DNA of 64,000 nt. It comes from Closterium sp. NIES-65. Its lineage: Eukaryota; Streptophyta; Zygnematophyceae; Desmidiales; Closteriaceae. Below the pieces are notes generated by a model. The model saw only the letters and a list, made by a program, of their open reading frames with translations. It searched no databases and was not told the DNA's origin. The DNA lies in NCBI GenBank assembly GCA_948144175.1, contig CANXME010002314.1:62001-126000 (forward strand), written 5' to 3'. Of the stretch, positions 1 through 64,000 are shown piece after piece (the stretch's first letter is position 1; every line of letters starts with the position of its first letter). The position numbers were made by a program, and so were the translations under genes.

Positions 1-654
1 TAGCATCGGCTGACTGCCAGGTCAGCTGGTCGTCTCCCGCCGGTGGATGCTTTTGTCGCAGCTCGTCTAGAATTTCTGGGCTCGGTGTACAGACGGGTGT
101 TGACTCGAGCGTCAACACGGCTCGACGCAGACTGCCACGTTTCGCCAACCCCTCGGCTCTGCTCAGGACACCTGTCACATCGGGTTGGTGACGTGGGGGC
201 GGAGGGGCGTTGACCGCGTTTATCGCCTCCTGGTAGAGCTGTGACCACTCGCCTCGCTGGAATGCCCGAAGACGGGCCTTGATTTGTGGCCAATTTGGGT
301 GCTTTGGCGAAGCCTGGCGAAGGGTCAGACGCGGGAGGAAGAGAAGCAGCGTCCAACCCGCTTCGGAGTCAGGGTTTCGCGAAAGGTGAAGTAGCGGGGT
401 CAGGAGTGTCAGCGAGAATAACTGGCACAGGTTAGGCGGTAATCGTCTTGACAGCAGCGGTTGGCGACTATCGCAGAGGGCGGAGATGTCCCAGTTCGCT
501 ATGTCGGCGAATTTATCCCCCATCTCCGCTAGCTCCACTGGCGAAAAATAGCGCGGGCGCTGCGGGGCCAATCCTGACACTGGGTGGAGGGAAGCGTTTC
601 GATGTCTGCGTGCGCGACTCGGTGGCGTTGACTGCTGCCGAGTTGGATTCTCAT
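1..654 (-). pseudogene. L0: partial RLE-type LINE, region just before the RT core
   Basis: The minus strand of about 1-540 reads as the segment that precedes the reverse-transcriptase core in the other type A LINEs here. It includes recognisable stretches such as NWDIxALCDSRQP, LLLFLPRLTLRQ and RAFQRGEWxQLY. The frame stays open to the left window edge, so the RT and nuclease parts would lie outside the window. To the right, LINE similarity fades after about 600 and is replaced at about 655 by a 5' promoter module. The antisense-ORF region and the hairpins found in full copies are missing. This is seen directly by comparison with 16480-17010 and 31560-32060. I call it a 5'-deleted copy; its activity cannot be judged. 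Confidence 0.8.
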
Positions 655-783
655 CTCGGTTAGGAGAGAGACCCAACCAAAAGCTGAATAATGAAGAGGC
701 CACAAGGCCTGCTGAGGCCTTTATACTAGGACTAGGGAGGCTAGGGAGGCTAGGGGAGGCTTGAGAGGCTAAGTCACTAGGTG

Positions 784-785
<2 letters not shown>
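655..785 (-). promoter_or_regulatory. Solo LINE 5' module (copy a) with TATA box
   Basis: This 131-bp stretch matches the 5' flank of L5 (39296-39425) base for base as far as I can read. On the minus strand it carries TATAAAG at 719-725, and about 25-30 bases downstream a CTCATTATTC-like initiator. It sits between a CT tract on the right and the truncated L0 on the left, without the hairpins that normally follow it. A sense-strand LINE promoter is inferred from the TATA box and its recurrence. Confidence 0.6.
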
Positions 786-860
<75 letters not shown>

Positions 861-868
861 CTCTCTCC
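786..868. repeat. (CT)n / (GA)n microsatellite
   Basis: A nearly pure CT dinucleotide run, with a few interruptions after 856. It separates two identical LINE 5' modules. The same tract type bounds every LINE 3' end in the window. Confidence 0.95.
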
Positions 869-999
869 CGCTCGGTTAGGAGAGAGACCCAACCAAAAGC
901 TGAATAATGAAGAGGCCACAAGGCCTGCTGAGGCCTTTATACTAGGACTAGGGAGGCTAGGGAGGCTAGGGGAGGCTTGAGAGGCTAAGTCACTAGGTG

Positions 1000-1001
<2 letters not shown>
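869..1001 (-). promoter_or_regulatory. Solo LINE 5' module (copy b) with TATA box
   Basis: A second copy of the module at 655-785, with TATAAAG on the minus strand at 935-941. Both sides are CT tracts, so the module stands alone with no LINE body attached. Confidence 0.6.

Positions 1002-1065
<64 letters not shown>
1002..1065. repeat. (CT)n / (GA)n microsatellite at the 3' end of L1
   Basis: A pure CT run that ends exactly where the 3' untranslated region of L1 starts on the minus strand. Confidence 0.95.
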
Positions 1066-1068
<3 letters not shown>

Positions 1069-1428
1069 CAGTCATGTATTGATATGGGTCCCACGGTACA
1101 AACATGGCAGGCGGTAAATACTAGCTTGTCTAAACATGGAAGCAACCGAGAAGGTAGAGCTAACAAGCAAACAAAACCAGCACGTACAGACTAAACACAC
1201 CGAAACACCTAGCTGTCAGAGCCACCCTCCGCAAACAAATCCCTGAGAAACCCCCATTCCCCCTGTCCTGTGTCTCCTCCTAAGCCCATGTGCCTCCCCT
1301 TAACCCCTTCCACGCCGCAACTTCCTCACCCCTTCCCTGAGACACCCTCCAAGGTCTCTGGTCCCTCCGAACCCTCCCAGTCAGCAGTGGCAGGATCCTC
1401 GTGCTCACCCCCCGGCCCCCTCAGTCTC

Positions 1429-4400
1429 TCAGGCCGCCCTGGCAGGGGCGTGCCGCTCCTCATACTCGTCTTCCAAGGTCTGCCAAAGGTCCCCCAGCCT
1501 GGGTGCCCAAGGGTCCGCCGCTGTCTGTGGGAAGGCCGTGTCCGCCGCTCGGTTGGACTTGGAGAGGATGGAGATCGCCTGGCTGCGCTGGAGCACCATG
1601 GACCACCGTTGCCTGAAGTGTGCATTGAGTCGGGCGGCGGTCGTCGTGAGGCGTCCCTTCCTGTATTTCGTCTTGGCGGCATGGGTGGCTAGCAAACGGA
1701 TGAACTGCTGCGTGTCCTTAGCCAGAGCCCCATACGTCTCTACCGCCAGCCCAAAAAACCCAGCGTAGCTAGGGCGGCCCTCGTAGAGCCTGTGCTTTCC
1801 CTCGGAAGCTTCCTCCGCTGCCCACCCAGGCGACTTCCTGGCTCTCTTGTCCCGCCTCTGCAATACCGGATCCGTGACCGTGACATCCGTTACCCACGTT
1901 TCCCCTGACTCCTGGTCTCGGATGGCCAGGTCTGCACGCTTTCGGAGGACGGGGGGAGAGAAAGCCGTGGTCTCATGGAACGTCTTGTAACCCGCATCCT
2001 TGGCCATCCTGAGAGCCGCGAAAACCAGGGCGTGGTGGGTCCTTACGACGTCCCCTCCATCCCCACACCGCAGGAGGTGGTTGGGGAGGCTCTTATCGGC
2101 GATCGTCGCGTTTTCCCGCTTGCACGGACACACCTCGGCGACCGGCAGCTCCATGCCCAACCGCAGGCCCAAGGCCATCGAGAATTGACCAGGGGATAAG
2201 CTAAGGTCTCCTCTCGTTGGGATGGCATGGAGCCAGTCACCTGCACCCACCCCCTTGAGGCTGATGAGGCGGATGGCGTGGCCCCTGTCCTCCCCCGGCC
2301 GGTCCTAAAGTGTGTCTGCTAGGAGTTCCAACGCCCGCCGCTGGTTGATAGACTTGGACAGCCCCAGCTGCAGGTTCCCAGTGCCCAGACTCCCTGCCCT
2401 GTACTGCTCTAGTGTTGCTCGGGCTTCAGCAGGGAGGTTACCCTCCATCGTGGCTCTGGGGTTGGTCTCAGGTGGCAGTGGGGCCCACTCGTGGGAGAGG
2501 AGCTGTGTCGCCCGGCTCAGGAGGCAGTCCGTTGGCAGGTTCAGCTGCCTCAGTAGGATGTGTGCCGCCGTGACTGAAGCCAGGTATGCCGCGGGTGCCT
2601 CAGAGATAGGGTCGATCACCCCGAGGCCGCCCAGGCGGATGGGGAGTGTCCCCTGACGCCATAGCAGGCTCTGCTCAAGCTCGGAGGTGGGGATCCGTAG
2701 TTTCGCCGCGGTGAGCGCCGAGCCCAGGAGAGCCTCACTCCACTCCCTCCATTCTCGCGCACTTAGTGTTGAAGCCGGGGTCGTCCGGAGCATGTACGAG
2801 ATCCGCCGTGAGATGCTGCGTGAGACCATAAGGAGCGCGTGCTGCGGGTTCAGTTGTGAAATGAGGAGGAGCGGTGATGCCGCCTCCCCCAGCGCCGCCC
2901 GTACGTGGTCCGTGCAGAAGTCATCAGTCCCAACTGGGCTGCCCAACACCTTGATTCCTCCCGGGTTCGAGGTCAGCCCAAGCGGCAACTCCTCCTGCTG
3001 CTCGCTCGCGTTCCTCCCCCAGGCCGTTGATTTGGCAATGTTGCATCGCAGTCCTGCTTTTCCCAAAGCCGCAGCGATCGTGTCGAAGGCGAGGCAGGCG
3101 GCTTCACGCGGGCCGACAATCGTAATGTCGTCGGCGTAGGCAACGATCGCCACATCCGGCAGAGTAGTGGCCACACTCAGCAGGGCTGGCTGGATCGCCG
3201 CCGCGAACAGGAGCGGGCCGAGTGGATCGCCTTGGCGAACTCCGCGGGAGCTCAGGATGTACTCAGTGTCAAAACGCTGGTCGACCACGAGCCTCGACGG
3301 GCCGTCGTAGAGGTTTCGGACCAGGGGGAGTAGGGGGTTGAGGTTAGACCATTGCAGCGCCTCGAAGAAAGCCCTGCGTTCGACGCTGTTGAACGTGTTC
3401 TCTACGTCCAGCTGCAGCGCGATCCGCGGGACGTCCTCCTGTAGTAGCGCTCTAACCGAGTGTATGATGCACTCCGCTCCCCCCGGGATGGCCACGCCGA
3501 ATTGGACCGGGAGAAAGAACTCACGGATCTTGGGGCCGAGCGAGTGTAGAGCTGCTTTCGCTAACACTCTGAGCAATGTTTCGCCAATCGCGATAGGCCT
3601 GACCCCACCCCCCGGTTTCTCCAAAGCTATCAGGCGCGAGGATAGGGCAAGGTCGCGCAGCTCCTGTGACTGGTAGGTGCTAAGGAAATTGTTAACTGTC
3701 TTGGCGAGTAGAATTAATATCTCCTCATTTGCGAGAGCAGGATCTCTTAGGTGCTCAAAGCACGTTCCAGAGGGCCCCCCACCCACCCCATTCGGGCACT
3801 TCGCCAGGATTTCGCGAAGAGCGTCGATCTGGATGGCGAGCCCAGAGGTTGCAACCCCTGTTACCCAGGCTGGAAGATCGTCTTCAGCATGTGGGTGTTT
3901 CGCCCGGAGTGCAGCGAGGGTTGCCGAACTGGGTTCAGCGAGTGGGCTGGTGCGTAACGCAGCAACCGCCTTCGAGATATTGCCCTTTTTCATTAGCCCT
4001 TCGGCACGTGCACAAACACCTTCGTCGTCCGGTTGGTGTCGTAGCGGGGCTTCGGTATCGGGGATAGTGCCAGCTTCCTCGAAAAGTCCCTCCCATTTCC
4101 CCTGCTGAAATTGGTGCAGCCGAGCCTCAATTCGAGCCCAGCGGCTCCCAATAACAGGTTCGGGAGAGGGTCGTAGTGTAAGCCTCGGTAGGAAGAGAAG
4201 AATCTTCCACGCACCTAGGCACGTGGGGAACTTCTCCAGCCTCAGAAGTGGCGCCAGCAGACAGAGGCTGTATTTGTCTAGGATTTGTGGAGGTAGGCGG
4301 CGAACAAGGAAGGGCTGGTCACTACGTTGCAGTTGCTGCATATCCCAACCCCCAGCTTCTTGCCAGATGGCCTCATCCTTCGCCATGTCAGTAGGCGAGA

Positions 4401-6150
4401 AGACATCCGTCGCATCCATTGCTCCACCTGTATCTCCCACAGCTTGTTGGTTCTGCCCATCCCCCCTCGACCCTCTTCCCCGTGTGTTGGGTGCATTCCT
4501 GTCCACCCCAGTTTCCTCCTCCAGGGACACCTCCTCAGATTCAGCTTCGTCACCACACATAAATTCTGGGTCGCCACCGTTGTCCTCAGAGCCCGCTGCT
4601 TCCTCCTCATTCGTTAGTGCTGCCCCCGCCTCTGGTCTGTCGTGGCGTTCCCGCCAGGTGCCAACTTGCACAGGGATCTCAGATCCCCCCACCAGGGCCC
4701 TTCCCCCTCGCCCTCCGCGCGCTCCCCGTGCACCGCCCCCCCGTTGAGTCCTCCCCGCGCTTGTTGGCGCTCTTGCCACCACGCCCGTAGCTCCACGTCC
4801 CGCCGGCAGCCACGGTGTCCGACCTCCGCGGGGCGGTCCCCAGGTTATTGCCGCTCGTCCCGTCGCGTGGCGGGTGTTGTGTGCAACGGCATTCGTGGTG
4901 TTTGGAGCCTCAGCGTGCACTGCCGTTGCTGGTGTTACGTTGGGAGCGGAAGCGTCCCGGGAGATTCCTGGCGGGCGACTTCCAGCCTCAGCCTCCTCTC
5001 TAACCTCTCGCTGGCTCACCGATGACGACCGATGCGCTCGCTCAGATGGCGATTGCCCTTGCAGAAGCCAGCCCAGGAGGGGTCCCGGGGAGCCAGGTCC
5101 CAGCCCTGCTCCGGGCCGTCTCGGCGCTGGCTGGGCACGCAGCTTCTTCTTCGAAACCGCCCGTGCAGCGCCGGAAGAAGCTCCGTTCGCAGGTCCCAGA
5201 AACTCACCCTCCGCTTGGCCGCGCTCCTGCCTGTTTGCGGCCGCGGCAGGTACACGCGTTCCGGCGCTCGCAGGGACAGGCGTTGCGTCAACCTCTGACG
5301 GGGCTGCGCCCTGCTCCCCAGCCGCAGCAGACACCACTGCCGCCAGCACAGCCGCCGTTACAGGTGCCGGAGACGCCGACAACACCGCCTCCGCGGTCTG
5401 CTCCTGATCCACGCCCGGGCTTGGCTCCTCCGCCTCCTTCTGTGCCGCCCGTGGGGCGGCAGCGTGTGAAGTTGAGCCGCCGCCAACGGCAGCGGCAGAA
5501 CCGCCGGCAAACACAGGGTCCGCCACCGTCTCAGCTGCAGTCGCAGCAGCAGCAACAGCTCCCTCAAGCACCAATCCAGCCGCCCTCCTAGGCACCACAT
5601 CGGCCCCCAGCACAGTCCCCACTGCGGCGTTTTCCCCTACCCTTCCAGCCGCTACCGCCTCGTCCCCCAATGCCCCAAGTTCCCCCGTCACACTTCCCGC
5701 ACGCCCCGAGCTCGCCTCCTCCCCCTGCCTTGGTTCTTGGCGCGCCCCCAACTCGCGTCGAGCAGCGCGTGATGCACGTTGGGACGTGCATGACACTCCT
5801 GTCATATGTGCTCGACCAGCTACACGTGACACTGGTGCAGCAGGAGGTGCAGATCGAGGCGATGCAGCCGGCGGAGCAGTCGGCGGCGGTGGCGGTGGCG
5901 GAGGAGCTGCAGCATTACCTCCCCCTGATTGGCTATGTGCCGGGCTCTCCTGGGGCTGCCCTCGGGCCCGGCCCTGGAGCTTTGGCGCGGCTTGCTGCTT
6001 CGGCCCGGGGCGACCCGCTCTACCTTGTTGCGGCAGCCGCGTCCGTCTTGCGCTGGCTAGACGGGAGGCTGTGTTGGATCCTCGTTGAGTAGCGGTAGAC
6101 TTCCCCTTGCCAGCCCCCTTTGTAGCAGGTCTGGGTTTGGGCTTCCCCAT
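1429..6150 (-). pseudogene. L1 sense ORF: reverse transcriptase plus RLE-like endonuclease, one in-frame stop
   Basis: The longest minus-strand frame starts at 6150 and runs 1281 codons to a TAG at 2305-2307. The same frame then continues to 1429, for about 1573 codons in all. The related L3 has a sense codon at the position of the TAG, so this is a single nonsense change. The first ~450 residues are Ala/Gly/Pro/Glu-rich and probably disordered. RT motifs follow: a LIALEKPGGG stretch, RQGDPLGPLLF, and YADD at residues 1005-1008. After the stop come a Cys/His cluster (CPC ... NHLLRC) and an RLE-like core RADLAIRD ... VTDVTVTDP, then FRQRWSMVLQ. By homology this protein nicks target DNA and reverse-transcribes the LINE RNA. 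The N-terminal third overlaps an antisense ORF and may not be translated as such. Confidence 0.85.
5022..6092 (+). pseudogene. L1 antisense ORF, counterpart of the type A antisense protein
   Basis: A plus-strand frame opens with ATG at 5022 and runs to 6092 with a single TAG at 5589-5591. It uses the same phase relative to the sense frame as the type A antisense ORFs: its third base is the sense second base. The first half is Pro/Gln-rich with basic patches (RRKKLRSQ, KLSRRQRQRQNRRQ). The last ~115 codons look like packed helices (LLSYVLDQLHVTLVQQEVQIEA, then VAEELQHYL and LVAAAASVLRWL). Position, composition and helical C-terminus parallel the L4 and L5 proteins, but residue identity is low, so homology is inferred. 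The upstream TATA-like element (CATAAATT near 4555) is weak and distant. No known family recognised. Confidence 0.5.
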
Positions 6151-6256
6151 GGCGGTGTATACACGCCCGGGGGTGTTGTTGTACCTGCCGTAGATCTATG
6201 CCTCCTTTTTGTATTGCCCCATGTTGACCTGCCAGGAGCTTACTCCCTTGCCACAC

Positions 6257-6310
6257 CTCACGCGCGGCCGTAGGCCGCGCTGGCGAGCGGCGGCCGGCGT
6301 GAGCCGCCGG
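6257..6310 (-). other. GC-rich double-hairpin region at the L1 5' end
   Basis: CTCACGC at 6257-6263 can pair perfectly with GCGTGAG at 6297-6303, enclosing a GCGCGGCC/GGCCGCGC hairpin and further GC-rich stems. The corresponding outer pair in L4 and L5 is CTCACGC with GCGCGAG, which still pairs through one G-U on the RNA. This supports a structured RNA at the start of the LINE transcript. Confidence 0.6.
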
Positions 6311-6466
6311 TTTTGGAGAGTAAACTGAACTCACCAGTGAATAATAAGCCCCATGGGCGGAGATCTAGGGGCTTTATACTAGGAAGAACAGGCTAAAAAC
6401 GGCTAAGGACAGGAGACTAGGTTAGAGAGGCCGAAAAAACGGCTAAGGACTTGGAACTAGGCCATT
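6311..6466 (-). promoter_or_regulatory. L1 5' module with TATA box
   Basis: The minus strand carries TATAAAG at 6372-6378, followed about 30 bases downstream by a TTATTATTC-like initiator (plus-strand GAATAATAAG near 6341). The module lies between the hairpin region of L1 and the short CT run at the 3' end of L2. A sense-strand promoter is inferred from recurrence of the same arrangement in L4 and L5. Confidence 0.6.
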
Positions 6467-6566
6467 CCTCTCTCTAATGGTCCTTTTATTGATATAGCAG
6501 TCAAGTACAGGCAGGCAAGTTATAGTGGCCTAGGTAACAAGCATGCTGGTTGCAAACATCGCCGAT

Positions 6567-8693
6567 CTACAACTCTACGAGGGGCTCAATCACTGCAAAG
6601 CAGTCCCCTAGATGCAACTCATCCCCAATTCCTCCCACCGGCGGGTTCTCAACCGTCGCCGCCTCCCCAAGCTTGAGCAGGAGGCCTACAGATTGGGCCC
6701 TTTGCAGGGCCACAGACCAGCGTTGCCTGAACTGGTGCAGGAACTTTGCAGCATAGAACGATTTAGAGTCGGCGTTGAAGTGCCGCGGAGCTGCAGTCTC
6801 CGCTAAGAGCTTCAAAAAGGCTGGTACCTCCGCACACGGGCAGCCATAGGTGTCCACAGCCAGGGGGAAGAAGGTCACCGTCTCTGGTAGGGAGGCGTAG
6901 TGCTGGATTTTCTTGTCCGCTTGCTCCCGGGCCGCCCAGCCCCTGCCCTTCTGTGCCTCCGGATCCCTTGTGCTAATGGGGTCGGTGATGGTGACGTCAC
7001 ATACATAGACGGCCCCACTGCTCCTGTCTGTCATTGTAAATTCGGCCGTCTGTTCCTCAACGGGGCAGTGCGCTGAGGACTCGCTGAGAATGATGAAACC
7101 CGCGTCCTGGGCCATGCTGATGCAGGCATCGCGCAGCTCGTTGTGGGTGTTGATGCGATGCTTGCCTGTGCCGCAGCGGAGAAGGTGGTTCGGGAGGCGG
7201 GGGTCCGTGATCTCCGTGTGATCCGCACAGTCGCAATTCTTCGGCGTGGAGAAGGGGAGGGCCAGCCGGAAACGTACGGCATTGGAAAAGTGAGTGGGCC
7301 CTATCCTCCTGTTGGCCGCAATCGGGATAGCGGTCAGCCAATCCCCAGTCCCATATCCCGTCATTGAGTACATCCGCTGCGTATGTCCGCACAAGGGGTT
7401 CACCGCCATCTCCCTCGTCGCCTGCACCTGCGCCGCATATCTACTCCCATCCACCCTTAGCGCCAATGCGTGCTGGAGCCTCAAATCAGTTCGCTCTAGC
7501 CGTTCTTTCTCCAGGACTTCTCGCGCATCGTCGGGTAACGCTGCTTCTCACTCCGACAGCCACGTGTGAAGGGGCGTGGTGGTGTCAGCGGGCAACTGCA
7601 TGTGGTCCCGCGCCTGCGCCAGCGCGCCCTCAGGGGCGCCATCTAGTGATGCGATGAAAAGCGCCGCCTGCGTGAAGCTCGCGGCGAACCCGAAAACACC
7701 CTCGACCAGCGGGTCAGTGATGCCTATCCCTCCCAAAGACGGCGGCAAAGACGCCTGCGCCCAGACACGTGCTTGCTCGGTACGGCAGGTGGGGACGCGA
7801 AGGTGGCATGCTGTGAGTAGTGCCGCTAGCAGGTCTGTCCCCCACTGGCTCCAGGTCTCTCGTGGCAAAAGGGAAAGCGGTGTTGTTCTGGTAAGATATG
7901 CCACGCGCCTCGAAATGCAGCGGGTGAGCAATAACGAGGCTACCTGCGGGTCGGCTTTCTCAAGCAGTGGCAGAGGTTTGGCCATCTCCTGCAGCTGACC
8001 CGACAGGAACTGTGACGCCCCCCTGTCAGGCCCCACGAAGCTTCCGAGCAAGCGAACACCTTTCTGGGAGAATGGTACGCCGTGCGGCAACCGATCCTTT
8101 ACTGCTGCTTCTCTGCTCCAGGCTGCGCATTTCTGCGCATTATGTCGTAATCCCAGGTGTGCCAGCTTCTCGGTGAAATGATTGAAGGCTGCTACAGTAG
8201 CCGTCGCCTCCCCCAGGAATGTGACGTCGTCAGCGTATGCCAGACACAGCACCTGGGGGTGTGCTGCAGCAGTGTCGCGGAGTGCAGTGTGCATTCCCGC
8301 CGCAAACAGTAGTGGGCCAAGTGGGTCCCCTTGGCGCACGCCCCGTTCGCTGATCAGTGGGTCCGATCCGAAATTCGCGTCGACGAATAATTTCGACGGG
8401 TTACCGTATGTCAGTTTCACCATCGGCAGTAGTGGCGACAACTCCGGTCCTTGTAACGCTGTCGCGATAGCTTGCCGTGAAATGCTGTTGAATGCATTTG
8501 AGATGTCGGTTTGCAGCACGAGGCTGTTGGGAAGCTTGTCCAGATACGCCCGTGCCACGTGGATGACTGCCTCGGCTCCTCCAGGCACAGCTACGCCATA
8601 CTGTAGAGGCAGGAAAAAGGCCCGCGCGGCCTCTCCCATGGCTGCGAGGGCTGCTTTGGCAGTCAGCCGCGTGATACATTCGCCAATGGCGAT
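6567..8693 (-). pseudogene. L2 sense ORF, 3' part: RT palm, Cys/His motif and RLE-like nuclease
   Basis: Downstream half of the L2 sense frame (minus strand), ending at 6567. From the COP1 boundary it reads GECITRLTAKAAL, DISNAFNS, RQGDPLGPLLF and YADD (near 8226-8237), then the thumb region. A TGA at 7548-7550 replaces the Cys codon of L4. The frame then continues with CDC ... NHLLRC, a TAEFTMTD ... VCDVTITDP nuclease core and FRQRWSVALQRAQ. Residues match L4 almost one for one. With COP1 inside RT and the stop codon, this copy cannot make a full protein. Confidence 0.9.
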
Positions 8694-8823
8694 TGTGAAA
8701 GGAATGAACAGGAATGAATTGACTAAGTCAGAGTTGGGTACAAATACAACCCTAGCAAACTGTACCCCATATGTGCTACCCCACTATAGCCTACAAACAT
8801 GCATCAGCTATAATAATCTGACA
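8694..8823 (-). repeat. COP1 3' LTR (130 bp)
   Basis: Direct repeat of 16068-16197, TG...CA ends. On the left it is flanked by target duplication GCGAT (8689-8693). It is unusually short for a copia LTR. Confidence 0.93.
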
Positions 8824-9027
8824 CACCCCCATAGGCAAAGTGGGGGAGAACAAGGGGTCACAAGACCAGTCAAGTAAAGCAAAGCAAGCTCAGGGTGGAT
8901 CACAAAGTCACCACACAGTCCGAGCACAAGAGCAAGGCCAGAGGCCAGTTCACATGCAGGAGTACAGACATATATATAAAACTAGACAAGCAAGAGCAGG
9001 TATATATATGTCAAAGTACAAGTAAAA

Positions 9028-12000
9028 TCAAGAAGAGAGCAAGTGAGGCAAGACAGGTACAAGACCCAGCTGGGTACAAAAGCGCTGATGGTCGCAAGGC
9101 GCAAGTGCCTTGGTGAACACATCAGCAGTGTTGGCCTCAGAGGCCACGTAAGCAAGTCGCAACTGACCACGCTGCTGCAGCTCACGAGCAAGGAAGTAGC
9201 GGAGAGCAATGTGCTTCGTTCTGTGCTCCAAGCGCTGCTCTCGACACAAGGCCAACATGGCCTTGTTGTCTACGTACAGCACTGGAGGAGAACGAGGCAG
9301 CTCTCCAAGGTCAGACAGCAGGTAGGTGAGCCAGCGAAGCTCCTGTGCAGCCATGGCCCCGGCGTAGATCTCAGCCTCACAACTGGAGCCGAGAACCGAA
9401 GACGAGCGAGTAGACCGCCACGAGACAGAGCCGGAACCAAGGCTGAAGGTGTAACCCTGTGACGACCGCTGCGTAGCCTGGTCGTCAGCCCAAGAAGTGT
9501 CTGCGTGCCCAGTAAGGACCACTGGACTCCGCCCTCCAAGCACTAGCCCCATGCCCGACGTACTGCACAGGTAGCGCAATACCCTCTTCGCTGCAGCCAT
9601 GTGCTCTGGTCGGTGTCTCCCAGGAGCAACATAGCGTGCAAGGATGCTCAGAGGGTATGCAAGGTCAGGTCGTGTGCAGGTCATCAGGTACATGAGGCAG
9701 CCAACAAGCTCTGCATACGGACCACTCGACTCTACGGACTCATCCGAAGGCAGAGCTGAGAGTGAGTGGCGAGTAGGCAGAGGAGTGGCCTGAGGCGAGG
9801 AGTACGTGAAGCCGAAGCGCTGAAGGACCTGCTGCACCATGTGTGACTGAGTCAGGGTAATGGTGCGGCGTGCTCTGTCCCGAGTGATCTGCAAGCCAAG
9901 GTAGCTGCGCAGTTCACCCAGGTCTGTGCACGTGTGTCTCTTCAGCAGCTCGGACTTCACGTAGGCGAGTCCAGCAGTGTCCGCTGTGGCAAAGACCAAG
10001 TCGTCGACGTACACGAGGATGTAGAACGGCGGCAGGGAAGTGTCGGTGCGAAGAAACAGCGACGGGTCAGCAGTAGAAGGAGCAAACCCAAGAGCCGCAA
10101 GCGTAGTCCTCAGTGTGTCATGCCACTCACGCGGTGCCTGGCGGAGACCGTAGACTGGCCGTCGGAGGCTCCACTGGGTGCCAGGAGGGAAAGTCCCAGT
10201 GAAGCCAGGCGGACGGCGCAGCCAGATCTCCTCGTGCAGGCTACCCTGCAGGAATGCAGTGCTGAAGTCGAGAGAGTGAAGCTCGTAGTCGCGCTGAGCG
10301 GCAATGTGCAGCAGCACCCGAAGAGTGGTCATCTTCGGGGTGGGAGAGAAGGTCTGAAAGTAGTCAACTCCCTGCCGCTGACTGAAGCCACGAGCCACGT
10401 AACGCGCCTTGAAGACAGGCGGCGAGCCCGGCGGCCGCTTCACCCTGAAGATCCACATGCCACTGACGATGTTCGCCCCAGGAGGGGGAACCGCGTCAAC
10501 GTAGGTGCCTGTGGACTTCCAGGAAGCCATCTCTGCATCCATAGCTGCCTGCCACTGAGAGGAGTAGGGACCCTCTACGGCCTCCGCGTAAGAACGCGGA
10601 GTCGGGATGTCTAGTGCATCCGGGTCTCCCTCAGGGGCTAGCAGTACAGACGCGAGACGAGGTGAAGCAGCGGCTAGACACTGGAACTCCTCCTGCCTGT
10701 CCTCTAGGATGTCCGTGCCAAGGGCACACTCACCCCCGACGGACGGAGGACAGGCGGACTCAGACTCAGCGACAAGACGAGCAGCGTAGTCTAGACGACA
10801 GCGCGCAGCAAAGTCGACAAGCTCAGTGACAAGGGCAGACGCAGCAGACGACTCGAAGGAAGGGTCAGTGACAGCAGTAGCAAGGAGACGCGTGACAGTA
10901 GGACTGGCAGCACGAAGAGAGTCCGACTCCGGGTCGGCAAGAGCAGGAAGAGAGGAAGCAGGAGGAGAAGGCAAAGGGGCACGCAGAGGAGCAGTGGACG
11001 GACGCAGTGACATCCGGTGCGTGCCAGGGACAGGAGGAGGACGCTGACGCCACCCGCGACCACTAGCGCGCTCAGTACGAACAGGCGACGCAGGACGAGA
11101 CGCAGGCTCACGACGCTCAGTAAGGCCTCCAGTCGGACCAGCGTAGGGAGAAGGAGCAGGCAAAGGGGAGGCAGGCTCTAGCTGTGGCTGTGACCGGACA
11201 GGCTGTGGACCCTCTAAGGGAGGAGGAGGAGGAGCAAGACCAAGAACCTGCTCCAGGAGCGGAACGAAGTACGGTCGAGACCGCGCGGCGACGCCAGAAA
11301 CAGCAGGAACAGAACCAGCAGCTCCGGCCGGAGCACCCACTCCAGCAGCACCTCCAGCAGAACCACCAGAAGCTCCAGAACCTCCAGCAGCAGCACCAGG
11401 AGCACCGTCAGTCGGACCACCAACCGCAGGCTCAGCGCCAACGTCCTCAGCAGGACCAGCTCCAGGAGAACCCTCAGACCCAGCAGCTCCAGCACCCACA
11501 GGACGAGCACCGCCAGGTCGCGTGGCAGCAGCGCCCTCCGCAGCCGAAGAACCACTAGCACCAGCGGCACGCCTCCAGCGCCGGGCAAACCACTCACGCA
11601 GCTCCTGTGGAGAGAGCGGCTCCCGGCGAGACGAAGCACCCCCAGGCACAGCACCTCCAGGCTCGGCACCTCCAGGCTCAGCACCCCCAGGCTCAGCACC
11701 CCCAGGCTCAGTACCCCCAGACACAGCACCCCCAGGCACAGCACCCCCAGGCTCAGCACCCCCAGGCACAGCACCCCCAGGCTCAGCACCCCCAGGCCCA
11801 GCACCCCCAGACTCCGCACCCCCAGGCTCAGCACCCCCAGGCTCAGCACCCCTAGACTCCGCACCCCCAGGCTCAGCTCCCGCAGCAGCACCGGAGTCAC
11901 CAGTGACCTCGACAGGCTCGACCGCGTCTACCTGAGACACACCTGAAGGGGCAGGACCCTGAGGGGGGAGGGGGACTACTGGGGGGGGACCTGGTACCAA

Positions 12001-15000
12001 GAAGAGCGGGGGTGGGGGGAGGGACGGAGTGCGGTAGGGGAAGAGGCGGTAGTAGGGTACCGACTCGTCGAACGTGACGTCCTGGGAGGACAGAACACGT
12101 CGAGAGGTGGGGTGGTAAAACTGCCACCCAGGGGCGTCGGGGGGGAACCCGAGGAAGACGCAGGGAGAAGCACGAGGGGACAGCTTGTCTGCAGACAGGT
12201 CGCGAACAAACGCCCGAGATCCCCAGACCCGGAACGCCGACGCATCGCCAACCTTCCCCGTCCACAACAGAGCTGGGGAGGTCTCCGGTCGAGAGACCCT
12301 GGGGTGGAGGTTGATCTGGTGCGCAGCGTACCTGACCGCAAACGGCCACAGAAAATGGGGAGCAGCCGCATGCATCATGGACGTACGAGCGACGTCCATG
12401 ACCATGCCAATGCGGCGCTCAGCGATCCCATTCTGCTGTGGTGAGTCCGGAAGCGTGAAGGTCTGACGGATGCCTCGCACACGACAGTAGGCACTCAGGA
12501 GGGCAGAGGAGAACTCTCTGCCTCTGTCCGAGTGCAGACGCAAGACAGGGAAGTCAGAGCCAAAGCTTCTCCGAAGCTGAAGACGAGCTGCGCGGATCCA
12601 GTCGATCAACACCTGAGTGACCTCACCCTTGCTGCGCAAGGGGAAGACTGTGGTGTAACGCGAGTAGTCGTCAACCACCAGCAGGAAGTAGCGCTCCTGA
12701 CCCTGTCCACGGACGCGGGCTGGGCCCCACACGTCCATGTGAAGCGTCTGCAACGGGGCCTCTGTCGGAGGAAACTGGGAGGAGTGAGGGGCAGCACGCT
12801 GGCGCCCCTCGACACAGGGGACACAGGCAGGGCCAGGGCCCGGAGGAAGGGGAGGGAGGGACCGGGGAAGACCAGACACAAGGACCCGCGAGGCCATGCC
12901 TCTGAGCCGAAGCAGAGAGGGGTGGCCAAGGCGGTGGTGCCAGAGGAGGGTCTCGTGAGACAGACGACGACACGAACAAGGGGCAGACTCAGGACCAGAC
13001 CTGGACGCTGCAGCAAACACCTGACCAGACGAAGGGGCCCTACCAGACGCAGTACCTGGAGGAGAAGCAGTGGTCAGTGTGTACAGGCTCGACCCCGGCC
13101 GACGTGTAAACGTAGCCAGGTGGCGACCTGTATCCGCCTCCGTACAGTGGGTCACCCGCTGACGAGCAGGGGTGAACTGGTGGACACCTGCATCCTGGAG
13201 GTCAGCACCACTCACCAAGTTCGTCGAGAACGAGGGGAGGTAGAGACCAGTCAGGGTGCCAGAGGGGGCCGCCGGACACGGGAGGACAGTGGAGAAGCGA
13301 GACAGGACAGGCCCCCCAGAGGGGTCCGCCAGGGACACCGCAACAGGCCGACTCAGCGGCGTGAGAGTGGTGCGGTCCCTAAAGAAGGAGCGAGACGCTC
13401 CAGAGTCAAGGGTGAAGGTGTGAGAGGCCGAAGCCGACACAGTACCTGAGAGGGCGGACTCACCAGTACCTGAAAGCACAGACGCACTGGCACCTAGAGC
13501 AGCAGCCTCACTAGTACCTGACGCGGCAGTACCAATGCCCGGGTCGGGCGGGAAACACCGGTAACAGTCATCCTCATCACTACCAGTCACAGCATACATA
13601 GCAGAGAGAATAGCATCAAAATCAAGATCATAAATAGCTACACCAGCCCTAGACAGCTCTCCCCAGCGGGGGATCTCAGCGGCCTCCGGAAACTGCTGAC
13701 GCCAGGCGTCGGTCAGGCGGCCAAAGCAGCGACGGGCTGTGTGGGGGCCTCCACACCTCTCCCCTGCACGGTCACCAGTGCGAAGAACGTAGGGGCAGGG
13801 ACCAAGCGCACCACCGCGCTGACGCTGCAAGTACCACTCACGGAGCTGCTGAGGGCCGGGGACGGTGCGAGAGCGCTGCTGCTGCTGCGGCTGCTGCTGC
13901 GGCTGCTGCTGCTGCTGCTGCTGGCGCTGACCACCCCCAGAGCTGCTCCGCTGGGACGAGCCACTCCGACCCCCTCCTCCACCGCCACCCCCGCCTCCAC
14001 CGCCACCCCCGTCGCCACCGCCACCTCCCCCACCAGGACCGTCGCTCCCACCGCTCCCACCGCCTCCTCCGCTACCACCTCCGCCGCCACCTCCGCCTCC
14101 ACCGCCGCCACTACTACCTCCACTCCCGCCACCACCCCCCCCGCCACCCCCACTCCCCCCTCCACCCCCACCGCCTCCTCCACCGCCCCCTCTGGCTCCA
14201 CCCGCTCCCTTGCCCCCCTTGCCTTTGCCAGTGCGGCGTCTGCCACTGGGGGCAGACGCCGCGCCGACCGACTCAAAACCAACGAGGTCGGCCGCAGCGG
14301 CAGAGGCGACAGAGGGCAGCAGGGGGGAGGGACCACACCCCTCAAAGATGGGGGTGCGAGGGTCACCCCGAGAGGCCCCTACAGCGACAATACTCTTCTC
14401 AGCCGCTAGCAGGGACTCCTCAAGGAGGTCGACAGTGAGAGTGGTGGGACAGACAGAGAGAAACTGGTCCCTAACGACACGAAGGGACTCAGGGAGACGG
14501 GTGACGAGAAAGTAGAGAGTGATGTACATGGGAGGAGGGTTCGCAGCGCGGAACTCAGCAGGAAGGGCAGCGCGGTAGCGGGTGTCACTAGTGCGGAGGT
14601 GGGTAACGAGGTCAGCGACAGTGGGAAAGGAAGCGAGGTCAGGGAAGAGAAACGGTAGCATGAGGCGGCTAAGGGTAGCGGAGGAAGGGGAGGAGTAGCG
14701 CGCAACTACAGCGTCGTACAAGGCCTGAGCGGTCTTGCACTGACTAAAGTGGGCACGCTCAGAGGAAGGGAGGTGGCGACGCACAGCAAGACGTGCAGCA
14801 GCATCGCGGGTCGCCCACTTGGAGCGAACGGCAGAGTCAGCATCAGCAGGCGGGGCAGGGACAGCGCCAGAGACAAAGTCAAAGAGAGAGACCTCATCTA
14901 CCGCATCACACAGTAAGTACAGCTGCAGGTCCTCGATCCAGACGGCAAAGTCAATGGCCCTCCCCTCAGCGTCAAAAGTGAGAACATTGGGGGTGGCCAT

Positions 15001-15339
15001 GGCAGCAGCTGAAAGTCTCACCGGGATGGGAGAGTCGGGTAGGTCAGCAGCAGGCGGCTCGGGCTGCTCGGGCGGCTCGGGCGGCTCGGGCGGCTCGGGC
15101 GACTCGGGCGGCTCGGGCGGCTCGGGCGGCTCGGGCGGCTCAGGTACCGGGCGGCTCGGCTGCTGCTGGGCGGCTCGGCTGCTGCTGGGCGGTTCGGCTG
15201 CTGCTGGGCGGCTCGGCTGCTGCTGGGCGGCTCGGCTGCTGCTGGGCGGCTCGGCTGCTGCTGGGCGGCTCGGCTGCTGTTGGGCGGCTCGGCTGCTGCT
15301 GGGCGGCTCGGCTGCAGTGTAGTGGCGGGGCCGGGACAA
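9028..15339 (-). CDS. COP1 gag-pol polyprotein (2103 codons, copia order)
   Basis: A single open frame encoding a copia polyprotein. Order: an N-terminal tandem Pro/Ala/Ser/Gln repeat, a Gag region, a long Gly-rich tract, a Cys/His-rich patch, an aspartic protease (LDSGAS), a GAG-pre-integrase segment (WHHRLGHP), an integrase core, a Gly/Ala/Glu/Pro repeat linker, an RVT_2-type reverse transcriptase (YVDD) and a C-terminal RNase H. The order integrase before reverse transcriptase defines Ty1/copia. Both low-complexity tracts are longer than usual for the family. The products act in virus-like particles during RNA-mediated copying. Codon use is strongly GC-ending. Confidence 0.93.
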   Translation of the reverse strand: MSRPRHYTAAEPPSSSRAAQQQPSRPAAAEPPSSSRAAQQQPSRPAAAEPPSSSRAAQQQPSRPVPEPPEPPEPPEPPESPEPPEPPEPPEQPEPPAADLPDSPIPVRLSAAAMATPNVLTFDAEGRAIDFAVWIEDLQLYLLCDAVDEVSLFDFVSGAVPAPPADADSAVRSKWATRDAAARLAVRRHLPSSERAHFSQCKTAQALYDAVVARYSSPSSATLSRLMLPFLFPDLASFPTVADLVTHLRTSDTRYRAALPAEFRAANPPPMYITLYFLVTRLPESLRVVRDQFLSVCPTTLTVDLLEESLLAAEKSIVAVGASRGDPRTPIFEGCGPSPLLPSVASAAAADLVGFESVGAASAPSGRRRTGKGKGGKGAGGARGGGGGGGGGGGGSGGGGGGGGGSGGSSGGGGGGGGGGGGSGGGGGSGGSDGPGGGGGGGDGGGGGGGGGGGGGGRSGSSQRSSSGGGQRQQQQQQQPQQQPQQQQRSRTVPGPQQLREWYLQRQRGGALGPCPYVLRTGDRAGERCGGPHTARRCFGRLTDAWRQQFPEAAEIPRWGELSRAGVAIYDLDFDAILSAMYAVTGSDEDDCYRCFPPDPGIGTAASGTSEAAALGASASVLSGTGESALSGTVSASASHTFTLDSGASRSFFRDRTTLTPLSRPVAVSLADPSGGPVLSRFSTVLPCPAAPSGTLTGLYLPSFSTNLVSGADLQDAGVHQFTPARQRVTHCTEADTGRHLATFTRRPGSSLYTLTTASPPGTASGRAPSSGQVFAAASRSGPESAPCSCRRLSHETLLWHHRLGHPSLLRLRGMASRVLVSGLPRSLPPLPPGPGPACVPCVEGRQRAAPHSSQFPPTEAPLQTLHMDVWGPARVRGQGQERYFLLVVDDYSRYTTVFPLRSKGEVTQVLIDWIRAARLQLRRSFGSDFPVLRLHSDRGREFSSALLSAYCRVRGIRQTFTLPDSPQQNGIAERRIGMVMDVARTSMMHAAAPHFLWPFAVRYAAHQINLHPRVSRPETSPALLWTGKVGDASAFRVWGSRAFVRDLSADKLSPRASPCVFLGFPPDAPGWQFYHPTSRRVLSSQDVTFDESVPYYRLFPYRTPSLPPPPLFLVPGPPPVVPLPPQGPAPSGVSQVDAVEPVEVTGDSGAAAGAEPGGAESRGAEPGGAEPGGAESGGAGPGGAEPGGAVPGGAEPGGAVPGGAVSGGTEPGGAEPGGAEPGGAEPGGAVPGGASSRREPLSPQELREWFARRWRRAAGASGSSAAEGAAATRPGGARPVGAGAAGSEGSPGAGPAEDVGAEPAVGGPTDGAPGAAAGGSGASGGSAGGAAGVGAPAGAAGSVPAVSGVAARSRPYFVPLLEQVLGLAPPPPPLEGPQPVRSQPQLEPASPLPAPSPYAGPTGGLTERREPASRPASPVRTERASGRGWRQRPPPVPGTHRMSLRPSTAPLRAPLPSPPASSLPALADPESDSLRAASPTVTRLLATAVTDPSFESSAASALVTELVDFAARCRLDYAARLVAESESACPPSVGGECALGTDILEDRQEEFQCLAAASPRLASVLLAPEGDPDALDIPTPRSYAEAVEGPYSSQWQAAMDAEMASWKSTGTYVDAVPPPGANIVSGMWIFRVKRPPGSPPVFKARYVARGFSQRQGVDYFQTFSPTPKMTTLRVLLHIAAQRDYELHSLDFSTAFLQGSLHEEIWLRRPPGFTGTFPPGTQWSLRRPVYGLRQAPREWHDTLRTTLAALGFAPSTADPSLFLRTDTSLPPFYILVYVDDLVFATADTAGLAYVKSELLKRHTCTDLGELRSYLGLQITRDRARRTITLTQSHMVQQVLQRFGFTYSSPQATPLPTRHSLSALPSDESVESSGPYAELVGCLMYLMTCTRPDLAYPLSILARYVAPGRHRPEHMAAAKRVLRYLCSTSGMGLVLGGRSPVVLTGHADTSWADDQATQRSSQGYTFSLGSGSVSWRSTRSSSVLGSSCEAEIYAGAMAAQELRWLTYLLSDLGELPRSPPVLYVDNKAMLALCREQRLEHRTKHIALRYFLARELQQRGQLRLAYVASEANTADVFTKALAPCDHQRFCTQLGLVPVLPHLLSS

Positions 15340-16055
15340 GGGACGGCGGGGCCGTCAGGGTGCAGCGGTGGGGCCGAGACAGGGGACGGCGGGGCCGTCA
15401 GGGTGCAGTGGCGGAGCCGGGACAGGCGCAGTGGCGGGGCCGCAGGGTGCAGCGGCGGGCCGTCAGGATGCAGCGGAGGGCCGCTGGAAGCACCCGCGGC
15501 TGAGCAGGCTGCGGGGCCGCGTCGTAGGAGGCGGCAGGGCCGCGGCTGAGCAGGCGGCAGAGGCCGCGTCGTAGAGGGCGGCGGGGCCGCGGCTGAGCAG
15601 GCGGCGGAGGCCGCGTCGTAGCGGGCGGCGGGGTCGCGGCTGAGCAGGCGGCGGAGGCCGCGGCGTCTGCAGGCGGCGGAGGCCGCGTCGTAGAGGGCGG
15701 CGGGGCCGCGGCTGAGCAGGCGGCGGGGCCGCGTCTTAGCAGGCGGCGGGGCCGCGTCTTAGCAGGCGGCGGGGCCGCGTCTTAGCAGGCGGCGGGGCCG
15801 CGTCCGAGTAGGCGGCGGGGCCGCGACTGGGTGGCGGGGCCGCGTCTTAGTGGCGGGGCCGCGACTTAGTGGCGGGGCCGCGACGTAAGGGCGGGGCCGC
15901 GACGTAAGGGCGGGGCCGCGACTGGACGGCGGGGCCGCGAACGAAGGGCGGCGGGGCCGCAGGGGAAGGGCGACTCGGGGGGGTCGCTAAAAAAAGGATC
16001 GCGCGCCTCGGGGCGCGCTTCGGTGGGCCCTAGGCGAAGTTCCCACAGGGAACCC
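15340..16055. repeat. COP1 GC-rich leader with degenerate short tandem repeats
   Basis: Between the primer-binding site and the gag start lie about 715 bp built from variants of GGCGGCGGGGCCGCG(A/T)C units, with interspersed TTAGCA or TGAGCA spacers. I see no coding potential that matches Gag here. It probably forms the untranslated leader; packaging or translation roles are speculation. Confidence 0.75.
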
Positions 16056-16067
16056 GCTCTGATACCA
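16056..16067 (-). other. COP1 primer-binding site
   Basis: The minus strand reads TGGTATCAGAGC immediately after the 5' LTR with no spacer. It is complementary to the 3' end of plant-type initiator tRNA-Met, the usual copia primer. Confidence 0.85.
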
Positions 16068-16197
16068 TGTGAAAGGAATGAACAGGAATGAATTGACTAA
16101 GTCAGAGTTGGGTACAAATACAACCCTAGCAAACTGTACCCCATATGTGCTACCCCACTATAGCCTACAAACATGCATCAGCTATAATAATCTGACA
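16068..16197 (-). repeat. COP1 5' LTR (130 bp)
   Basis: Identical to 8694-8823 by eye, and followed on the right by the target duplication GCGAT at 16198-16202. Confidence 0.93.
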
Positions 16198-17257
16198 GCG
16201 ATAGGTCGAGCCCCCCCACCAGGTTTGGCCAGGGCAATGAGCCGTGAAGCTGTCAGTAGGTCCGACACCGGTGCTGGAAGGTTGCCCCCCAAAATGGTGT
16301 TAACCAAGGCGTGCAGATGGGTGCTAACTCGTCCATTCGTGATTGCCGCGTCGCGCATGTGTTCGAATGTCGTTCCCGAAGGCCCGGCACCGATCCCATT
16401 TTCACACCTCCCCAACAGTTTGGCAAAGTCAGCCTGGGTGATGGACAATTTTGACTCAGGCGAGGGTGGCCACGTCGTCTCCCCTGATTCGGCTGGCGGG
16501 TGTTTCTGTCGAAGCTCCACCAGAATTTCCGGAGTTGGGGTGCAGACTGGCGTTGACTCCAACGCCAGCACAGCGCGTCGCAGGCTACCCCGTTTCGCCA
16601 GGCCCTCGGCTCGGCTGATGACCCCGGTTGCGTCGGGCTGGTGACGTGGAGGCGTGGGAGTGTTGACTGCTTCGATCGCATCCTGGTACAGTTGACCCCA
16701 CTCGCCACGTTGGAAGGCTCGGAGCCGGGCCTTGATCTGGGGCCAGTTTGGTTTCCGTGGCGAGGTCTGGCGAAGCGTCAGACGTGGCAGAAATAGGAGT
16801 AGGCGCCAACCTGCCTCTCCTTCCGGGTTTCGTGACAGGTTGAGTAACGGGGTTAGCAGCGCCAGCGAAAACAACTGGCACAAATTGGGCGGTAACCGCC
16901 TTGCCAGGGATGGTTGTCGACTATCGCAGAGGGCTGGGATATCCCAGTTCTCGACGCCAGCGAACAGATCTGCTCGCGTCGCCAACTCCTCTGGCGTAAA
17001 ATAGCGCGGGGGATTGGGATTGTCTCGCACCGATGCCGCTGCCATCGCGGCCCGATTTCTCCCGGTGCGGCCTGGCCTCCCTTGTGATGGTGCGGTTGGA
17101 ATTTCGCCCGTACGATTGCCATCGAACGGTCCAGCCGCGGTGGTCCTTCCCTCTCCTAAGGACCGCCTTGGTCTCGCTCCCGTCCTTCTCCCATTCTCCT
17201 CTACCCCTTCCTCTGCTTCTGTCCCTTCGTCCTCACTCAATGGGGTTGGCTTTTCTC

Positions 17258-17265
17258 TATAAGAG
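17258..17265 (+). promoter_or_regulatory. Plus-strand TATA box ahead of the L2 antisense ORF
   Basis: TATAAGAG on the plus strand, 141 bp upstream of the conserved antisense start codon at 17399. The same spacing occurs in L4, with similar boxes in L5 and L7. A promoter role is inferred. Confidence 0.5.
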
Positions 17266-17398
17266 GGGTCAATTTCTTCTTCGTCATTAAGTAGCCTAGT
17301 TAAAGCCCTTCTGGCCTCCCTCTGATAGCCATTCTCTGGCCCCCCTCCTCGACCGCTAACTGCTGCTCGCCCATCGCCTCGTGCTCCCTGTCCTCGCG

Positions 17399-18835
17399 AT
17401 GGTGATTGCTGGTGTGACCGATTATTCGCCAATGCGCGCTGGCGCTGCGTCGGTTGTACTCGAAAGGCCGTCGTCTGCCTCAGGAGCGAGGACCAAGGCG
17501 ACGGGCTCCCCGCCGCTGTCTGTTCCGTCGCCCGGCCTAGTAGCCGCTGAAAAGACTCCTCCCCTCGAATCCGCACGTCCTCTTGTCGTGAACGGGGTTG
17601 AGCCGTCTGCGCCGATGGTTGCTCCTCCCGCTCCGCCTGTCGCGCCCGCTCCGCCTGTTCTCCCTGTTCCTGCCGTGCCGCTGGCGGCATCTGCTCCTGC
17701 CGGAGAGGTCGCCGCTCATCCTGTCCCTGTGCCTAGCGTTCCAGCTGCACCTGCCGGTGCTGTCCCCGGCGTGCCGGCGCTGGCGTCTGCTTCTTCGTCG
17801 CTTGCGGTGTCCACCACCACTGGCGGCCCGCCCTCGGTGGTTGCTCTTCCGAGCGCGGATCAGTCTCCTCCCGTTCCACCGCCGGCGGCTCCGGTTGTTC
17901 CGCCGTCTCATCCCCCGTCCCCTGACCGCCGCTTGTCCCGGCCCCATTCTCCAGCGCCCCAGCAGGAGCGCGAGACGTCTCGGCGCCGGCGGAACTCCCC
18001 CCGGCGCTACCAGCAGCAGGCCCAGTGGCCAACGCATCCAGGTGGCAGTGGGGGATGGCGGGGCCCCCCGGGGCGCGGTGGAGGCGGGTGGTATCGGCCG
18101 CCAGTGACGCTGGCGGACCTCCAGCGCGAGGTGTCGCGGGAGGTGTCGCGCGCCGTACGTCAGGGGAGGGCAGCGCCGAGCCAGAGCAGTTCGCGGCAGG
18201 CTGCTCCGGAGCCCGTTGCTCCTAGTTCGCCTGTGCATCCTGTAGCCCCTCCGCCGGCTGTTGCTCCTCTTCCTCTTGTCCCTGCCCCGTCCGTTCCTTC
18301 TCCTTCTGTTGCGGCGCCGGCGACCGGCTCCCGCCTGCATCTGCCACCTGTTCCGCCTGTCGCAGGGGTAGAGTTCGTGGCGGCGGGTAGTGGCGCGGCT
18401 GCGGCTCCGTACGCAGCTGATGAGTCCCTCCGGTTCCTGGCGGCGGCTCTGCTGCCTCCGCAGACGCGCGTTCCTGAGACAACGCTTGGTCAGCTTCACC
18501 GTCTCGCGGAGAGCCTGCATGCTCTGCTTCTGATTCAAGTGCTTGCGCACTCGTCTCTCCCTGCTGTCCCGCCCGAGTCCTTTTGCAGCCACCTGCGTGA
18601 CCCGTGCCTCGACGCAGCTGACCAGCTCGCGGAGCTGCTGGCGCCCGTGCTGGCTGCGCCCGCGGAGGGAGGCGCTGCTGCCGCGGGACAGCTTGGTGAG
18701 GCTGTCCGTGCACTGCGGCGATACTTGCACGCAGGATCCGGAGCCGCGGCGATCGGCGCAAGCACGCTTGTGGTCCGGGAGCTGTGGCGCTCCCTGACGG
18801 GCATCCTCCATGCCCTTGGAGCTCACCGCATGTAG
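17399..18835 (+). CDS. L2 antisense ORF: candidate ORF1-like nucleic-acid-binding protein
   Basis: A 478-codon plus-strand frame, opposite the 5' part of the LINE sense ORF. I chose ATG 17399 (MVIAG) because L4 and L7 begin the same way; the frame is open six codons further upstream. Parts: a Pro/Ala/Val-rich first ~180 residues; a Ser/Arg segment (SRRRRNSPRRY); an RGG-like stretch (RGPPGRGGGG); a short helix (DLQREVSREVSRAV); and a C-terminal ~120-residue helical domain ending ILHALGAHRM. The frame is intact although the opposite sense frame carries two nonsense codons here. I recognise no known family. Arg-rich and RGG-like motifs suggest RNA or DNA binding, as in LINE ORF1 proteins; this is an inference. 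Confidence 0.65.
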   Translation: MVIAGVTDYSPMRAGAASVVLERPSSASGARTKATGSPPLSVPSPGLVAAEKTPPLESARPLVVNGVEPSAPMVAPPAPPVAPAPPVLPVPAVPLAASAPAGEVAAHPVPVPSVPAAPAGAVPGVPALASASSSLAVSTTTGGPPSVVALPSADQSPPVPPPAAPVVPPSHPPSPDRRLSRPHSPAPQQERETSRRRRNSPRRYQQQAQWPTHPGGSGGWRGPPGRGGGGWYRPPVTLADLQREVSREVSRAVRQGRAAPSQSSSRQAAPEPVAPSSPVHPVAPPPAVAPLPLVPAPSVPSPSVAAPATGSRLHLPPVPPVAGVEFVAAGSGAAAAPYAADESLRFLAAALLPPQTRVPETTLGQLHRLAESLHALLLIQVLAHSSLPAVPPESFCSHLRDPCLDAADQLAELLAPVLAAPAEGGAAAAGQLGEAVRALRRYLHAGSGAAAIGASTLVVRELWRSLTGILHALGAHRM

Positions 18836-18954
18836 GCGCGGGCTCCTGTAGCTCCATTTAGTGTACCACGCGGCTAGGCCGCGGTAGGTGGTGCCATTGG
18901 TGTAATGCTTCTTTGCTATTAATGGTTCCTTGCGTGAATGCTTGCCGTCCCCTT

Positions 18955-19013
18955 TACGCGCGGCCGAAGGCCGCGCCGTCGAGCGTCGGCCGCCGAAGGC
19001 GGCCGGCGCGAGC
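18955..19013 (-). other. GC-rich double hairpin at the L2 5' end
   Basis: Two perfect hairpins with CGAAG loops on the plus strand (CUUCG on the sense RNA): GCGCGGC/GCCGCGC and GGCCGC/GCGGCC. The outer pairing that L4 and L5 could form is degraded in this copy. Confidence 0.6.
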
Positions 19014-19102
19014 GCAAAAATCTCAGCCGCCAAACTAACAATGAGGAAATGGCCTTAGAAAGGCCTTAAGTAGGCTAGGGGCAGGGGGCAGATTCTCCTA
19101 AC
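19014..19102 (-). promoter_or_regulatory. Degenerate 5' module of L2
   Basis: This stretch matches the layout of the other 5' modules (an ACAATGAGG initiator-like motif, then AGGCCTT repeats), but the TATA box is not clear (CTTAAGG instead). It joins directly to the interrupted nuclease region of L3, with no GA tract between. Confidence 0.35.
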
Positions 19103-20970
19103 CCTGGGATCCCGTTTCTGAAGTACAGGGTCGGTAACTGTGACGTCCGTGACCTAGGTCTCGGCCGATTCTCTATCCTGAAAGGCTAGGTCCGCACGTT
19201 TGCGCATGATGGGCGGGGAGAAGACCAAGGTCTCGTGAAACGTGTTGAAGCCCGCCTCCCTTGCCATTCTGACCGCGGCATACACCAAGCTGTTGTGAGT
19301 CCGCACCACATCCCCACCTACTCCGCAGCGCAGCAGGTGATTAGCTAGGCTAGTGTCCAAGATGCTAGAGCCGTCCTTTTTGCACGGGCATGTCACTGTG
19401 ACAGGTAGGGACAGGCCAAGGCGGAAACCTAGAGCCATCGAGAACTGACTAGGGGATAATGTAAGGTCAGCTCTCGTCGGGACCGCTTGCAACCAGTCCC
19501 CCGCCCCCACCCCTCTCAGGCTAACAAGCCGCACCCCGTGCCCACACTCTGCTCCTGGCCTATTTACCACCGTGTCAGCGAGGAGCTCTGCTGCCCTCCT
19601 CGTGTTGATGTGACTGGACAAGGCTACTTGCAGGTTCCCTTGTCCCGCTGATCCCGTTCTGAAGGCATGCAGTACTGCTTGTGCCTCTACCGGGAGCGTA
19701 GACTCCAGTACCGCCACCGGGTTCACCCTGAGTGGATTGGGTGACCAATCATGGGACAAAAGCGTTGTTGCGCGGCTGAGAAGGTGCACCTCAGATAGGT
19801 GCATCTGTGAGAGCAGCTGCCGTGCCGCTGTGACCGAAGCGATGTATGCTGCTGGTGATTCCGAGATGGGGTCAACAATGCTCATGCCACCCAGTTGCAC
19901 AGGTAGAGTGGCCTGTCACCAGAGGAGGCTCCGGTTTAACTCTGAGGTAGGGATTCTCAGCTTGGCCGCTGCTAGTGAAGCTCCCACAAGTGATTCACTC
20001 CATTGCCTCCATTCGTCCCTTTGTAGAGCGTCACTCGGCGTTGTGCGGAGCAGATAAGAGATATGGCATGAGATGCTCCAGGAGAAGAGTAGTAGCGCAT
20101 GCTGCGGGTGCAGTTGGGCGATAAGAGGAACTGGGGCAGAGGCTTTGGTGAGCTCTGCGCGGACCTGTTGCGTGCAGTACTCCGTGGTCCCAAAAGGACT
20201 CCCTAACACTCTGATCCCCTCCCTATTCCTTACCAAGCCATGCGGTAGCTCCTCGTTCTCATCCTCTCCCAAAGACCGACCCCACGCAGCTGATTTCGCA
20301 ATGTTGCAACGCAGCCCGCACCTCCTTAATTCTGTGACGATTATGTCAAACGCTTGAAATGCGGCATCTCTGGGTCCACCGATTATGATGTCGTCAGCGT
20401 ACACAACAACTGCTGCTTCAGGCACGAGGGATTCCGTGCTTTGCAAGAACCTGCGAAGGGCTCAATGGCTGCTGCGAAGAGTAGTGGGCCGAGTGGGTCC
20501 CCCTTTCTGACCCCACGGGAAGAGACGATGTGGTCCGTTCCTAAACGCGGGTCTACAAGGAGACGCGAAGGCCCATCATAAAGCGTTCCGACCAGCGGCA
20601 GCAGTTGGTGAAGGTCCATTCGTGAGAGGGTGGTGAAGAAAGCCGCCTGCTCGACGCTATTAAATTCGTTCTCTACGTCGAGCTGCAGGGCGATGTGGTC
20701 GTCAGACACCGTGTGGATTATACATTCAGCGCCTCCCGGTACAGACACTCCGTACTGGACAGGGAGGAAGAATTCGCGTATCACAGTCACCAGCTTCTTT
20801 AGCGCCACCTTCCCCGCTACTCTGAGTAGTGCTTCACCGACGGCGATCGGTCAGACTCCGCCACCAAGCTTCTCTAGGGCGATTAAGCGGGACGGTAGGA
20901 TAAGATTACGAACCGCTTGCGTTTGTTTGCTGTTGAGTAAGCCACGGATTAGTTGCGTGAGCAGGAGTAG
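19103..20970 (-). pseudogene. L3 sense ORF, 3' part: RT palm to start of RLE
   Basis: Minus-strand remains of RT and the Cys/His region: LDVENEFNSVE, RKGDPLGPLLF, VVYADDIIIGG, then CPCKK ... NHLLRC and RADLAFQD. Several lesions are visible against L1: TGA replaces Arg after KLGGGV (about 20850), a frameshift lies near 20450 between FAAAIEPF and the YADD segment, a TGA is at 19916-19918 after SLLW, and a TAG replaces Trp in ESAETW near 19160. The Arg-to-TGA changes fit C-to-T decay at CpG. The sequence ends at about 19103 in the nuclease, so this copy is dead. Confidence 0.85.
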
Positions 20971-22064
20971 TGTTGGGTGCAAATTCACATTGCACGACAT
21001 CCTGCCGTCTATTTGTACGAATATGCGTGTGCGAATGCATTTGGGTGTGAATGGAATGTTCGTGTGTTTGTTTGCTTTCGCAATTTTCGCTTGAAGCATT
21101 TGCAGGTACTCACGCATTGTGCGCTTCGGCACAACATTGTACGCGCTATGAACAGTACAAGCAGAAAGGACGAGCTCGCAAAGGAACCCAAGATGGAAGC
21201 TTTGCGATGCGGTTGAATTGTTTGTGCAGATTCAGTTCTATCCAACTCGAAATTGTACTGTTTTGTTTGGTTGACTATAGTGTAGTAGGGCAGGCACTAT
21301 AGGGGTACAATTTAGGTGAAGGCTGGATGTTGTTTGTCTGTATTTGCATGCTACAGGGCCAGGGGAAACCAGCGGAACCAGCATTTGGCTGGTTGGGCAA
21401 AGACAAAACAGGTTCTGTTTTTAGGACCTGAACCTGGTTGTTCTTTTCCCAGGTTGGAAAAACAGAACCAGAGGTTATTTACCAACCTACCACCTGCTGT
21501 TTTGTCCGGCCAGGTTGGTTCTGCTGCTTGGAATTATTTGGGATCATCCCTGGTTGTTCCCAGGTTGATTCCCAAGGTCCTTGCTAGCTAGAGCTATAAA
21601 TTCCTTCTCTATTTGTACCTGAATATAGTGAAACTGATTCAAGCGAATTCCTTCATTGCTGGAATTTCGTTTCTACGCGGTGCGACGGCGGAATGCTACC
21701 CGAGTCAACGCTAGTACGCTAGCACTCCAATCCTAGGCAAACGCTGTCCGAGCCATAACTTCGTAATGGCAATCCGTTTTTGCGAGGCAACTTGGCTTAT
21801 TTTAAAGCTCTTGGAGTGAGCTTTAACATAGGAAATTCTCAGCTTAATCCGGTCGACGGTCTGCACGATACTCTGCGCAACGTTCAAGATACTCTTGCTG
21901 TTTTGACTAAGTCATTCTTGATCCCTCTCTCTACAAACTCGGACCCGAAGATAGGGGCTGGTCTTGTACCAGGCACCCAAGGACCCATAGAGGTGACCCC
22001 GAGGAGAGGTTTTAAGTTTGATAAAGTCTTAATAGCTTGAGTTTATTAGGCCCTTACACCAACA
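20971..22064 (+). repeat. COP2 5' LTR
   Basis: 1094-bp direct repeat of 26733-27822 with TGTTGG...CCAACA ends. Small open frames inside recur in all LTR copies but show no sign of being genes. Confidence 0.92.
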
Positions 22065-22067
22065 AGC

Positions 22068-22079
22068 TGGTATCAGAGC
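22068..22079 (+). other. COP2 primer-binding site
   Basis: TGGTATCAGAGC, three bases after the 5' LTR; matches plant-type initiator tRNA-Met. Confidence 0.85.
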
Positions 22080-25000
22080 TGCGTTATAGTGATCCTCGAT
22101 ATAGGTAGCTATGGCGGGCAACACCTCGATGGGAGCTGGTGAATCTTCAGCCCAAGATCGTAGCGGCAGCCATGATTCTGGTGTTTCAGCGCCAAGGGAA
22201 GCGCGAACAAACCAGGGCTCGCTGGTGCAGGAGGTGCTGAAGAATTTCACCGTCGAGAAGTTCAATGGTGAGGGCTATGATGATTGGGCCTGGAAAATGC
22301 AACTATATTTCCGTCAGATTGGATTGCTGAAACTAATGATTGGGGAGGAGCCTAGACCGAGTGACCCCGCACTGCAGGAAGATTGGGACGAGCGCCCCTC
22401 GGCTGGCCAAAATTTGATGTCGCAGAGTTTGGAGCTGAACCAGCGTCACCACGTCATGCACCTGCTGCCGGAGGTTGAGTTCTGTCCGAAGGCGTGGACC
22501 GTGTTGAAGGAACTGCACGCCCCGACCTCCGTTGTTGCAACGTTGATGCTGGAGAGGGAGCTGTCCGCGTTGCGCCTGAGCGAGGGAGAGCCGGTGCAAC
22601 CTGTCCTGGACAAATTGCGCGACCTCTACGCGAAGTTGGCGACCGCGGGAATCACCTACCGAGAGCAGACCAAGTGCTTGAAGATGCTCTCGCTGCTGCC
22701 GGAATCGTGGCTTCAATTCACGAGCGGATTGAGCCTGCCGCAGAACCAGAGCTCGTGGACACTCGAGTGGGTGCGGACAAAGATTATGGAGGAGGACTTC
22801 CATCGCCGCCAACTGAGGGGTGGAGACGACGGCAGCAGCGGCTATGGGATGCAAGGAAGCCGACGTGGCAGACGACGTGGCTTCGGTGGTGCGGGACGCG
22901 GTACAAAGAAGGACGACGACTCCAACGACCAACAAGGAGGTACCAGTTGGGGTCGCGGTCCGAAATCTGGACGTGGGGGCAAGTCGGGTGCTGGTGGCAA
23001 AATGAAAGGGAGTTGCTGGTATTGTGAGAAGGAGGGGCACCCCTGGTTTTTGTGCTATAAGAAACCCGATGGATGGACCCCCCAGAATCGTCACCAGGAT
23101 GGCGGCGCATGGAGGAACCAGAAAAACGGCGCGAGCATGGTCGCCGATTTGTCGGACAACAACCCGAAGAGCAACGGCGGTGCGGAAAAGAAGAAGGAGC
23201 GCACCGCGGGCCAGTTCTTCCATATTGGAGAGCAGGGGGAGAAAGGGGAGCAAGGAGACGCCTCTGCCAAGGTTGGAGCAGAGCTGCACCCCTTGGATTA
23301 TTGGGTGTTGGACACGGGCGCTGCTTGGACGATGACGCCGCGCAAGGACCTGCTGGACCACGTACGCGCTGCATTGATCAACGAGGTGTGCTCCGCCTCT
23401 GGACACGCGCTGAAGGTGGCTGGTGCGGGACGAGCTGCATTTAAGGGAGCGGATGGCAAGGCGGTGCTGCTGCACGACGTTCTCCTCGTTCCTGAACTCA
23501 AGGCCAACCTCATCTCCCTCCGTAAGCTTGGCAAGGCTGGGGTGAGCACTAGCACGGATGGGGCACGCACTTTCAAGGGGCAGATGGGCAATCGGGTGCT
23601 TTGGGATCTGCAAGAGAGCACGGACGTGTATAGATCCATGTGGCAGCTGCCGGCGTTGGCGTGGCATGGTGGGGGGCAGGCTGGAGAGGGGTCTGCATCC
23701 CAGGGGGAGCGCAATGCCGTTGGAGGGGTTGGTGTGAAAGTGTCGGCCAGATCTGGGGAGACGGATTGGGCAACGGCACACCGACGATTGGGGCATGTGG
23801 CAATGCCCTTGTTGAAGCAGTTGGAGAAAGATGGAGCCGTTAAGGATCTGAAGCTGAACGGACAGCCACCTGATGAGAATTGTGAAATCTGTTTGCTCTC
23901 AAAGTTTACCCATTTCCCCTTCCATAGTATGGCTGGCAGGAGCAAGAAGCCGTTGGAGCTGGTCCACATGGATTTGGTGGTGCCGCTGCCGGTTCAGGGA
24001 CACAAGGGGGAGCGGTACTTTGTGACCATAGTGGATGATTGGAGCAGGCTTATGTGGGCATATCCGCTGAAGCAGGAGGACCATGCCGCCTCTACGATAC
24101 GGGAAGATTGGCTGCCATTCGTGGAGAAGCAAGCGGAATATGTGGTGAAGCGGATTAGGACAGATCGGGGTGGTGAGTTCCTTGGAGCTGAGATGACGGC
24201 CTGGCTCAAGAAGCAGGGCATCCAGAGGGAGCTGACCACGGCTTACATCGCACACTCTAACGATGTAGCAGAACGGGCGAACCGGAAAATTCTGTAGACA
24301 GCTAGGGCGCTGCTCATAGAATCTGGGCTGGGCAACTTGATGTGGCCCCATGCTGTCCGGCACGCTACCGTCGCTAGGAACAGGGTACTCAAAAAGGTTG
24401 GGGATGACTCGTGGGTTTCGTTGGAGAGGAGGCTTGGGAGGAAGCCGCCGGTGGACATGCTGAGGGAGTTCAATTGCATGGCAGTCGCCCACGTCCCCAA
24501 GACCTACCGCAGTAAGTTGGGGGCAAGTGCAATCTGGTGTGTGCATTTGGGGCTGGCTGCTGAGAGCAAGGGATGGCTGCTGTGGGAACCTTCCACAGGT
24601 GTGTTGTTTGACAGCAGGGATGTGAAGTTTGTTGAGGGCATGATGTATGGGAGTTGGAAGAAACAGCCGGAGGCCAGGGTGTCCCAGCAGGTGGAGCAGA
24701 TCACCATGCAGCTGGACCTGACTCCTAGTGTGTGGGAGGAGGGATAGGAGGAAGCTGCAGAGGGTGGTGATGGAGAGAAGGTGCAGGAGGCACCTGCTGG
24801 TGGAGGTGATGGTGTGGAGACTAGCGGTAGCACTAGTGGAGCTGCTGGATCCGAGGGAGGAGAGCAGCAGCAGAAGAAAACTAAGAAGCCGAAGGGTGTT
24901 GTTATGAGGGGATGGGAGACACCCGTCTCCAGGCCAGGACGTACCCGTATGGCTAATAAGAAGCTGACTGCAGGAGCTGATGTAGCAGAGCAGCAGCTTG

Positions 25001-26732
25001 GGACAGAGGAGGCATTGCTGATTCTACCGCATGGCTATGATCCGGATGAGGAGGATAAACCTGCCTACTGTTTTCTTGCCCCTGCACCAGAGGAACCAGC
25101 TAGCATGGAAGAGGCATTAGCTGGACCAGATAGGGAGAAGTGGCTGGTTTCCAGGGATGCTGAGTACCAGAGCCTGCTAGAGAATGGGACATGGGAGCTG
25201 GTGGTGCTGCCTGAGGGGAAGAAAGTCGTATAGTGCTAACGATCAAGGCCGATGACAAGGGACAGGTCACCATCTACAAGAGTAGGCTGGTGGCTAAGGG
25301 GTTAATGCAGAAGGAGAAGCGGGACTTCAATGAGATTTTTGCTCCCACTGCCAAACCCCCTACCCTCCGTATGTTGTTGGCAGATGTAACCGTTAGTGGG
25401 AAATTCAACATTCAGATGGATATAACAACGGCATTCCTCAATGGGATTTTAGAGGAGGATGTGTACATGACGCAGCCGCCTGGGTATGAGGATGGTACGG
25501 GCAGGGTGTGTAAGCTGAAAAAGTTCATCTACGGCTTGAAGCAGGCGCCACGCTGCTGGTACCAGAAGTTGGCAGCTGTTTTAGAGGAGATGCGATTCAG
25601 GACCAGCAGCTGTGATGAGAGCCTCTTTCTTAAGGGGGAGGGGGAGAAGCTGGTGCTGTTTCTAGTCTATGTGGACGATATTCTTCTTTTTAGCAGCAGC
25701 ATGAAGGAGATCCAGAAGGTGCAGCAGCAGCTGATGGAGAACTTCAAGTGCAAGAACCTTGGGGAGGTAAAGTACTACCTCGAGATGCACGTGGAGAGGG
25801 ATCTGGATCACAGGTGGTTGAAGCTGCACCAGGAGAAGTTCATCAAGGAGCTGGGGGAGAAGTATGGGATTGAGAATGAGCGCAAAGTTGCAACTCCCCT
25901 GCCAGCAGAATTCAAGCTTGTGAAAGCTGCAGAGGATGAAGGGGTTGAAGCCGAGGAGCAGCAGCAATTTCAGTCCTTAGTGGGCAGCCTTTTGTATGCA
26001 GCAGTTCACACAAGGCCCGACATCTCTTTCTCGGTTGGGCAGCTGGCTAGGGTGGTGCAGAATCCATCAGAGGTGCAGGTGGATGCAGCTGAGCGTGTGG
26101 TGAAGTATCTGAACTCTCACCCAAGCATTGGAGTTCAATACTCCGCATCTGCACAGGTGAAGCAGAAAGGGGTTGAGGTGCTGAAAGAGAAGGGGGAGAG
26201 GCTTGGAAAAGGCAAGCTCTTTCTCACTTGCTTTACCGATGCTACGTGGGCCTCTGAGAAGGAGGATTCCTCATTTGTGGGAGGATACATCTGTGTAGTT
26301 GGGGGAGGACCTGTTAGTTGGAGGTCAAAGAAGCAGACGGAGACAGAACTCTCTTCTATGGAATCAGAGTACATGGCGATGTTCCATGGGGTTAAGGAGG
26401 TGATTTGGCTGAGGAGGCTGTTAGAGGAGATTGGCCAGGAGCAAAAGGTTGCTACGCCGCTGTTTTGTGATAGCAAGGGAGCTCTTGGGATGGCCAGGAA
26501 CGCTGTGCTTCATGGGCTGAACAAGCACATGCGTATCAAGTGGCACTGGTTGCGTAAGGAGGTGAAGAGGGGGACGGTGAATCCGATCTACATCAAGACT
26601 CACCAGCAGCCAGCACACTTCCTCACCAAGAGGCTTGCGGATGAGACTCATTGGCGTTGTGTGCGGATGAGTGGAATGAGCATGAACTAGTATGGAATGA
26701 TGGGGATGCAGCCGGCAGGCTAAAGGGGAGTG

Positions 26733-27822
26733 TGTTGGGTGCAAATTCACATTGCACGATATCCTGCTGTCTGTTTGTATGAGTATGCGTGTGCGAATGC
26801 ATTTGGGTGTGAATGGAATGTTCGTGTGTTTGTTTGCTTTCGCAATTTTTGCTTGAAGCATTTGCAGGTACTCGCGCATTGTGCGCTTCGGCACAACATT
26901 GTACGCGCTATGAACAGTACAAGCAGAAAGGACGAGCTCGCAAAGGAACCCAAGATGGAAGCTTTGCGGTTCGGTTGAATTGATTGTGCAGATTCAGTTC
27001 TATCCAACTCAAAATTGTACTGGTTTGTTTGGTTGACTATAGTGTAGTAGGGCAGGCACTATAGGGGTACAATTTAGGTGAAGGTTGGATGTTTTTTGTC
27101 TGTATCTGTATGCTACAGGGCCAGGGGAAACCAGCGGAACCAGCATTTGGCTGGTTGGGCAAATACAAAACAGGTTCTGTTTTTAGGACCGGAACCTGGT
27201 TGTTTTCCCAGGTTGGAAAAACAGAACCAGGGGTTGTTTACCAACCTACCACCTGCTGTTTTGTCCAGCCAGGTTGGTTCTGCTGCTTGGAATTATTTGG
27301 GATCATCCCTGGTTGTTCCGAGGTTGATTCCCAAGGTCCTTGCTAGCTAGAGCTATTTATTCCTTCTCTGTTTGTTCCTGAATATAGTGAAACTGATTCA
27401 AGCGAATTCCTTCCTTGATGGAATTTCATTTCTACGCGGTGCGACGGCGGAATGCTACCCGAGTCAATGCTAGTACGCTAGCACTCCAATGCTAGGCAAA
27501 CGTTGTCCGAGCCATAACTTCGTAATGGCAGAACTTCTCGCGAGGCAACTTGGCTTTTTTAAAAGCTCTTGGAGTGAGCTTTGATATATGAAATTCTCAG
27601 CTTAATCCGGTTGACGGTCTGCACGATACGCTGCGCGACGTTCAAGATACTCTTGCTGTTTTGACTAAGTCATTCTTGATCCCTCTCTCTACAAACTCGG
27701 ACCCGAGGATAGGGGCTGGTCTTGTACCAGGCACCCAAGGACCCTTGGAGGTGACCCCAAGGAGAGGTTTCAAGTTTGATTAAGTCTTAATAGCTTGAGT
27801 TTGTTAGGCCCTAACACCAACA
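26733..27822 (+). repeat. COP2 3' LTR
   Basis: Direct repeat of 20971-22064, preceded by the purine-rich stretch AAAGGGGAGTG. The AGTAG target duplication follows at 27823. Confidence 0.92.
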
Positions 27823-28940
27823 AGTAGCACCTCTGCGTTGCAGTTTGCTGGGTCCTTGAGATGTTCAAAACACGTGCCTGAAGGCCCCGCCCCAATCCCA
27901 TTTGGGCACTTTGCAAGGGTCTCGCGGACGTCGTCAGGTGTCACACTGATTGATGAAGCAGTTTGACCAGTTAACCAGTTCGGGATTTCAGTCTCCGCCG
28001 CGGGGTGTTTCGATTGGAGGGCGGAGAGTGTCGCAAGTGTTGACTCGGTGAGCGGCGTTATTTGTAATGCCGTAACGACTTTGGAGAGGTTGGCCTTTTC
28101 AATGAGTCCTTCAGCTCGTACACAGAGGCCTGCGTCGTCGGGTTGGTGTCTTACTGGTTCACCCGTAGCGGGGATAATGTAGGCATTGGTGTACAGGTCC
28201 GTCCAGTCACCAAGTCTGAAATGATGCAGGCGTGTCTCGATCATCAGCTACCTGTTGCCTTCAACAGGTTCAGGTTCGGGCCGCAGAATCAACCTCTGTA
28301 AATACTGTAGAATTGTCCAAGCACCCGGACAGTCAGGGTGTTTCCCGAGTCGCAGGAGTGGAGCGAGGAGGCACAATGTGTAACTCTCCAAGATTTTCGG
28401 TGGCAATCGGCCAACTAGGAAGGGTTGATTGTGTTGCTGGACTGGCGCTACATCTGATTCGCTCGCCATCACCCAAATGGCATCAAGTTTTGCCAGGTCA
28501 GCTGGAGATTTCTCACTTGGCTGCCCCGTCACCGTACCCGCCGCATCGGGCACAGGGGCGTGTGGGTCGTCAGCATTTGGTCTTCTTCCCTGGTGTCGTG
28601 CGCCCTCCTGCACCTCCGACTCCCCCTCTGCTTCTTCGTCCTCCGCTGACTGCGAACGGCTGGGGATAAATTCACTCCCCTCTCCTGTCTCTTCAGACCC
28701 TTCTCTTTCCCCGTTCGCAGCTGTAGGTACAGCCTCTGGTCGATTGTGGCGTTCCCGCAATGTGCGAGATCTCATAACTGCCACTTCTCCCCCGAGCAGC
28801 GCCGCTTGGCCCCTGCCTCCTCCCCTCCGCCCGCCTGTTCTTCCCCTGTTTCTGCCGCCACCTCCTCGAGCGCCCATCGCGGCAGAGCGTGATACGCGGC
28901 CAGTCAGGACCCACGGTGCCTGAGGCGCGGCCGAGCCCAC
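27823..28940 (-). pseudogene. L3 sense ORF, 5' part: region before the RT core
   Basis: The minus strand from 28940 reads a Gly/Arg- and acidic-rich stretch, then QPFLVGRLPPKILESYTLCLLAPLLRL, then ETRLHHFRLGDW and CPNGIGAGPSGTCFEHLKDP at the COP2 boundary. All have counterparts in L1. A TAG at 28248-28250 stands where L1 has Trp (GSRWARIE). The frame is otherwise open. Roughly the first 480 codons present in L1 are missing, because the copy starts at the GA tract. Confidence 0.85.
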
Positions 28941-28947
28941 CCCTGTT

Positions 28948-28949
<2 letters not shown>

Positions 28950-29036
<87 letters not shown>
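28950..29036. repeat. (CT)n / (GA)n microsatellite between L3 and L4
   Basis: A pure CT run of about 87 bp. It is the 5' boundary of truncated L3 and the 3' boundary of intact L4. Confidence 0.97.
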
Positions 29037-29037
<1 letters not shown>

Positions 29038-29127
29038 ATGGTCCTTTTATTGATATAGCAGTCAAGTACAGGCAGGCAAGGTATAGTGGCCTAGATAACA
29101 AGCATGCTGGTTGCAAACATCGCCGAT

Positions 29128-32100
29128 CTACAACTCTACGAGGGGCTCAATCACAGCAAAGCAGTCCCCTAGATGCAACTCATCCCCAATTCCTCCCACC
29201 GGCGGGTTCTCAACCGCCGCCGCCTCCCCAAGCTTGAGCAGGAGGCCTATAGATTGGGCCCTTTGCAGGGCCACAGACCAGCGCTGCCTGAACTGGTGCA
29301 GGAACTTTGCAGCATAGAACGATTTAGAGTCGGCGTTGAAGTGCCGCCGAGCTGCAGTGTCCGCTAAGAGCTTCAAAAAGGCTGGTACCTCCGCACACGG
29401 GCAGCCATAGGTGTCCACAGCCAGGGGGAAGAAGGTCACCGTCTCTGGTAGGGAGGCGTAGTGCTGGATTTTCTTGTCCGCTTGCTCCCGGGCCGCCCAG
29501 CCCCTGCCCTTCTGTGCCTCCGGGTCCCTTGTGCTAATGGGGTCGGTGATGGTGACATCACATACATAGACGGCCCCACTGCTTCTGTCCGTCATTGTAA
29601 AATCTGCCGTCTGTTCCTCAACGGGGCAGTGCGCTGAGGACTCTCTGTGAACGATGAAACCCGCGTCCTGGGCCATGCTGACACAGGCATCGCGCAGCTC
29701 GTTGTGGGTGTTGATGCGATGCTTGCCTGTGCCGCAGCGGAGAAGGTGATTCGGGAGGCGGGGGTCCGTGATCTCCGTGTGGTCCGCACAGTCGCAATTC
29801 TTCGGCGTGGAGAAGGGGAGGGCCAGCCGGAAACGTACGGCATTGGAAAAGTGAGTGGGCCCTATCCTCCTGTTGGCCGCAATCGGGATAGCGGTCAGCC
29901 AATCCCCAGTCCCGTACCCCGTCATTGAGTACATCCGCTGCGTATGTCCGCATAAGGGGTTCACCGCCATCTCCCTCGTCGCCTGCACCTGCGCCGCATA
30001 TCTACTCCCATGCACCCTTAGCGCCAATGCGTGCTGGAGCCTCACATCAGTTCGCTCCAGCCGTTCTTTCTCCAGGACTTCTCGCGCATCGTCGGGTAAC
30101 GCTGCTTCACACTCCAACAGCCACGTGTGAAGGGGTGTGGTGGTGTCAGCGGGCAACTGCATGTGGTCCCGCGCCTGCGCCAGCGCGCCCTCAGGAGCGC
30201 CGTCTAGTGATGCGATGAAAAGCGCCGCCTGCGTGAAGCTCGCTGCGAACCCGAAAACACCCTCGACCAGCGGGTCAGTAATGCCTATCCCTCCCAAAGA
30301 CGGCGGCAGAGACGCCTGCGCCCAGACACGTGCTTGCTCGGTACGGCAGGTGGGGACGCGAAGGTGGCATGCTGTGAGTAGGGCCGCTAGCAGGTCTGTC
30401 CCCCACTGGCTCCAGGTCTCTCGCGGCAAAAGGGAGAGCGGTGTTGTTCTGGTAAGGTATGCCACACGCCTCGAAATGCAGCGGGTGAGTAATAACGAGG
30501 CTACCTGCGGGTCGGCTTTCTCGAGCAGTGGCAGGGGTTTGGCCATCTCCTGCAGCTGACCCGACAGGAACTGTGACGCCCCACTGTCAGGCCCCACAAA
30601 GCTTCCGAGCAAGCGAACACCATCCTGGGAGAATGGTACGTCGTGCGGCAGCAGATCCTTTACTGCTGCTTGTGTGCTCCAAGCTGCGCATTTCTGCGCA
30701 TTATGCCGTAATCCCAGGTGTGCCAGCTGCTCGGTGAAGTGGTTGAAGGCTGCTACAGTAGCCGTCGCCTCCCCCAGGAATGTGACGTCGTCGGCGTATG
30801 CCAGACACAGCACCTGGGGGTGTGCTGCAGCAGTGTCGCGGAGTGTAGTGTGCATACCTGCCGCAAACAGTAGTGGGCCAAGTGGGTCCCCTTGGCGCAC
30901 GCCCCGTTCGCTGATCAGTGGGTCCGATCCAAAATTCGCGTCGACGAATAATTTCGACGGGTTACCGTATGTCAGTTTCACCAGCGGCAGTAGTGGCGAC
31001 AATTCTGGTCCTTGTAACGCTGTCGCGATGGCTTGCCGTGAAATACTGTTGAATGCATTTGAGATGTCGGTTTGCAGCACGAGGCTGTTGGGAAGCTTGT
31101 CCAGATACGCCCGTGCCACGTGGATGACTGCCTCGGCTCCTCCAGGCACGGCTACGCCATACTGTAGAGGTAGGAAAAAGGCCCGCGCGGCCTCTCCCAT
31201 GGCTGCGAGGGCTGCTTTGGCAGTCAGCCGCGTGATGCATTCGCCAATGGCGATTGGTCGAGCCCCCCCACCAGGTTTGGCCAGGGCAATGAGCCGTGAA
31301 GCTCTCAGTAGGTCCGACACCGGTGCTGGAAGGTTGCCCCCCAAAATGGTGTTAACCAAGGCGTGCAGATGGGTGCTAACTCGTCTATTCGTGATTGCCG
31401 CGTCGCGCATGTGTTCGAATGTCGTTCCCGATGGCCCAGCACCGACCCCATTTTCACACCTTCCCAACAGTTTGGCGAAGTCAGCCTGGGTGATGAACAA
31501 TTTTGACTCAGGCGAGGGTGGCCACGTCGTCTCCCCTGCTTCGGCTGGCGGGTGTTTCTGTCGAAGCTCCTCCAGAATTTCCGGAGTTGGGGTGCAGACT
31601 GGCGTTGACTCCAACGCCAGCACAGCGCGTCGTAGGCTACCCCGTTTCGCCAGGCCCTCGGCCCTGCTGATGACCCCGGTTGCGTCGGGCTTGTGACGTG
31701 GAGGCGTGGGAGTGTTGACTGCTTCGATCGCATCCTGGTACAGTTGACCCCACTCGCCACGTTGGAAGGCTCGGAGCCGGGCCTTGATCTGGGGCCAGTT
31801 TGGTTTCCGTGGCGAGGTCTGGCGAAGCGTCAGACGTGGCAGAAATAGGAGTAGGCGCCAACCTGCCTCTCCTTCCGGGTTTCGTGACAGGTTGAGTAAC
31901 GGGGTTAGCAGCGCCAGCGAAAACAACTGGCACAAATTGGGCGGTAACCGCCTTGCCAGGGATGGTTGTCGACTATCGCAGAGGGCTGGGATATCCCAGT
32001 TCTCAACGCCAGCGAACAGATCTGCTCGCGTCGCCAACTCCTCTGGCGTAAAATAGCGCGGGGGATTGGGATTGTCTCGCACCGATGCCGCTGCCGTCGC

Positions 32101-34002
32101 GGCCCGATTTCTCCCGGTGCGGCCCGGCCTTGCTTGTGATGGTGCGGTTGGAATTTCGCCCGTACGATTGCCATCGGACGGTCCAGCCGCGGTGGTCGTT
32201 CCCTCTCCTCGGGACCGCCTTGTTCTCGCTCCTGTCCTTCTCCCATTCTCCTCTACCCCTTCCTCTGCTTCCGACCCTTCCTCCGCACTGGATGGGGTTG
32301 GCTCTTCTCTATAAGAGGGGTCATTTTCTTCTTCGTCATTAAGTAGCCTAGTTAAAGCCCTTCTGGCCTCCCTCTGATAGCCATTTTCTGGCCCACCTCC
32401 TCGACCGCTACCTGCTGCCCGCCCATCGCCTCGCGCTTCCTGTCCTCGCGATGGTGATTGCTGGTGTGACTGATTATTCGCCAATGCGCGTTGGCGCCGC
32501 GTCGGTTGTACTCGAAAGGCCGTCGTCTGCCTCAGGAGCGAGGACCGAGGCGACGGGCTCCCCGCCACTGTCTGTTCTGCCGCCCGGCCTAGTAGCCGCT
32601 GAAAAGACTCCTCCCCTCGTATCCGCACGTCCTCTTGTCGTGAACGGGGTTGAGCCGTCTGCGCCGATGGTTGCTCCTCCCGCTCCGCCTGTCGCCCCCT
32701 CTCCGCCTGTTCTCCCTGTTCCTGCCGTGCCGCTGGCGGCATCTGCTCTTGCCGGGGGGGTCGCCGCTCATCCTGTCCCAGGGCCTGGCGTTCCAGCTGC
32801 ACCTGCCGGTGCTGTCCCCGGCGTGCCTGTGCTGGCGTCTGCTTCTTCGTCGCCTGCGGTGTCCGCCACCACTGGCGGCCCGCCCTCGGTGGTTGCTCTT
32901 CCGAGCGCGGATCAGTCTCCTCCCGTTCCACCGCCTGCGGCTCCGGTTGTTCCGCCGTCTCGTCCCCCGTCGCTTGACCGCCGCTTGTCCCGGCCCCATT
33001 CTCCCGCGCCACCGCAGGAGCGCGAGACGTCTCGGCGCCGGCGGAACTCCCCCCGGCGCTACCAGCAGCAGGCCCAGTGGCCAACGCATCCAGGTGGCAG
33101 TGGGGGATGGCGGGGCCCCCCGGGGCGCGGTGGAGGCGGGTGGTATCGGCCGCCAGTGACGCTGGCGGACCTCCAGCGCGAGGTGTCGCGGGAGGTGTCG
33201 CGCGCCGTACGTCAGGGGAGGGCAGCGCCGAGCCAGAGCAGTTCGCGGCAGGCTGCTCCGGAGCCCGTTGCTCCTCGTTCGCCTGTGCATCCTGTAGCCC
33301 CTCCGCCGGCTGTTGCTCCTCTTCCTCTTGTCCCTGCCCCGTCCGTTCCTTCTCCTTCTGTTGCGGCGCCGGCGACCGGCTCCCGCCTGCATCTGCCACC
33401 TGTTCCGCCTGTCGCGGGGGTAGAGTTCGTGGCGGCGGGTAGTGGCGCGGATGCGGCTCCGTACGCTGCTGATGCGTCTCTCCGGTTCCTGGCGGCGGCT
33501 CTGCTGCCTCCGCAGACGCGCGTTCCTGAGACAACGCTTGGTCAGCTTCACCGTCTCGCGGAGAGCCTGCATGCTTTGCTTCTGATTCAAGTGCTTGCGC
33601 ACTCGTCTCTCCCTGCTGTCCCGCCCGAGTCCTTTCGCAGCCACCTGCGTGACCCGTGCCTCGACGCAGCTGACCAGCTCGCGGAGCTGCTGGCGCCCGT
33701 GCTGGCTGCGCCCGCAAGGGGAGGCGCTGCTGCCGCGGGACAGCTTGGTGAGGCTGTCCGGAGCTTGAAGCGGCACTTGCGCGCTGGATCTGGAGCCGCG
33801 GCGATCGGCGCAAGCACAATTGTGGTCCGAGAGCTGTGGCGCTCCCTGACGGGCATTCTCCATGCCCTTGGAGCTCACCGCTTGTAGGCGCGGGCTCTTC
33901 TTGCGCTGTTGGGGCAGCTTGCACGGCTTGACGCGTACGGGATGTGGCGGCCGCGTGCTCCGGGAGCTCACCGCTGCTAGTTGCGGGCTCCTCTTGCTCC
34001 AT
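29128..34002 (-). CDS. L4 sense ORF: reverse transcriptase with Cys/His motif and C-terminal RLE-like endonuclease (1624 codons)
   Basis: An unbroken frame. Residues 1 to ~330 are Ala/Gln/Pro-rich and overlap the constrained antisense ORF, so the true start may lie further in. A conserved patch RQWWRTP occurs near residue 378. The RT domain spans about 880-1150: LIALAKPGGG near 900, DISNAFNS near 975, RQGDPLGPLLF near 1035, YADD at 1069-1072. A Cys/His motif follows: C1403, C1405, H1419, C1423, with spacing C-x-C-x13-H-x3-C. The RLE-like core is TAD1467 ... D1482-VTITDP, then FRQRWSVALQRAQ. In R2-like LINEs such a nuclease nicks the target and RT primes from the nick (established for that group). 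GA-repeat targeting is inferred from the flanks. Confidence 0.93.
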   Translation of the reverse strand: MEQEEPATSSGELPEHAAATSRTRQAVQAAPTAQEEPAPTSGELQGHGECPSGSATALGPQLCLRRSPRLQIQRASAASSSGQPHQAVPRQQRLPLRAQPARAPAAPRAGQLRRGTGHAGGCERTRAGQQGETSAQALESEAKHAGSPRDGEADQALSQERASAEAAEPPPGTGETHQQRTEPHPRHYPPPRTLPPRQAEQVADAGGSRSPAPQQKEKERTGQGQEEEEQQPAEGLQDAQANEEQRAPEQPAANCSGSALPSPDVRRATPPATPRAGGPPASLAADTTRLHRAPGGPAIPHCHLDALATGPAAGSAGGSSAGAETSRAPAVARENGAGTSGGQATGDETAEQPEPQAVEREETDPRSEEQPPRAGRQWWRTPQATKKQTPAQARRGQHRQVQLERQALGQDERRPPRQEQMPPAARQEQGEQAERGRQAEREEQPSAQTAQPRSRQEDVRIRGEESFQRLLGRAAEQTVAGSPSPRSSLLRQTTAFRVQPTRRQRALANNQSHQQSPSRGQEARGDGRAAGSGRGGGPENGYQREARRALTRLLNDEEENDPSYREEPTPSSAEEGSEAEEGVEENGRRTGARTRRSRGEGTTTAAGPSDGNRTGEIPTAPSQARPGRTGRNRAATAAASVRDNPNPPRYFTPEELATRADLFAGVENWDIPALCDSRQPSLARRLPPNLCQLFSLALLTPLLNLSRNPEGEAGWRLLLFLPRLTLRQTSPRKPNWPQIKARLRAFQRGEWGQLYQDAIEAVNTPTPPRHKPDATGVISRAEGLAKRGSLRRAVLALESTPVCTPTPEILEELRQKHPPAEAGETTWPPSPESKLFITQADFAKLLGRCENGVGAGPSGTTFEHMRDAAITNRRVSTHLHALVNTILGGNLPAPVSDLLRASRLIALAKPGGGARPIAIGECITRLTAKAALAAMGEAARAFFLPLQYGVAVPGGAEAVIHVARAYLDKLPNSLVLQTDISNAFNSISRQAIATALQGPELSPLLPLVKLTYGNPSKLFVDANFGSDPLISERGVRQGDPLGPLLFAAGMHTTLRDTAAAHPQVLCLAYADDVTFLGEATATVAAFNHFTEQLAHLGLRHNAQKCAAWSTQAAVKDLLPHDVPFSQDGVRLLGSFVGPDSGASQFLSGQLQEMAKPLPLLEKADPQVASLLLTRCISRRVAYLTRTTPLSLLPRETWSQWGTDLLAALLTACHLRVPTCRTEQARVWAQASLPPSLGGIGITDPLVEGVFGFAASFTQAALFIASLDGAPEGALAQARDHMQLPADTTTPLHTWLLECEAALPDDAREVLEKERLERTDVRLQHALALRVHGSRYAAQVQATREMAVNPLCGHTQRMYSMTGYGTGDWLTAIPIAANRRIGPTHFSNAVRFRLALPFSTPKNCDCADHTEITDPRLPNHLLRCGTGKHRINTHNELRDACVSMAQDAGFIVHRESSAHCPVEEQTADFTMTDRSSGAVYVCDVTITDPISTRDPEAQKGRGWAAREQADKKIQHYASLPETVTFFPLAVDTYGCPCAEVPAFLKLLADTAARRHFNADSKSFYAAKFLHQFRQRWSVALQRAQSIGLLLKLGEAAAVENPPVGGIGDELHLGDCFAVIEPLVEL
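32310..32317 (+). promoter_or_regulatory. Plus-strand TATA box ahead of the L4 antisense ORF
   Basis: TATAAGAG, 141 bp upstream of ATG 32451. On the sense strand the same bases encode part of DPSYRE. Similar boxes lie at matching places in L2, L5 and L7. Confidence 0.5.
32451..33887 (+). CDS. L4 antisense ORF: candidate ORF1-like nucleic-acid-binding protein (478 aa)
   Basis: The plus-strand frame starts at an ATG with purine at -3 and G at +4. Residues 1 to ~180 are Pro/Ala/Val-rich. Around 185-205 lies an Arg/Ser segment (SRRRRNSPRRYQQQ). Around 219-235 is an RGG-like stretch, and around 236-253 YRPPVTLADLQREVSREVSRAV. Residues ~360-478 form a predicted helical domain (LGQLHRLAESLHALLLIQVL ... 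VVRELWRSLTGILHAL). Over 29 codons at 33528-33614, L4 and L5 differ at 21 bases, 16 of them at third positions of this frame, with two residue changes. In the sense frame those bases are second positions. This indicates selection on the antisense protein. No known family recognised; RNA or DNA binding is inferred. Confidence 0.75.
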   Translation: MVIAGVTDYSPMRVGAASVVLERPSSASGARTEATGSPPLSVLPPGLVAAEKTPPLVSARPLVVNGVEPSAPMVAPPAPPVAPSPPVLPVPAVPLAASALAGGVAAHPVPGPGVPAAPAGAVPGVPVLASASSSPAVSATTGGPPSVVALPSADQSPPVPPPAAPVVPPSRPPSLDRRLSRPHSPAPPQERETSRRRRNSPRRYQQQAQWPTHPGGSGGWRGPPGRGGGGWYRPPVTLADLQREVSREVSRAVRQGRAAPSQSSSRQAAPEPVAPRSPVHPVAPPPAVAPLPLVPAPSVPSPSVAAPATGSRLHLPPVPPVAGVEFVAAGSGADAAPYAADASLRFLAAALLPPQTRVPETTLGQLHRLAESLHALLLIQVLAHSSLPAVPPESFRSHLRDPCLDAADQLAELLAPVLAAPARGGAAAAGQLGEAVRSLKRHLRAGSGAAAIGASTIVVRELWRSLTGILHALGAHRL

Positions 34003-34083
34003 GTATCTCTTAGGCCTGTTTGGTGTGATGCATGCTTGTATATTTTCCTATACTTGCTTATGTCCCTGCTTTCCTTGCCGACC

Positions 34084-34150
34084 CTCACGCGCGGCCGAAG
34101 GCCGCGCAATCGAGCGTCGGCCGCCGAAGGCGGCCGGCGCGAGCCGCTCG
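34084..34150 (-). other. Pseudoknot-capable double hairpin at the L4 5' end
   Basis: Two perfect hairpins: arms 89-95/101-107 and 119-124/130-135 of the 34000 block, with CUUCG loops on the sense RNA. In addition CTCACGC (34084-34090) can pair with GCGCGAG (34137-34143), and CGAGCG (34111-34116) with CGCTCG (34145-34150). The last two pairings cross, giving a nested double-pseudoknot layout like that of HDV-type ribozymes. I do not see the expected A-rich catalytic joining strand, so only structure is claimed. Confidence 0.6.
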
Positions 34151-34261
34151 GTTAGGAGGGCACACGAACTATGAAACGAATAATGAGGCACTAGGAACAG
34201 ATCCTAGGGCCTTTATACTAGGCTGGAGGGGGCTGGAGAGGCTAAGGACTAGCTCCTAGGG

Positions 34262-34262
<1 letters not shown>
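34151..34262 (-). promoter_or_regulatory. L4 5' module with TATA box
   Basis: TATAAAG on the minus strand at 34210-34216, with an initiator-like CTCATTATTC about 25 bases downstream. The module is bordered by a CT tract on the right and by the hairpins on the left. Sequence outside these motifs is only loosely conserved among copies. Confidence 0.6.

Positions 34263-34339
<77 letters not shown>
34263..34339. repeat. (CT)n / (GA)n microsatellite between L4 and L5
   Basis: A pure CT run of about 77 bp: the 5' border of L4 and the 3' border of L5. Confidence 0.97.
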
Positions 34340-34342
<3 letters not shown>

Positions 34343-34427
34343 CGGTCCTCCATTGATATAACATGCCGTACAACAAGTATAGTTATCACACAACAGAAAC
34401 AAACATGTGAGTGACTACCCATGCTCC

Positions 34428-37400
34428 CTAGCAGCCCCTATGCGGGGGCTCAAGTGTTGCAAAACAGTCCCCTGGGTTCAGCTCCCCCTCCGGTCCTCCT
34501 AAGGGGGGGTTTTCCGCCTGTGCTGCAAGGTTCAGCTTCATGAGGAAGCTAACCGCCTGTGCTCTTTGCAGGGCCACCGACCACCGCTGGCGGAATTGAT
34601 GAAGCATCTTAGCGGCCTGGTAGGTAGAGGGGTCCGCATTAAAGAGCTTCCTCGCTGCCGTGTCAGCTAGGAGCTTGAGGAAGGTTGGTACTTCCTCGCA
34701 GGGGCAGCCGTAGGTTTCTACTGCTAAGGGGAAGAACCCTGCGAAGTCTGCCCTGCCATGGTAAAGCCCTATTTTCTTGTCTGCTTGCTCCCGCACTGCC
34801 CAGCCCCTCCCCTTCCTTGCCCTCTCATCTTGTTTGCTTATGGGGTCTGTGATCGTTACGTCTGCCAGCCATACTGCCCCCGAGGTCCGATCCCGGAAGG
34901 CCAAATCGGCCTTCTTGTTATCCACCGGGCTGAAGGCAGTGCATTCCTTGTGTACCGCAAACCCGGCATCCTGTGCCATGCGGATGCACTCGTCGCGGAG
35001 CTCGTTGTGCGTGTTGGTCCGACCGTGTCCCGTACCACAGCGCAGTAGGTGGTTTGGCAGCCTCTTGTCGAGGATAGCAACCCGCTTGACACAGTCACAG
35101 CACTTGGGTACGGACATGGGCAGGCCGAGCCGGAACTGGAGGGCGAAGGTGAAGTGTTCGGGGCAGAGCCGCAGGGCGGGCATGTAGGGGATGGCGAGTA
35201 GCCAGTCCCCTGCCCCGTAGCCCGTGAGTGAGATGAGGCGCAGCGTGTGGCCCGCCCGGGGGTTCAGCTCCAGTTGTCTAGAGGCAGTGATCTGCGCGGC
35301 ACTCCTACTGCCTTGGACTATGAGTGCTAGTCGGTGTTGGAGCTGGCCTGCGGGTTTGGCAAGCTCGGAGGCAATCAGGTCCCTTGCTTCCTGTGTTAGA
35401 CTCTCTCTGCAGTCGTTGATCCACCTCTGCAGTTCATTCGGGCTCGTGTTCGCCGCTTCAAGGCTGTGTAGGGCTGCCGTGAGGTGAGACCCCGCCTGGC
35501 CTGGGAGGGGGCTGAGGAGGGAGTGCGCTTGTACTAGGCTGGCCAGGAAGCTGTACCGACCCTCTACCACTGGGTCTGCGAGGCCTAGCCCTCCTAGGCT
35601 TGGCGGGAGTGATGCCTGGTCCCATATCCGCGCGGCCTCCGACTCTCCCCGTGGGTGGCGCACCCCACACGCGTCAAGTAGGGCGTGGAGCAGGGCCCGG
35701 CCCCACCTGGTCCATTCTGCTTCGGGTAACAGGTAGAGCGGGGTTGTGCGTGCGAGGTAGGATATGCGCCTGGAGATGCACCGCGTCAATAGCAGTGAGG
35801 TTACTTGGGGGTCCATTTTTGAGAGGTGCGGCAGTGGGGTAGACATGGATTCGAGTTGCGAGCGTAGGAAAGCCGCTGCACCTTCCTGAGATCCGATGAA
35901 ACTCCCCAACACCCGCAGGCCTTCCTCACAAAATGGGACCCCCTGCGGCAGCACATGAGGATCGACCGCCGCTGCACTCCACGCTGCGCATTTCTCTGGG
36001 TTGTGGCGCAACCCCACGTCGCGCAGGCCCTCTATGAAGTGGCAGAAGGCCTTTGAACATTCCAGCGGCTCGCCCAAGAATGTAACGTCGTCAGCAAAGG
36101 CCAGGCACATCACGGAGGGGAAGGCCGCTGCGGTTTTGGTAAGGGCGGGGTGAATCCCGGCGGCGAAGAGTAGCGGGCCTAGCGGATCCCCTTGACGCAC
36201 ACCGGTCTCGCTGATGAGCGGCTCGCATTCAAACCCAGCATCTAGGAAAAGCTGGGCCGGTTTGCCGTACGATATCCTGGTGAGCGGGATAATGCCCTGC
36301 AGCGCCGAGCCTCGTAGTGCGTCTACTATTGCTGCGCGACTAATGGAGTTGAAGGCGTTCGCTAAATCCGTCTGTAGAATCAGCGCCCCTGGATTCGCGT
36401 GTGTGAAGGTTCTTGCGGCGTGAATGATTGCCTCGCTGCCGCCTTGGACCGATACGCAGTACTGGAGTGGGAGGAAGTGGGCCCGGCATGCTTCCGATAA
36501 TGACGCGAGTGCAGATTTCGCGGCGATGCGTAAGATGCACTCGCCTACTGCGATGGGGCGAGTGCCTCCCCCAGGCTTAGCTAAGGCGATGAGGCGCGAG
36601 GCGGTAAGGAGCGAGCAGATCTCGTCTGGGAGATTGCCCTTTAGGATTGTGTTGACGAGCGCGTGTAGGTGTGTGGTAACCCCACTGTTTGCGATGGCAG
36701 CGTCCCTCATGTGCTCAAAGGTCATTCCCGAAGGTCCGCCTCCCACTCCATTTTCACACCGGCACAATATTTTTACGAATGCGCCCATGTCGATGGAGGC
36801 GGGCTGCTCTGTACCGGGGATGGTCCAATCGATGAGACCAGCTGGCGCTCGGGGGTGCTTGGCTTTGAGGGCTGCTAGCGTGTCAGCTGATGGGTCAGCG
36901 ACCGGAGTTGACTCCAGGGCAAGGATTGCTCTTCGTAGGCTTCCCTTGCGTGTGAGGCCCTCTGCTCTAGCGCGCCTGCCCTGGTCGTCGGGTGTGTGAC
37001 GTGGCGGTTGTGGCCCATTGATCGCGGCTGCTGCGGAATCGTAGAGCTGCGTCCATTCGCCCTTGAGAAATTGGCGCAGTCGCTGCTTCACAGCCGGCCA
37101 ATCGGGCTTCTCCGTTGAGGGCAGGCGTAGTGTTAGGCGCGGGAGAAAGAGTAACAGACGCCATCCTGCGACTGAGTCAGGGTAACGCGCGAGGCGGAGC
37201 AGTGGTGTCAGAAGGGCCGATGCGAAAAGGGGGCGAATGTCAGCAGGTAGTTTTCGCGACAGCGGGGGCTGACGACTGTCGCGTAGGGGGGACAGATCCC
37301 AATTTCCAATTTCGTCGAACCGCGCGTCGTCCCTCGCCAATTGCTCAGGCGAGAATTGGCGGGTTTGTGGGGGCGGCGCGGTGGTGTCCGGTGCCAGTGG

Positions 37401-39149
37401 GTCCTGCTCCCCTCCACCCGAGGGTGGCCTGCTTGGGGCCCGGCTTGGTGTTGGGTTTGCTCGGCGGTGTCCTTCCGCTTCCTCGTCAACCCCTCCTGAT
37501 TCCTCCGTTGTTGATTCAGCTGCTGCTGGTGCTATATAAGTAGGGTCACTCGCCTCCTCGTTATTAGCCCGTCTTAAAGCCCGCCCAGCCGCTCTCTGGA
37601 AACCGTTCTCGGGTCCTCCTCCCCGTCCAGCTGTGCCTCTGCGACCTCCGCCTCGTCCGGCCCGAGATGCCTGTGGCACTAGGCGACGGGATGCATTATC
37701 CACCACTGCCCTTTGTCGTGGCGTCTGCTGTGGCTGCTCCTCCGGTTGTATCGGCATTTGCGCGGGCGGCTGCGGAGATGTCGCCGCATCACGTACCATT
37801 ACCTGCTCCTCCTGCTGCCCAGGCTCCCGCGACTGTTGAGGCGCCTCCTCCCGAGGGGAAGTCTGCTCCTGCTGTCCCGCCGCCAGAGGTCCCGAACCTC
37901 GCGGCACCACTTGGCGTGTCCGCTCCCGATGCTGCTCCTGTTCCCCTCGTTCCCTCTGCTGCGCCGGTCGCACCTGCTCCCCCCGAGAGTTTTGCTGCTC
38001 ACCCTGCGTCTGTCCCTGGCGCGCCCGCTGTTCCAGCCGCTTCTGTTCTCGGCGTGCCTGCGCCGGAATCTGCTTTGTCACCGAAGGCGGTGTCCGCCAC
38101 CACTGGCGGCCGAGCCCCGATGGTCGCACCTCCGGCCGTGGACTCGACTGCTCCTGTTGCGCTGCAGGCGGGCCCGGTGGCGCAGACGTCCCGTCCTCCG
38201 TCGCCAGACCGCCGTCAGTCCCGGCCCCATTCTCCCGTGCCTCAACAAGAGCGCGAGTCGTCGCGGCGTCGCCGAAACTCTCCTCGGCGCTACCAGCAGC
38301 AGGCCCAGTGGTCTGGCCACGCTGGTGGCAATGGGGGCTGGAGGGGTCCCCGCGGGCGTGGTGGTGGTGGGGCATACCGCCCGCCCGTGACCCTGGCTGA
38401 TCTTCAGCGGGAAGTGTCAAGGGCGGTGCGCGAGGAACGGGCGGCGCAAAGCCACAGTAGTTCGCCGCGGTCCGCGCCGGCGCATGTGGCTCCCCGTCAG
38501 GCACTCCCTCCCGAGGGCCTTGCCCCTGCTGCTGCGCCTCCTCCTCCTCCTCATGCTCCATCGCCCCCGGCTCCTGCTGCCTCGGCCCCTGCTCCTGGCT
38601 CTCGTCTCCGCCTTCCCCCTGTTCCGCCCGTGGCGGGTGTGGAGTTCGTGGCTGTTGGTGGTGGGGCGGCTGGGGCGCAGCACACCCCTTATACCGCTGT
38701 TGACGACCCGCTTTCGTTTTTGGCGGTGGCCCTTCAGCCCCCGCCGACCCGTGTACTTGAATCGACCCTCGGGCAATTGCACCGTCTGGCAGAGAGCCTG
38801 CACGCCCTGCTGCTGATTCAGGTGCTGGCTCATGCGTCTCTCCCTCCGATCCCTGCTGACTCATTTCGTGACAGGCCGCGCGAGACCTGTCTGGACGCGG
38901 CGGACCAGCTCGCGCAGCTGCTGGCGCCCGCGTTGGCAGCGCCCGCAGAGGGTGGCGTTGCGGCTGTGGGACAGCTGGACGAGGCTGTCCGGGGCTTAAG
39001 GCGGCACCTGCGCGCAGGGTCTGGAGCCGCGGCGATCGGCGCAAGTACGCTGGTGGTCCGGGAGCTGTGGCGGACTTTAACTGGCATTCTCCATGCCCTT
39101 GGAGCTCACCGGATGTAGATCCGGGCTCCGCTTGCGCTCGTGTCGCCAT
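34428..39149 (-). CDS. L5 sense ORF: reverse transcriptase with Cys/His motif and RLE-like endonuclease (1573 codons)
   Basis: An unbroken frame. The N-terminal ~330 residues are Pro/Gln/Glu-rich and overlap the antisense ORF. GLGRQWWRTP is the first patch well shared with L4 and L7. RT motifs: LIALAKPGGG, DLANAFNS, RQGDPLGPLLF, and FADD at 1018-1021 (a common variant of YADD). The Cys/His motif has C1351, C1353, H1367 and C1371, the same unusual spacing as L4. The RLE-like core reads KADLAFRD (D1415) ... LADVTITDP (D1430), followed by FRQRWSVALQRAQ. By family it performs target-primed reverse transcription in the nucleus. The true start codon is uncertain for the reason given for L4. Confidence 0.93.
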   Translation of the reverse strand: MATRAQAEPGSTSGELQGHGECQLKSATAPGPPAYLRRSPRLQTLRAGAALSPGQPRPAVPQPQRHPLRALPTRAPAAARAGPPRPDRSRAACHEMSQQGSEGETHEPAPESAAGRAGSLPDGAIARGSIQVHGSAGAEGPPPKTKAGRQQRYKGCAAPQPPHHQQPRTPHPPRAEQGEGGDESQEQGPRQQEPGAMEHEEEEEAQQQGQGPREGVPDGEPHAPARTAANYCGFAPPVPRAPPLTLPAEDQPGSRAGGMPHHHHARGDPSSPHCHQRGQTTGPAAGSAEESFGDAATTRALVEARENGAGTDGGLATEDGTSAPPGPPAAQQEQSSPRPEVRPSGLGRQWWRTPPSVTKQIPAQARREQKRLEQRARQGQTQGEQQNSRGEQVRPAQQRERGEQEQHRERTRQVVPRGSGPLAAGQQEQTSPREEAPQQSREPGQQEEQVMVRDAATSPQPPAQMPIQPEEQPQQTPRQRAVVDNASRRLVPQASRAGRGGGRRGTAGRGGGPENGFQRAAGRALRRANNEEASDPTYIAPAAAESTTEESGGVDEEAEGHRRANPTPSRAPSRPPSGGGEQDPLAPDTTAPPPQTRQFSPEQLARDDARFDEIGNWDLSPLRDSRQPPLSRKLPADIRPLFASALLTPLLRLARYPDSVAGWRLLLFLPRLTLRLPSTEKPDWPAVKQRLRQFLKGEWTQLYDSAAAAINGPQPPRHTPDDQGRRARAEGLTRKGSLRRAILALESTPVADPSADTLAALKAKHPRAPAGLIDWTIPGTEQPASIDMGAFVKILCRCENGVGGGPSGMTFEHMRDAAIANSGVTTHLHALVNTILKGNLPDEICSLLTASRLIALAKPGGGTRPIAVGECILRIAAKSALASLSEACRAHFLPLQYCVSVQGGSEAIIHAARTFTHANPGALILQTDLANAFNSISRAAIVDALRGSALQGIIPLTRISYGKPAQLFLDAGFECEPLISETGVRQGDPLGPLLFAAGIHPALTKTAAAFPSVMCLAFADDVTFLGEPLECSKAFCHFIEGLRDVGLRHNPEKCAAWSAAAVDPHVLPQGVPFCEEGLRVLGSFIGSQEGAAAFLRSQLESMSTPLPHLSKMDPQVTSLLLTRCISRRISYLARTTPLYLLPEAEWTRWGRALLHALLDACGVRHPRGESEAARIWDQASLPPSLGGLGLADPVVEGRYSFLASLVQAHSLLSPLPGQAGSHLTAALHSLEAANTSPNELQRWINDCRESLTQEARDLIASELAKPAGQLQHRLALIVQGSRSAAQITASRQLELNPRAGHTLRLISLTGYGAGDWLLAIPYMPALRLCPEHFTFALQFRLGLPMSVPKCCDCVKRVAILDKRLPNHLLRCGTGHGRTNTHNELRDECIRMAQDAGFAVHKECTAFSPVDNKKADLAFRDRTSGAVWLADVTITDPISKQDERARKGRGWAVREQADKKIGLYHGRADFAGFFPLAVETYGCPCEEVPTFLKLLADTAARKLFNADPSTYQAAKMLHQFRQRWSVALQRAQAVSFLMKLNLAAQAENPPLGGPEGELNPGDCFATLEPPHRGC
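37533..37540 (+). promoter_or_regulatory. Plus-strand TATA box ahead of the L5 antisense ORF
   Basis: TATATAAG, 134 bp upstream of ATG 37667, at the position that corresponds to TATAAGAG in L2 and L4, although the surrounding sequence has diverged. Confidence 0.5.
37667..39118 (+). CDS. L5 antisense ORF: candidate ORF1-like nucleic-acid-binding protein (483 aa)
   Basis: Plus-strand frame of the same length and layout as in L4. Its N-terminal Pro/Ala-rich part aligns poorly. From SATTGG onward it aligns well: SRPHSP, SSRRRRNSPRRYQQQ, RGPRGRGGGG, YRPPVTLADLQREVSRAV. The C-terminal ~120 residues are nearly the same as in L4 (LGQLHRLAESLHALLLIQVL, CLDAADQLAQLLAP, VVRELWRTLTGILHALGAHRM). The corresponding sense-strand residues match much less well. 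The region between the stop at 39118 and the hairpins holds no other ORF. The same caveats on function apply as for L4. Confidence 0.75.
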   Translation: MPVALGDGMHYPPLPFVVASAVAAPPVVSAFARAAAEMSPHHVPLPAPPAAQAPATVEAPPPEGKSAPAVPPPEVPNLAAPLGVSAPDAAPVPLVPSAAPVAPAPPESFAAHPASVPGAPAVPAASVLGVPAPESALSPKAVSATTGGRAPMVAPPAVDSTAPVALQAGPVAQTSRPPSPDRRQSRPHSPVPQQERESSRRRRNSPRRYQQQAQWSGHAGGNGGWRGPRGRGGGGAYRPPVTLADLQREVSRAVREERAAQSHSSSPRSAPAHVAPRQALPPEGLAPAAAPPPPPHAPSPPAPAASAPAPGSRLRLPPVPPVAGVEFVAVGGGAAGAQHTPYTAVDDPLSFLAVALQPPPTRVLESTLGQLHRLAESLHALLLIQVLAHASLPPIPADSFRDRPRETCLDAADQLAQLLAPALAAPAEGGVAAVGQLDEAVRGLRRHLRAGSGAAAIGASTLVVRELWRTLTGILHALGAHRM

Positions 39150-39231
39150 TGTTGCCTAGGATGTTGTTGGTGCCGCCATTGTTAGTATGCCGTTGCTTAT
39201 ACCCGATTGTGTGCGTGTTCCTTGTCGTTCC

Positions 39232-39298
39232 CTCACGCGCGGCCGGAGGCCGCGCTGTCGAGCGTCGGCCGCCGAAGGCGGCCGGCGCGAGCCGCTCG
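39232..39298 (-). other. Pseudoknot-capable double hairpin at the L5 5' end
   Basis: Same design as at L4. CTCACGC (39232-39238) can pair with GCGCGAG (39285-39291). CGAGCG (39259-39264) can pair with CGCTCG (39293-39298). Two GC hairpins lie inside; one loop differs (CGGAG instead of CGAAG), consistent with a loop under little constraint. Confidence 0.6.
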
Positions 39299-39423
39299 GT
39301 TAGGAGAGAGACCCAACCAAAAGCTGAATAATGAAGAGGCCACAAGGCCTGCTGAGGCCTTTATACTAGGACTAGGGAGGCTAGGGAGGCTAGGGGAGGC
39401 TTGAGAGGCTAAGTCACTAGGTG

Positions 39424-39425
<2 letters not shown>
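39299..39425 (-). promoter_or_regulatory. L5 5' module with TATA box
   Basis: TATAAAG on the minus strand at 39359-39365 and an initiator-like motif about 25-30 bases downstream. Identical by eye to the solo modules at 655-785 and 869-1001. Confidence 0.6.
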
Positions 39426-39512
<87 letters not shown>

Positions 39513-39516
39513 CTGT
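39426..39516. repeat. (CT)n / (GA)n microsatellite at the L5 5' border
   Basis: CT run, pure to about 39504, then with ATCT interruptions. Confidence 0.95.
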
Positions 39517-39695
39517 CTTTCGCTCTTTCGAACGAGCTGCCCTATTTGCAGAGAGAATGAACTCACCGCAGAACAATGGGAAAGAGAGAGGGCTCCTCAC
39601 CCCTATATACCCGGGAACTAGGCCGAGATGGCTAAGGAATAGGCTGGCTAAGGAACTAGGCTGAAAAAAAATGGCTAAGGACTAGGACCCAAGGG
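39517..39695 (-). promoter_or_regulatory. Solo LINE 5' module (third type) with TATA-like box
   Basis: Lies between two CT tracts with no LINE body. The minus strand has TATATAG at 39603-39609. The rest shares the GGCTAAGGA / CTAGG wording of other modules, especially the one at 6311-6466. It is probably what remains of another LINE copy. Confidence 0.45.
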
Positions 39696-39711
39696 TCTCT
39701 CTCTCTCTCTC
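39696..39711. repeat. Short (CT)n tract at the L6 3' end
   Basis: Sixteen-base CT run that directly precedes the shared LINE 3' terminal motif. Confidence 0.85.
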
Positions 39712-40590
39712 AAGCGGTCCTTCATTAATGTGTATACAGGGTACAAGCAAGGCATGTGCAAGATTTTAGCAAGCAAACCCTAGGCATGCAAGAGATATTA
39801 TCTTGGTATTAAGCAAACAGTCTAGGTATTTGGCCGGCTAGCCTGCAACCATGCAACCCCAAGTGTGATCAGGCCAAGCCAACACCCTCCTGTAAGGTCT
39901 GCCCAATGGCTGGCCAGCGCAACCGAGGGGCCTACCCAGTGCCCCGAACCCCTTTACCGCGGCCTGGAGCCTCCTCTCGCTCCAGCCCCTCCTTCTCCCG
40001 TCACCCATCCAGGGCCGGCCCCCAGTCCAGCCCATCCTCAAGGACCTGCCAGAGGTCCCTGAGGCTGGGTTCCCACGGGTCTGCTGGGGCCTGGGGGAAG
40101 GACCTCTCCGTCGCCTTGTTGGACTTGGCCAGCAGGGCGTTCGCCTGGCTGTGCTGCAGCATCACCGACCAGCGTTGTCGGTAATGCGCATTCAGCTTGG
40201 AGGCTACCGAGGTGAGCCTCCCATGCCTGTGCTTTTTCTTTGCCGCCTGCGTGCCAAGGAGACGAAGGAACCTCTGGGTGTCCTGCGCTAAGGCCCCACT
40301 TGTTTCCACCGCTAGCCCGAATACCCCTACAAAGTTCGGGTGCCCCTCGTACAGCCCCCTTTTCGTCCTTGCTGCATCCTCTGCCGCCCAGCCCGGTCCC
40401 CCGGTGGCCCCTAAATCACGCCGCTGCAGCACCGGATCAGTGACCGTAACGTCTGTGACGAACGTTTCAGCGGACTCACGGTCTTTGATAGCCAGGTCCG
40501 CTCGCTTAGGGTTGACGGGTTGCGAGTAGACAGTGGTCTCATGCAAAGTCATGTAATCTGCTTCGCGCGCCATTCGCAGTGCCGCATACA
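39712..40590 (-). mobile_element. L6: 5'-truncated type B RLE LINE (nuclease end only)
   Basis: Only the last ~880 bp of a type B LINE: part of the RLE-like domain, the C-terminal tail and the 3' untranslated region with the terminal motif (ATTAATGAAGGACCGCTT on the minus strand). Its 5' edge at 40590 falls in a GA tract. This is the usual 5' truncation of LINEs, again at GA repeats. Confidence 0.88.
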
Positions 40591-40591
40591 C
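40001..40591 (-). pseudogene. L6 RLE-like endonuclease fragment
   Basis: A 196-codon open fragment: MYAALRMAREADY, RADLAIKDRESAETFVTDVTVTDPVLQRRD, GLAVETSGALAQD and YRQRWSVMLQHSQ. It matches L1 and L3 from just after the Cys/His motif to the C-terminus. The frame itself has no stop, but RT and everything upstream are missing. Confidence 0.88.
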
Positions 40592-40624
40592 CTCTCTCTC
40601 TCTCTCTCTCTCTAACTCTCTCTC

Positions 40625-40655
<31 letters not shown>

Positions 40656-40704
40656 ATCGCTCTCTCTCACTCTCTCATTTGCATGCTTCTCTCATTCTCA
40701 CTCT
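40591..40704. repeat. Imperfect (CT)n / (GA)n tract between L6 and L7
   Basis: CT-rich tract with several interruptions (AACTCT, CGCT, CACTCT, CATTTGCATG), more degraded than the tracts around L4 and L5. It ends at the 3' terminal motif of L7. Confidence 0.85.
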
Positions 40705-42380
40705 AATGGTCATTGTTCTTTGTTTTGATATAGCAGGAAGGTATATGCATGCAGTGTATGGATGTAACAAACAAACAAACAAAGCACCAATTCCTACTCA
40801 CTATTCCCCTAGAGCTCCAAGATGGGCTCTACCACCGCAAAACAGTTCCCTAGGTGTAACTCTTGACCAATACCCCCTACCGGCGGGTTCTATGCTGCTG
40901 CCGCCTCGCCCAACTTGAGTAGAAGACCCACTGATCGGGCCCTCTGAAGGGCCACTGACCATCGCTGCCGAAACTGGTGCAGGAACTTGGCGGCATAAAA
41001 GGATTTAGAGTCGGCATTAAAGTCGCGCCGAGCCGCCGTGTCTGCAAGTAGCTTCAGGAAGGTTGGTACTTCCGTGCATGGGCAGCCATAGGTGTCGACT
41101 GCCAATGGGAAGAAGCCAACCATCTCCAGCTGGTTGGCGTAATGCTGGATTTTCTTATCCGCTTGTTCCCGTGCCGCCCATCCCCTGCCTTTCTGCGCCT
41201 CTGGGTCCCTCGTGCTTATGGGGTCCGTGATGGTGACCATCACAGACATAAACCGCCCCAGTGCTTCTATCCGTCATGGTAAAGTCGGCGATTTGTTCCT
41301 CGATAGGGCAATGGACGGCCGACTCGCCGTGAACAGTGAAACCTGCGTGCTGCGCCATGCTAATGCACGCATCCCGTAGCTCGTTGTGGGTGTTGATGCG
41401 GTGTTTGCCCAAGCCGCAGCGGAGGAGATGGTTCGGTAGGCGGGGATCAGTGATGGCGGTCTTGTCCGCGCAGTCGCAGTTCTTAGTGGTTGAAAAGGGG
41501 AGGGCCACGCGGAATCGAACGGCGTTGGCAAAGTGTACGGGGCCTACCTGTCTGGTGGGTTCAATGGGGATCGTGGTCAGCCAATCGCCAGTGCCATACC
41601 CTGTCAGCGAACATACGCTGCGTGTGGCCTGAGAGTGGGTTCAGCCGCATGCACCTGGTTGCCCGGACCTGTACAGCGTATATGCTTCCGTGCACCTTTA
41701 GCCCGAGCACATGTTGTAGCCTAATATCCGATCGCTCCAGCCGCTCCTTTTCCAGGATCTCGCGCGCGTCTAGTGGCAGAGCCGCTTCGCACTCCTTGAG
41801 CCAAGAATGCATCGGCGTGCTGTCGTCTCTTGGCAGCAGCATGTGGTTCTGAGCGATCGTCAAAGCATTCTCCGGTGCTAGCGCCAGGGAGGACAAGAAC
41901 AGCGCCGCTTGAGTGAAACTCGCTGTGAAACCGTAGATCCCTTCAACGAGCGGGTCTGTAATGCCGATGCCACCCAGCGTTGTGGGCAGCGACGCCTGCT
42001 CCCACACACGCGCTTGCTCGGTGCGGCACGTTGGCATGCGGATGTCACAGGAGGTGAGTAAGGTAGTGAGCAGGTCTCGACCCCACTGGCTCCAAGTGTC
42101 GCGGAGGAGTAGGAGGAGCGGTGTCGTTCTAATGAGGTAGGCTACTCGTCTAGAAATGCAGCGCGGCTACTTGGGGGTCAGCTCGTTCTATTAGTGGCAG
42201 CGGCTTTGTCATCTCGGCTAGCTGTTCAGTTAGGAACTTAGCTGCTCCGGCGTCCGTCCCCACGTAGCTACCCAGGAGCCGTACCCCGTCCTTTGAAACC
42301 GGCACCCCGGGTGGGAGTTGTGCTTGTGTGACTGTGATCGAGCTCCAGGCCGCACATTTCTGCGGATTATGCGTCAGGCC
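40705..42380 (-). pseudogene. L7, 3' part: type A LINE, RT thumb to RLE-like nuclease
   Basis: Type A LINE sequence on the minus strand. It holds the RT C-terminal region (TEQARVWEQASLPTTLGGIGITDPLVEG), the Cys/His region (CDCADKTAITDPRLPNHLLRC) and the nuclease (TMTDRSTGAVYVCD, then TDPISTRDPEAQKG) through FRQRWSVALQRA. The frame is shifted near 41240, inside the nuclease core, and again near 41540, and other small changes occur near 42150. The element is cut at 42380 by COP3 and resumes at 61026, with target duplication AGGCC on each side (42376-42380 and 61026-61030). Confidence 0.85.
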
Positions 42381-43473
42381 TGTTGGTGTAAGGGCCTAAT
42401 AAACTCAAGCTATTAAGACTTTATCAAACTTAAAACCTCTCCTCGGGGTCACCTCCAAGGGTCCTTGGGTGCCTGGTACAAGACCAGCCCCTATCCTCGG
42501 GTCCGAGTTTGTAGAGAGAGGGATCAAGAATGACTTAGTCAAAATAACAAGAGTACCTTGAACGTCGCGCAGCGTATCGTGCAGACCGTCGATCGGATTA
42601 AGCTGAAAATTTCCTATATCGAAGCTCACTCTAAGAGCTTTAAAATAAGCCAAGTTGCCTCGCGAAAAGTTCTGCCGTTACAAAGTTATGGCTCGAACAG
42701 CGTTTGCCTAGCGTTGGAGTGCTAGCGTACTAGCGTTGACTCGGGTAGCATTCCGCCGTCGCACCGCGTAGAAACGAAATTCCAGGAAGGGAGGAATTCG
42801 CTTGAATCAAATTGACTATATTCAGGAACAAACAGAGAAGGAATATATAGTTCTAGCTAGCAAGGACCTTGGGAATCAACCTGGGAACAACCAGGGATGA
42901 TCCCAAATAATTCCAAGCAACAGAACCAACCTGGCTGGACAAAACAGCAGGTGGTAGGTTGGTAAACAGCCTCTGGTTCTGTTTTTCCAACCTGGGAAAA
43001 CAACAACCAGGTTCAGGTCCTAAAAACAGAACCTGTTTTGTCTTTGCCCAACCAGCCAAATGCTGGTTCCGCTGGTTTCCCCTGGCCCTGTAGCATGCAG
43101 ATACAGACAAACAACATCCAACCTTCACCTAAATTGTACCCCTACAGTGCCTGCCCTGCTACACTATAGTCAACCAAACAAAACAGTACAATTTCGAGCT
43201 GGATACAACTGAATCTGCACAATCAATTCAACCGAACTGCAAAGCTTCCATCTTGGGTTCCTTTGCGAGCTCGTCCTTTCTGCTTGTACTGTTCATAGCG
43301 CGTACAATGTTGTGCCGAAGCGCATCATGCGCGAGTACCTGCAAATGCTTCAAACGAAAATTGCGAAAGCAAACAAACACACGAACATTCCATTCACACC
43401 CAAATGCATTCGCACACGCATACTCATACAAACAGACGGCAGGATGTCGTGCAATGTGAATTTGCACCCAACA
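42381..43473 (-). repeat. COP3 3' LTR
   Basis: 1093-bp LTR in minus orientation (TGTTGG...CCAACA). It is followed on the right by the purine tract of COP3, read on the minus strand as GAGGGGGAGTG. Confidence 0.9.
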
Positions 43474-46400
43474 CACTCCCCCTCAGCCTGCCGGCTGCAT
43501 CCCCATCATTCCATACTAGTTCATGCTCATTCCACTCATCCGGACACAACGCTAATGAGGCTCATCCGCAAGCCTCTTGGTGAGGAAGTCTGCTGGCTGC
43601 TGGTGAGTCTTGATGTAGATCGGATTCACCGTCCCCCTCTTCACCTCCTTACGCAACCGGTTCCACTTGATACGCATGTGCTTGTTCAGCCCATGAAGCA
43701 CAGCGTTCCTGGCCATCCCAGGAGCTCCCTTGCTATCACAAAACAGCGGCGTAGCAACCTTTTGCTCCTGGCCAATCTCCTCTAACAGCCTTCTCAGCCA
43801 AATTACCTCCTTCACCCCATGGAACATCGCCATGTACTCTGATTCCACAGAAGAGAGTGCTGTCTCCGTCTGCTTCTTTGACCTCCAACTACGCAGATGT
43901 ATCCTCCCACAGATGAGGAATCCTCCTTCTCAGAGGTCCACGTAGCATCGGTAAAGCAAGTGAGAAAGAGCTTGCCTTTTCCAAGCCTCTCCCCCTTCTC
44001 TTTCAGCACCTCAACCCCTTTTTGCTTCACCTTTGCAGATGCGGAGTATTGAACTCCAATGCTTGGGTGAGAGTTCAGATACTTCACCACACGCTCAGCT
44101 GCATCCACCTGCTCCTTTGATGGATTCTGCACAACCCTGGCTAGCTGCCCAACCGAGAAAGAGATGTCGGGCCTTGTGTGAACTGCTGCATACAAGAGGC
44201 TGCCCACCAAGGACTGAAATTGCTGCTGCTCCTCGGCTTCAACCCCTTCATCCTCTGCAGCTTTCACAAGCTTGAATTCTGCTGGCAGGGGAGTTGCAAC
44301 CATGCGCTCATTCTCAATCCCGTACTTCTCCCCCAGCTCCTTGATGAACTTCTCCTGGTGCAGCTTCAACCACCTGTGATCCAGATCCCTCTCCACATGC
44401 ATCCCAAGATAGTACTTTACCTCCCCAAGGTTCTTGCACTTGAAGTTCTCCATCAGCTGCTGCCGCACCTTCTGGATCTCCTTCATGCTGCTGCTAAAGA
44501 GAAGAATGTCGTCCACATAGACCAGAAACAGCACCAGCTTCTCCCCCTCCCCCTTGAGAAAGAGGCTCTCATCACAGCTGCTGGTCCTGAATCCCATCTC
44601 CTCTAAAACAGCTGCCAAATTCTGGTACCAGCAGCGTGGCGCCTGCTTCAAGCCGTAGATGGACTTTTTCAGCTTGCACACCCTGCCCGTACCATCCTCA
44701 TACCCAGGTGGCTGCGTCATGAACACCTCCTCCTCTAAAATCCCATTGAGGAATGCCGTTGATATATCCATCTGAATGATGAATTTCCCACTAACGGTTG
44801 CATCTGCCAACAAGACACGGAGGGTAGGGGGTTTGGCAGTGGGAGCAAAGATCTCATTGAAGTCCCGCTTCTCCTTCTGCATAAACCCCTTAGCCACCAG
44901 CCTACTCTTGTAGATGGTGACCTGTCCCTTGTCATCGGTCTTGATACTTAGCACCCACTTGCACTGTACGGCTTTCTTCCCCTCAGGCAGCACTACCAGC
45001 TCCCATGTCCCATTCTCTAGCAGGCTCTGGTACTCAGCATTCCTGGAAACCAGCCACTTCTCCCTATCTGGGCCAGCTAATGCCTCCTCCATGCTAGCTG
45101 GTTCCTCTGGTGCAGGGGCAAGAAAACAGTAGGCAGGTTTATCCTCCTCATCCGGATCATAGCCATGCGGTAGAATCAGCAATGCCTCCTCTGTCCCAAG
45201 CTGCTGCTCTGCTACATCAGCTCCTGCAGTCAGCTTCTTAGTAGCCATGCGGGTACGTCCTAGCCTGGAGACGGGTGTCTCCCATCACCTCATAACAACA
45301 CCCTTCGGCTTCTTAGTTTTTCCCTGCTGCTGCTCTCCTCCCTCGGATCCAGCAGCTCCACTAGTGCTACCGCTAGTCTCCACACCATCACCTCCACCAG
45401 CAGGTGCCTCCTCTCCCTTCTTCCACACACTAGGAGTCAGGTCCAGCTGCATGGTGATCTGTTCCATCTGCTGGGACACCTTGGCCTCTGGCTGTTTCTC
45501 CCAGCTCCCATACATCATGCCCTCAACAAACTTCACATCCCTGCTGTCAAACAACATACCCTTGGAAGGTTTCCATAGCAGCCATCCCTTGCTCTCAGCA
45601 GTGTTGGGTGCAAATTCACATTGCACGACATCCTGCCGTCTGTTTGTACAAGTATGCATGTGCGAATGCATTTGGGTTTGAATGGAATGTTCGTGTGTTT
45701 GTTTGCTTTCGCAATTTTCGCTTGAAGCATTTGCAGGTACTCGGGCATTATGCACTTCGGCACAACATTGTACGCGCTATGAACAGTACAAGCAGGAAGG
45801 ATGAGCTCGCAAAGGAGCCCAAGATGGAAGCTTTGTGGTTTGGCTTACTTGATTGCGCAGATTCAGTTCTATCCAACTCAAAATTGTACTGTTTTGTTTG
45901 GTTGACTATAGTGTAGCAGGGCAGGCACTATAGGGGTAGAATTTAGGTGAAGGTTGGATGTTGTTTGTCTGTATCTGCATGCTACAGGGCCAGGGGAAAC
46001 CAGCGGAACCAGCATTTGGCTGTTTGGGCAAAGACAAAACAGGTTCTGTTTTTAGGACCTGAACCTGGTTGTTGTTTTTCCCGGGTTGGAAAAACAGAAC
46101 CAGAGGTTGTTTACCAACCTACTACCTGCTGTTTTGTCCAGCCAGGTTGGTTCTGTTGCTTGGAATTATTTGGGATCATCCCTAGTTGTTCCCAGGTTTA
46201 TTCCCAAGGTCCATGCTAGCTTGAACTATATATTCCTTCTCTGTTTGTACCTGACTATAGTCAATTTGATTCAAGCGAATTCCTTCCTTGCTGGAATTTC
46301 GTTTCGACGCGGTGCGACGGCGGAATGCTACCCGAGTCAACGCTAGTACGCTAGCACTCCAACGCTAGGCTAACGCTGTCCGAGCCATAACTTCGTAATG

Positions 46401-48375
46401 GCAAAACTTTTCGCGAGGCAACTTGGCTTATTTTAAAGCTCTTAGAGTGAGCTTCGATATAGTAAACTCCCAGCTTAATCCGATCGACGGTCTGCACGAT
46501 ACGCTGCGCGACGTTCAAGGTACTCTTGCTGTTTTGACTAAGTCCCTCTTGATCCCTCTCTCTACAAACTCGGACCCGAGGATAGGGGCTGGTCTTGTAC
46601 CAGGCACCCAAGGACCCTTAGAGGTGACCCCGAGGAGAGGTTTTAAGTTTGATAAAGTCTTAATAGCTTGAGTTTATTAGGCCCTTACACCAACAAGCTG
46701 GTATCAGAGCTGCGTTATAGTGATCCTCGTTATAGGTAGCTATGGCGGGCAACACCTCGGCGGTAGCTGGTGAATCTTCAGCCCAAGATCGTAGCGGCAG
46801 CCAAGATTCTGGTGTTTCTGCGCCAAGGGGAGCGCGAACAAGCCAGGGCTCGCTGATCAAGGAGGTGCTGAAAAACTTCACCGTGGAGAAGTTCAATGGT
46901 GAGGGTTATGATGATTGGGCCTGGAAAATGCAACTTTATTTCCGTCAGATCGGTTTGGTGAAACTAATGATTGGGGAGGAGCCTAGACCGAGTGACCCCG
47001 CCCTTCAGGAAGATTGGGACGAGCGCGCCTCGGCTGGCTACTACTTGATGTCGCAGATTTTGGAGCTGAACCAGCGTCACCACGTCATGCACCTGCTGCC
47101 GGAGGTTGAGTGCGGTCCGAAGGCGTGGAGACGACGGCAGCAGCGGCTACGGGATGCAAGGGAGCCGACGTGCCAAAGGACGTGGCTTCGGTGGTGCTGG
47201 ACGCGGTGCAAAGAAAGACGACGACTCCAACGACCAACAAGGAGGTACCGGTTGGGGTCGCGGTGCGAAATCTGGACGTGGGGGCAAGTCGGGTGCTGGT
47301 GGCAAAATGAAAGGGAGTTGCTGGTATTGTGAGAAGGAAGGGCACCCCTGGTTTTTGTGCTATAAGAAACCCGATGGATGGACCCCCCAGAATCGTCACC
47401 AGGATGGCGGCGCGCGGAGGAACCAGAAAAACGGCGCCAACATGGTCGCTGATTCGTCCGACAACAACCCGAAGGGCAACGGCGGTGCGGAGAAGAAGAA
47501 GGAGCGCACCGCGGGCCAATTCTTCCATATGGGAGACAAGGGGGAGCAAGGAGACGCCTCTGCCAAGGTTGGAGCAGAGCTGCACCCCCTGGATTATTGG
47601 GTGTTGGACACGGGCGCTGCTTGGACGATGACGCCGCGAAAAGATCTACTGGACCACGTACAAGCTGCACCGATCAACGAGGTGTGCTCCGCCTCTGGAC
47701 ACGCGCTGAAGGTGGCTGGTGCGGGACGAGCTGCGTTTAAGGGAGCGGATGGCAAGCCGGTGGTGCTGCACGACGTTCTTCTTGTTCCAGAACTCAAGGC
47801 AAACCTCATCTCCCTCCGTAAGCTTGGCAAGGCTGGGGTGAGCACTAGCACGGATGGGGCACGCACTTACAAGGGGCAGCTGGGCAATCGGGTGCTTTGG
47901 GATCTGCACGAGAGTACGGACGTGTACAGATCCATGTGGCAGCTGCCGGCGTTGGCGTGGCATGGTGGGGGGCAGGCTGGAGAGGGGTCTGCATCCCAGG
48001 GGGAGTGCAACGCCGTTGGAGGGGTTGGTGTGAAAGTGTCGGCCAGATCTGGGGAGACGGATTGGGCAACTGCACACCGACGTTTGGGGCATGTGGCAAT
48101 GCCTTTGCTGAAGCAGCTGGAGAAGGATGGAGCCGTTAAGGGCTTGAAGCTGAACGGACAACCACCCGATGATAACTGTGAAATTTGCCTCCTTTCAAAG
48201 TTCACCCGTTTCCCCTTCCATAGTGTGGCTGGCAGGAGCAAAAAGCCGTTGGAGCTGGTCCACATGGACTTGGTGGGGCCGCTGCCGGTGCAAGGGCACA
48301 AGGGGGAGCGGTACTTCCTAACCATAGTGGATGACTGGAGCAGGCTAATGTCGGCGTATCCGCTGAAGCAGAAAG
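43064..48375. repeat. Tandem duplication, unit 1 (5.3 kb)
   Basis: Direct copy of 48379-53690. It spans part of the COP3 3' LTR, the COP3 3' interior, the COP4 5' LTR and the first part of the COP4 interior. I count about ten base differences from unit 2. A three-base filler (48376-48378) separates the units. Confidence 0.9.
45602..48375 (+). mobile_element. COP4 partial copy (5' LTR and first part), product of the tandem duplication
   Basis: 5' LTR 45602-46695, primer-binding site 46699-46710 (TGGTATCAGAGC), then Gag, protease and part of integrase. It ends at the duplication junction, not at an LTR, so it is a duplicated piece of COP4 and not a separate insertion. Confidence 0.9.
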
Positions 48376-48378
48376 CTG

Positions 48379-51300
48379 TGGTTCCGCTGGTTTCCCCTGG
48401 CCCTGTAGCATGCAGATACAGACAAACAACATCCAACCTTCACCTAAATTGTACCCCTACAGTGCCTGCCCTGCTACACTATAGTCAACTAAACAAAACA
48501 GTACAATTTCGAGCTGGATACAACTGAATCTGCACAATCAATTCAACCGAACTGCAAAGCTTCCATCTTGGGTTCCTTTGCGAGCTCGTCCTTTCTGCTT
48601 GTACTGTTCATAGCGCGTACAATGTTGTGCCGAAGCGCATCATGCGCGAGTACCTGCAAATGCTTCAAACGAAAATTGCGAAAGCAAACAAACACACGAA
48701 CATTCCATTCACACCCAAATGCATTCGCACACGCATACTCATACAAACAGACGGCAGGATGTCGTGCAATGTGAATTTGCACCCAACACACTCTCCCTCA
48801 GCCTGCCGGCTGCATCCCCATCATTCCATACTAGTTCATGCTCATTCCACTCATCCGGACACAACGCTAATGAGGCTCATCCGCAAGCCTCTTGGTGAGG
48901 AAGTCTGCTGGCTGCTGGTGAGTCTTGATGTAGATCGGATTCACCGTCCCCCTCTTCACCTCCTTACGCAACCGGTTCCACTTGATACGCATGTGCTTGT
49001 TCAGCCCATGAAGCACAGCGTTCCTGGCCATCCCAGGAGCTCCCTTGCTATCACAAAACAGCGGCGTAGCAACCTTTTGCTCCTGGCCAATCTCCTCTAA
49101 CAGCCTTCTCAGCCAAATTACCTCCTTCACCCCATGGAACATCGCCATGTACTCTGATTCCACAGAAGAGAGTGCTGTCTCCGTCTGCTTCTTTGACCTC
49201 CAACTACGCAGATGTATCCTCCCACAGATGAGGAATCCTCCTTCTCAGAGGTCCACGTAGCATCGGTAAAGCAAGTGAGAAAGAGCTTGCCTTTTCCAAG
49301 CCTCTCCCCCTTCTCTTTCAGCACCTCAACCCCTTTTTGCTTCACCTTTGCAGATGCGGAGTATTGAACTCCAATGCTTGGGTGAGAGTTCAGATACTTC
49401 ACCACACGCTCAGCTGCATCCACCTGCTCCTCTGATGGATTCTGCACAACCCTGGCTAGCTGCCCAACCGAGAAAGAGATGTCGGGCCTTGTGTGAACTG
49501 CTGCATACAAGAGGCTGCCCACCAAGGACTGAAATTGCTGCTGCTCCTCGGCTTCAACCCCTTCATCCTCTGCAGCTTTCACAAGCTTGAATTCTGCTGG
49601 CAGGGGAGTTGCAACCATGCGCTCATTCTCAATCCCGTACTTCTCCCCCAGCTCCTTGATGAACTTCTCCTGGTGCAGCTTCAACCACCTGTGATCCAGA
49701 TCCCTCTCCACATGCATCCCGAGATAGTACTTTACCTCCCCAAGGTTCTTGCACTTGAAGTTCTCCATCAGCTGCTGCCGCACCTTCTGGATCTCCTTCA
49801 TGCTGCTGCTAAAGAGAAGAATGTCGTCCACATAGACCAGAAACAGCACCAGCTTCTCCCCCTCCCCCTTGAGAAAGAGGCTCTCATCACAGCTGCTGGT
49901 CCTGAATCCCATCTCCTCTAAAACAGCTGCCAAATTCTGGTACCAGCAGCGTGGCGCCTGCTTCAAGCCGTAGATGGACTTTTTCAGCTTGCACACCCTG
50001 CCCGTACCATCCTCATACCCAGGTGGCTGCGTCATGAACACCTCCTCCTCTAAAATCCCATTGAGGAATGCCGTTGATATATCCATCTGAATGATGAATT
50101 TCCCACTAACGGTTGCATCTGCCAACAAGACACGGAGGGTAGGGGATTTGGCAGTGGGAGCAAAGATCTCATTGAAGTCCCGCTTCTCCTTCTGCATAAA
50201 CCCCTTAGCCACCAGCCTACTCTTGTAGATGGTGACCTGTCCCTTGTCATCGGTCTTGATACTTAGCACCCACTTGCACTGTACGGCTTTCTTCCCCTCA
50301 GGCAGCACTACCAGCTCCCATGTCCCATTCTCTAGCAGGCTCTGGTACTCAGCATTCCTGGAAACCAGCCACTTCTCCCTATCTGGGCCAGCTAATGCCT
50401 CCTCCATGCTAGCTGGTTCCTCTGGTGCAGGGGCAAGAAAACAGTAGGCAGGTTTATCCTCCTCATCCGGATCATAGCCATGCGGTAGAATCAGCAATGC
50501 CTCCTCTGTCCCAAGCTGCTGCTCTGCTACATCAGCTCCTGCAGTCAGCTTCTTAGTAGCCATGCGGGTACGTCCTAGCCTGGAGACGGGTGTCTCCCAT
50601 CACCTCATAACAACACCCTTCGGCTTCTTAGTTTTTCCCTGCTGCTGCTCTCCTCCCTCGGATCCAGCAGCTCCACTAGTGCTACCGCTAGTCTCCACAC
50701 CATCACCTCCACCAGCAGGTGCCTCCTCTCCCTTCTTCCACACACTAGGAGTCAGGTCCAGCTGCATGGTGATCTGTTCCATCTGCTGGGACACCTTGGC
50801 CTCTGGCTGTTTCTCCCAGCTCCCATACATCATGCCCTCAACAAACTTCACATCCCTGCTGTCAAACAACATACCCTTGGAAGGTTTCCATAGCAGCCAT
50901 CCCTTGCTCTCAGCAGTGTTGGGTGCAAATTCACATTGCACGACATCCTGCCGTCTGTTTGTACAAGTATGCATGTGCGAATGCATTTGGGTTTGAATGG
51001 AATGTTCGTGTGTTTGTTTGCTTTCGCAATTTTCGCTTGAAGCATTTGCAGGTACTCGGGCATTATGCACTTCGGCACAACATTGTACGCGCTATGAACA
51101 GTACAAGCAGAAAGGATGAGCTCGCAAAGGAGCCCAAGATGGAAGCTTTGTGGTTTGGCTTACTTGATTGCGCAGATTCAGTTCTATCCAACTCAAAATT
51201 GTACTGTTTTGTTTGGTTGACTATAGTGTAGCAGGGCAGGCACTATAGGGGTAGAATTTAGGTGAAGGTTGGATGTTGTTTGTCTGTATCTGCATGCTAC

Positions 51301-53690
51301 AGGGCCAGGGGAAACCAGCGGAACCAGCATTTGGCTGTTTGGGCAAAGACAAAACAGGTTCTGTTTTTAGGACCTGAACCTGGTTGTTGTTTTTCCCGGG
51401 TTGGAAAAACAGAACCAGAGGTTGTTTACCAACCTACTACCTGCTGTTTTGTCCAGCCAGGTTGGTTCTGTTGCTTGGAATTATTTGGGATCATCCCTAG
51501 TTGTTCCCAGGTTTATTCCCAAGGTCCATGCTAGCTTGAACTATATATTCCTTCTCTGTTTGTACCTGACTATAGTCAATTTGATTCAAGCGAATTCCTT
51601 CCTTGCTGGAATTTCGTTTCGACGCGGTGCGACGGCGGAATGCTACCCGAGTCAACGCTAGTACGCTAGCACTCCAACGCTAGGCTAACGCTGTCCGAGC
51701 CATAACTTCGTAATGGCAAAACTTTTCGCGAGGCAACTTGGCTTATTTTAAAGCTCTTAGAGTGAGCTTCGATATAGTAAACTCCCAGCTTAATCCGATC
51801 GACGGTCTGCACGATACGCTGCGCGACGTTCAAGGTACTCTTGCTGTTTTGACTAAGTCCCTCTTGATCCCTCTCTCTACAAACTCGGACCCGAGGATAG
51901 GGGCTGGTCTTGTACCAGGCACCCAAGGACCCTTAGAGGTGACCCCGAGGAGAGGTTTTAAGTTTGATAAAGTCTTAATAGCTTGAGTTTATTAGGCCCT
52001 TACACCAACAAGCTGGTATCAGAGCTGCGTTATAGTGATCCTCGTTATAGGTAGCTATGGCGGGCAACACCTCGGCGGTAGCTGGTGAATCTTCAGCCCA
52101 AGATCGTAGCGGCAACCAAGATTCTGGTGTTTCTGCGCCAAGGGGAGCGCGAACAAGCCAGGGCTCGCTGATCAAGGAGGTGCTGAAAAACTTCACCGTG
52201 GAGAAGTTCAATGGTGAGGGTTATGATGATTGGGCCTGGAAAATGCAACTTTATTTCCGTCAGATCGGTTTGGTGAAACTAATGATTGGGGAGGAGCCTA
52301 GACAGAGTGACCCCGCCCTTCAGGAAGATTGGGACGAGCGCGCCTCGGCTGGCTACTACTTGATGTCGCAGAGTTTGGAGCTGAACCAGCGTCACCACGT
52401 CATGCACCTGCTGCCGGAGGTTGAGTGCGGTCCGAAGGCGTGGAGACGACGGCAGCAGCGGCTACGGGATGCAAGGGAGCCGACGTGCCAAAGGACGTGG
52501 CTTCGGTGGTGCTGGACGCGGTGCAAAGAAAGACGACGACTCCAACGACCAACAAGGAGGTACCGGTTGGGGTCGCGGTGCGAAATCTGGACGTGGGGGC
52601 AAGTCGGGTGCTGGTGGCAAAATGAAAGGGAGTTGCTGGTATTGTGAGAAGGAAGGGCACCCCTGGTTTTTGTGCTATAAGAAACCCGATGGATGGACCC
52701 CCCAGAATCGTCACCAGGATGGCGGCGCGCGGAGGAACCAGAAAAACGGCGCCAACATGGTCGCTGATTCGTCCGACAACAACCCGAAGGGCAACGGCGG
52801 TGCGGAGAAGAAGAAGGAGCGCACCGCGGGCCAATTCTTCCATATGGGAGACAAGGGGGAGCAAGGAGACGCCTCTGCCAAGGTTGGAGCAGAGCTGCAC
52901 CCCCTGGATTATTGGGTGTTGGACACGGGCGCTGCTTGGACGATGACGCCGCGAAAAGATCTACTGGACCACGTACAAGCTGCACCGATCAACGAGGTGT
53001 GCTCCGCCTCTGGACACGCGCTGAAGGTGGCTGGTGCGGGACGAGCTGCGTTTAAGGGAGCGGATGGCAAGCCGGTGGTGCTGCACGACGTTCTTCTTGT
53101 TCCAGAACTCAAGGCAAACCTCATCTCCCTCCGTAAGCTTGGCAAGGCTGGGGTGAGCACTAGCACGGATGGGGCACGCACTTACAAGGGGCAGCTGGGC
53201 AATCGGGTGCTTTGGGATCTGCACGAGAGTACGGACGTGTACAGATCCATGTGGCAGCTGCCGGCGTTGGCGTGGCATGGTGGGGGGCAGGCTGGAGAGG
53301 GGTCTGCATCCCAGGGGGAGTGCAACGCCGTTGGAGGGGTTGGTGTGAAAGTGTCGGCCAGATCTGGGGAGACGGATTGGGCAACTGCACACCGACGTTT
53401 GGGGCATGTGGCAATGCCTTTGCTGAAGCAGCTGGAGAAGGATGGAGCCGTTAAGGGCTTGAAGCTGAACGGACAACCACCCGATGATAACTGTGAAATT
53501 TGCCTCCTTTCAAAGTTCACCCGTTTCCCCTTCCATAGTGTGGCTGGCAGGAGCAAAAAGCCGTTGGAGCTGGTCCACATGGACTTGGTGGGGCCGCTGC
53601 CGGTGCAAGGGCACAAGGGGGAGCGGTACTTCCTAACCATAGTGGATGACTGGAGCAGGCTAATGTGGGCGTATCCGCTGAAGCAGAAAG
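48379..53690. repeat. Tandem duplication, unit 2 (5.3 kb)
   Basis: Second unit of the direct duplication. It begins inside a COP3 LTR fragment (48379-48788) and ends inside the integrase region of COP4, where the full COP4 copy continues. Confidence 0.9.
50917..52010 (+). repeat. COP4 5' LTR
   Basis: 1094 bp, TGTTGG...CCAACA. Direct repeat of 56350-57443 and near-identical to 45602-46695. Confidence 0.92.
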
Positions 53691-56349
53691 ATCACGCCGC
53701 CTCCACGATTCGGGACGATTGGCTGCCGTTCGTGGAGAAGCAAGCGGAGTGTGTGGTGAAGCGGATTAGGACAGATCGGGGTGGTGAGTTCCTTGGAGCT
53801 GAGATGACGGCCTGGCTCAAGAAGCAGGGCATCCAGAGGGAGCTGACCACGGCTTACACCCCACAGTCCAACGGTGTAGCAGAACGGGCGAACCGGACAA
53901 TTCTAGAGACAGCTAGGGCGCTGCTCATAGAATCTGGGCTGGGCAACTTGATGTGGCCCCATGCTGTTCGGCACGCTACCGTCGCTAGAAACAGGGTACT
54001 CACAAAGGTTGGGGATGACTCGTGGGTGCCGTTGGAGAGGTGGCTTGGGAGGAAGCCGCCGGTGGACATGCTGAGGGTGTTCGGTTGCATGGCAGTCGCC
54101 CACGTCCCCAAGACCTACCACGATAAGTTGGGGGCGAGTGCAATCTGGTGTGTGCATTTGGGGCTGGCTGCTGAGAGCAAGGGATGGCTGCTGTGGGAGC
54201 CTTCCAAGGGTGTGTTGTTTGACAGCAGGGATGTGAAGTTTGTTGAGGGCATAATGTATGGGAGCTGGGAGAAACAGCCGGAGGCCAGGGTGTCCCAGTA
54301 GATGGAGCAGATCACCATGCAGCTGGACCTGACTCCTAGTGTGTGGGAGGAGGGAGAGGAGGCAGCTGCAGAGGGTGGTGATAAAGAGAAGGTGCAGGAG
54401 GCACCTGCTGGTAGAGGCGATGGTGTGGGGACTAGCGGTAGCACTAGTGGAGCTGCTGGATCCGAGGGAGGAGAGCAGCAGCAGGGAAAAACTAAGAAGC
54501 CGAAGGGTGTCGTTATGAAGGGATGGGAGACACCCGTCTCCAGGCCAGGACGTACCCGTATGGCTACTAAGAAGCTGACTGCAGGAGCTGATGTAGCGGA
54601 GCAGCAGCTTGGGACTGAGGAGGCATTACTGATTCTACCGCATGGCTATGACCCGGATGAGGAGGATGAACCTGCGTATTGTTTTCTTGCCCCTGCACCA
54701 GAGGAACCAGCTAGCATGGAGGAGGCATTAGCTGGACGAGATAGGGACAAATGGCTAGCTTCTAGGGATGCTGATTACCAGAGCCTGCTGGAGAATGGGA
54801 CTTGGGAACTAGTGGTGCTGCCTGAGGGAAAGAAAGCGGTAAAATGCAAGTGGGTGCTAAGGATCAAGACTGACGACAAGGGGCAGGTCACCATCTACAA
54901 GAGTAGGTTGGTGGCTAAGGGATTTATGCAGAAGGAGAAGCGGGACTTCAATGAGATCTTTGCTCCCACTGCCAAACCCCCTACCCTTCGTGTCTTTTTG
55001 GCAGATGCAGCCGTTAGTGGGAAGTTCATTATCCAGATGGACATATCAGCAGCATTTCTCAACGGGATTTTAGAGGAGGTGTTCATGACGCAGCCACCTG
55101 GGTATGAGGATGGTACGGGCAGGGTGTGCAAGCTGAAAAAGTCCATCTACGGCTTGAAGCAGGCGCCACGCTGCTGGTACCAGAAGTTGGCAGCTGTTTT
55201 AGAGGAGATGGGATTCAGGACCAGCAGCTGTGATGAGAGCCTCTTTCTCAAGGGGGAGGGGGAGAAGCTGGTGCTGTTTCTGGTCTATGTGGACGACATT
55301 CTTCTCTTTAGCAGCAGCATGAAGGAGATCCAGAAGGTGCAGCAGCAGCTGATGGAGAACTTCAAGTGCAAGAACCTTGGGGAGGTAAAGTACTACCTCG
55401 GGATGCACGTGGAGAGGGATCTGGATCACAGGTGGTTGAAGCTGCACCAGGAGAAGTTCATCAAGGAGCTTGGGGAGAAGTACGGAATTGAGAATGAGCG
55501 CAAGGTTGCAACTCCCCTGCCAGTAGAATTCAAGCTTGTGAAAGCTGCAGAGGATGAAGGGGTTGAAGCCGAGGAGCAGCAGCATTTCAGTCCTTGGTGG
55601 GCAGCCTCTTGTATGCAGCAGTTCACACGAGGCCCGACATCTCTTTCTCAGTTGGGCAGCTGGCTAGGGTGGTGCAGAATCCATCAGAGGAGCAGGTGGA
55701 TGCAGCTGAGCGTGTGGTGAAGTATCTGAACTCTCACCCAAGCATTGGAGTTCAATACTCTGCGTCTGCACAGGTGAAGCAAAAAGGGGTTGAGGTGCTG
55801 AAAGAGAAGGGGGAGAGGCTTGGAGAAGGCAAGCTCTTTCTCACTTGCTTTACCGATGCTACGTGGGCCTCTTAGAAGGAGGATTTCTCATCAGTGGGAG
55901 GATACATCTGCGTAGTTGGAGGAGGACCTGTTAGTTGGAGGTCAAAGAAGCAGACGGAGACAGCACTCTCTTCTATGGAATCAAAGTACATGGCGATGTT
56001 CCATGGGGTGAAGGAGGTGATTTGGCTAAGGAGGCTGTTAGAGGAGATTGGCCAGGAGCAAAAGGTTGCTATGCCGCTGTTTTGTGATAGCAAGGGAGCT
56101 CTTGGGATGGCCAGGAACGCTGTGCTTCATGGGCTCAATAAGCACATGCGTATCAAGTGGCACTGGCTGCGTAAGGAGGTGAAGAGGGGGACGGTGAATC
56201 CGATCTACATCAAGACTCACCAGCAGCCAGCACACTTCCTCACCAAGAGGCTTGCGGATGAGCCTCATTGGCGTTGTGTGCGCATGAGTGGAATGAGCAT
56301 GAACTAGTATCGAATGATGGGGATGCAACCGGCAGGCTGAGGGGGAGTG

Positions 56350-57443
56350 TGTTGGGTGCAAATTCACATTGCACGACATCCTGCTGTCTGTTTGTACGAG
56401 TATGCGTGTGCGAATGTATTTGGGTTTGAATGGAATGTTCGTGTGTTTGTTTGCTTTCGCAGGTTTCGCTTGAAGCATTTGCAGGTACTCGCGCATTATG
56501 CGCTTCGGCACAACATTGTACGCGCTATGAACAGTACAAGCAGAAAGGATGAGCTCGCAAAGGAACCCAAGATGGAAGCTTTGTGGTTCGGCTTACTTGA
56601 TTGCGCAGATTCAGTTCTATCCAACTCAAAATTGTACTGTTTTGTTTGGTTGACTATAGTGTAGCAGGGCAGGCACTATAGGGGTACAATTTAGGTGAAG
56701 GTTGGATGTTGTTTGTCTGTATCTGCATGCTACAGGGCCAGGGGAAACCAGCGGAACCAGCATTTGGCTGTTTGGGCAAAGACAAAACAGGTTCTGTTTT
56801 TAGGACCTGAACCTGGTTGTTGTTTTTCCCAGGTTGGAAAAACAGAACCAGAGGTTGTTTACCAACCTACTACCTGCTGTTTTGTCCAGCCAGGTTGGTT
56901 CTGTTGCTTGGAATTATTTGGGATCATCCCTAGTTGTTCCCAGGTTTATTCCCAAGGTCCATGCTAGCTAGAACTATATATTCCTTCTCTGTTTGTACCT
57001 GAATATAGTCAATTTGATTCAAGCGAATTCCTTCCTTGGTGGAATTTCCTTTCTACGCGGTGCGACGGCGGAATGCTACCCGAGTCAACGCTAGTACGCT
57101 AGCACTCCAACGCTAGGCTAACGCTGTCCGAGCCATAACTTCGTAATGGCAAAACTTTTCGCAAGGCAACTTGGCTTATTTTAAAGCTGCTAGAGTGAGC
57201 TTCGATATAATAAACTCCCAGCTTAATCCGATCTACGGTCTGCACGATACGCTGCGCGACGTTCAAGGTACTCTTGCTGTTTTGACTAAGTCCCTCTTGA
57301 TCCCTCTCTCTACAAACTCGGACCCGAGGATAGGGGCTGGTCTTGTACCAGGCACCCAAGGACCCTTGGAGGTGACTCCGAGGAGAGGTTTTAAGATTGA
57401 TAAAGTCTTAATAGCTTGAGTTTATTAGGCCCTTACACCAACA
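56350..57443 (+). repeat. COP4 3' LTR
   Basis: 1094 bp; direct repeat of 50917-52010. COP3 sequence resumes after the AGCAG duplication at 57449. Confidence 0.92.
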
Positions 57444-59916
57444 AGCAGCCAGCCCCAAATGCACACACCAGATTGCACTCGCCCCCAACTTACTGCGGTA
57501 GGTCTTGGGGACGTGAGCGACTGCCATGCAACCGAACACCCTCAGCATGTCCACCGGCGGCTTCCTCCCAAGCCACCTCTCCAACGGCACCCACGAGTCA
57601 TCCCCAACCTTTGTGAGTACCCTGTTCCTAGCGACGGTAGCGTGCCGAACAGCATGGGGCCACATCAAGTTGCCCAGCCCAGATTCTATGAGCAGCGCCC
57701 TAGCTGTCTCCAGAAGTGTCCGGTTCGCCCGTTCTGCTACACCGTTGGACTGTGGGGTGTAAGCCGTGGTCAGCTCCCTCTGGATGCCCTGCTTCTTGAG
57801 CCAGGCCGTCATCTCAGCTCCAAGGAACTCACCACCCCGATCTGTCCTAATCCGCTTCACCACACACTCCGCTTGCTTCTCCACTAACGGCAGCCAATCG
57901 TCCCGAATCGTAGAGGCGGCATAATCTTTCTGCTTCAGTGGATACGCCCACATTAGCCTGCTCCAGTCATCCACTATGGTTAAGAAGTACCGCTCCCCCT
58001 TGTGCCCTTGCACCGGCAGCGGCCCCACCAAGTCCATGTGGATCAGCTCCAACGGCTTTTTGCTCCTGCCAGTCACACTATGGAAGGGGAAACGGGTGAA
58101 CTTTGAAAGGAGGCAAATTTCACAGTTATCATCGGGTGGTTGTCCGTTCAGCTTCAAGCCCTTAACGGCTCCATCCTTCTCCAGCTGCTTCAGCAAAGGC
58201 ATTGCCACATGCCCCAAACGTCGGTGTGCAGTTGCCCAATCCGTCTCCCCAGATCTGGCCGACACTTTCACACCAACCCCTCCAACGGCGTTGCACTCCC
58301 CCTGGGATGCAGACCCCTCTCCAGCCTGCCCCCCACCATGCCACGCCAACGCCGGCAGCTGCCACATAGATCTGTACACGTCCTTGCTCTCGTGCAGATC
58401 CCAAAGCACCCGATTGCCCAGCTTCCCCTTATAAGTGCAAGCCCCATCCGTGTTGGTGTTCACCCCAGCCTTGCCAAGCTTACGGAGGGAGATAAGGTTG
58501 GCCTTGAGTTCAGGAACAAGGAGAACGTCGTGCAGCACCACCGGCTTGCCATCCGCTCCCTTAAACGCAGCTCGTCCCGCACCAGCCACCTTCAGCGCGT
58601 GTCCAGAGGCGGAGCACACCTCGTTGATCGGTGCAGCTTGTACGTGGTCCAGTAGGTCTTTTCGCGGCGTCATCGTCCAAGCAGCGCCCGTGTCCAACAC
58701 CCAATAATCCAGGGGGTGCAGCTCTGCTCCAACCTTGGCAGAGGCGTCTCCTTGCTCCCCCTTGTCTCCCATATGGAAGAATTGGCCCGCGGTGCGCTCC
58801 TTCTTCTTCTCCGCACCGCCGTTGCCCTTCGGGTTGTTGTCGGACGAATCAGCGACCATGTTGGCGCCGTTTTTCTGGTTCCTCCGCGCGCCGCCATCCT
58901 GGTGACGATTCTGGGGGGTCCATCCATCGGGTTTCTTATAGCACAAAAACCAGGGGTGCCCTTCCTTCTCACAATACCAGCAACTCCCTTTCATTTTGCC
59001 ACCAGCACCCGACTTGCCCCCACGTCCAGATTTCGCACCGCGGCCCCAACCGGTACCTCCTTGTTGGTCGTTGGAGTCGTCGTCTTTCTTTGCACCGCGT
59101 CCAGCACCACCGAAGCCACGTCCTTTGCCACGTCGGCTCCGTTGCATCCCGTAGCCGCTGCTGCCGTCGTCTCCAACCCTCAGTTGACGGCGACGGAAGT
59201 CCTCCTCCAGAATCTTTGTCCGCACCCACTCGAGTGTCCACAAGCTCTAGTTCTGCGGCAGGCTCAATCCGCTCGTGAATTGAAGCCACGATTCCGGCAG
59301 CAGCGAGAGCATCTTCAGGCACTTGGTCTGCTCCGGGTAGGTGATTCCCGCAGTCGCCAACTTTGCGTAGAGGTCGCGCAATTTGTCCAGGACAGGTTGC
59401 ACCGGCTCTCCCTCGCTCAGGCGCAACGCGGACAGCTCCCTCTCCATCATCAATGTTGCAACAACGGAGGTCGGGGCGTGCAGCTCCTTCAACACCGTCC
59501 ACGCCTTCGGACCGCACTCAACCTCCGGCAGCAGGTGCATGACGTGGTGACGCTGGTTCAGCTCCAAACTCTGCGACATCAAGTAGTAGCCAGCCGAGGC
59601 GCGCTCGTCCCAATCTTCCTGAAGGGCGGGGTCACTCGGTCTAGGCTCCTCCCCAATCATTAGTTTCAGCAAACCGATCTGACGGAAATAAAGTTGCATT
59701 TTCCAGGCCCAATCATCATAGCCCTCACCATTGAACTTCTCGACGGTGAAGTTTTTCAGCACCTCCTTGATCAGCGAGCCCTGGCTTGTTCGCGCTCCCC
59801 TTGGCGCTGAAACACCAGAATCTTGGCTGCCGCTACGATCTTGGGCTGAAGATTCACCAGCTACCGCCGAGGTGTTGCCCGCCATAGCTACCTATAACGA
59901 GGATCACTATAACGCA

Positions 59917-59928
59917 GCTCTGATACCA
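59917..59928 (-). other. COP3 primer-binding site
   Basis: TGGTATCAGAGC on the minus strand, three bases from the 5' LTR. Confidence 0.85.
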
Positions 59929-59931
59929 GCT

Positions 59932-61025
59932 TGGTGGTGTAAGGGCCTAATATACTCAAGCTATTAAGACTTTATCAAACTTAAAACCTCTCCTCGGGGT
60001 CACCTCCAAGGGTCCTTGGGTGCCTGGTACAAGACCAGCCCCTATCCTCGGGTCCGAGTTTGTAGAGAGAGGGATCAAGAATGACTTAGTCAAAATAACA
60101 AGAGTACCTTGAACGTCGCGCAGCGTATCGTGCAGACTGTCGATCGGATTAAGCTGAAAATTTCCTATATCGAAGCTCACTCTAAGAGCTTTAAAATAAG
60201 CCAAGTTACCTTGCGAAAAGTTTTGCCATTACGAAGTTATGGCTCGGACAGCGTTAGCCTAGCGTTGGAGTGCTAGCGTACTAGCGTTGACTCGGGTAGC
60301 ATTCCGCCGTCGCACCGCGTAGAAAGGAAATTCCAGCAAGGAAGGAATTCGCTTGAATCAAATTGTCTATATTCAGGAACAAACAGAGAAGGAATATATA
60401 GTTCTAGCTAGCAAGGACCTTGGGAATCAACCTGGGAACAACCAGGGATGATCCCAAATAATTCCAAGCAACAGAACCAACCTGGCTGGACAAAACAGCA
60501 GGTGGTAGGTTGGTAAACAACCTCTGGTTCTGTTTTTCCAACCTGGGAAAACAACAACCAGGTTCAGGTCCTAAAAAACAGAACCTGTTTTGTCTTTGCC
60601 CAACCAGCCAAATGCTGGTTCCGCTGGTTTCCCCTGGCCCTGTAGCATGCAGATACATACAAACAACATCCAACCTTCACCTAAATTGTACCCCTATAGT
60701 GCCTGCCCTGCTACACTATAGTCAACCAAACAAAACAATACAATTTCGAGTTGGATACAACTGAATCTGCACAATCAATTCAACCGAACCGCAAAGCTTC
60801 CATCTTGGGTTCCTTTGCGAGCTCGTCCTTTCTGCTTGTACTGTTCATAGCGCGTACAATGTTGCGCCGAAGCGCATCATGCGCGAGTACCTGCAAATGC
60901 TTCAAGTGAAAATTGCGAAAGCAAACAAACACACGAACATTCCATTCACACCCAAATGCATTCGCACACGCATACTCATACAAACAGACGGCAGGATGTC
61001 GTGCAATGTGAATTTGCACCCAACA
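59932..61025 (-). repeat. COP3 5' LTR
   Basis: 1094 bp in minus orientation, paired with 42381-43473. It is followed by the AGGCC target duplication at 61026-61030. Confidence 0.9.
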
Positions 61026-62622
61026 AGGCCCAGGTGTGCCAGCTTGGCTGTGAAGTCTGAGAAAGCTGCTACAGTGCACGAAGTGTCACCCAGGAAGGTG
61101 ACATCGTCCGCATACGCCAAGCAGAGTACGTTGGGGTGTGCCTCTGCAATCTCATAGAGCGTGAAGTGTATTCCCGCTGCAAACAATAACGGGCCTAGTG
61201 GATCTCCCTACCGAACGCCCCGTTCACTTTGCACCGCTTTGAAGTTGAAATCGGTGTCAAGGAACAGCTGCGACGGGTTATCGTATGTCAGTTTAACAAA
61301 TGGCTGTAGTGGCGAGAGTCCGGGCTCCTGTAACGCAGTAGCGATGGCACGTCGCGAAATGCTGTTGAATGCATTCGAAATATCGGCTTGGAGGACCTGG
61401 CTAACGGGACGGGCATCCAAGAATGCCTTGGCTGCGTGTATAGCCTCTGCTCCACCTGGCACTGCCACGCCGTACTGAATTGGCAGGAAATGTTCGCGGG
61501 TAGCTTCTCCTATGGCTATCAGGGCTGCATTGGCTGTCAGCCTTGTCAAACATTCGCCTATCGCGATTGGCCGGGCTCCTCCCCTAGGCTTGGCCAGAGC
61601 TATGAGCCGTGACGCAGTCAGGATTTTTGCGACCGGGCCTGGCAAATTCCCTTTGAGCATGGTATTGACCAAGGCGTGCAGATGGGTGCTGACCATTCGG
61701 TTGGTGATCGTCGCGTCACGTAGGTGCTCAAATGTCGTACCTGAAGGTCCGACCCCCACCCCGTTCTCGCACCTTCCAAGAATCTTGGCGAACTCAGCAT
61801 GGGTGATGGACAGTTTTGAGTCTGGTGGCTCGTGCCAGGTCACTGCTTCGGGTACTGCTGGCGGGTGCTTCTGACGCAGCTCTTCCAATATTTCCTGGCT
61901 CGGGGTGCAGACGGGTGTTGACTCCAGGGCCAGCACGGCCCTGCGTAGGCTGCCACGTTTGGCTAGGCCCTCGGCTCGGCTGATGACTCCGGTCGTGTCA
62001 GGCTGGTGTCGTGGCGGTGGGGGTGTGTTGACCGCGTCGACCGCGTCCTGGTTCAGCTGCCCCCATTCGCCGCGCTGAAAGGCTCGGAGCCGGGCTTTGA
62101 CCCCCGGCCAGTTCGGTCGTTGTGGCGAGGTCTGGCAAAGTGTTAGGCGCGGGAGGAACAGCAACAGGCGCCAACCCTCCTCGGATTCGGGGTTTCGCGA
62201 TAGGTGAAGTAACGGTGTCAGTAGCGCCAGCGAGAACACTTGGCACAGATTAGGCGGTAAACGGCGTGTCAGCGAAGGCTGGCGACTGTCGCAGAGTGCC
62301 GCGATGTCCCAGCTCGAGATGGTTGCGAACACGTCTGCTTGCTTCGCCAGTTCGTCAAGGGAAAAATAGCGGGGAGTCGGAGTGGTTTGGCGCGTCGCGA
62401 CATTGGTAGTGGCGGTCCGATTTCGTCGAGCGCGGCCTGTCCGCCCTGGCAGGATTGGGGTTGGAATTTCACCCGTTCGATCGACATCGGACGGTCGCTG
62501 ATCCGCCTGTGCTGCTTGCGTGGCCGAGAGCCCTACCCTCGCTACTCCTCTTCCCGCTGCCTCCCTTCTACTGCCTTCGTCCTCGATCCCCTCGTCTTCG
62601 CTTGGAGGGAGGGATTATTCCC

Positions 62623-62630
62623 TATAAGAT
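62623..62630 (+). promoter_or_regulatory. Plus-strand TATA box ahead of the L7 antisense ORF
   Basis: TATAAGAT, 149 bp upstream of ATG 62772. It remains although the sense frame across it is already broken. Confidence 0.45.
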
Positions 62631-62771
62631 GGGTCCCTTAACTCGTCATCCTCATTAGTTGCTCCAGAGCCGTTAAAGCCCTACGCCCCGCCGCTTGATA
62701 CCCGTTTTCCAGACCTCCGCCTGTCCCGCTCGTAACCTGCCTCCTGGCCGCGCTGCCTCCCCGCTCTCCAG

Positions 62772-64000
62772 ATGGTGATTGCTGGTGCATCTGAGCCATC
62801 GCCAGTGCGCGCTGCCGCCTGGTCGGCTGTGGTCGCCCAGCCTCAGTCGGGGCCCGGAAAGGCGACCATGCCGACGGAGACCCCTCTACCGCTGGCTCCG
62901 ACGCCCTCCACAACAGTCGCTGAAAAGACTCTTCCCCACGCACTCGCGGATCCCCTTGCCGTGTCGGGGGCTGGCCCGTCTGTTCCTGCGGCTGCTCCGT
63001 CCGCTCCGCAGGCTGCTCCTGTTCCCCTGGCCCTCTTCGTCGAGCCGTTGGTGCCTGCTCCTGCTGGGGGTGTTGCTGATCCCCCAGTTCTTGTCCCTGG
63101 TGCGCCCGTTGCTCCGCCTGCTTCCGTCCTCGACGCGCCTGTACTGGCTTCTGTTTCGTCGACAAAAGCGGCGTCCGCCACCACTGGCGGCCCGGCTCCG
63201 TCGGTTGCGCCCTCAGCAGCGGGGCAATCCGCGCCTGCTGTGGCGCCGATGGCCCCGGCAGGTCAGCCGTCACGTCTCCCGTCGCCTGACCGCCAACCGT
63301 CTCGCCCTCATTCCCCCTCGCCCCACCAGGATCGCAAATCGTCTCGTCGCCGTCGTGATTCTCCGCGGCGATACCAGCAGCAGCCTCACTTGCCTGCTCA
63401 CCCCGATGGTCAGGGGGACTGGAGGGGTCCCCGCGGGCGCGGTGGTGGTAGGGGGTACCGCCCGCCGGTGACGATGGTAGATCTTCAGCGGGAAGTGTCG
63501 AGGGCGGTACATGAGGAGAGGGCTTCGCAGAGCCAGAGCAGTTCGATGCGCGCCTCGCCGGCCCAAGAGGCTCCACCCCAGCCTGTGCTCCCGTCGAGTC
63601 CACCGCCTATTGCTGCACCCCCTCCTCAGGTTCAGATCCCAACGGCTCCTGCTCCTGCTGCGTTCGCGCCCGCCTCTGGAGCGCGTCTTCGCTTGCCGTC
63701 GGTTCCGCCTGTTGCGGGGGTGAAATTTGCGGCCGCTGGTGGCGGCGCGTTTTCGACGCAGTATTCGCATCCCGCTGATGGGGATCAGCAGCTCCTGTTC
63801 CTGGCGGAGGCGCTTCAGCCTCCGCAGACTCGTGTTCCGGAGGCGACACTCGGCCAACTCCATCACCTCGCTGAGAGTCTTCACGCGCTGCTGCTGATTC
63901 AGGTGGTTGCACATTCGTCTCTCCCCGTAATCCGTCCTGAGTCATTCCGTGGCCACTAGCGTGACACCTGCCTGGACGCGGCAGACCAGCTCGCGGTGCT
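62772..64000 (+). pseudogene. L7 antisense ORF: candidate ORF1-like protein, one stop, runs off the window
   Basis: The plus-strand frame starts with MVIAG as in L2 and L4 and keeps the same order: Pro/Ala-rich part, SSRRRRDSPRRYQQQ, RGPRGRGGGRG, YRPPVTMVDLQREVSRAV, then ATLGQLHHLAESLHALLLIQVVAHSSLP. A TAG at 63957-63959 interrupts it; the same frame goes on with RDTCLDAADQLAV to the window edge. Over 29 codons (63840-63926) L7 and L4 differ at 22 bases, 18 of them third positions. So the frame was under selection until recently, even though this LINE is now dead. Confidence 0.65.

Follow-up and report, generated by a model that had tools for sequence, protein, structure and literature searches.

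Antisense genes in retroelements have real precedents, both in LTR retrotransposons and in ORF0 of L1. In the portions of the published accounts available to us, plant Retand-type LTR elements carry a conserved antisense gene (the Grande gene23, RIRE2 and TRP28 proteins), with a TRP28 antisense protein predicted to bind DNA and a promoter of its own reported in Grande (PMC7264820, PMC11963269). Likewise, partial accounts place human L1 ORF0 in antisense orientation close to the 5' end of the LINE, with an antisense promoter and a reported stimulation of retrotransposition (PMC7746726), and describe HTLV-1 HBZ and HIV-1 ASP as proteins encoded by the antisense strand of retroelements (PMC10186651). 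For the RLE LINEs, the excerpted description gives insertion into repeats as common in the group (PMC4640811). We found no antisense gene in an RLE LINE in the open-licence literature, which agrees with the sequence-only reading of this DNA that no RLE LINE with an ORF1-like gene on the opposite strand had been described.

The window, i.e., the whole 64,000-nucleotide stretch of Closterium sp. NIES-65 DNA analysed here, contains four copies of such a LINE (L2, L4, L5 and L7), whose features are as follows.

17399..18835, plus strand: antisense ORF of L2, open; two stops interrupt the L2 sense frame within the overlap
28950..29036, no strand: (TC)n tract at the 3' end of L4
29128..34002, minus strand: sense ORF of L4, from the upstream ATG (34002) through the reverse transcriptase (RT) to a C-terminal Cys/His and endonuclease-like region
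32451..33887, plus strand: antisense ORF of L4, 478 codons plus stop (ATG at 32451, stop at 33885-33887), wholly inside the sense ORF
32946..33236, plus strand: antisense residues 166-262, a segment rich in Arg that contains RS and RGG-like motifs; net charge +13 over 97 residues
33471..33884, plus strand: antisense residues 341-478, forming a conserved C-terminal domain; the antisense N/S at 33552-33887 is 0.26
33888..34262, minus strand: sense 5' leader of L4 and first sense codons, without codon periodicity
34263..34339, no strand: (TC)n tract separating the 5' end of L4 from the 3' end of L5
34428..39149, minus strand: sense ORF of L5, from the first ATG
37667..39118, plus strand: antisense ORF of L5, open
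62772..63959, plus strand: antisense ORF of L7, close to the window edge; its stop precedes the conserved end

The element is an RLE-type (R2-like) LINE with a second gene of about 480 codons on the opposite strand, in the 5' third of its long sense ORF. Its RT domain matches PF00078 (E 7.4e-19), and the best PDB sequence matches of the RT are R2 proteins (E 3.5e-10), so that the element has the R2-related RT of RLE (R2-type) LINEs. By eye, L4 and L5 share the pattern CDC..HLLRC and AD..DVTIT..KK..Y, which may be a Cys/His motif and a PD-(D/E)xK-like endonuclease; Pfam endonuclease models gave no match in the sense protein. Searches of viral_contigs and genome_contigs with the RT returned nothing informative. 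A (GA)n run was found at the 5' end of all 13 aligned copies, and L4 is flanked by (TC)n tracts.

Matches to chlorophyll-binding proteins, an LHC protein and a beta-tubulin with the Chlamydomonas entry 6u42 as its best PDB match point to a green-lineage eukaryote as the host. In total, 38 copies were aligned, four from the window and 34 from elsewhere in the genome. When coordinates were compared, 42 of the 46 genomic matches picked by RT, among the matches listed, had an adjoining antisense match; the remaining four, on inspection, comprised one copy with an internal deletion, one that is frameshifted and also has a sense stop, one that reads as N and one 5'-truncated copy. Between the copies L022 and L4, identity is 94% in the antisense C-terminus and 80% in the RT, and 5' ends seem to have been exchanged between LINE subfamilies. 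Such exchange may inflate the counts of changes, but codon phase should not arise from it.

The sense ATG lies 7-38 codons upstream of the antisense stop, an in-frame one being present in all 22 full-length copies, and thus the antisense gene is wholly nested. The sense N-terminus that spans it is a low-complexity stretch of about 600 residues. Throughout 32451-33887 the third base of the antisense codon is the second base of the sense codon, as previously noted, and therefore the antisense frame cannot be a shadow of the sense frame there. The frames previously reported in L4, L5 and L2 were confirmed at their coordinates, all of them open; the L7 frame, put at about 480 codons, is indeed open from 62772 and is ended by its stop at 63959, ahead of the conserved end. 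Another minus-strand ORF of 520 codons (32589-34151; 505 codons in L2, 17537-19054) was rejected as a sense ORF1, its frame M0 having an N/S of 1.2-1.4 and 133 stops over the 38 copies. Two further observations concern composition: the AT skew is -0.38 in 32001-34000, and a 378-codon plus-strand open frame is also found opposite the RT.

The antisense protein is under purifying selection. In the main substitution test, based on 36 of the 38 copies (L026 and L027 excluded) and 2558 parsimony changes over 32352-33887, with ancestral states from one random parsimony resolution on a single tree, the antisense N/S, relative to expectation, was 0.33 at 32952-33251, 0.47 at 33252-33551 and 0.26 at 33552-33887 (0.25, 0.44 and 0.20, respectively, on internal branches). 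The sense-frame N/S at 32952-33887 was 1.5-2.9. The stretch 32451-32951 differs: there the antisense protein is only slightly constrained (0.94; 0.82 on internal branches) and the sense protein, with 0.67, is the more constrained of the two. Two controls within the same element used 18 of the 22 full-length copies (L010, L018, L026 and L027 excluded): the RT in its sense frame gave an N/S of 0.20-0.36, near the antisense value, and all six frames of the 5' leader gave 1.0-1.5. A phase scan along the element covered seven of the 22 copies, including the frameshifted L026. Purifying selection on the antisense protein, first claimed from a hand alignment, has therefore gained stronger evidence, although it is the antisense side that is constrained at 32952-33887 and the sense side at 32451-32951.

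The same phase is seen in pairs of copies. At 32952-33887 the differences by antisense codon position are 47/48/138 for L4-L5, 45/50/117 for L4-L7 and 47/40/111 for L5-L7, a third-position excess with chi-square p values of 5e-16 to 1e-10, and L4 and L5 are 0.74 identical in antisense amino acids vs 0.48 in sense. At 32451-32951 the L4-L5 signal is mixed (56/75/81), and the excess is not found in every pair, L031-L034 having 43/50/47 over the whole ORF. Of the earlier hand counts, that for L4-L7 (22 differences, 18 at third positions) was reproduced identically; that for L4-L5 kept its 16 third-position differences, with a total of 20 instead of 21. The minus-strand frame M2, which shares its wobble positions with the antisense frame, was rejected as a real gene: it carries 412 stops over the 38 copies, and its ratio of 0.49 is thus read as a shadow of the antisense frame.

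Regarding its function, the Arg-rich segment and the conserved C-terminal domain suggest a nucleic-acid-binding, ORF1-like role for the antisense protein, and we consider it probable that the selected, nested gene encodes a helper of this kind. An internal antisense Pol II promoter would yield a separate mRNA, whose product would be an accessory protein that binds nucleic acid and has a disordered N-terminus rich in Pro and Ala. The Arg-rich segment could be the part that binds RNA or DNA, the conserved and probably helical C-terminus could serve as an association domain, and the protein might coat or chaperone the element RNA or cDNA. The overlapped sense N-terminus would be mostly a tolerant linker obliged to stay open. 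The basic segment has a pI of 12 in one copy from each LINE family. As to promoters, no TATA-like site upstream of the antisense ATG is common to the four window copies: TTAAG lies 112 bases upstream in L4 and L2, TATATA 134 bases upstream in L5, and L7 has neither. The sense 5' leader of L4 has a TATA-like box (about 34210-34218) and two GC-rich hairpins with UUCG loops (about 34080-34145), and Rfam gave no match at gathering score on 33800-34350.

The ORF1-like partner proposed from the sequence alone stays a proposal: the protein has its RS/RGG-like segment and its conserved domain, but profile searches gave no convincing homologue in Pfam (16 members), NCBIfam (two members), PDB, IMG/VR or GTDB, and family searches matched no ORF1 or RNA-binding family. 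L1-like ORF1 proteins are marked by an RRM plus C-terminal domain or by CCHC gag knuckles, and neither was found in Pfam at E 1 among the 16 antisense proteins, where the only matches were PF05300 (9 of 16, best E 0.0049) and PF01268 (1 of 16). The PF05300 match and one to PDB 3nib (E 0.065) are weak and were taken as chance. Against a helper, moreover, R2-type LINEs are not known to need an ORF1. The gene could instead be real while its product, in place of binding RNA as a structural partner, regulates transcription, silencing or nuclear transport, in the manner of HTLV-1 antisense proteins or of those suggested for Retand/Grande LTR elements; we consider this rather unlikely. The basic segment might serve nuclear localisation or bind DNA, and known antisense retroelement proteins are, in the sections available, mostly discussed as nuclear or regulatory (PMC10186651, PMC7264820, PMC11963269). 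However, none of the 16 family-1 antisense proteins has a Pfam match to TRP28 (PF04195) or bZIP. RS/RGG-like composition is, in addition, at least as typical of RNA binders.

Both frames are maintained open, so that the same DNA shows constraint or maintenance on its two strands. The antisense frame is open as far as the conserved end in 32 of the 38 copies, a proportion inflated by the choice of copies by antisense score. Over these 38 copies it holds 24 stops, 20 of them in L026 and L027, the only copies with frame-shifting indels in the antisense ORF; the sense frame holds 25 in the overlap (one to three in 18 copies), and the four other frames 133-412 each. When the sense protein was shuffled by synonymous codons in 18 of the 38 copies, a mean of 3.2-6.5 antisense stops was expected (P 0.0005-0.026); 17 copies had none and L7 had one. 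It might be argued that at 32952-33887 the antisense gene alone is coding, the sense protein starting further downstream and its open frame being a by-product, since sense amino acids are unconstrained there and the first sense ATG within the overlap is far downstream in most L4-type copies. This is improbable: new sense stops are depleted (15 vs 38.4 expected; 4 vs 15.9 on internal branches, Poisson p 4e-4), and so they are in both stretches, 32451-32951 and 32952-33887; shuffles given the antisense protein predict 7.7-13.9 sense stops where 0-3 occur (P <=0.002 in all 18 copies tested); and the upstream sense ATG is present in 22 of 22 copies.

A second LINE family, with an RT 42% identical to that of the first, has the same layout and register and a different conserved antisense protein. 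Its window copy comprises two features.

2305..6150, minus strand: sense ORF, which opens with its ATG (protein start MGKPKP) and meets an in-frame stop at 2305-2307, past which the frame continues
5022..6092, plus strand: antisense gene with one in-frame stop (5589-5591) and a conserved C-terminal domain at 5748-6089

The layout, with the antisense stop slightly downstream of the sense ATG and the antisense third base at the sense second base, is therefore repeated. The antisense TAG stop and the sense MGKPK start occur in all 13 copies having the C-terminal domain, and the antisense ORF is intact in 6 of 15. In this domain, tested in 12 of the 15 copies (L055 was excluded; L049 and L057 lack the full domain), the N/S is 0.42 in antisense and 1.87 in sense; over the whole antisense ORF the signal weakens to 0.59 (six copies), and distant pairs show almost no codon-position preference (L054-L059, 45/43/51). 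Some copies also have a long antisense frame in the alternative register (third opposite third base), which was judged spurious by eye. The C-terminal domains of the two families have no detectable homology (hhalign probability 0.6%), and that of the second gave nothing informative against viral_contigs. Thus, either the layout is old and has diverged fast, or it arose at least twice.

That translation or the antisense RNA itself matters, and not the protein sequence, is very improbable: such a translation-based role has been proposed for the CxNV1 reverse ORF, in the part of that work available (PMC8316113), but both LINE families show amino-acid-level constraint. Least credible of all is that the A-rich composition of the sense strand gave rise to the antisense frame as a by-product, as is often so for long antisense ORFs in GC-rich DNA, a reading to which the AT skew and the frame opposite the RT (type A2; N/S 0.33-0.55, a shadow of the sense frame with shared third positions) might point, because sense selection on the RT drives the register of the antisense gene to 1.8-2.7, not down, and because, barring wrong alignments, the shuffles, the substitution tests and the replication in the second family rule it out.

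In eukaryotes, few long, fully nested antisense protein genes supported by substitutions are known. In these LINEs, statistical power comes from dozens of copies, the RT and 5' leader serve as controls within the element, and the layout recurs in a second family. It would follow that the annotation of LINEs as sense elements with one or two ORFs can miss genes. Whether this is an ambisense LINE lineage that needs transcripts from both strands, one for the RT-endonuclease and one for an essential nucleoprotein partner nested in the first gene, is a more tentative proposal, with the odds slightly against it. These elements offer a test system for the origin of overlapping genes and for making protein from both strands without self-silencing through double-stranded RNA.

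In comparison with known systems, the Retand-type elements share the conserved antisense gene within a retrotransposon, but, in the portions described, they are LTR elements whose antisense ORF has a stretch of its own, after pol and before the 3' LTR, whereas that of Closterium lies inside the sense ORF; their antisense ORF has a TRP28 domain, absent from the family-1 proteins. L1 ORF0, of about 70 codons, lies in the 5'UTR of an APE-type LINE. Like the Closterium gene, it runs antisense and lies close to the 5' end of its LINE, yet it is restricted to primate L1, short and not nested in a coding ORF, whereas the Closterium ORF is inside the sense ORF and the 5' leader carries no codon signal. 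HBZ and ASP are described, in part, as viral and driven by the 3' LTR, and the Closterium protein has no convincing Pfam match to bZIP or another family. Ambigrammatic narnaviruses also have long ORFs overlapping on opposite strands, but they are RNA viruses for which, in the excerpted account, translation itself is the proposed role (PMC8316113). The RLE LINEs R2, NeSL, Utopia and HERO have in common with the element the R2-related RT and, judging by eye, perhaps the C-terminal Cys/His and PD-(D/E)xK-like pattern. The available part of the Utopia description includes no antisense gene (PMC4640811), whereas the Closterium LINE carries one under its sense N-terminus.

The sequence-only reading had described a plus-strand frame opposite the sense ORF in four family-1 LINE copies (L2, L4, L5 and L7); all four frames are present at the places it gave, and the differences it had counted by hand, once recomputed, are correct to within one base. 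The window features concerned are as follows.

17-1092: partial LINE, its 5' leader made of two tandem units with (TC)n
1429-6195, minus strand: second, more distant LINE, with a reverse transcriptase (RT) 42% identical to that of L4
9028-15354, minus strand: copia-type open frame of 2108 codons in a strongly A/T strand-skewed stretch
30560-31696, plus strand: open antisense frame of 378 codons opposite the RT
32451-33887, plus strand: antisense gene of L4 (478 codons and a stop)
43064-51690: Copia-like stretches repeating every 5315 bases, with 100% identity between some of the pieces sampled; they may reflect either recent duplication or an artefact of assembly

Searches of the same genome (assembly of 874 Mb) with the L4 and L5 antisense proteins returned at least 84 and at least 83 matches, respectively. 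We have aligned 34 diverse fetched copies with the four window copies, and only L026 and L027 carry frame-shifting indels. The antisense ATG is at the expected site in 37 of the 38 copies, that of L5 lying two codons upstream, and from the ATG the frame is open up to its conserved end in 32. The exceptions are the two frameshifted copies and L028, L032, L042 and L7, each with one earlier stop; the terminal stop of L031 falls outside the stretch cut. Since the copies were chosen by antisense score, this openness is by itself biased. When the RT was the query, coordinate comparison placed an antisense match next to 42 of 46 RT matches, among the matches listed, the other four being damaged, truncated or unreadable in the antisense region.

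The claim that purifying selection acts on the antisense protein was borne out when both overlapping frames were analyzed over many copies, comparing parsimony changes on a 36-copy tree with the expectation from base- and CpG-dependent rates. In 32952-33887, the nonsynonymous/synonymous ratio relative to expectation (N/S) was low in the antisense frame (0.26-0.47; 0.33, 0.47 and 0.26 in three windows) and not in the sense frame (1.52-2.93; 1.77, 1.52 and 2.93). On internal branches only, where sampling bias counts least, the antisense values were 0.25, 0.44 and 0.20. As a control in 18 copies, N/S in the RT-region windows from 29131 to 32100 was 0.20-0.36 for the sense frame and 1.8-2.7 for the register that the antisense gene uses, and the 5' leader gave 1.0-1.5 in all six frames; thus, sense selection cannot mimic the antisense signal. 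The antisense register A2, whose third positions are common with the sense frame, gave 0.33-0.55 in the RT of these copies, which is a shadow of the sense frame; the antisense gene is not in this register. Because the 378-codon frame shares its third positions with the sense frame, its low ratio (0.33-0.55) is likewise attributed to a shadow effect, and the frame is considered spurious.

In a codon-phase scan of 7 of the 22 full-length copies, 34500-33901 lacked codon periodicity. From 33900 to 33001, 54-65% of differences fell on the second position of sense codons, which is the third of antisense codons; the pattern was mixed from about 33000 to 32400, and from 31950 to 29101, 50-68% of differences fell on sense third positions. 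L4 and L5 differ at antisense codon positions 1/2/3 by 47/48/138 in 32952-33887, and the same DNA is 74% identical as antisense protein versus 48% in the sense reading. The phase signal varies among pairs, and between L031 and L034 the entire ORF shows no third-position excess (43/50/47). Judged by its sequence evolution, the antisense gene is almost certainly real.

The sense frame is also maintained in the overlap. Summed over the 38 copies, this stretch contains 25 sense and 24 antisense stops, whereas each of the four remaining frames has 133-412; the sense frame is stop-free there in 20 copies and interrupted one to three times in the other 18. In 32952-33887, where 38.4 new sense stops would be expected, 15 were observed (for internal branches alone, 15.9 expected and 4 observed), and synonymous shuffles that keep the antisense protein fixed predict 7.7-13.9 sense stops per copy, with 0-3 found (P at most 0.002 in 18/18 copies tested). 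In 32451-32951 the roles are reversed (N/S 0.67 sense, 0.94 antisense). An in-frame sense ATG lies 7-38 codons upstream of the antisense stop in 22/22 full-length copies, and therefore the antisense gene is fully nested in the sense ORF.

The second LINE family, whose RT as query returned at least 78 matches, also has an antisense ORF, and its register matches that of family 1. We examined the window copy together with the 5' portions of 14 fetched copies. The ORF opens with an ATG and encodes a basic segment, a linker rich in Pro and Gln, and a C-terminal domain that finishes at a TAG 18-20 codons into the sense ORF; this TAG and the sense MGKPK start occur in 13/13 copies having the domain. 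Six of the 15 ORFs are intact (339-381 codons), with no stops in the antisense and sense frames and 1-14 in each other frame; the window copy has one in-frame antisense stop. Across 12 copies, the C-terminal domain gave N/S 0.42 antisense and 1.87 sense (antisense 0.25 without the two most distant copies). The signal is weaker when the entire ORF is taken in the six intact copies (antisense 0.59; its parts 0.52, 0.69 and 0.47), and pairs at the greatest distance show almost no codon-phase bias (L054-L059, 45/43/51). Among six further loci, the C-terminal domain is present in L061 and L063, and the N-terminal part in L062; neither part was seen by eye in open frames above 150 codons of the other three. 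Homology between the C-terminal domains of the two families was not detectable.

The L4 antisense protein has a Pro/Ala-rich N-terminus (pI 5.6), followed by a 97-residue Arg-rich segment (net +13, pI 12.0) that contains RS and RGG-like motifs, and a Pro/Ala linker leads on to the hydrophobic C-terminal domain; the basic segment of the second-family copy L058 carries net +18 over 60 residues. The family-1 protein had no convincing match in Pfam, NCBIfam or PDB. Judging from these features, our best guess is a putative nucleic-acid-binding helper, and an ORF1-like partner would be a reasonable guess; the main rival is that the product acts as a nuclear regulator. TATA-like words upstream of the antisense ATG differ among the window copies.

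The LINE 5' leader contains a pair of neighbouring GC-rich hairpins capped by UUCG loops (34080-34145, minus strand), with similar ones at about 18963-18998 and 39267-39277. The pair occurs in 11 of the 13 copies aligned, whereas the sequence on either side diverges, and Rfam gave no family at gathering score for this region; the hairpins may act as an element of the leader or mark the 3' end of the antisense transcript. L4 and L5 are arranged head to tail and bordered by (TC)n tracts (28950-29036, 34263-34339 and 39426-39529), suggesting microsatellite-directed insertion at the ends of older copies. In the partial LINE, the leader is fused to the sense ORF near residues 600-625 and the antisense-gene region is missing; it is a deletion derivative or a template switch. 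L022-L025 seem to have come to share their 5' part, antisense C-terminus included, with L4 in recent time, and the RTs are about 80% identical, suggesting 5'-end exchange between subfamilies.

The view that no RLE (R2-like) LINE had been described with an ORF1-like protein on the opposite strand agrees with our searches of open-licence papers: the titles and abstract openings of the papers listed showed no such element with an antisense protein gene. In other systems, Retand-type LTR retrotransposons have conserved antisense ORFs, but in a separate stretch (PMC7264820, PMC11963269); the antisense ORF0 is known from human L1 (PMC7746726), and in mouse L1 an antisense promoter lies within ORF1 (PMC3985663); retroviruses have the antisense genes HBZ and ASP (PMC10186651), and narnaviruses have overlapping reverse ORFs (PMC8316113).
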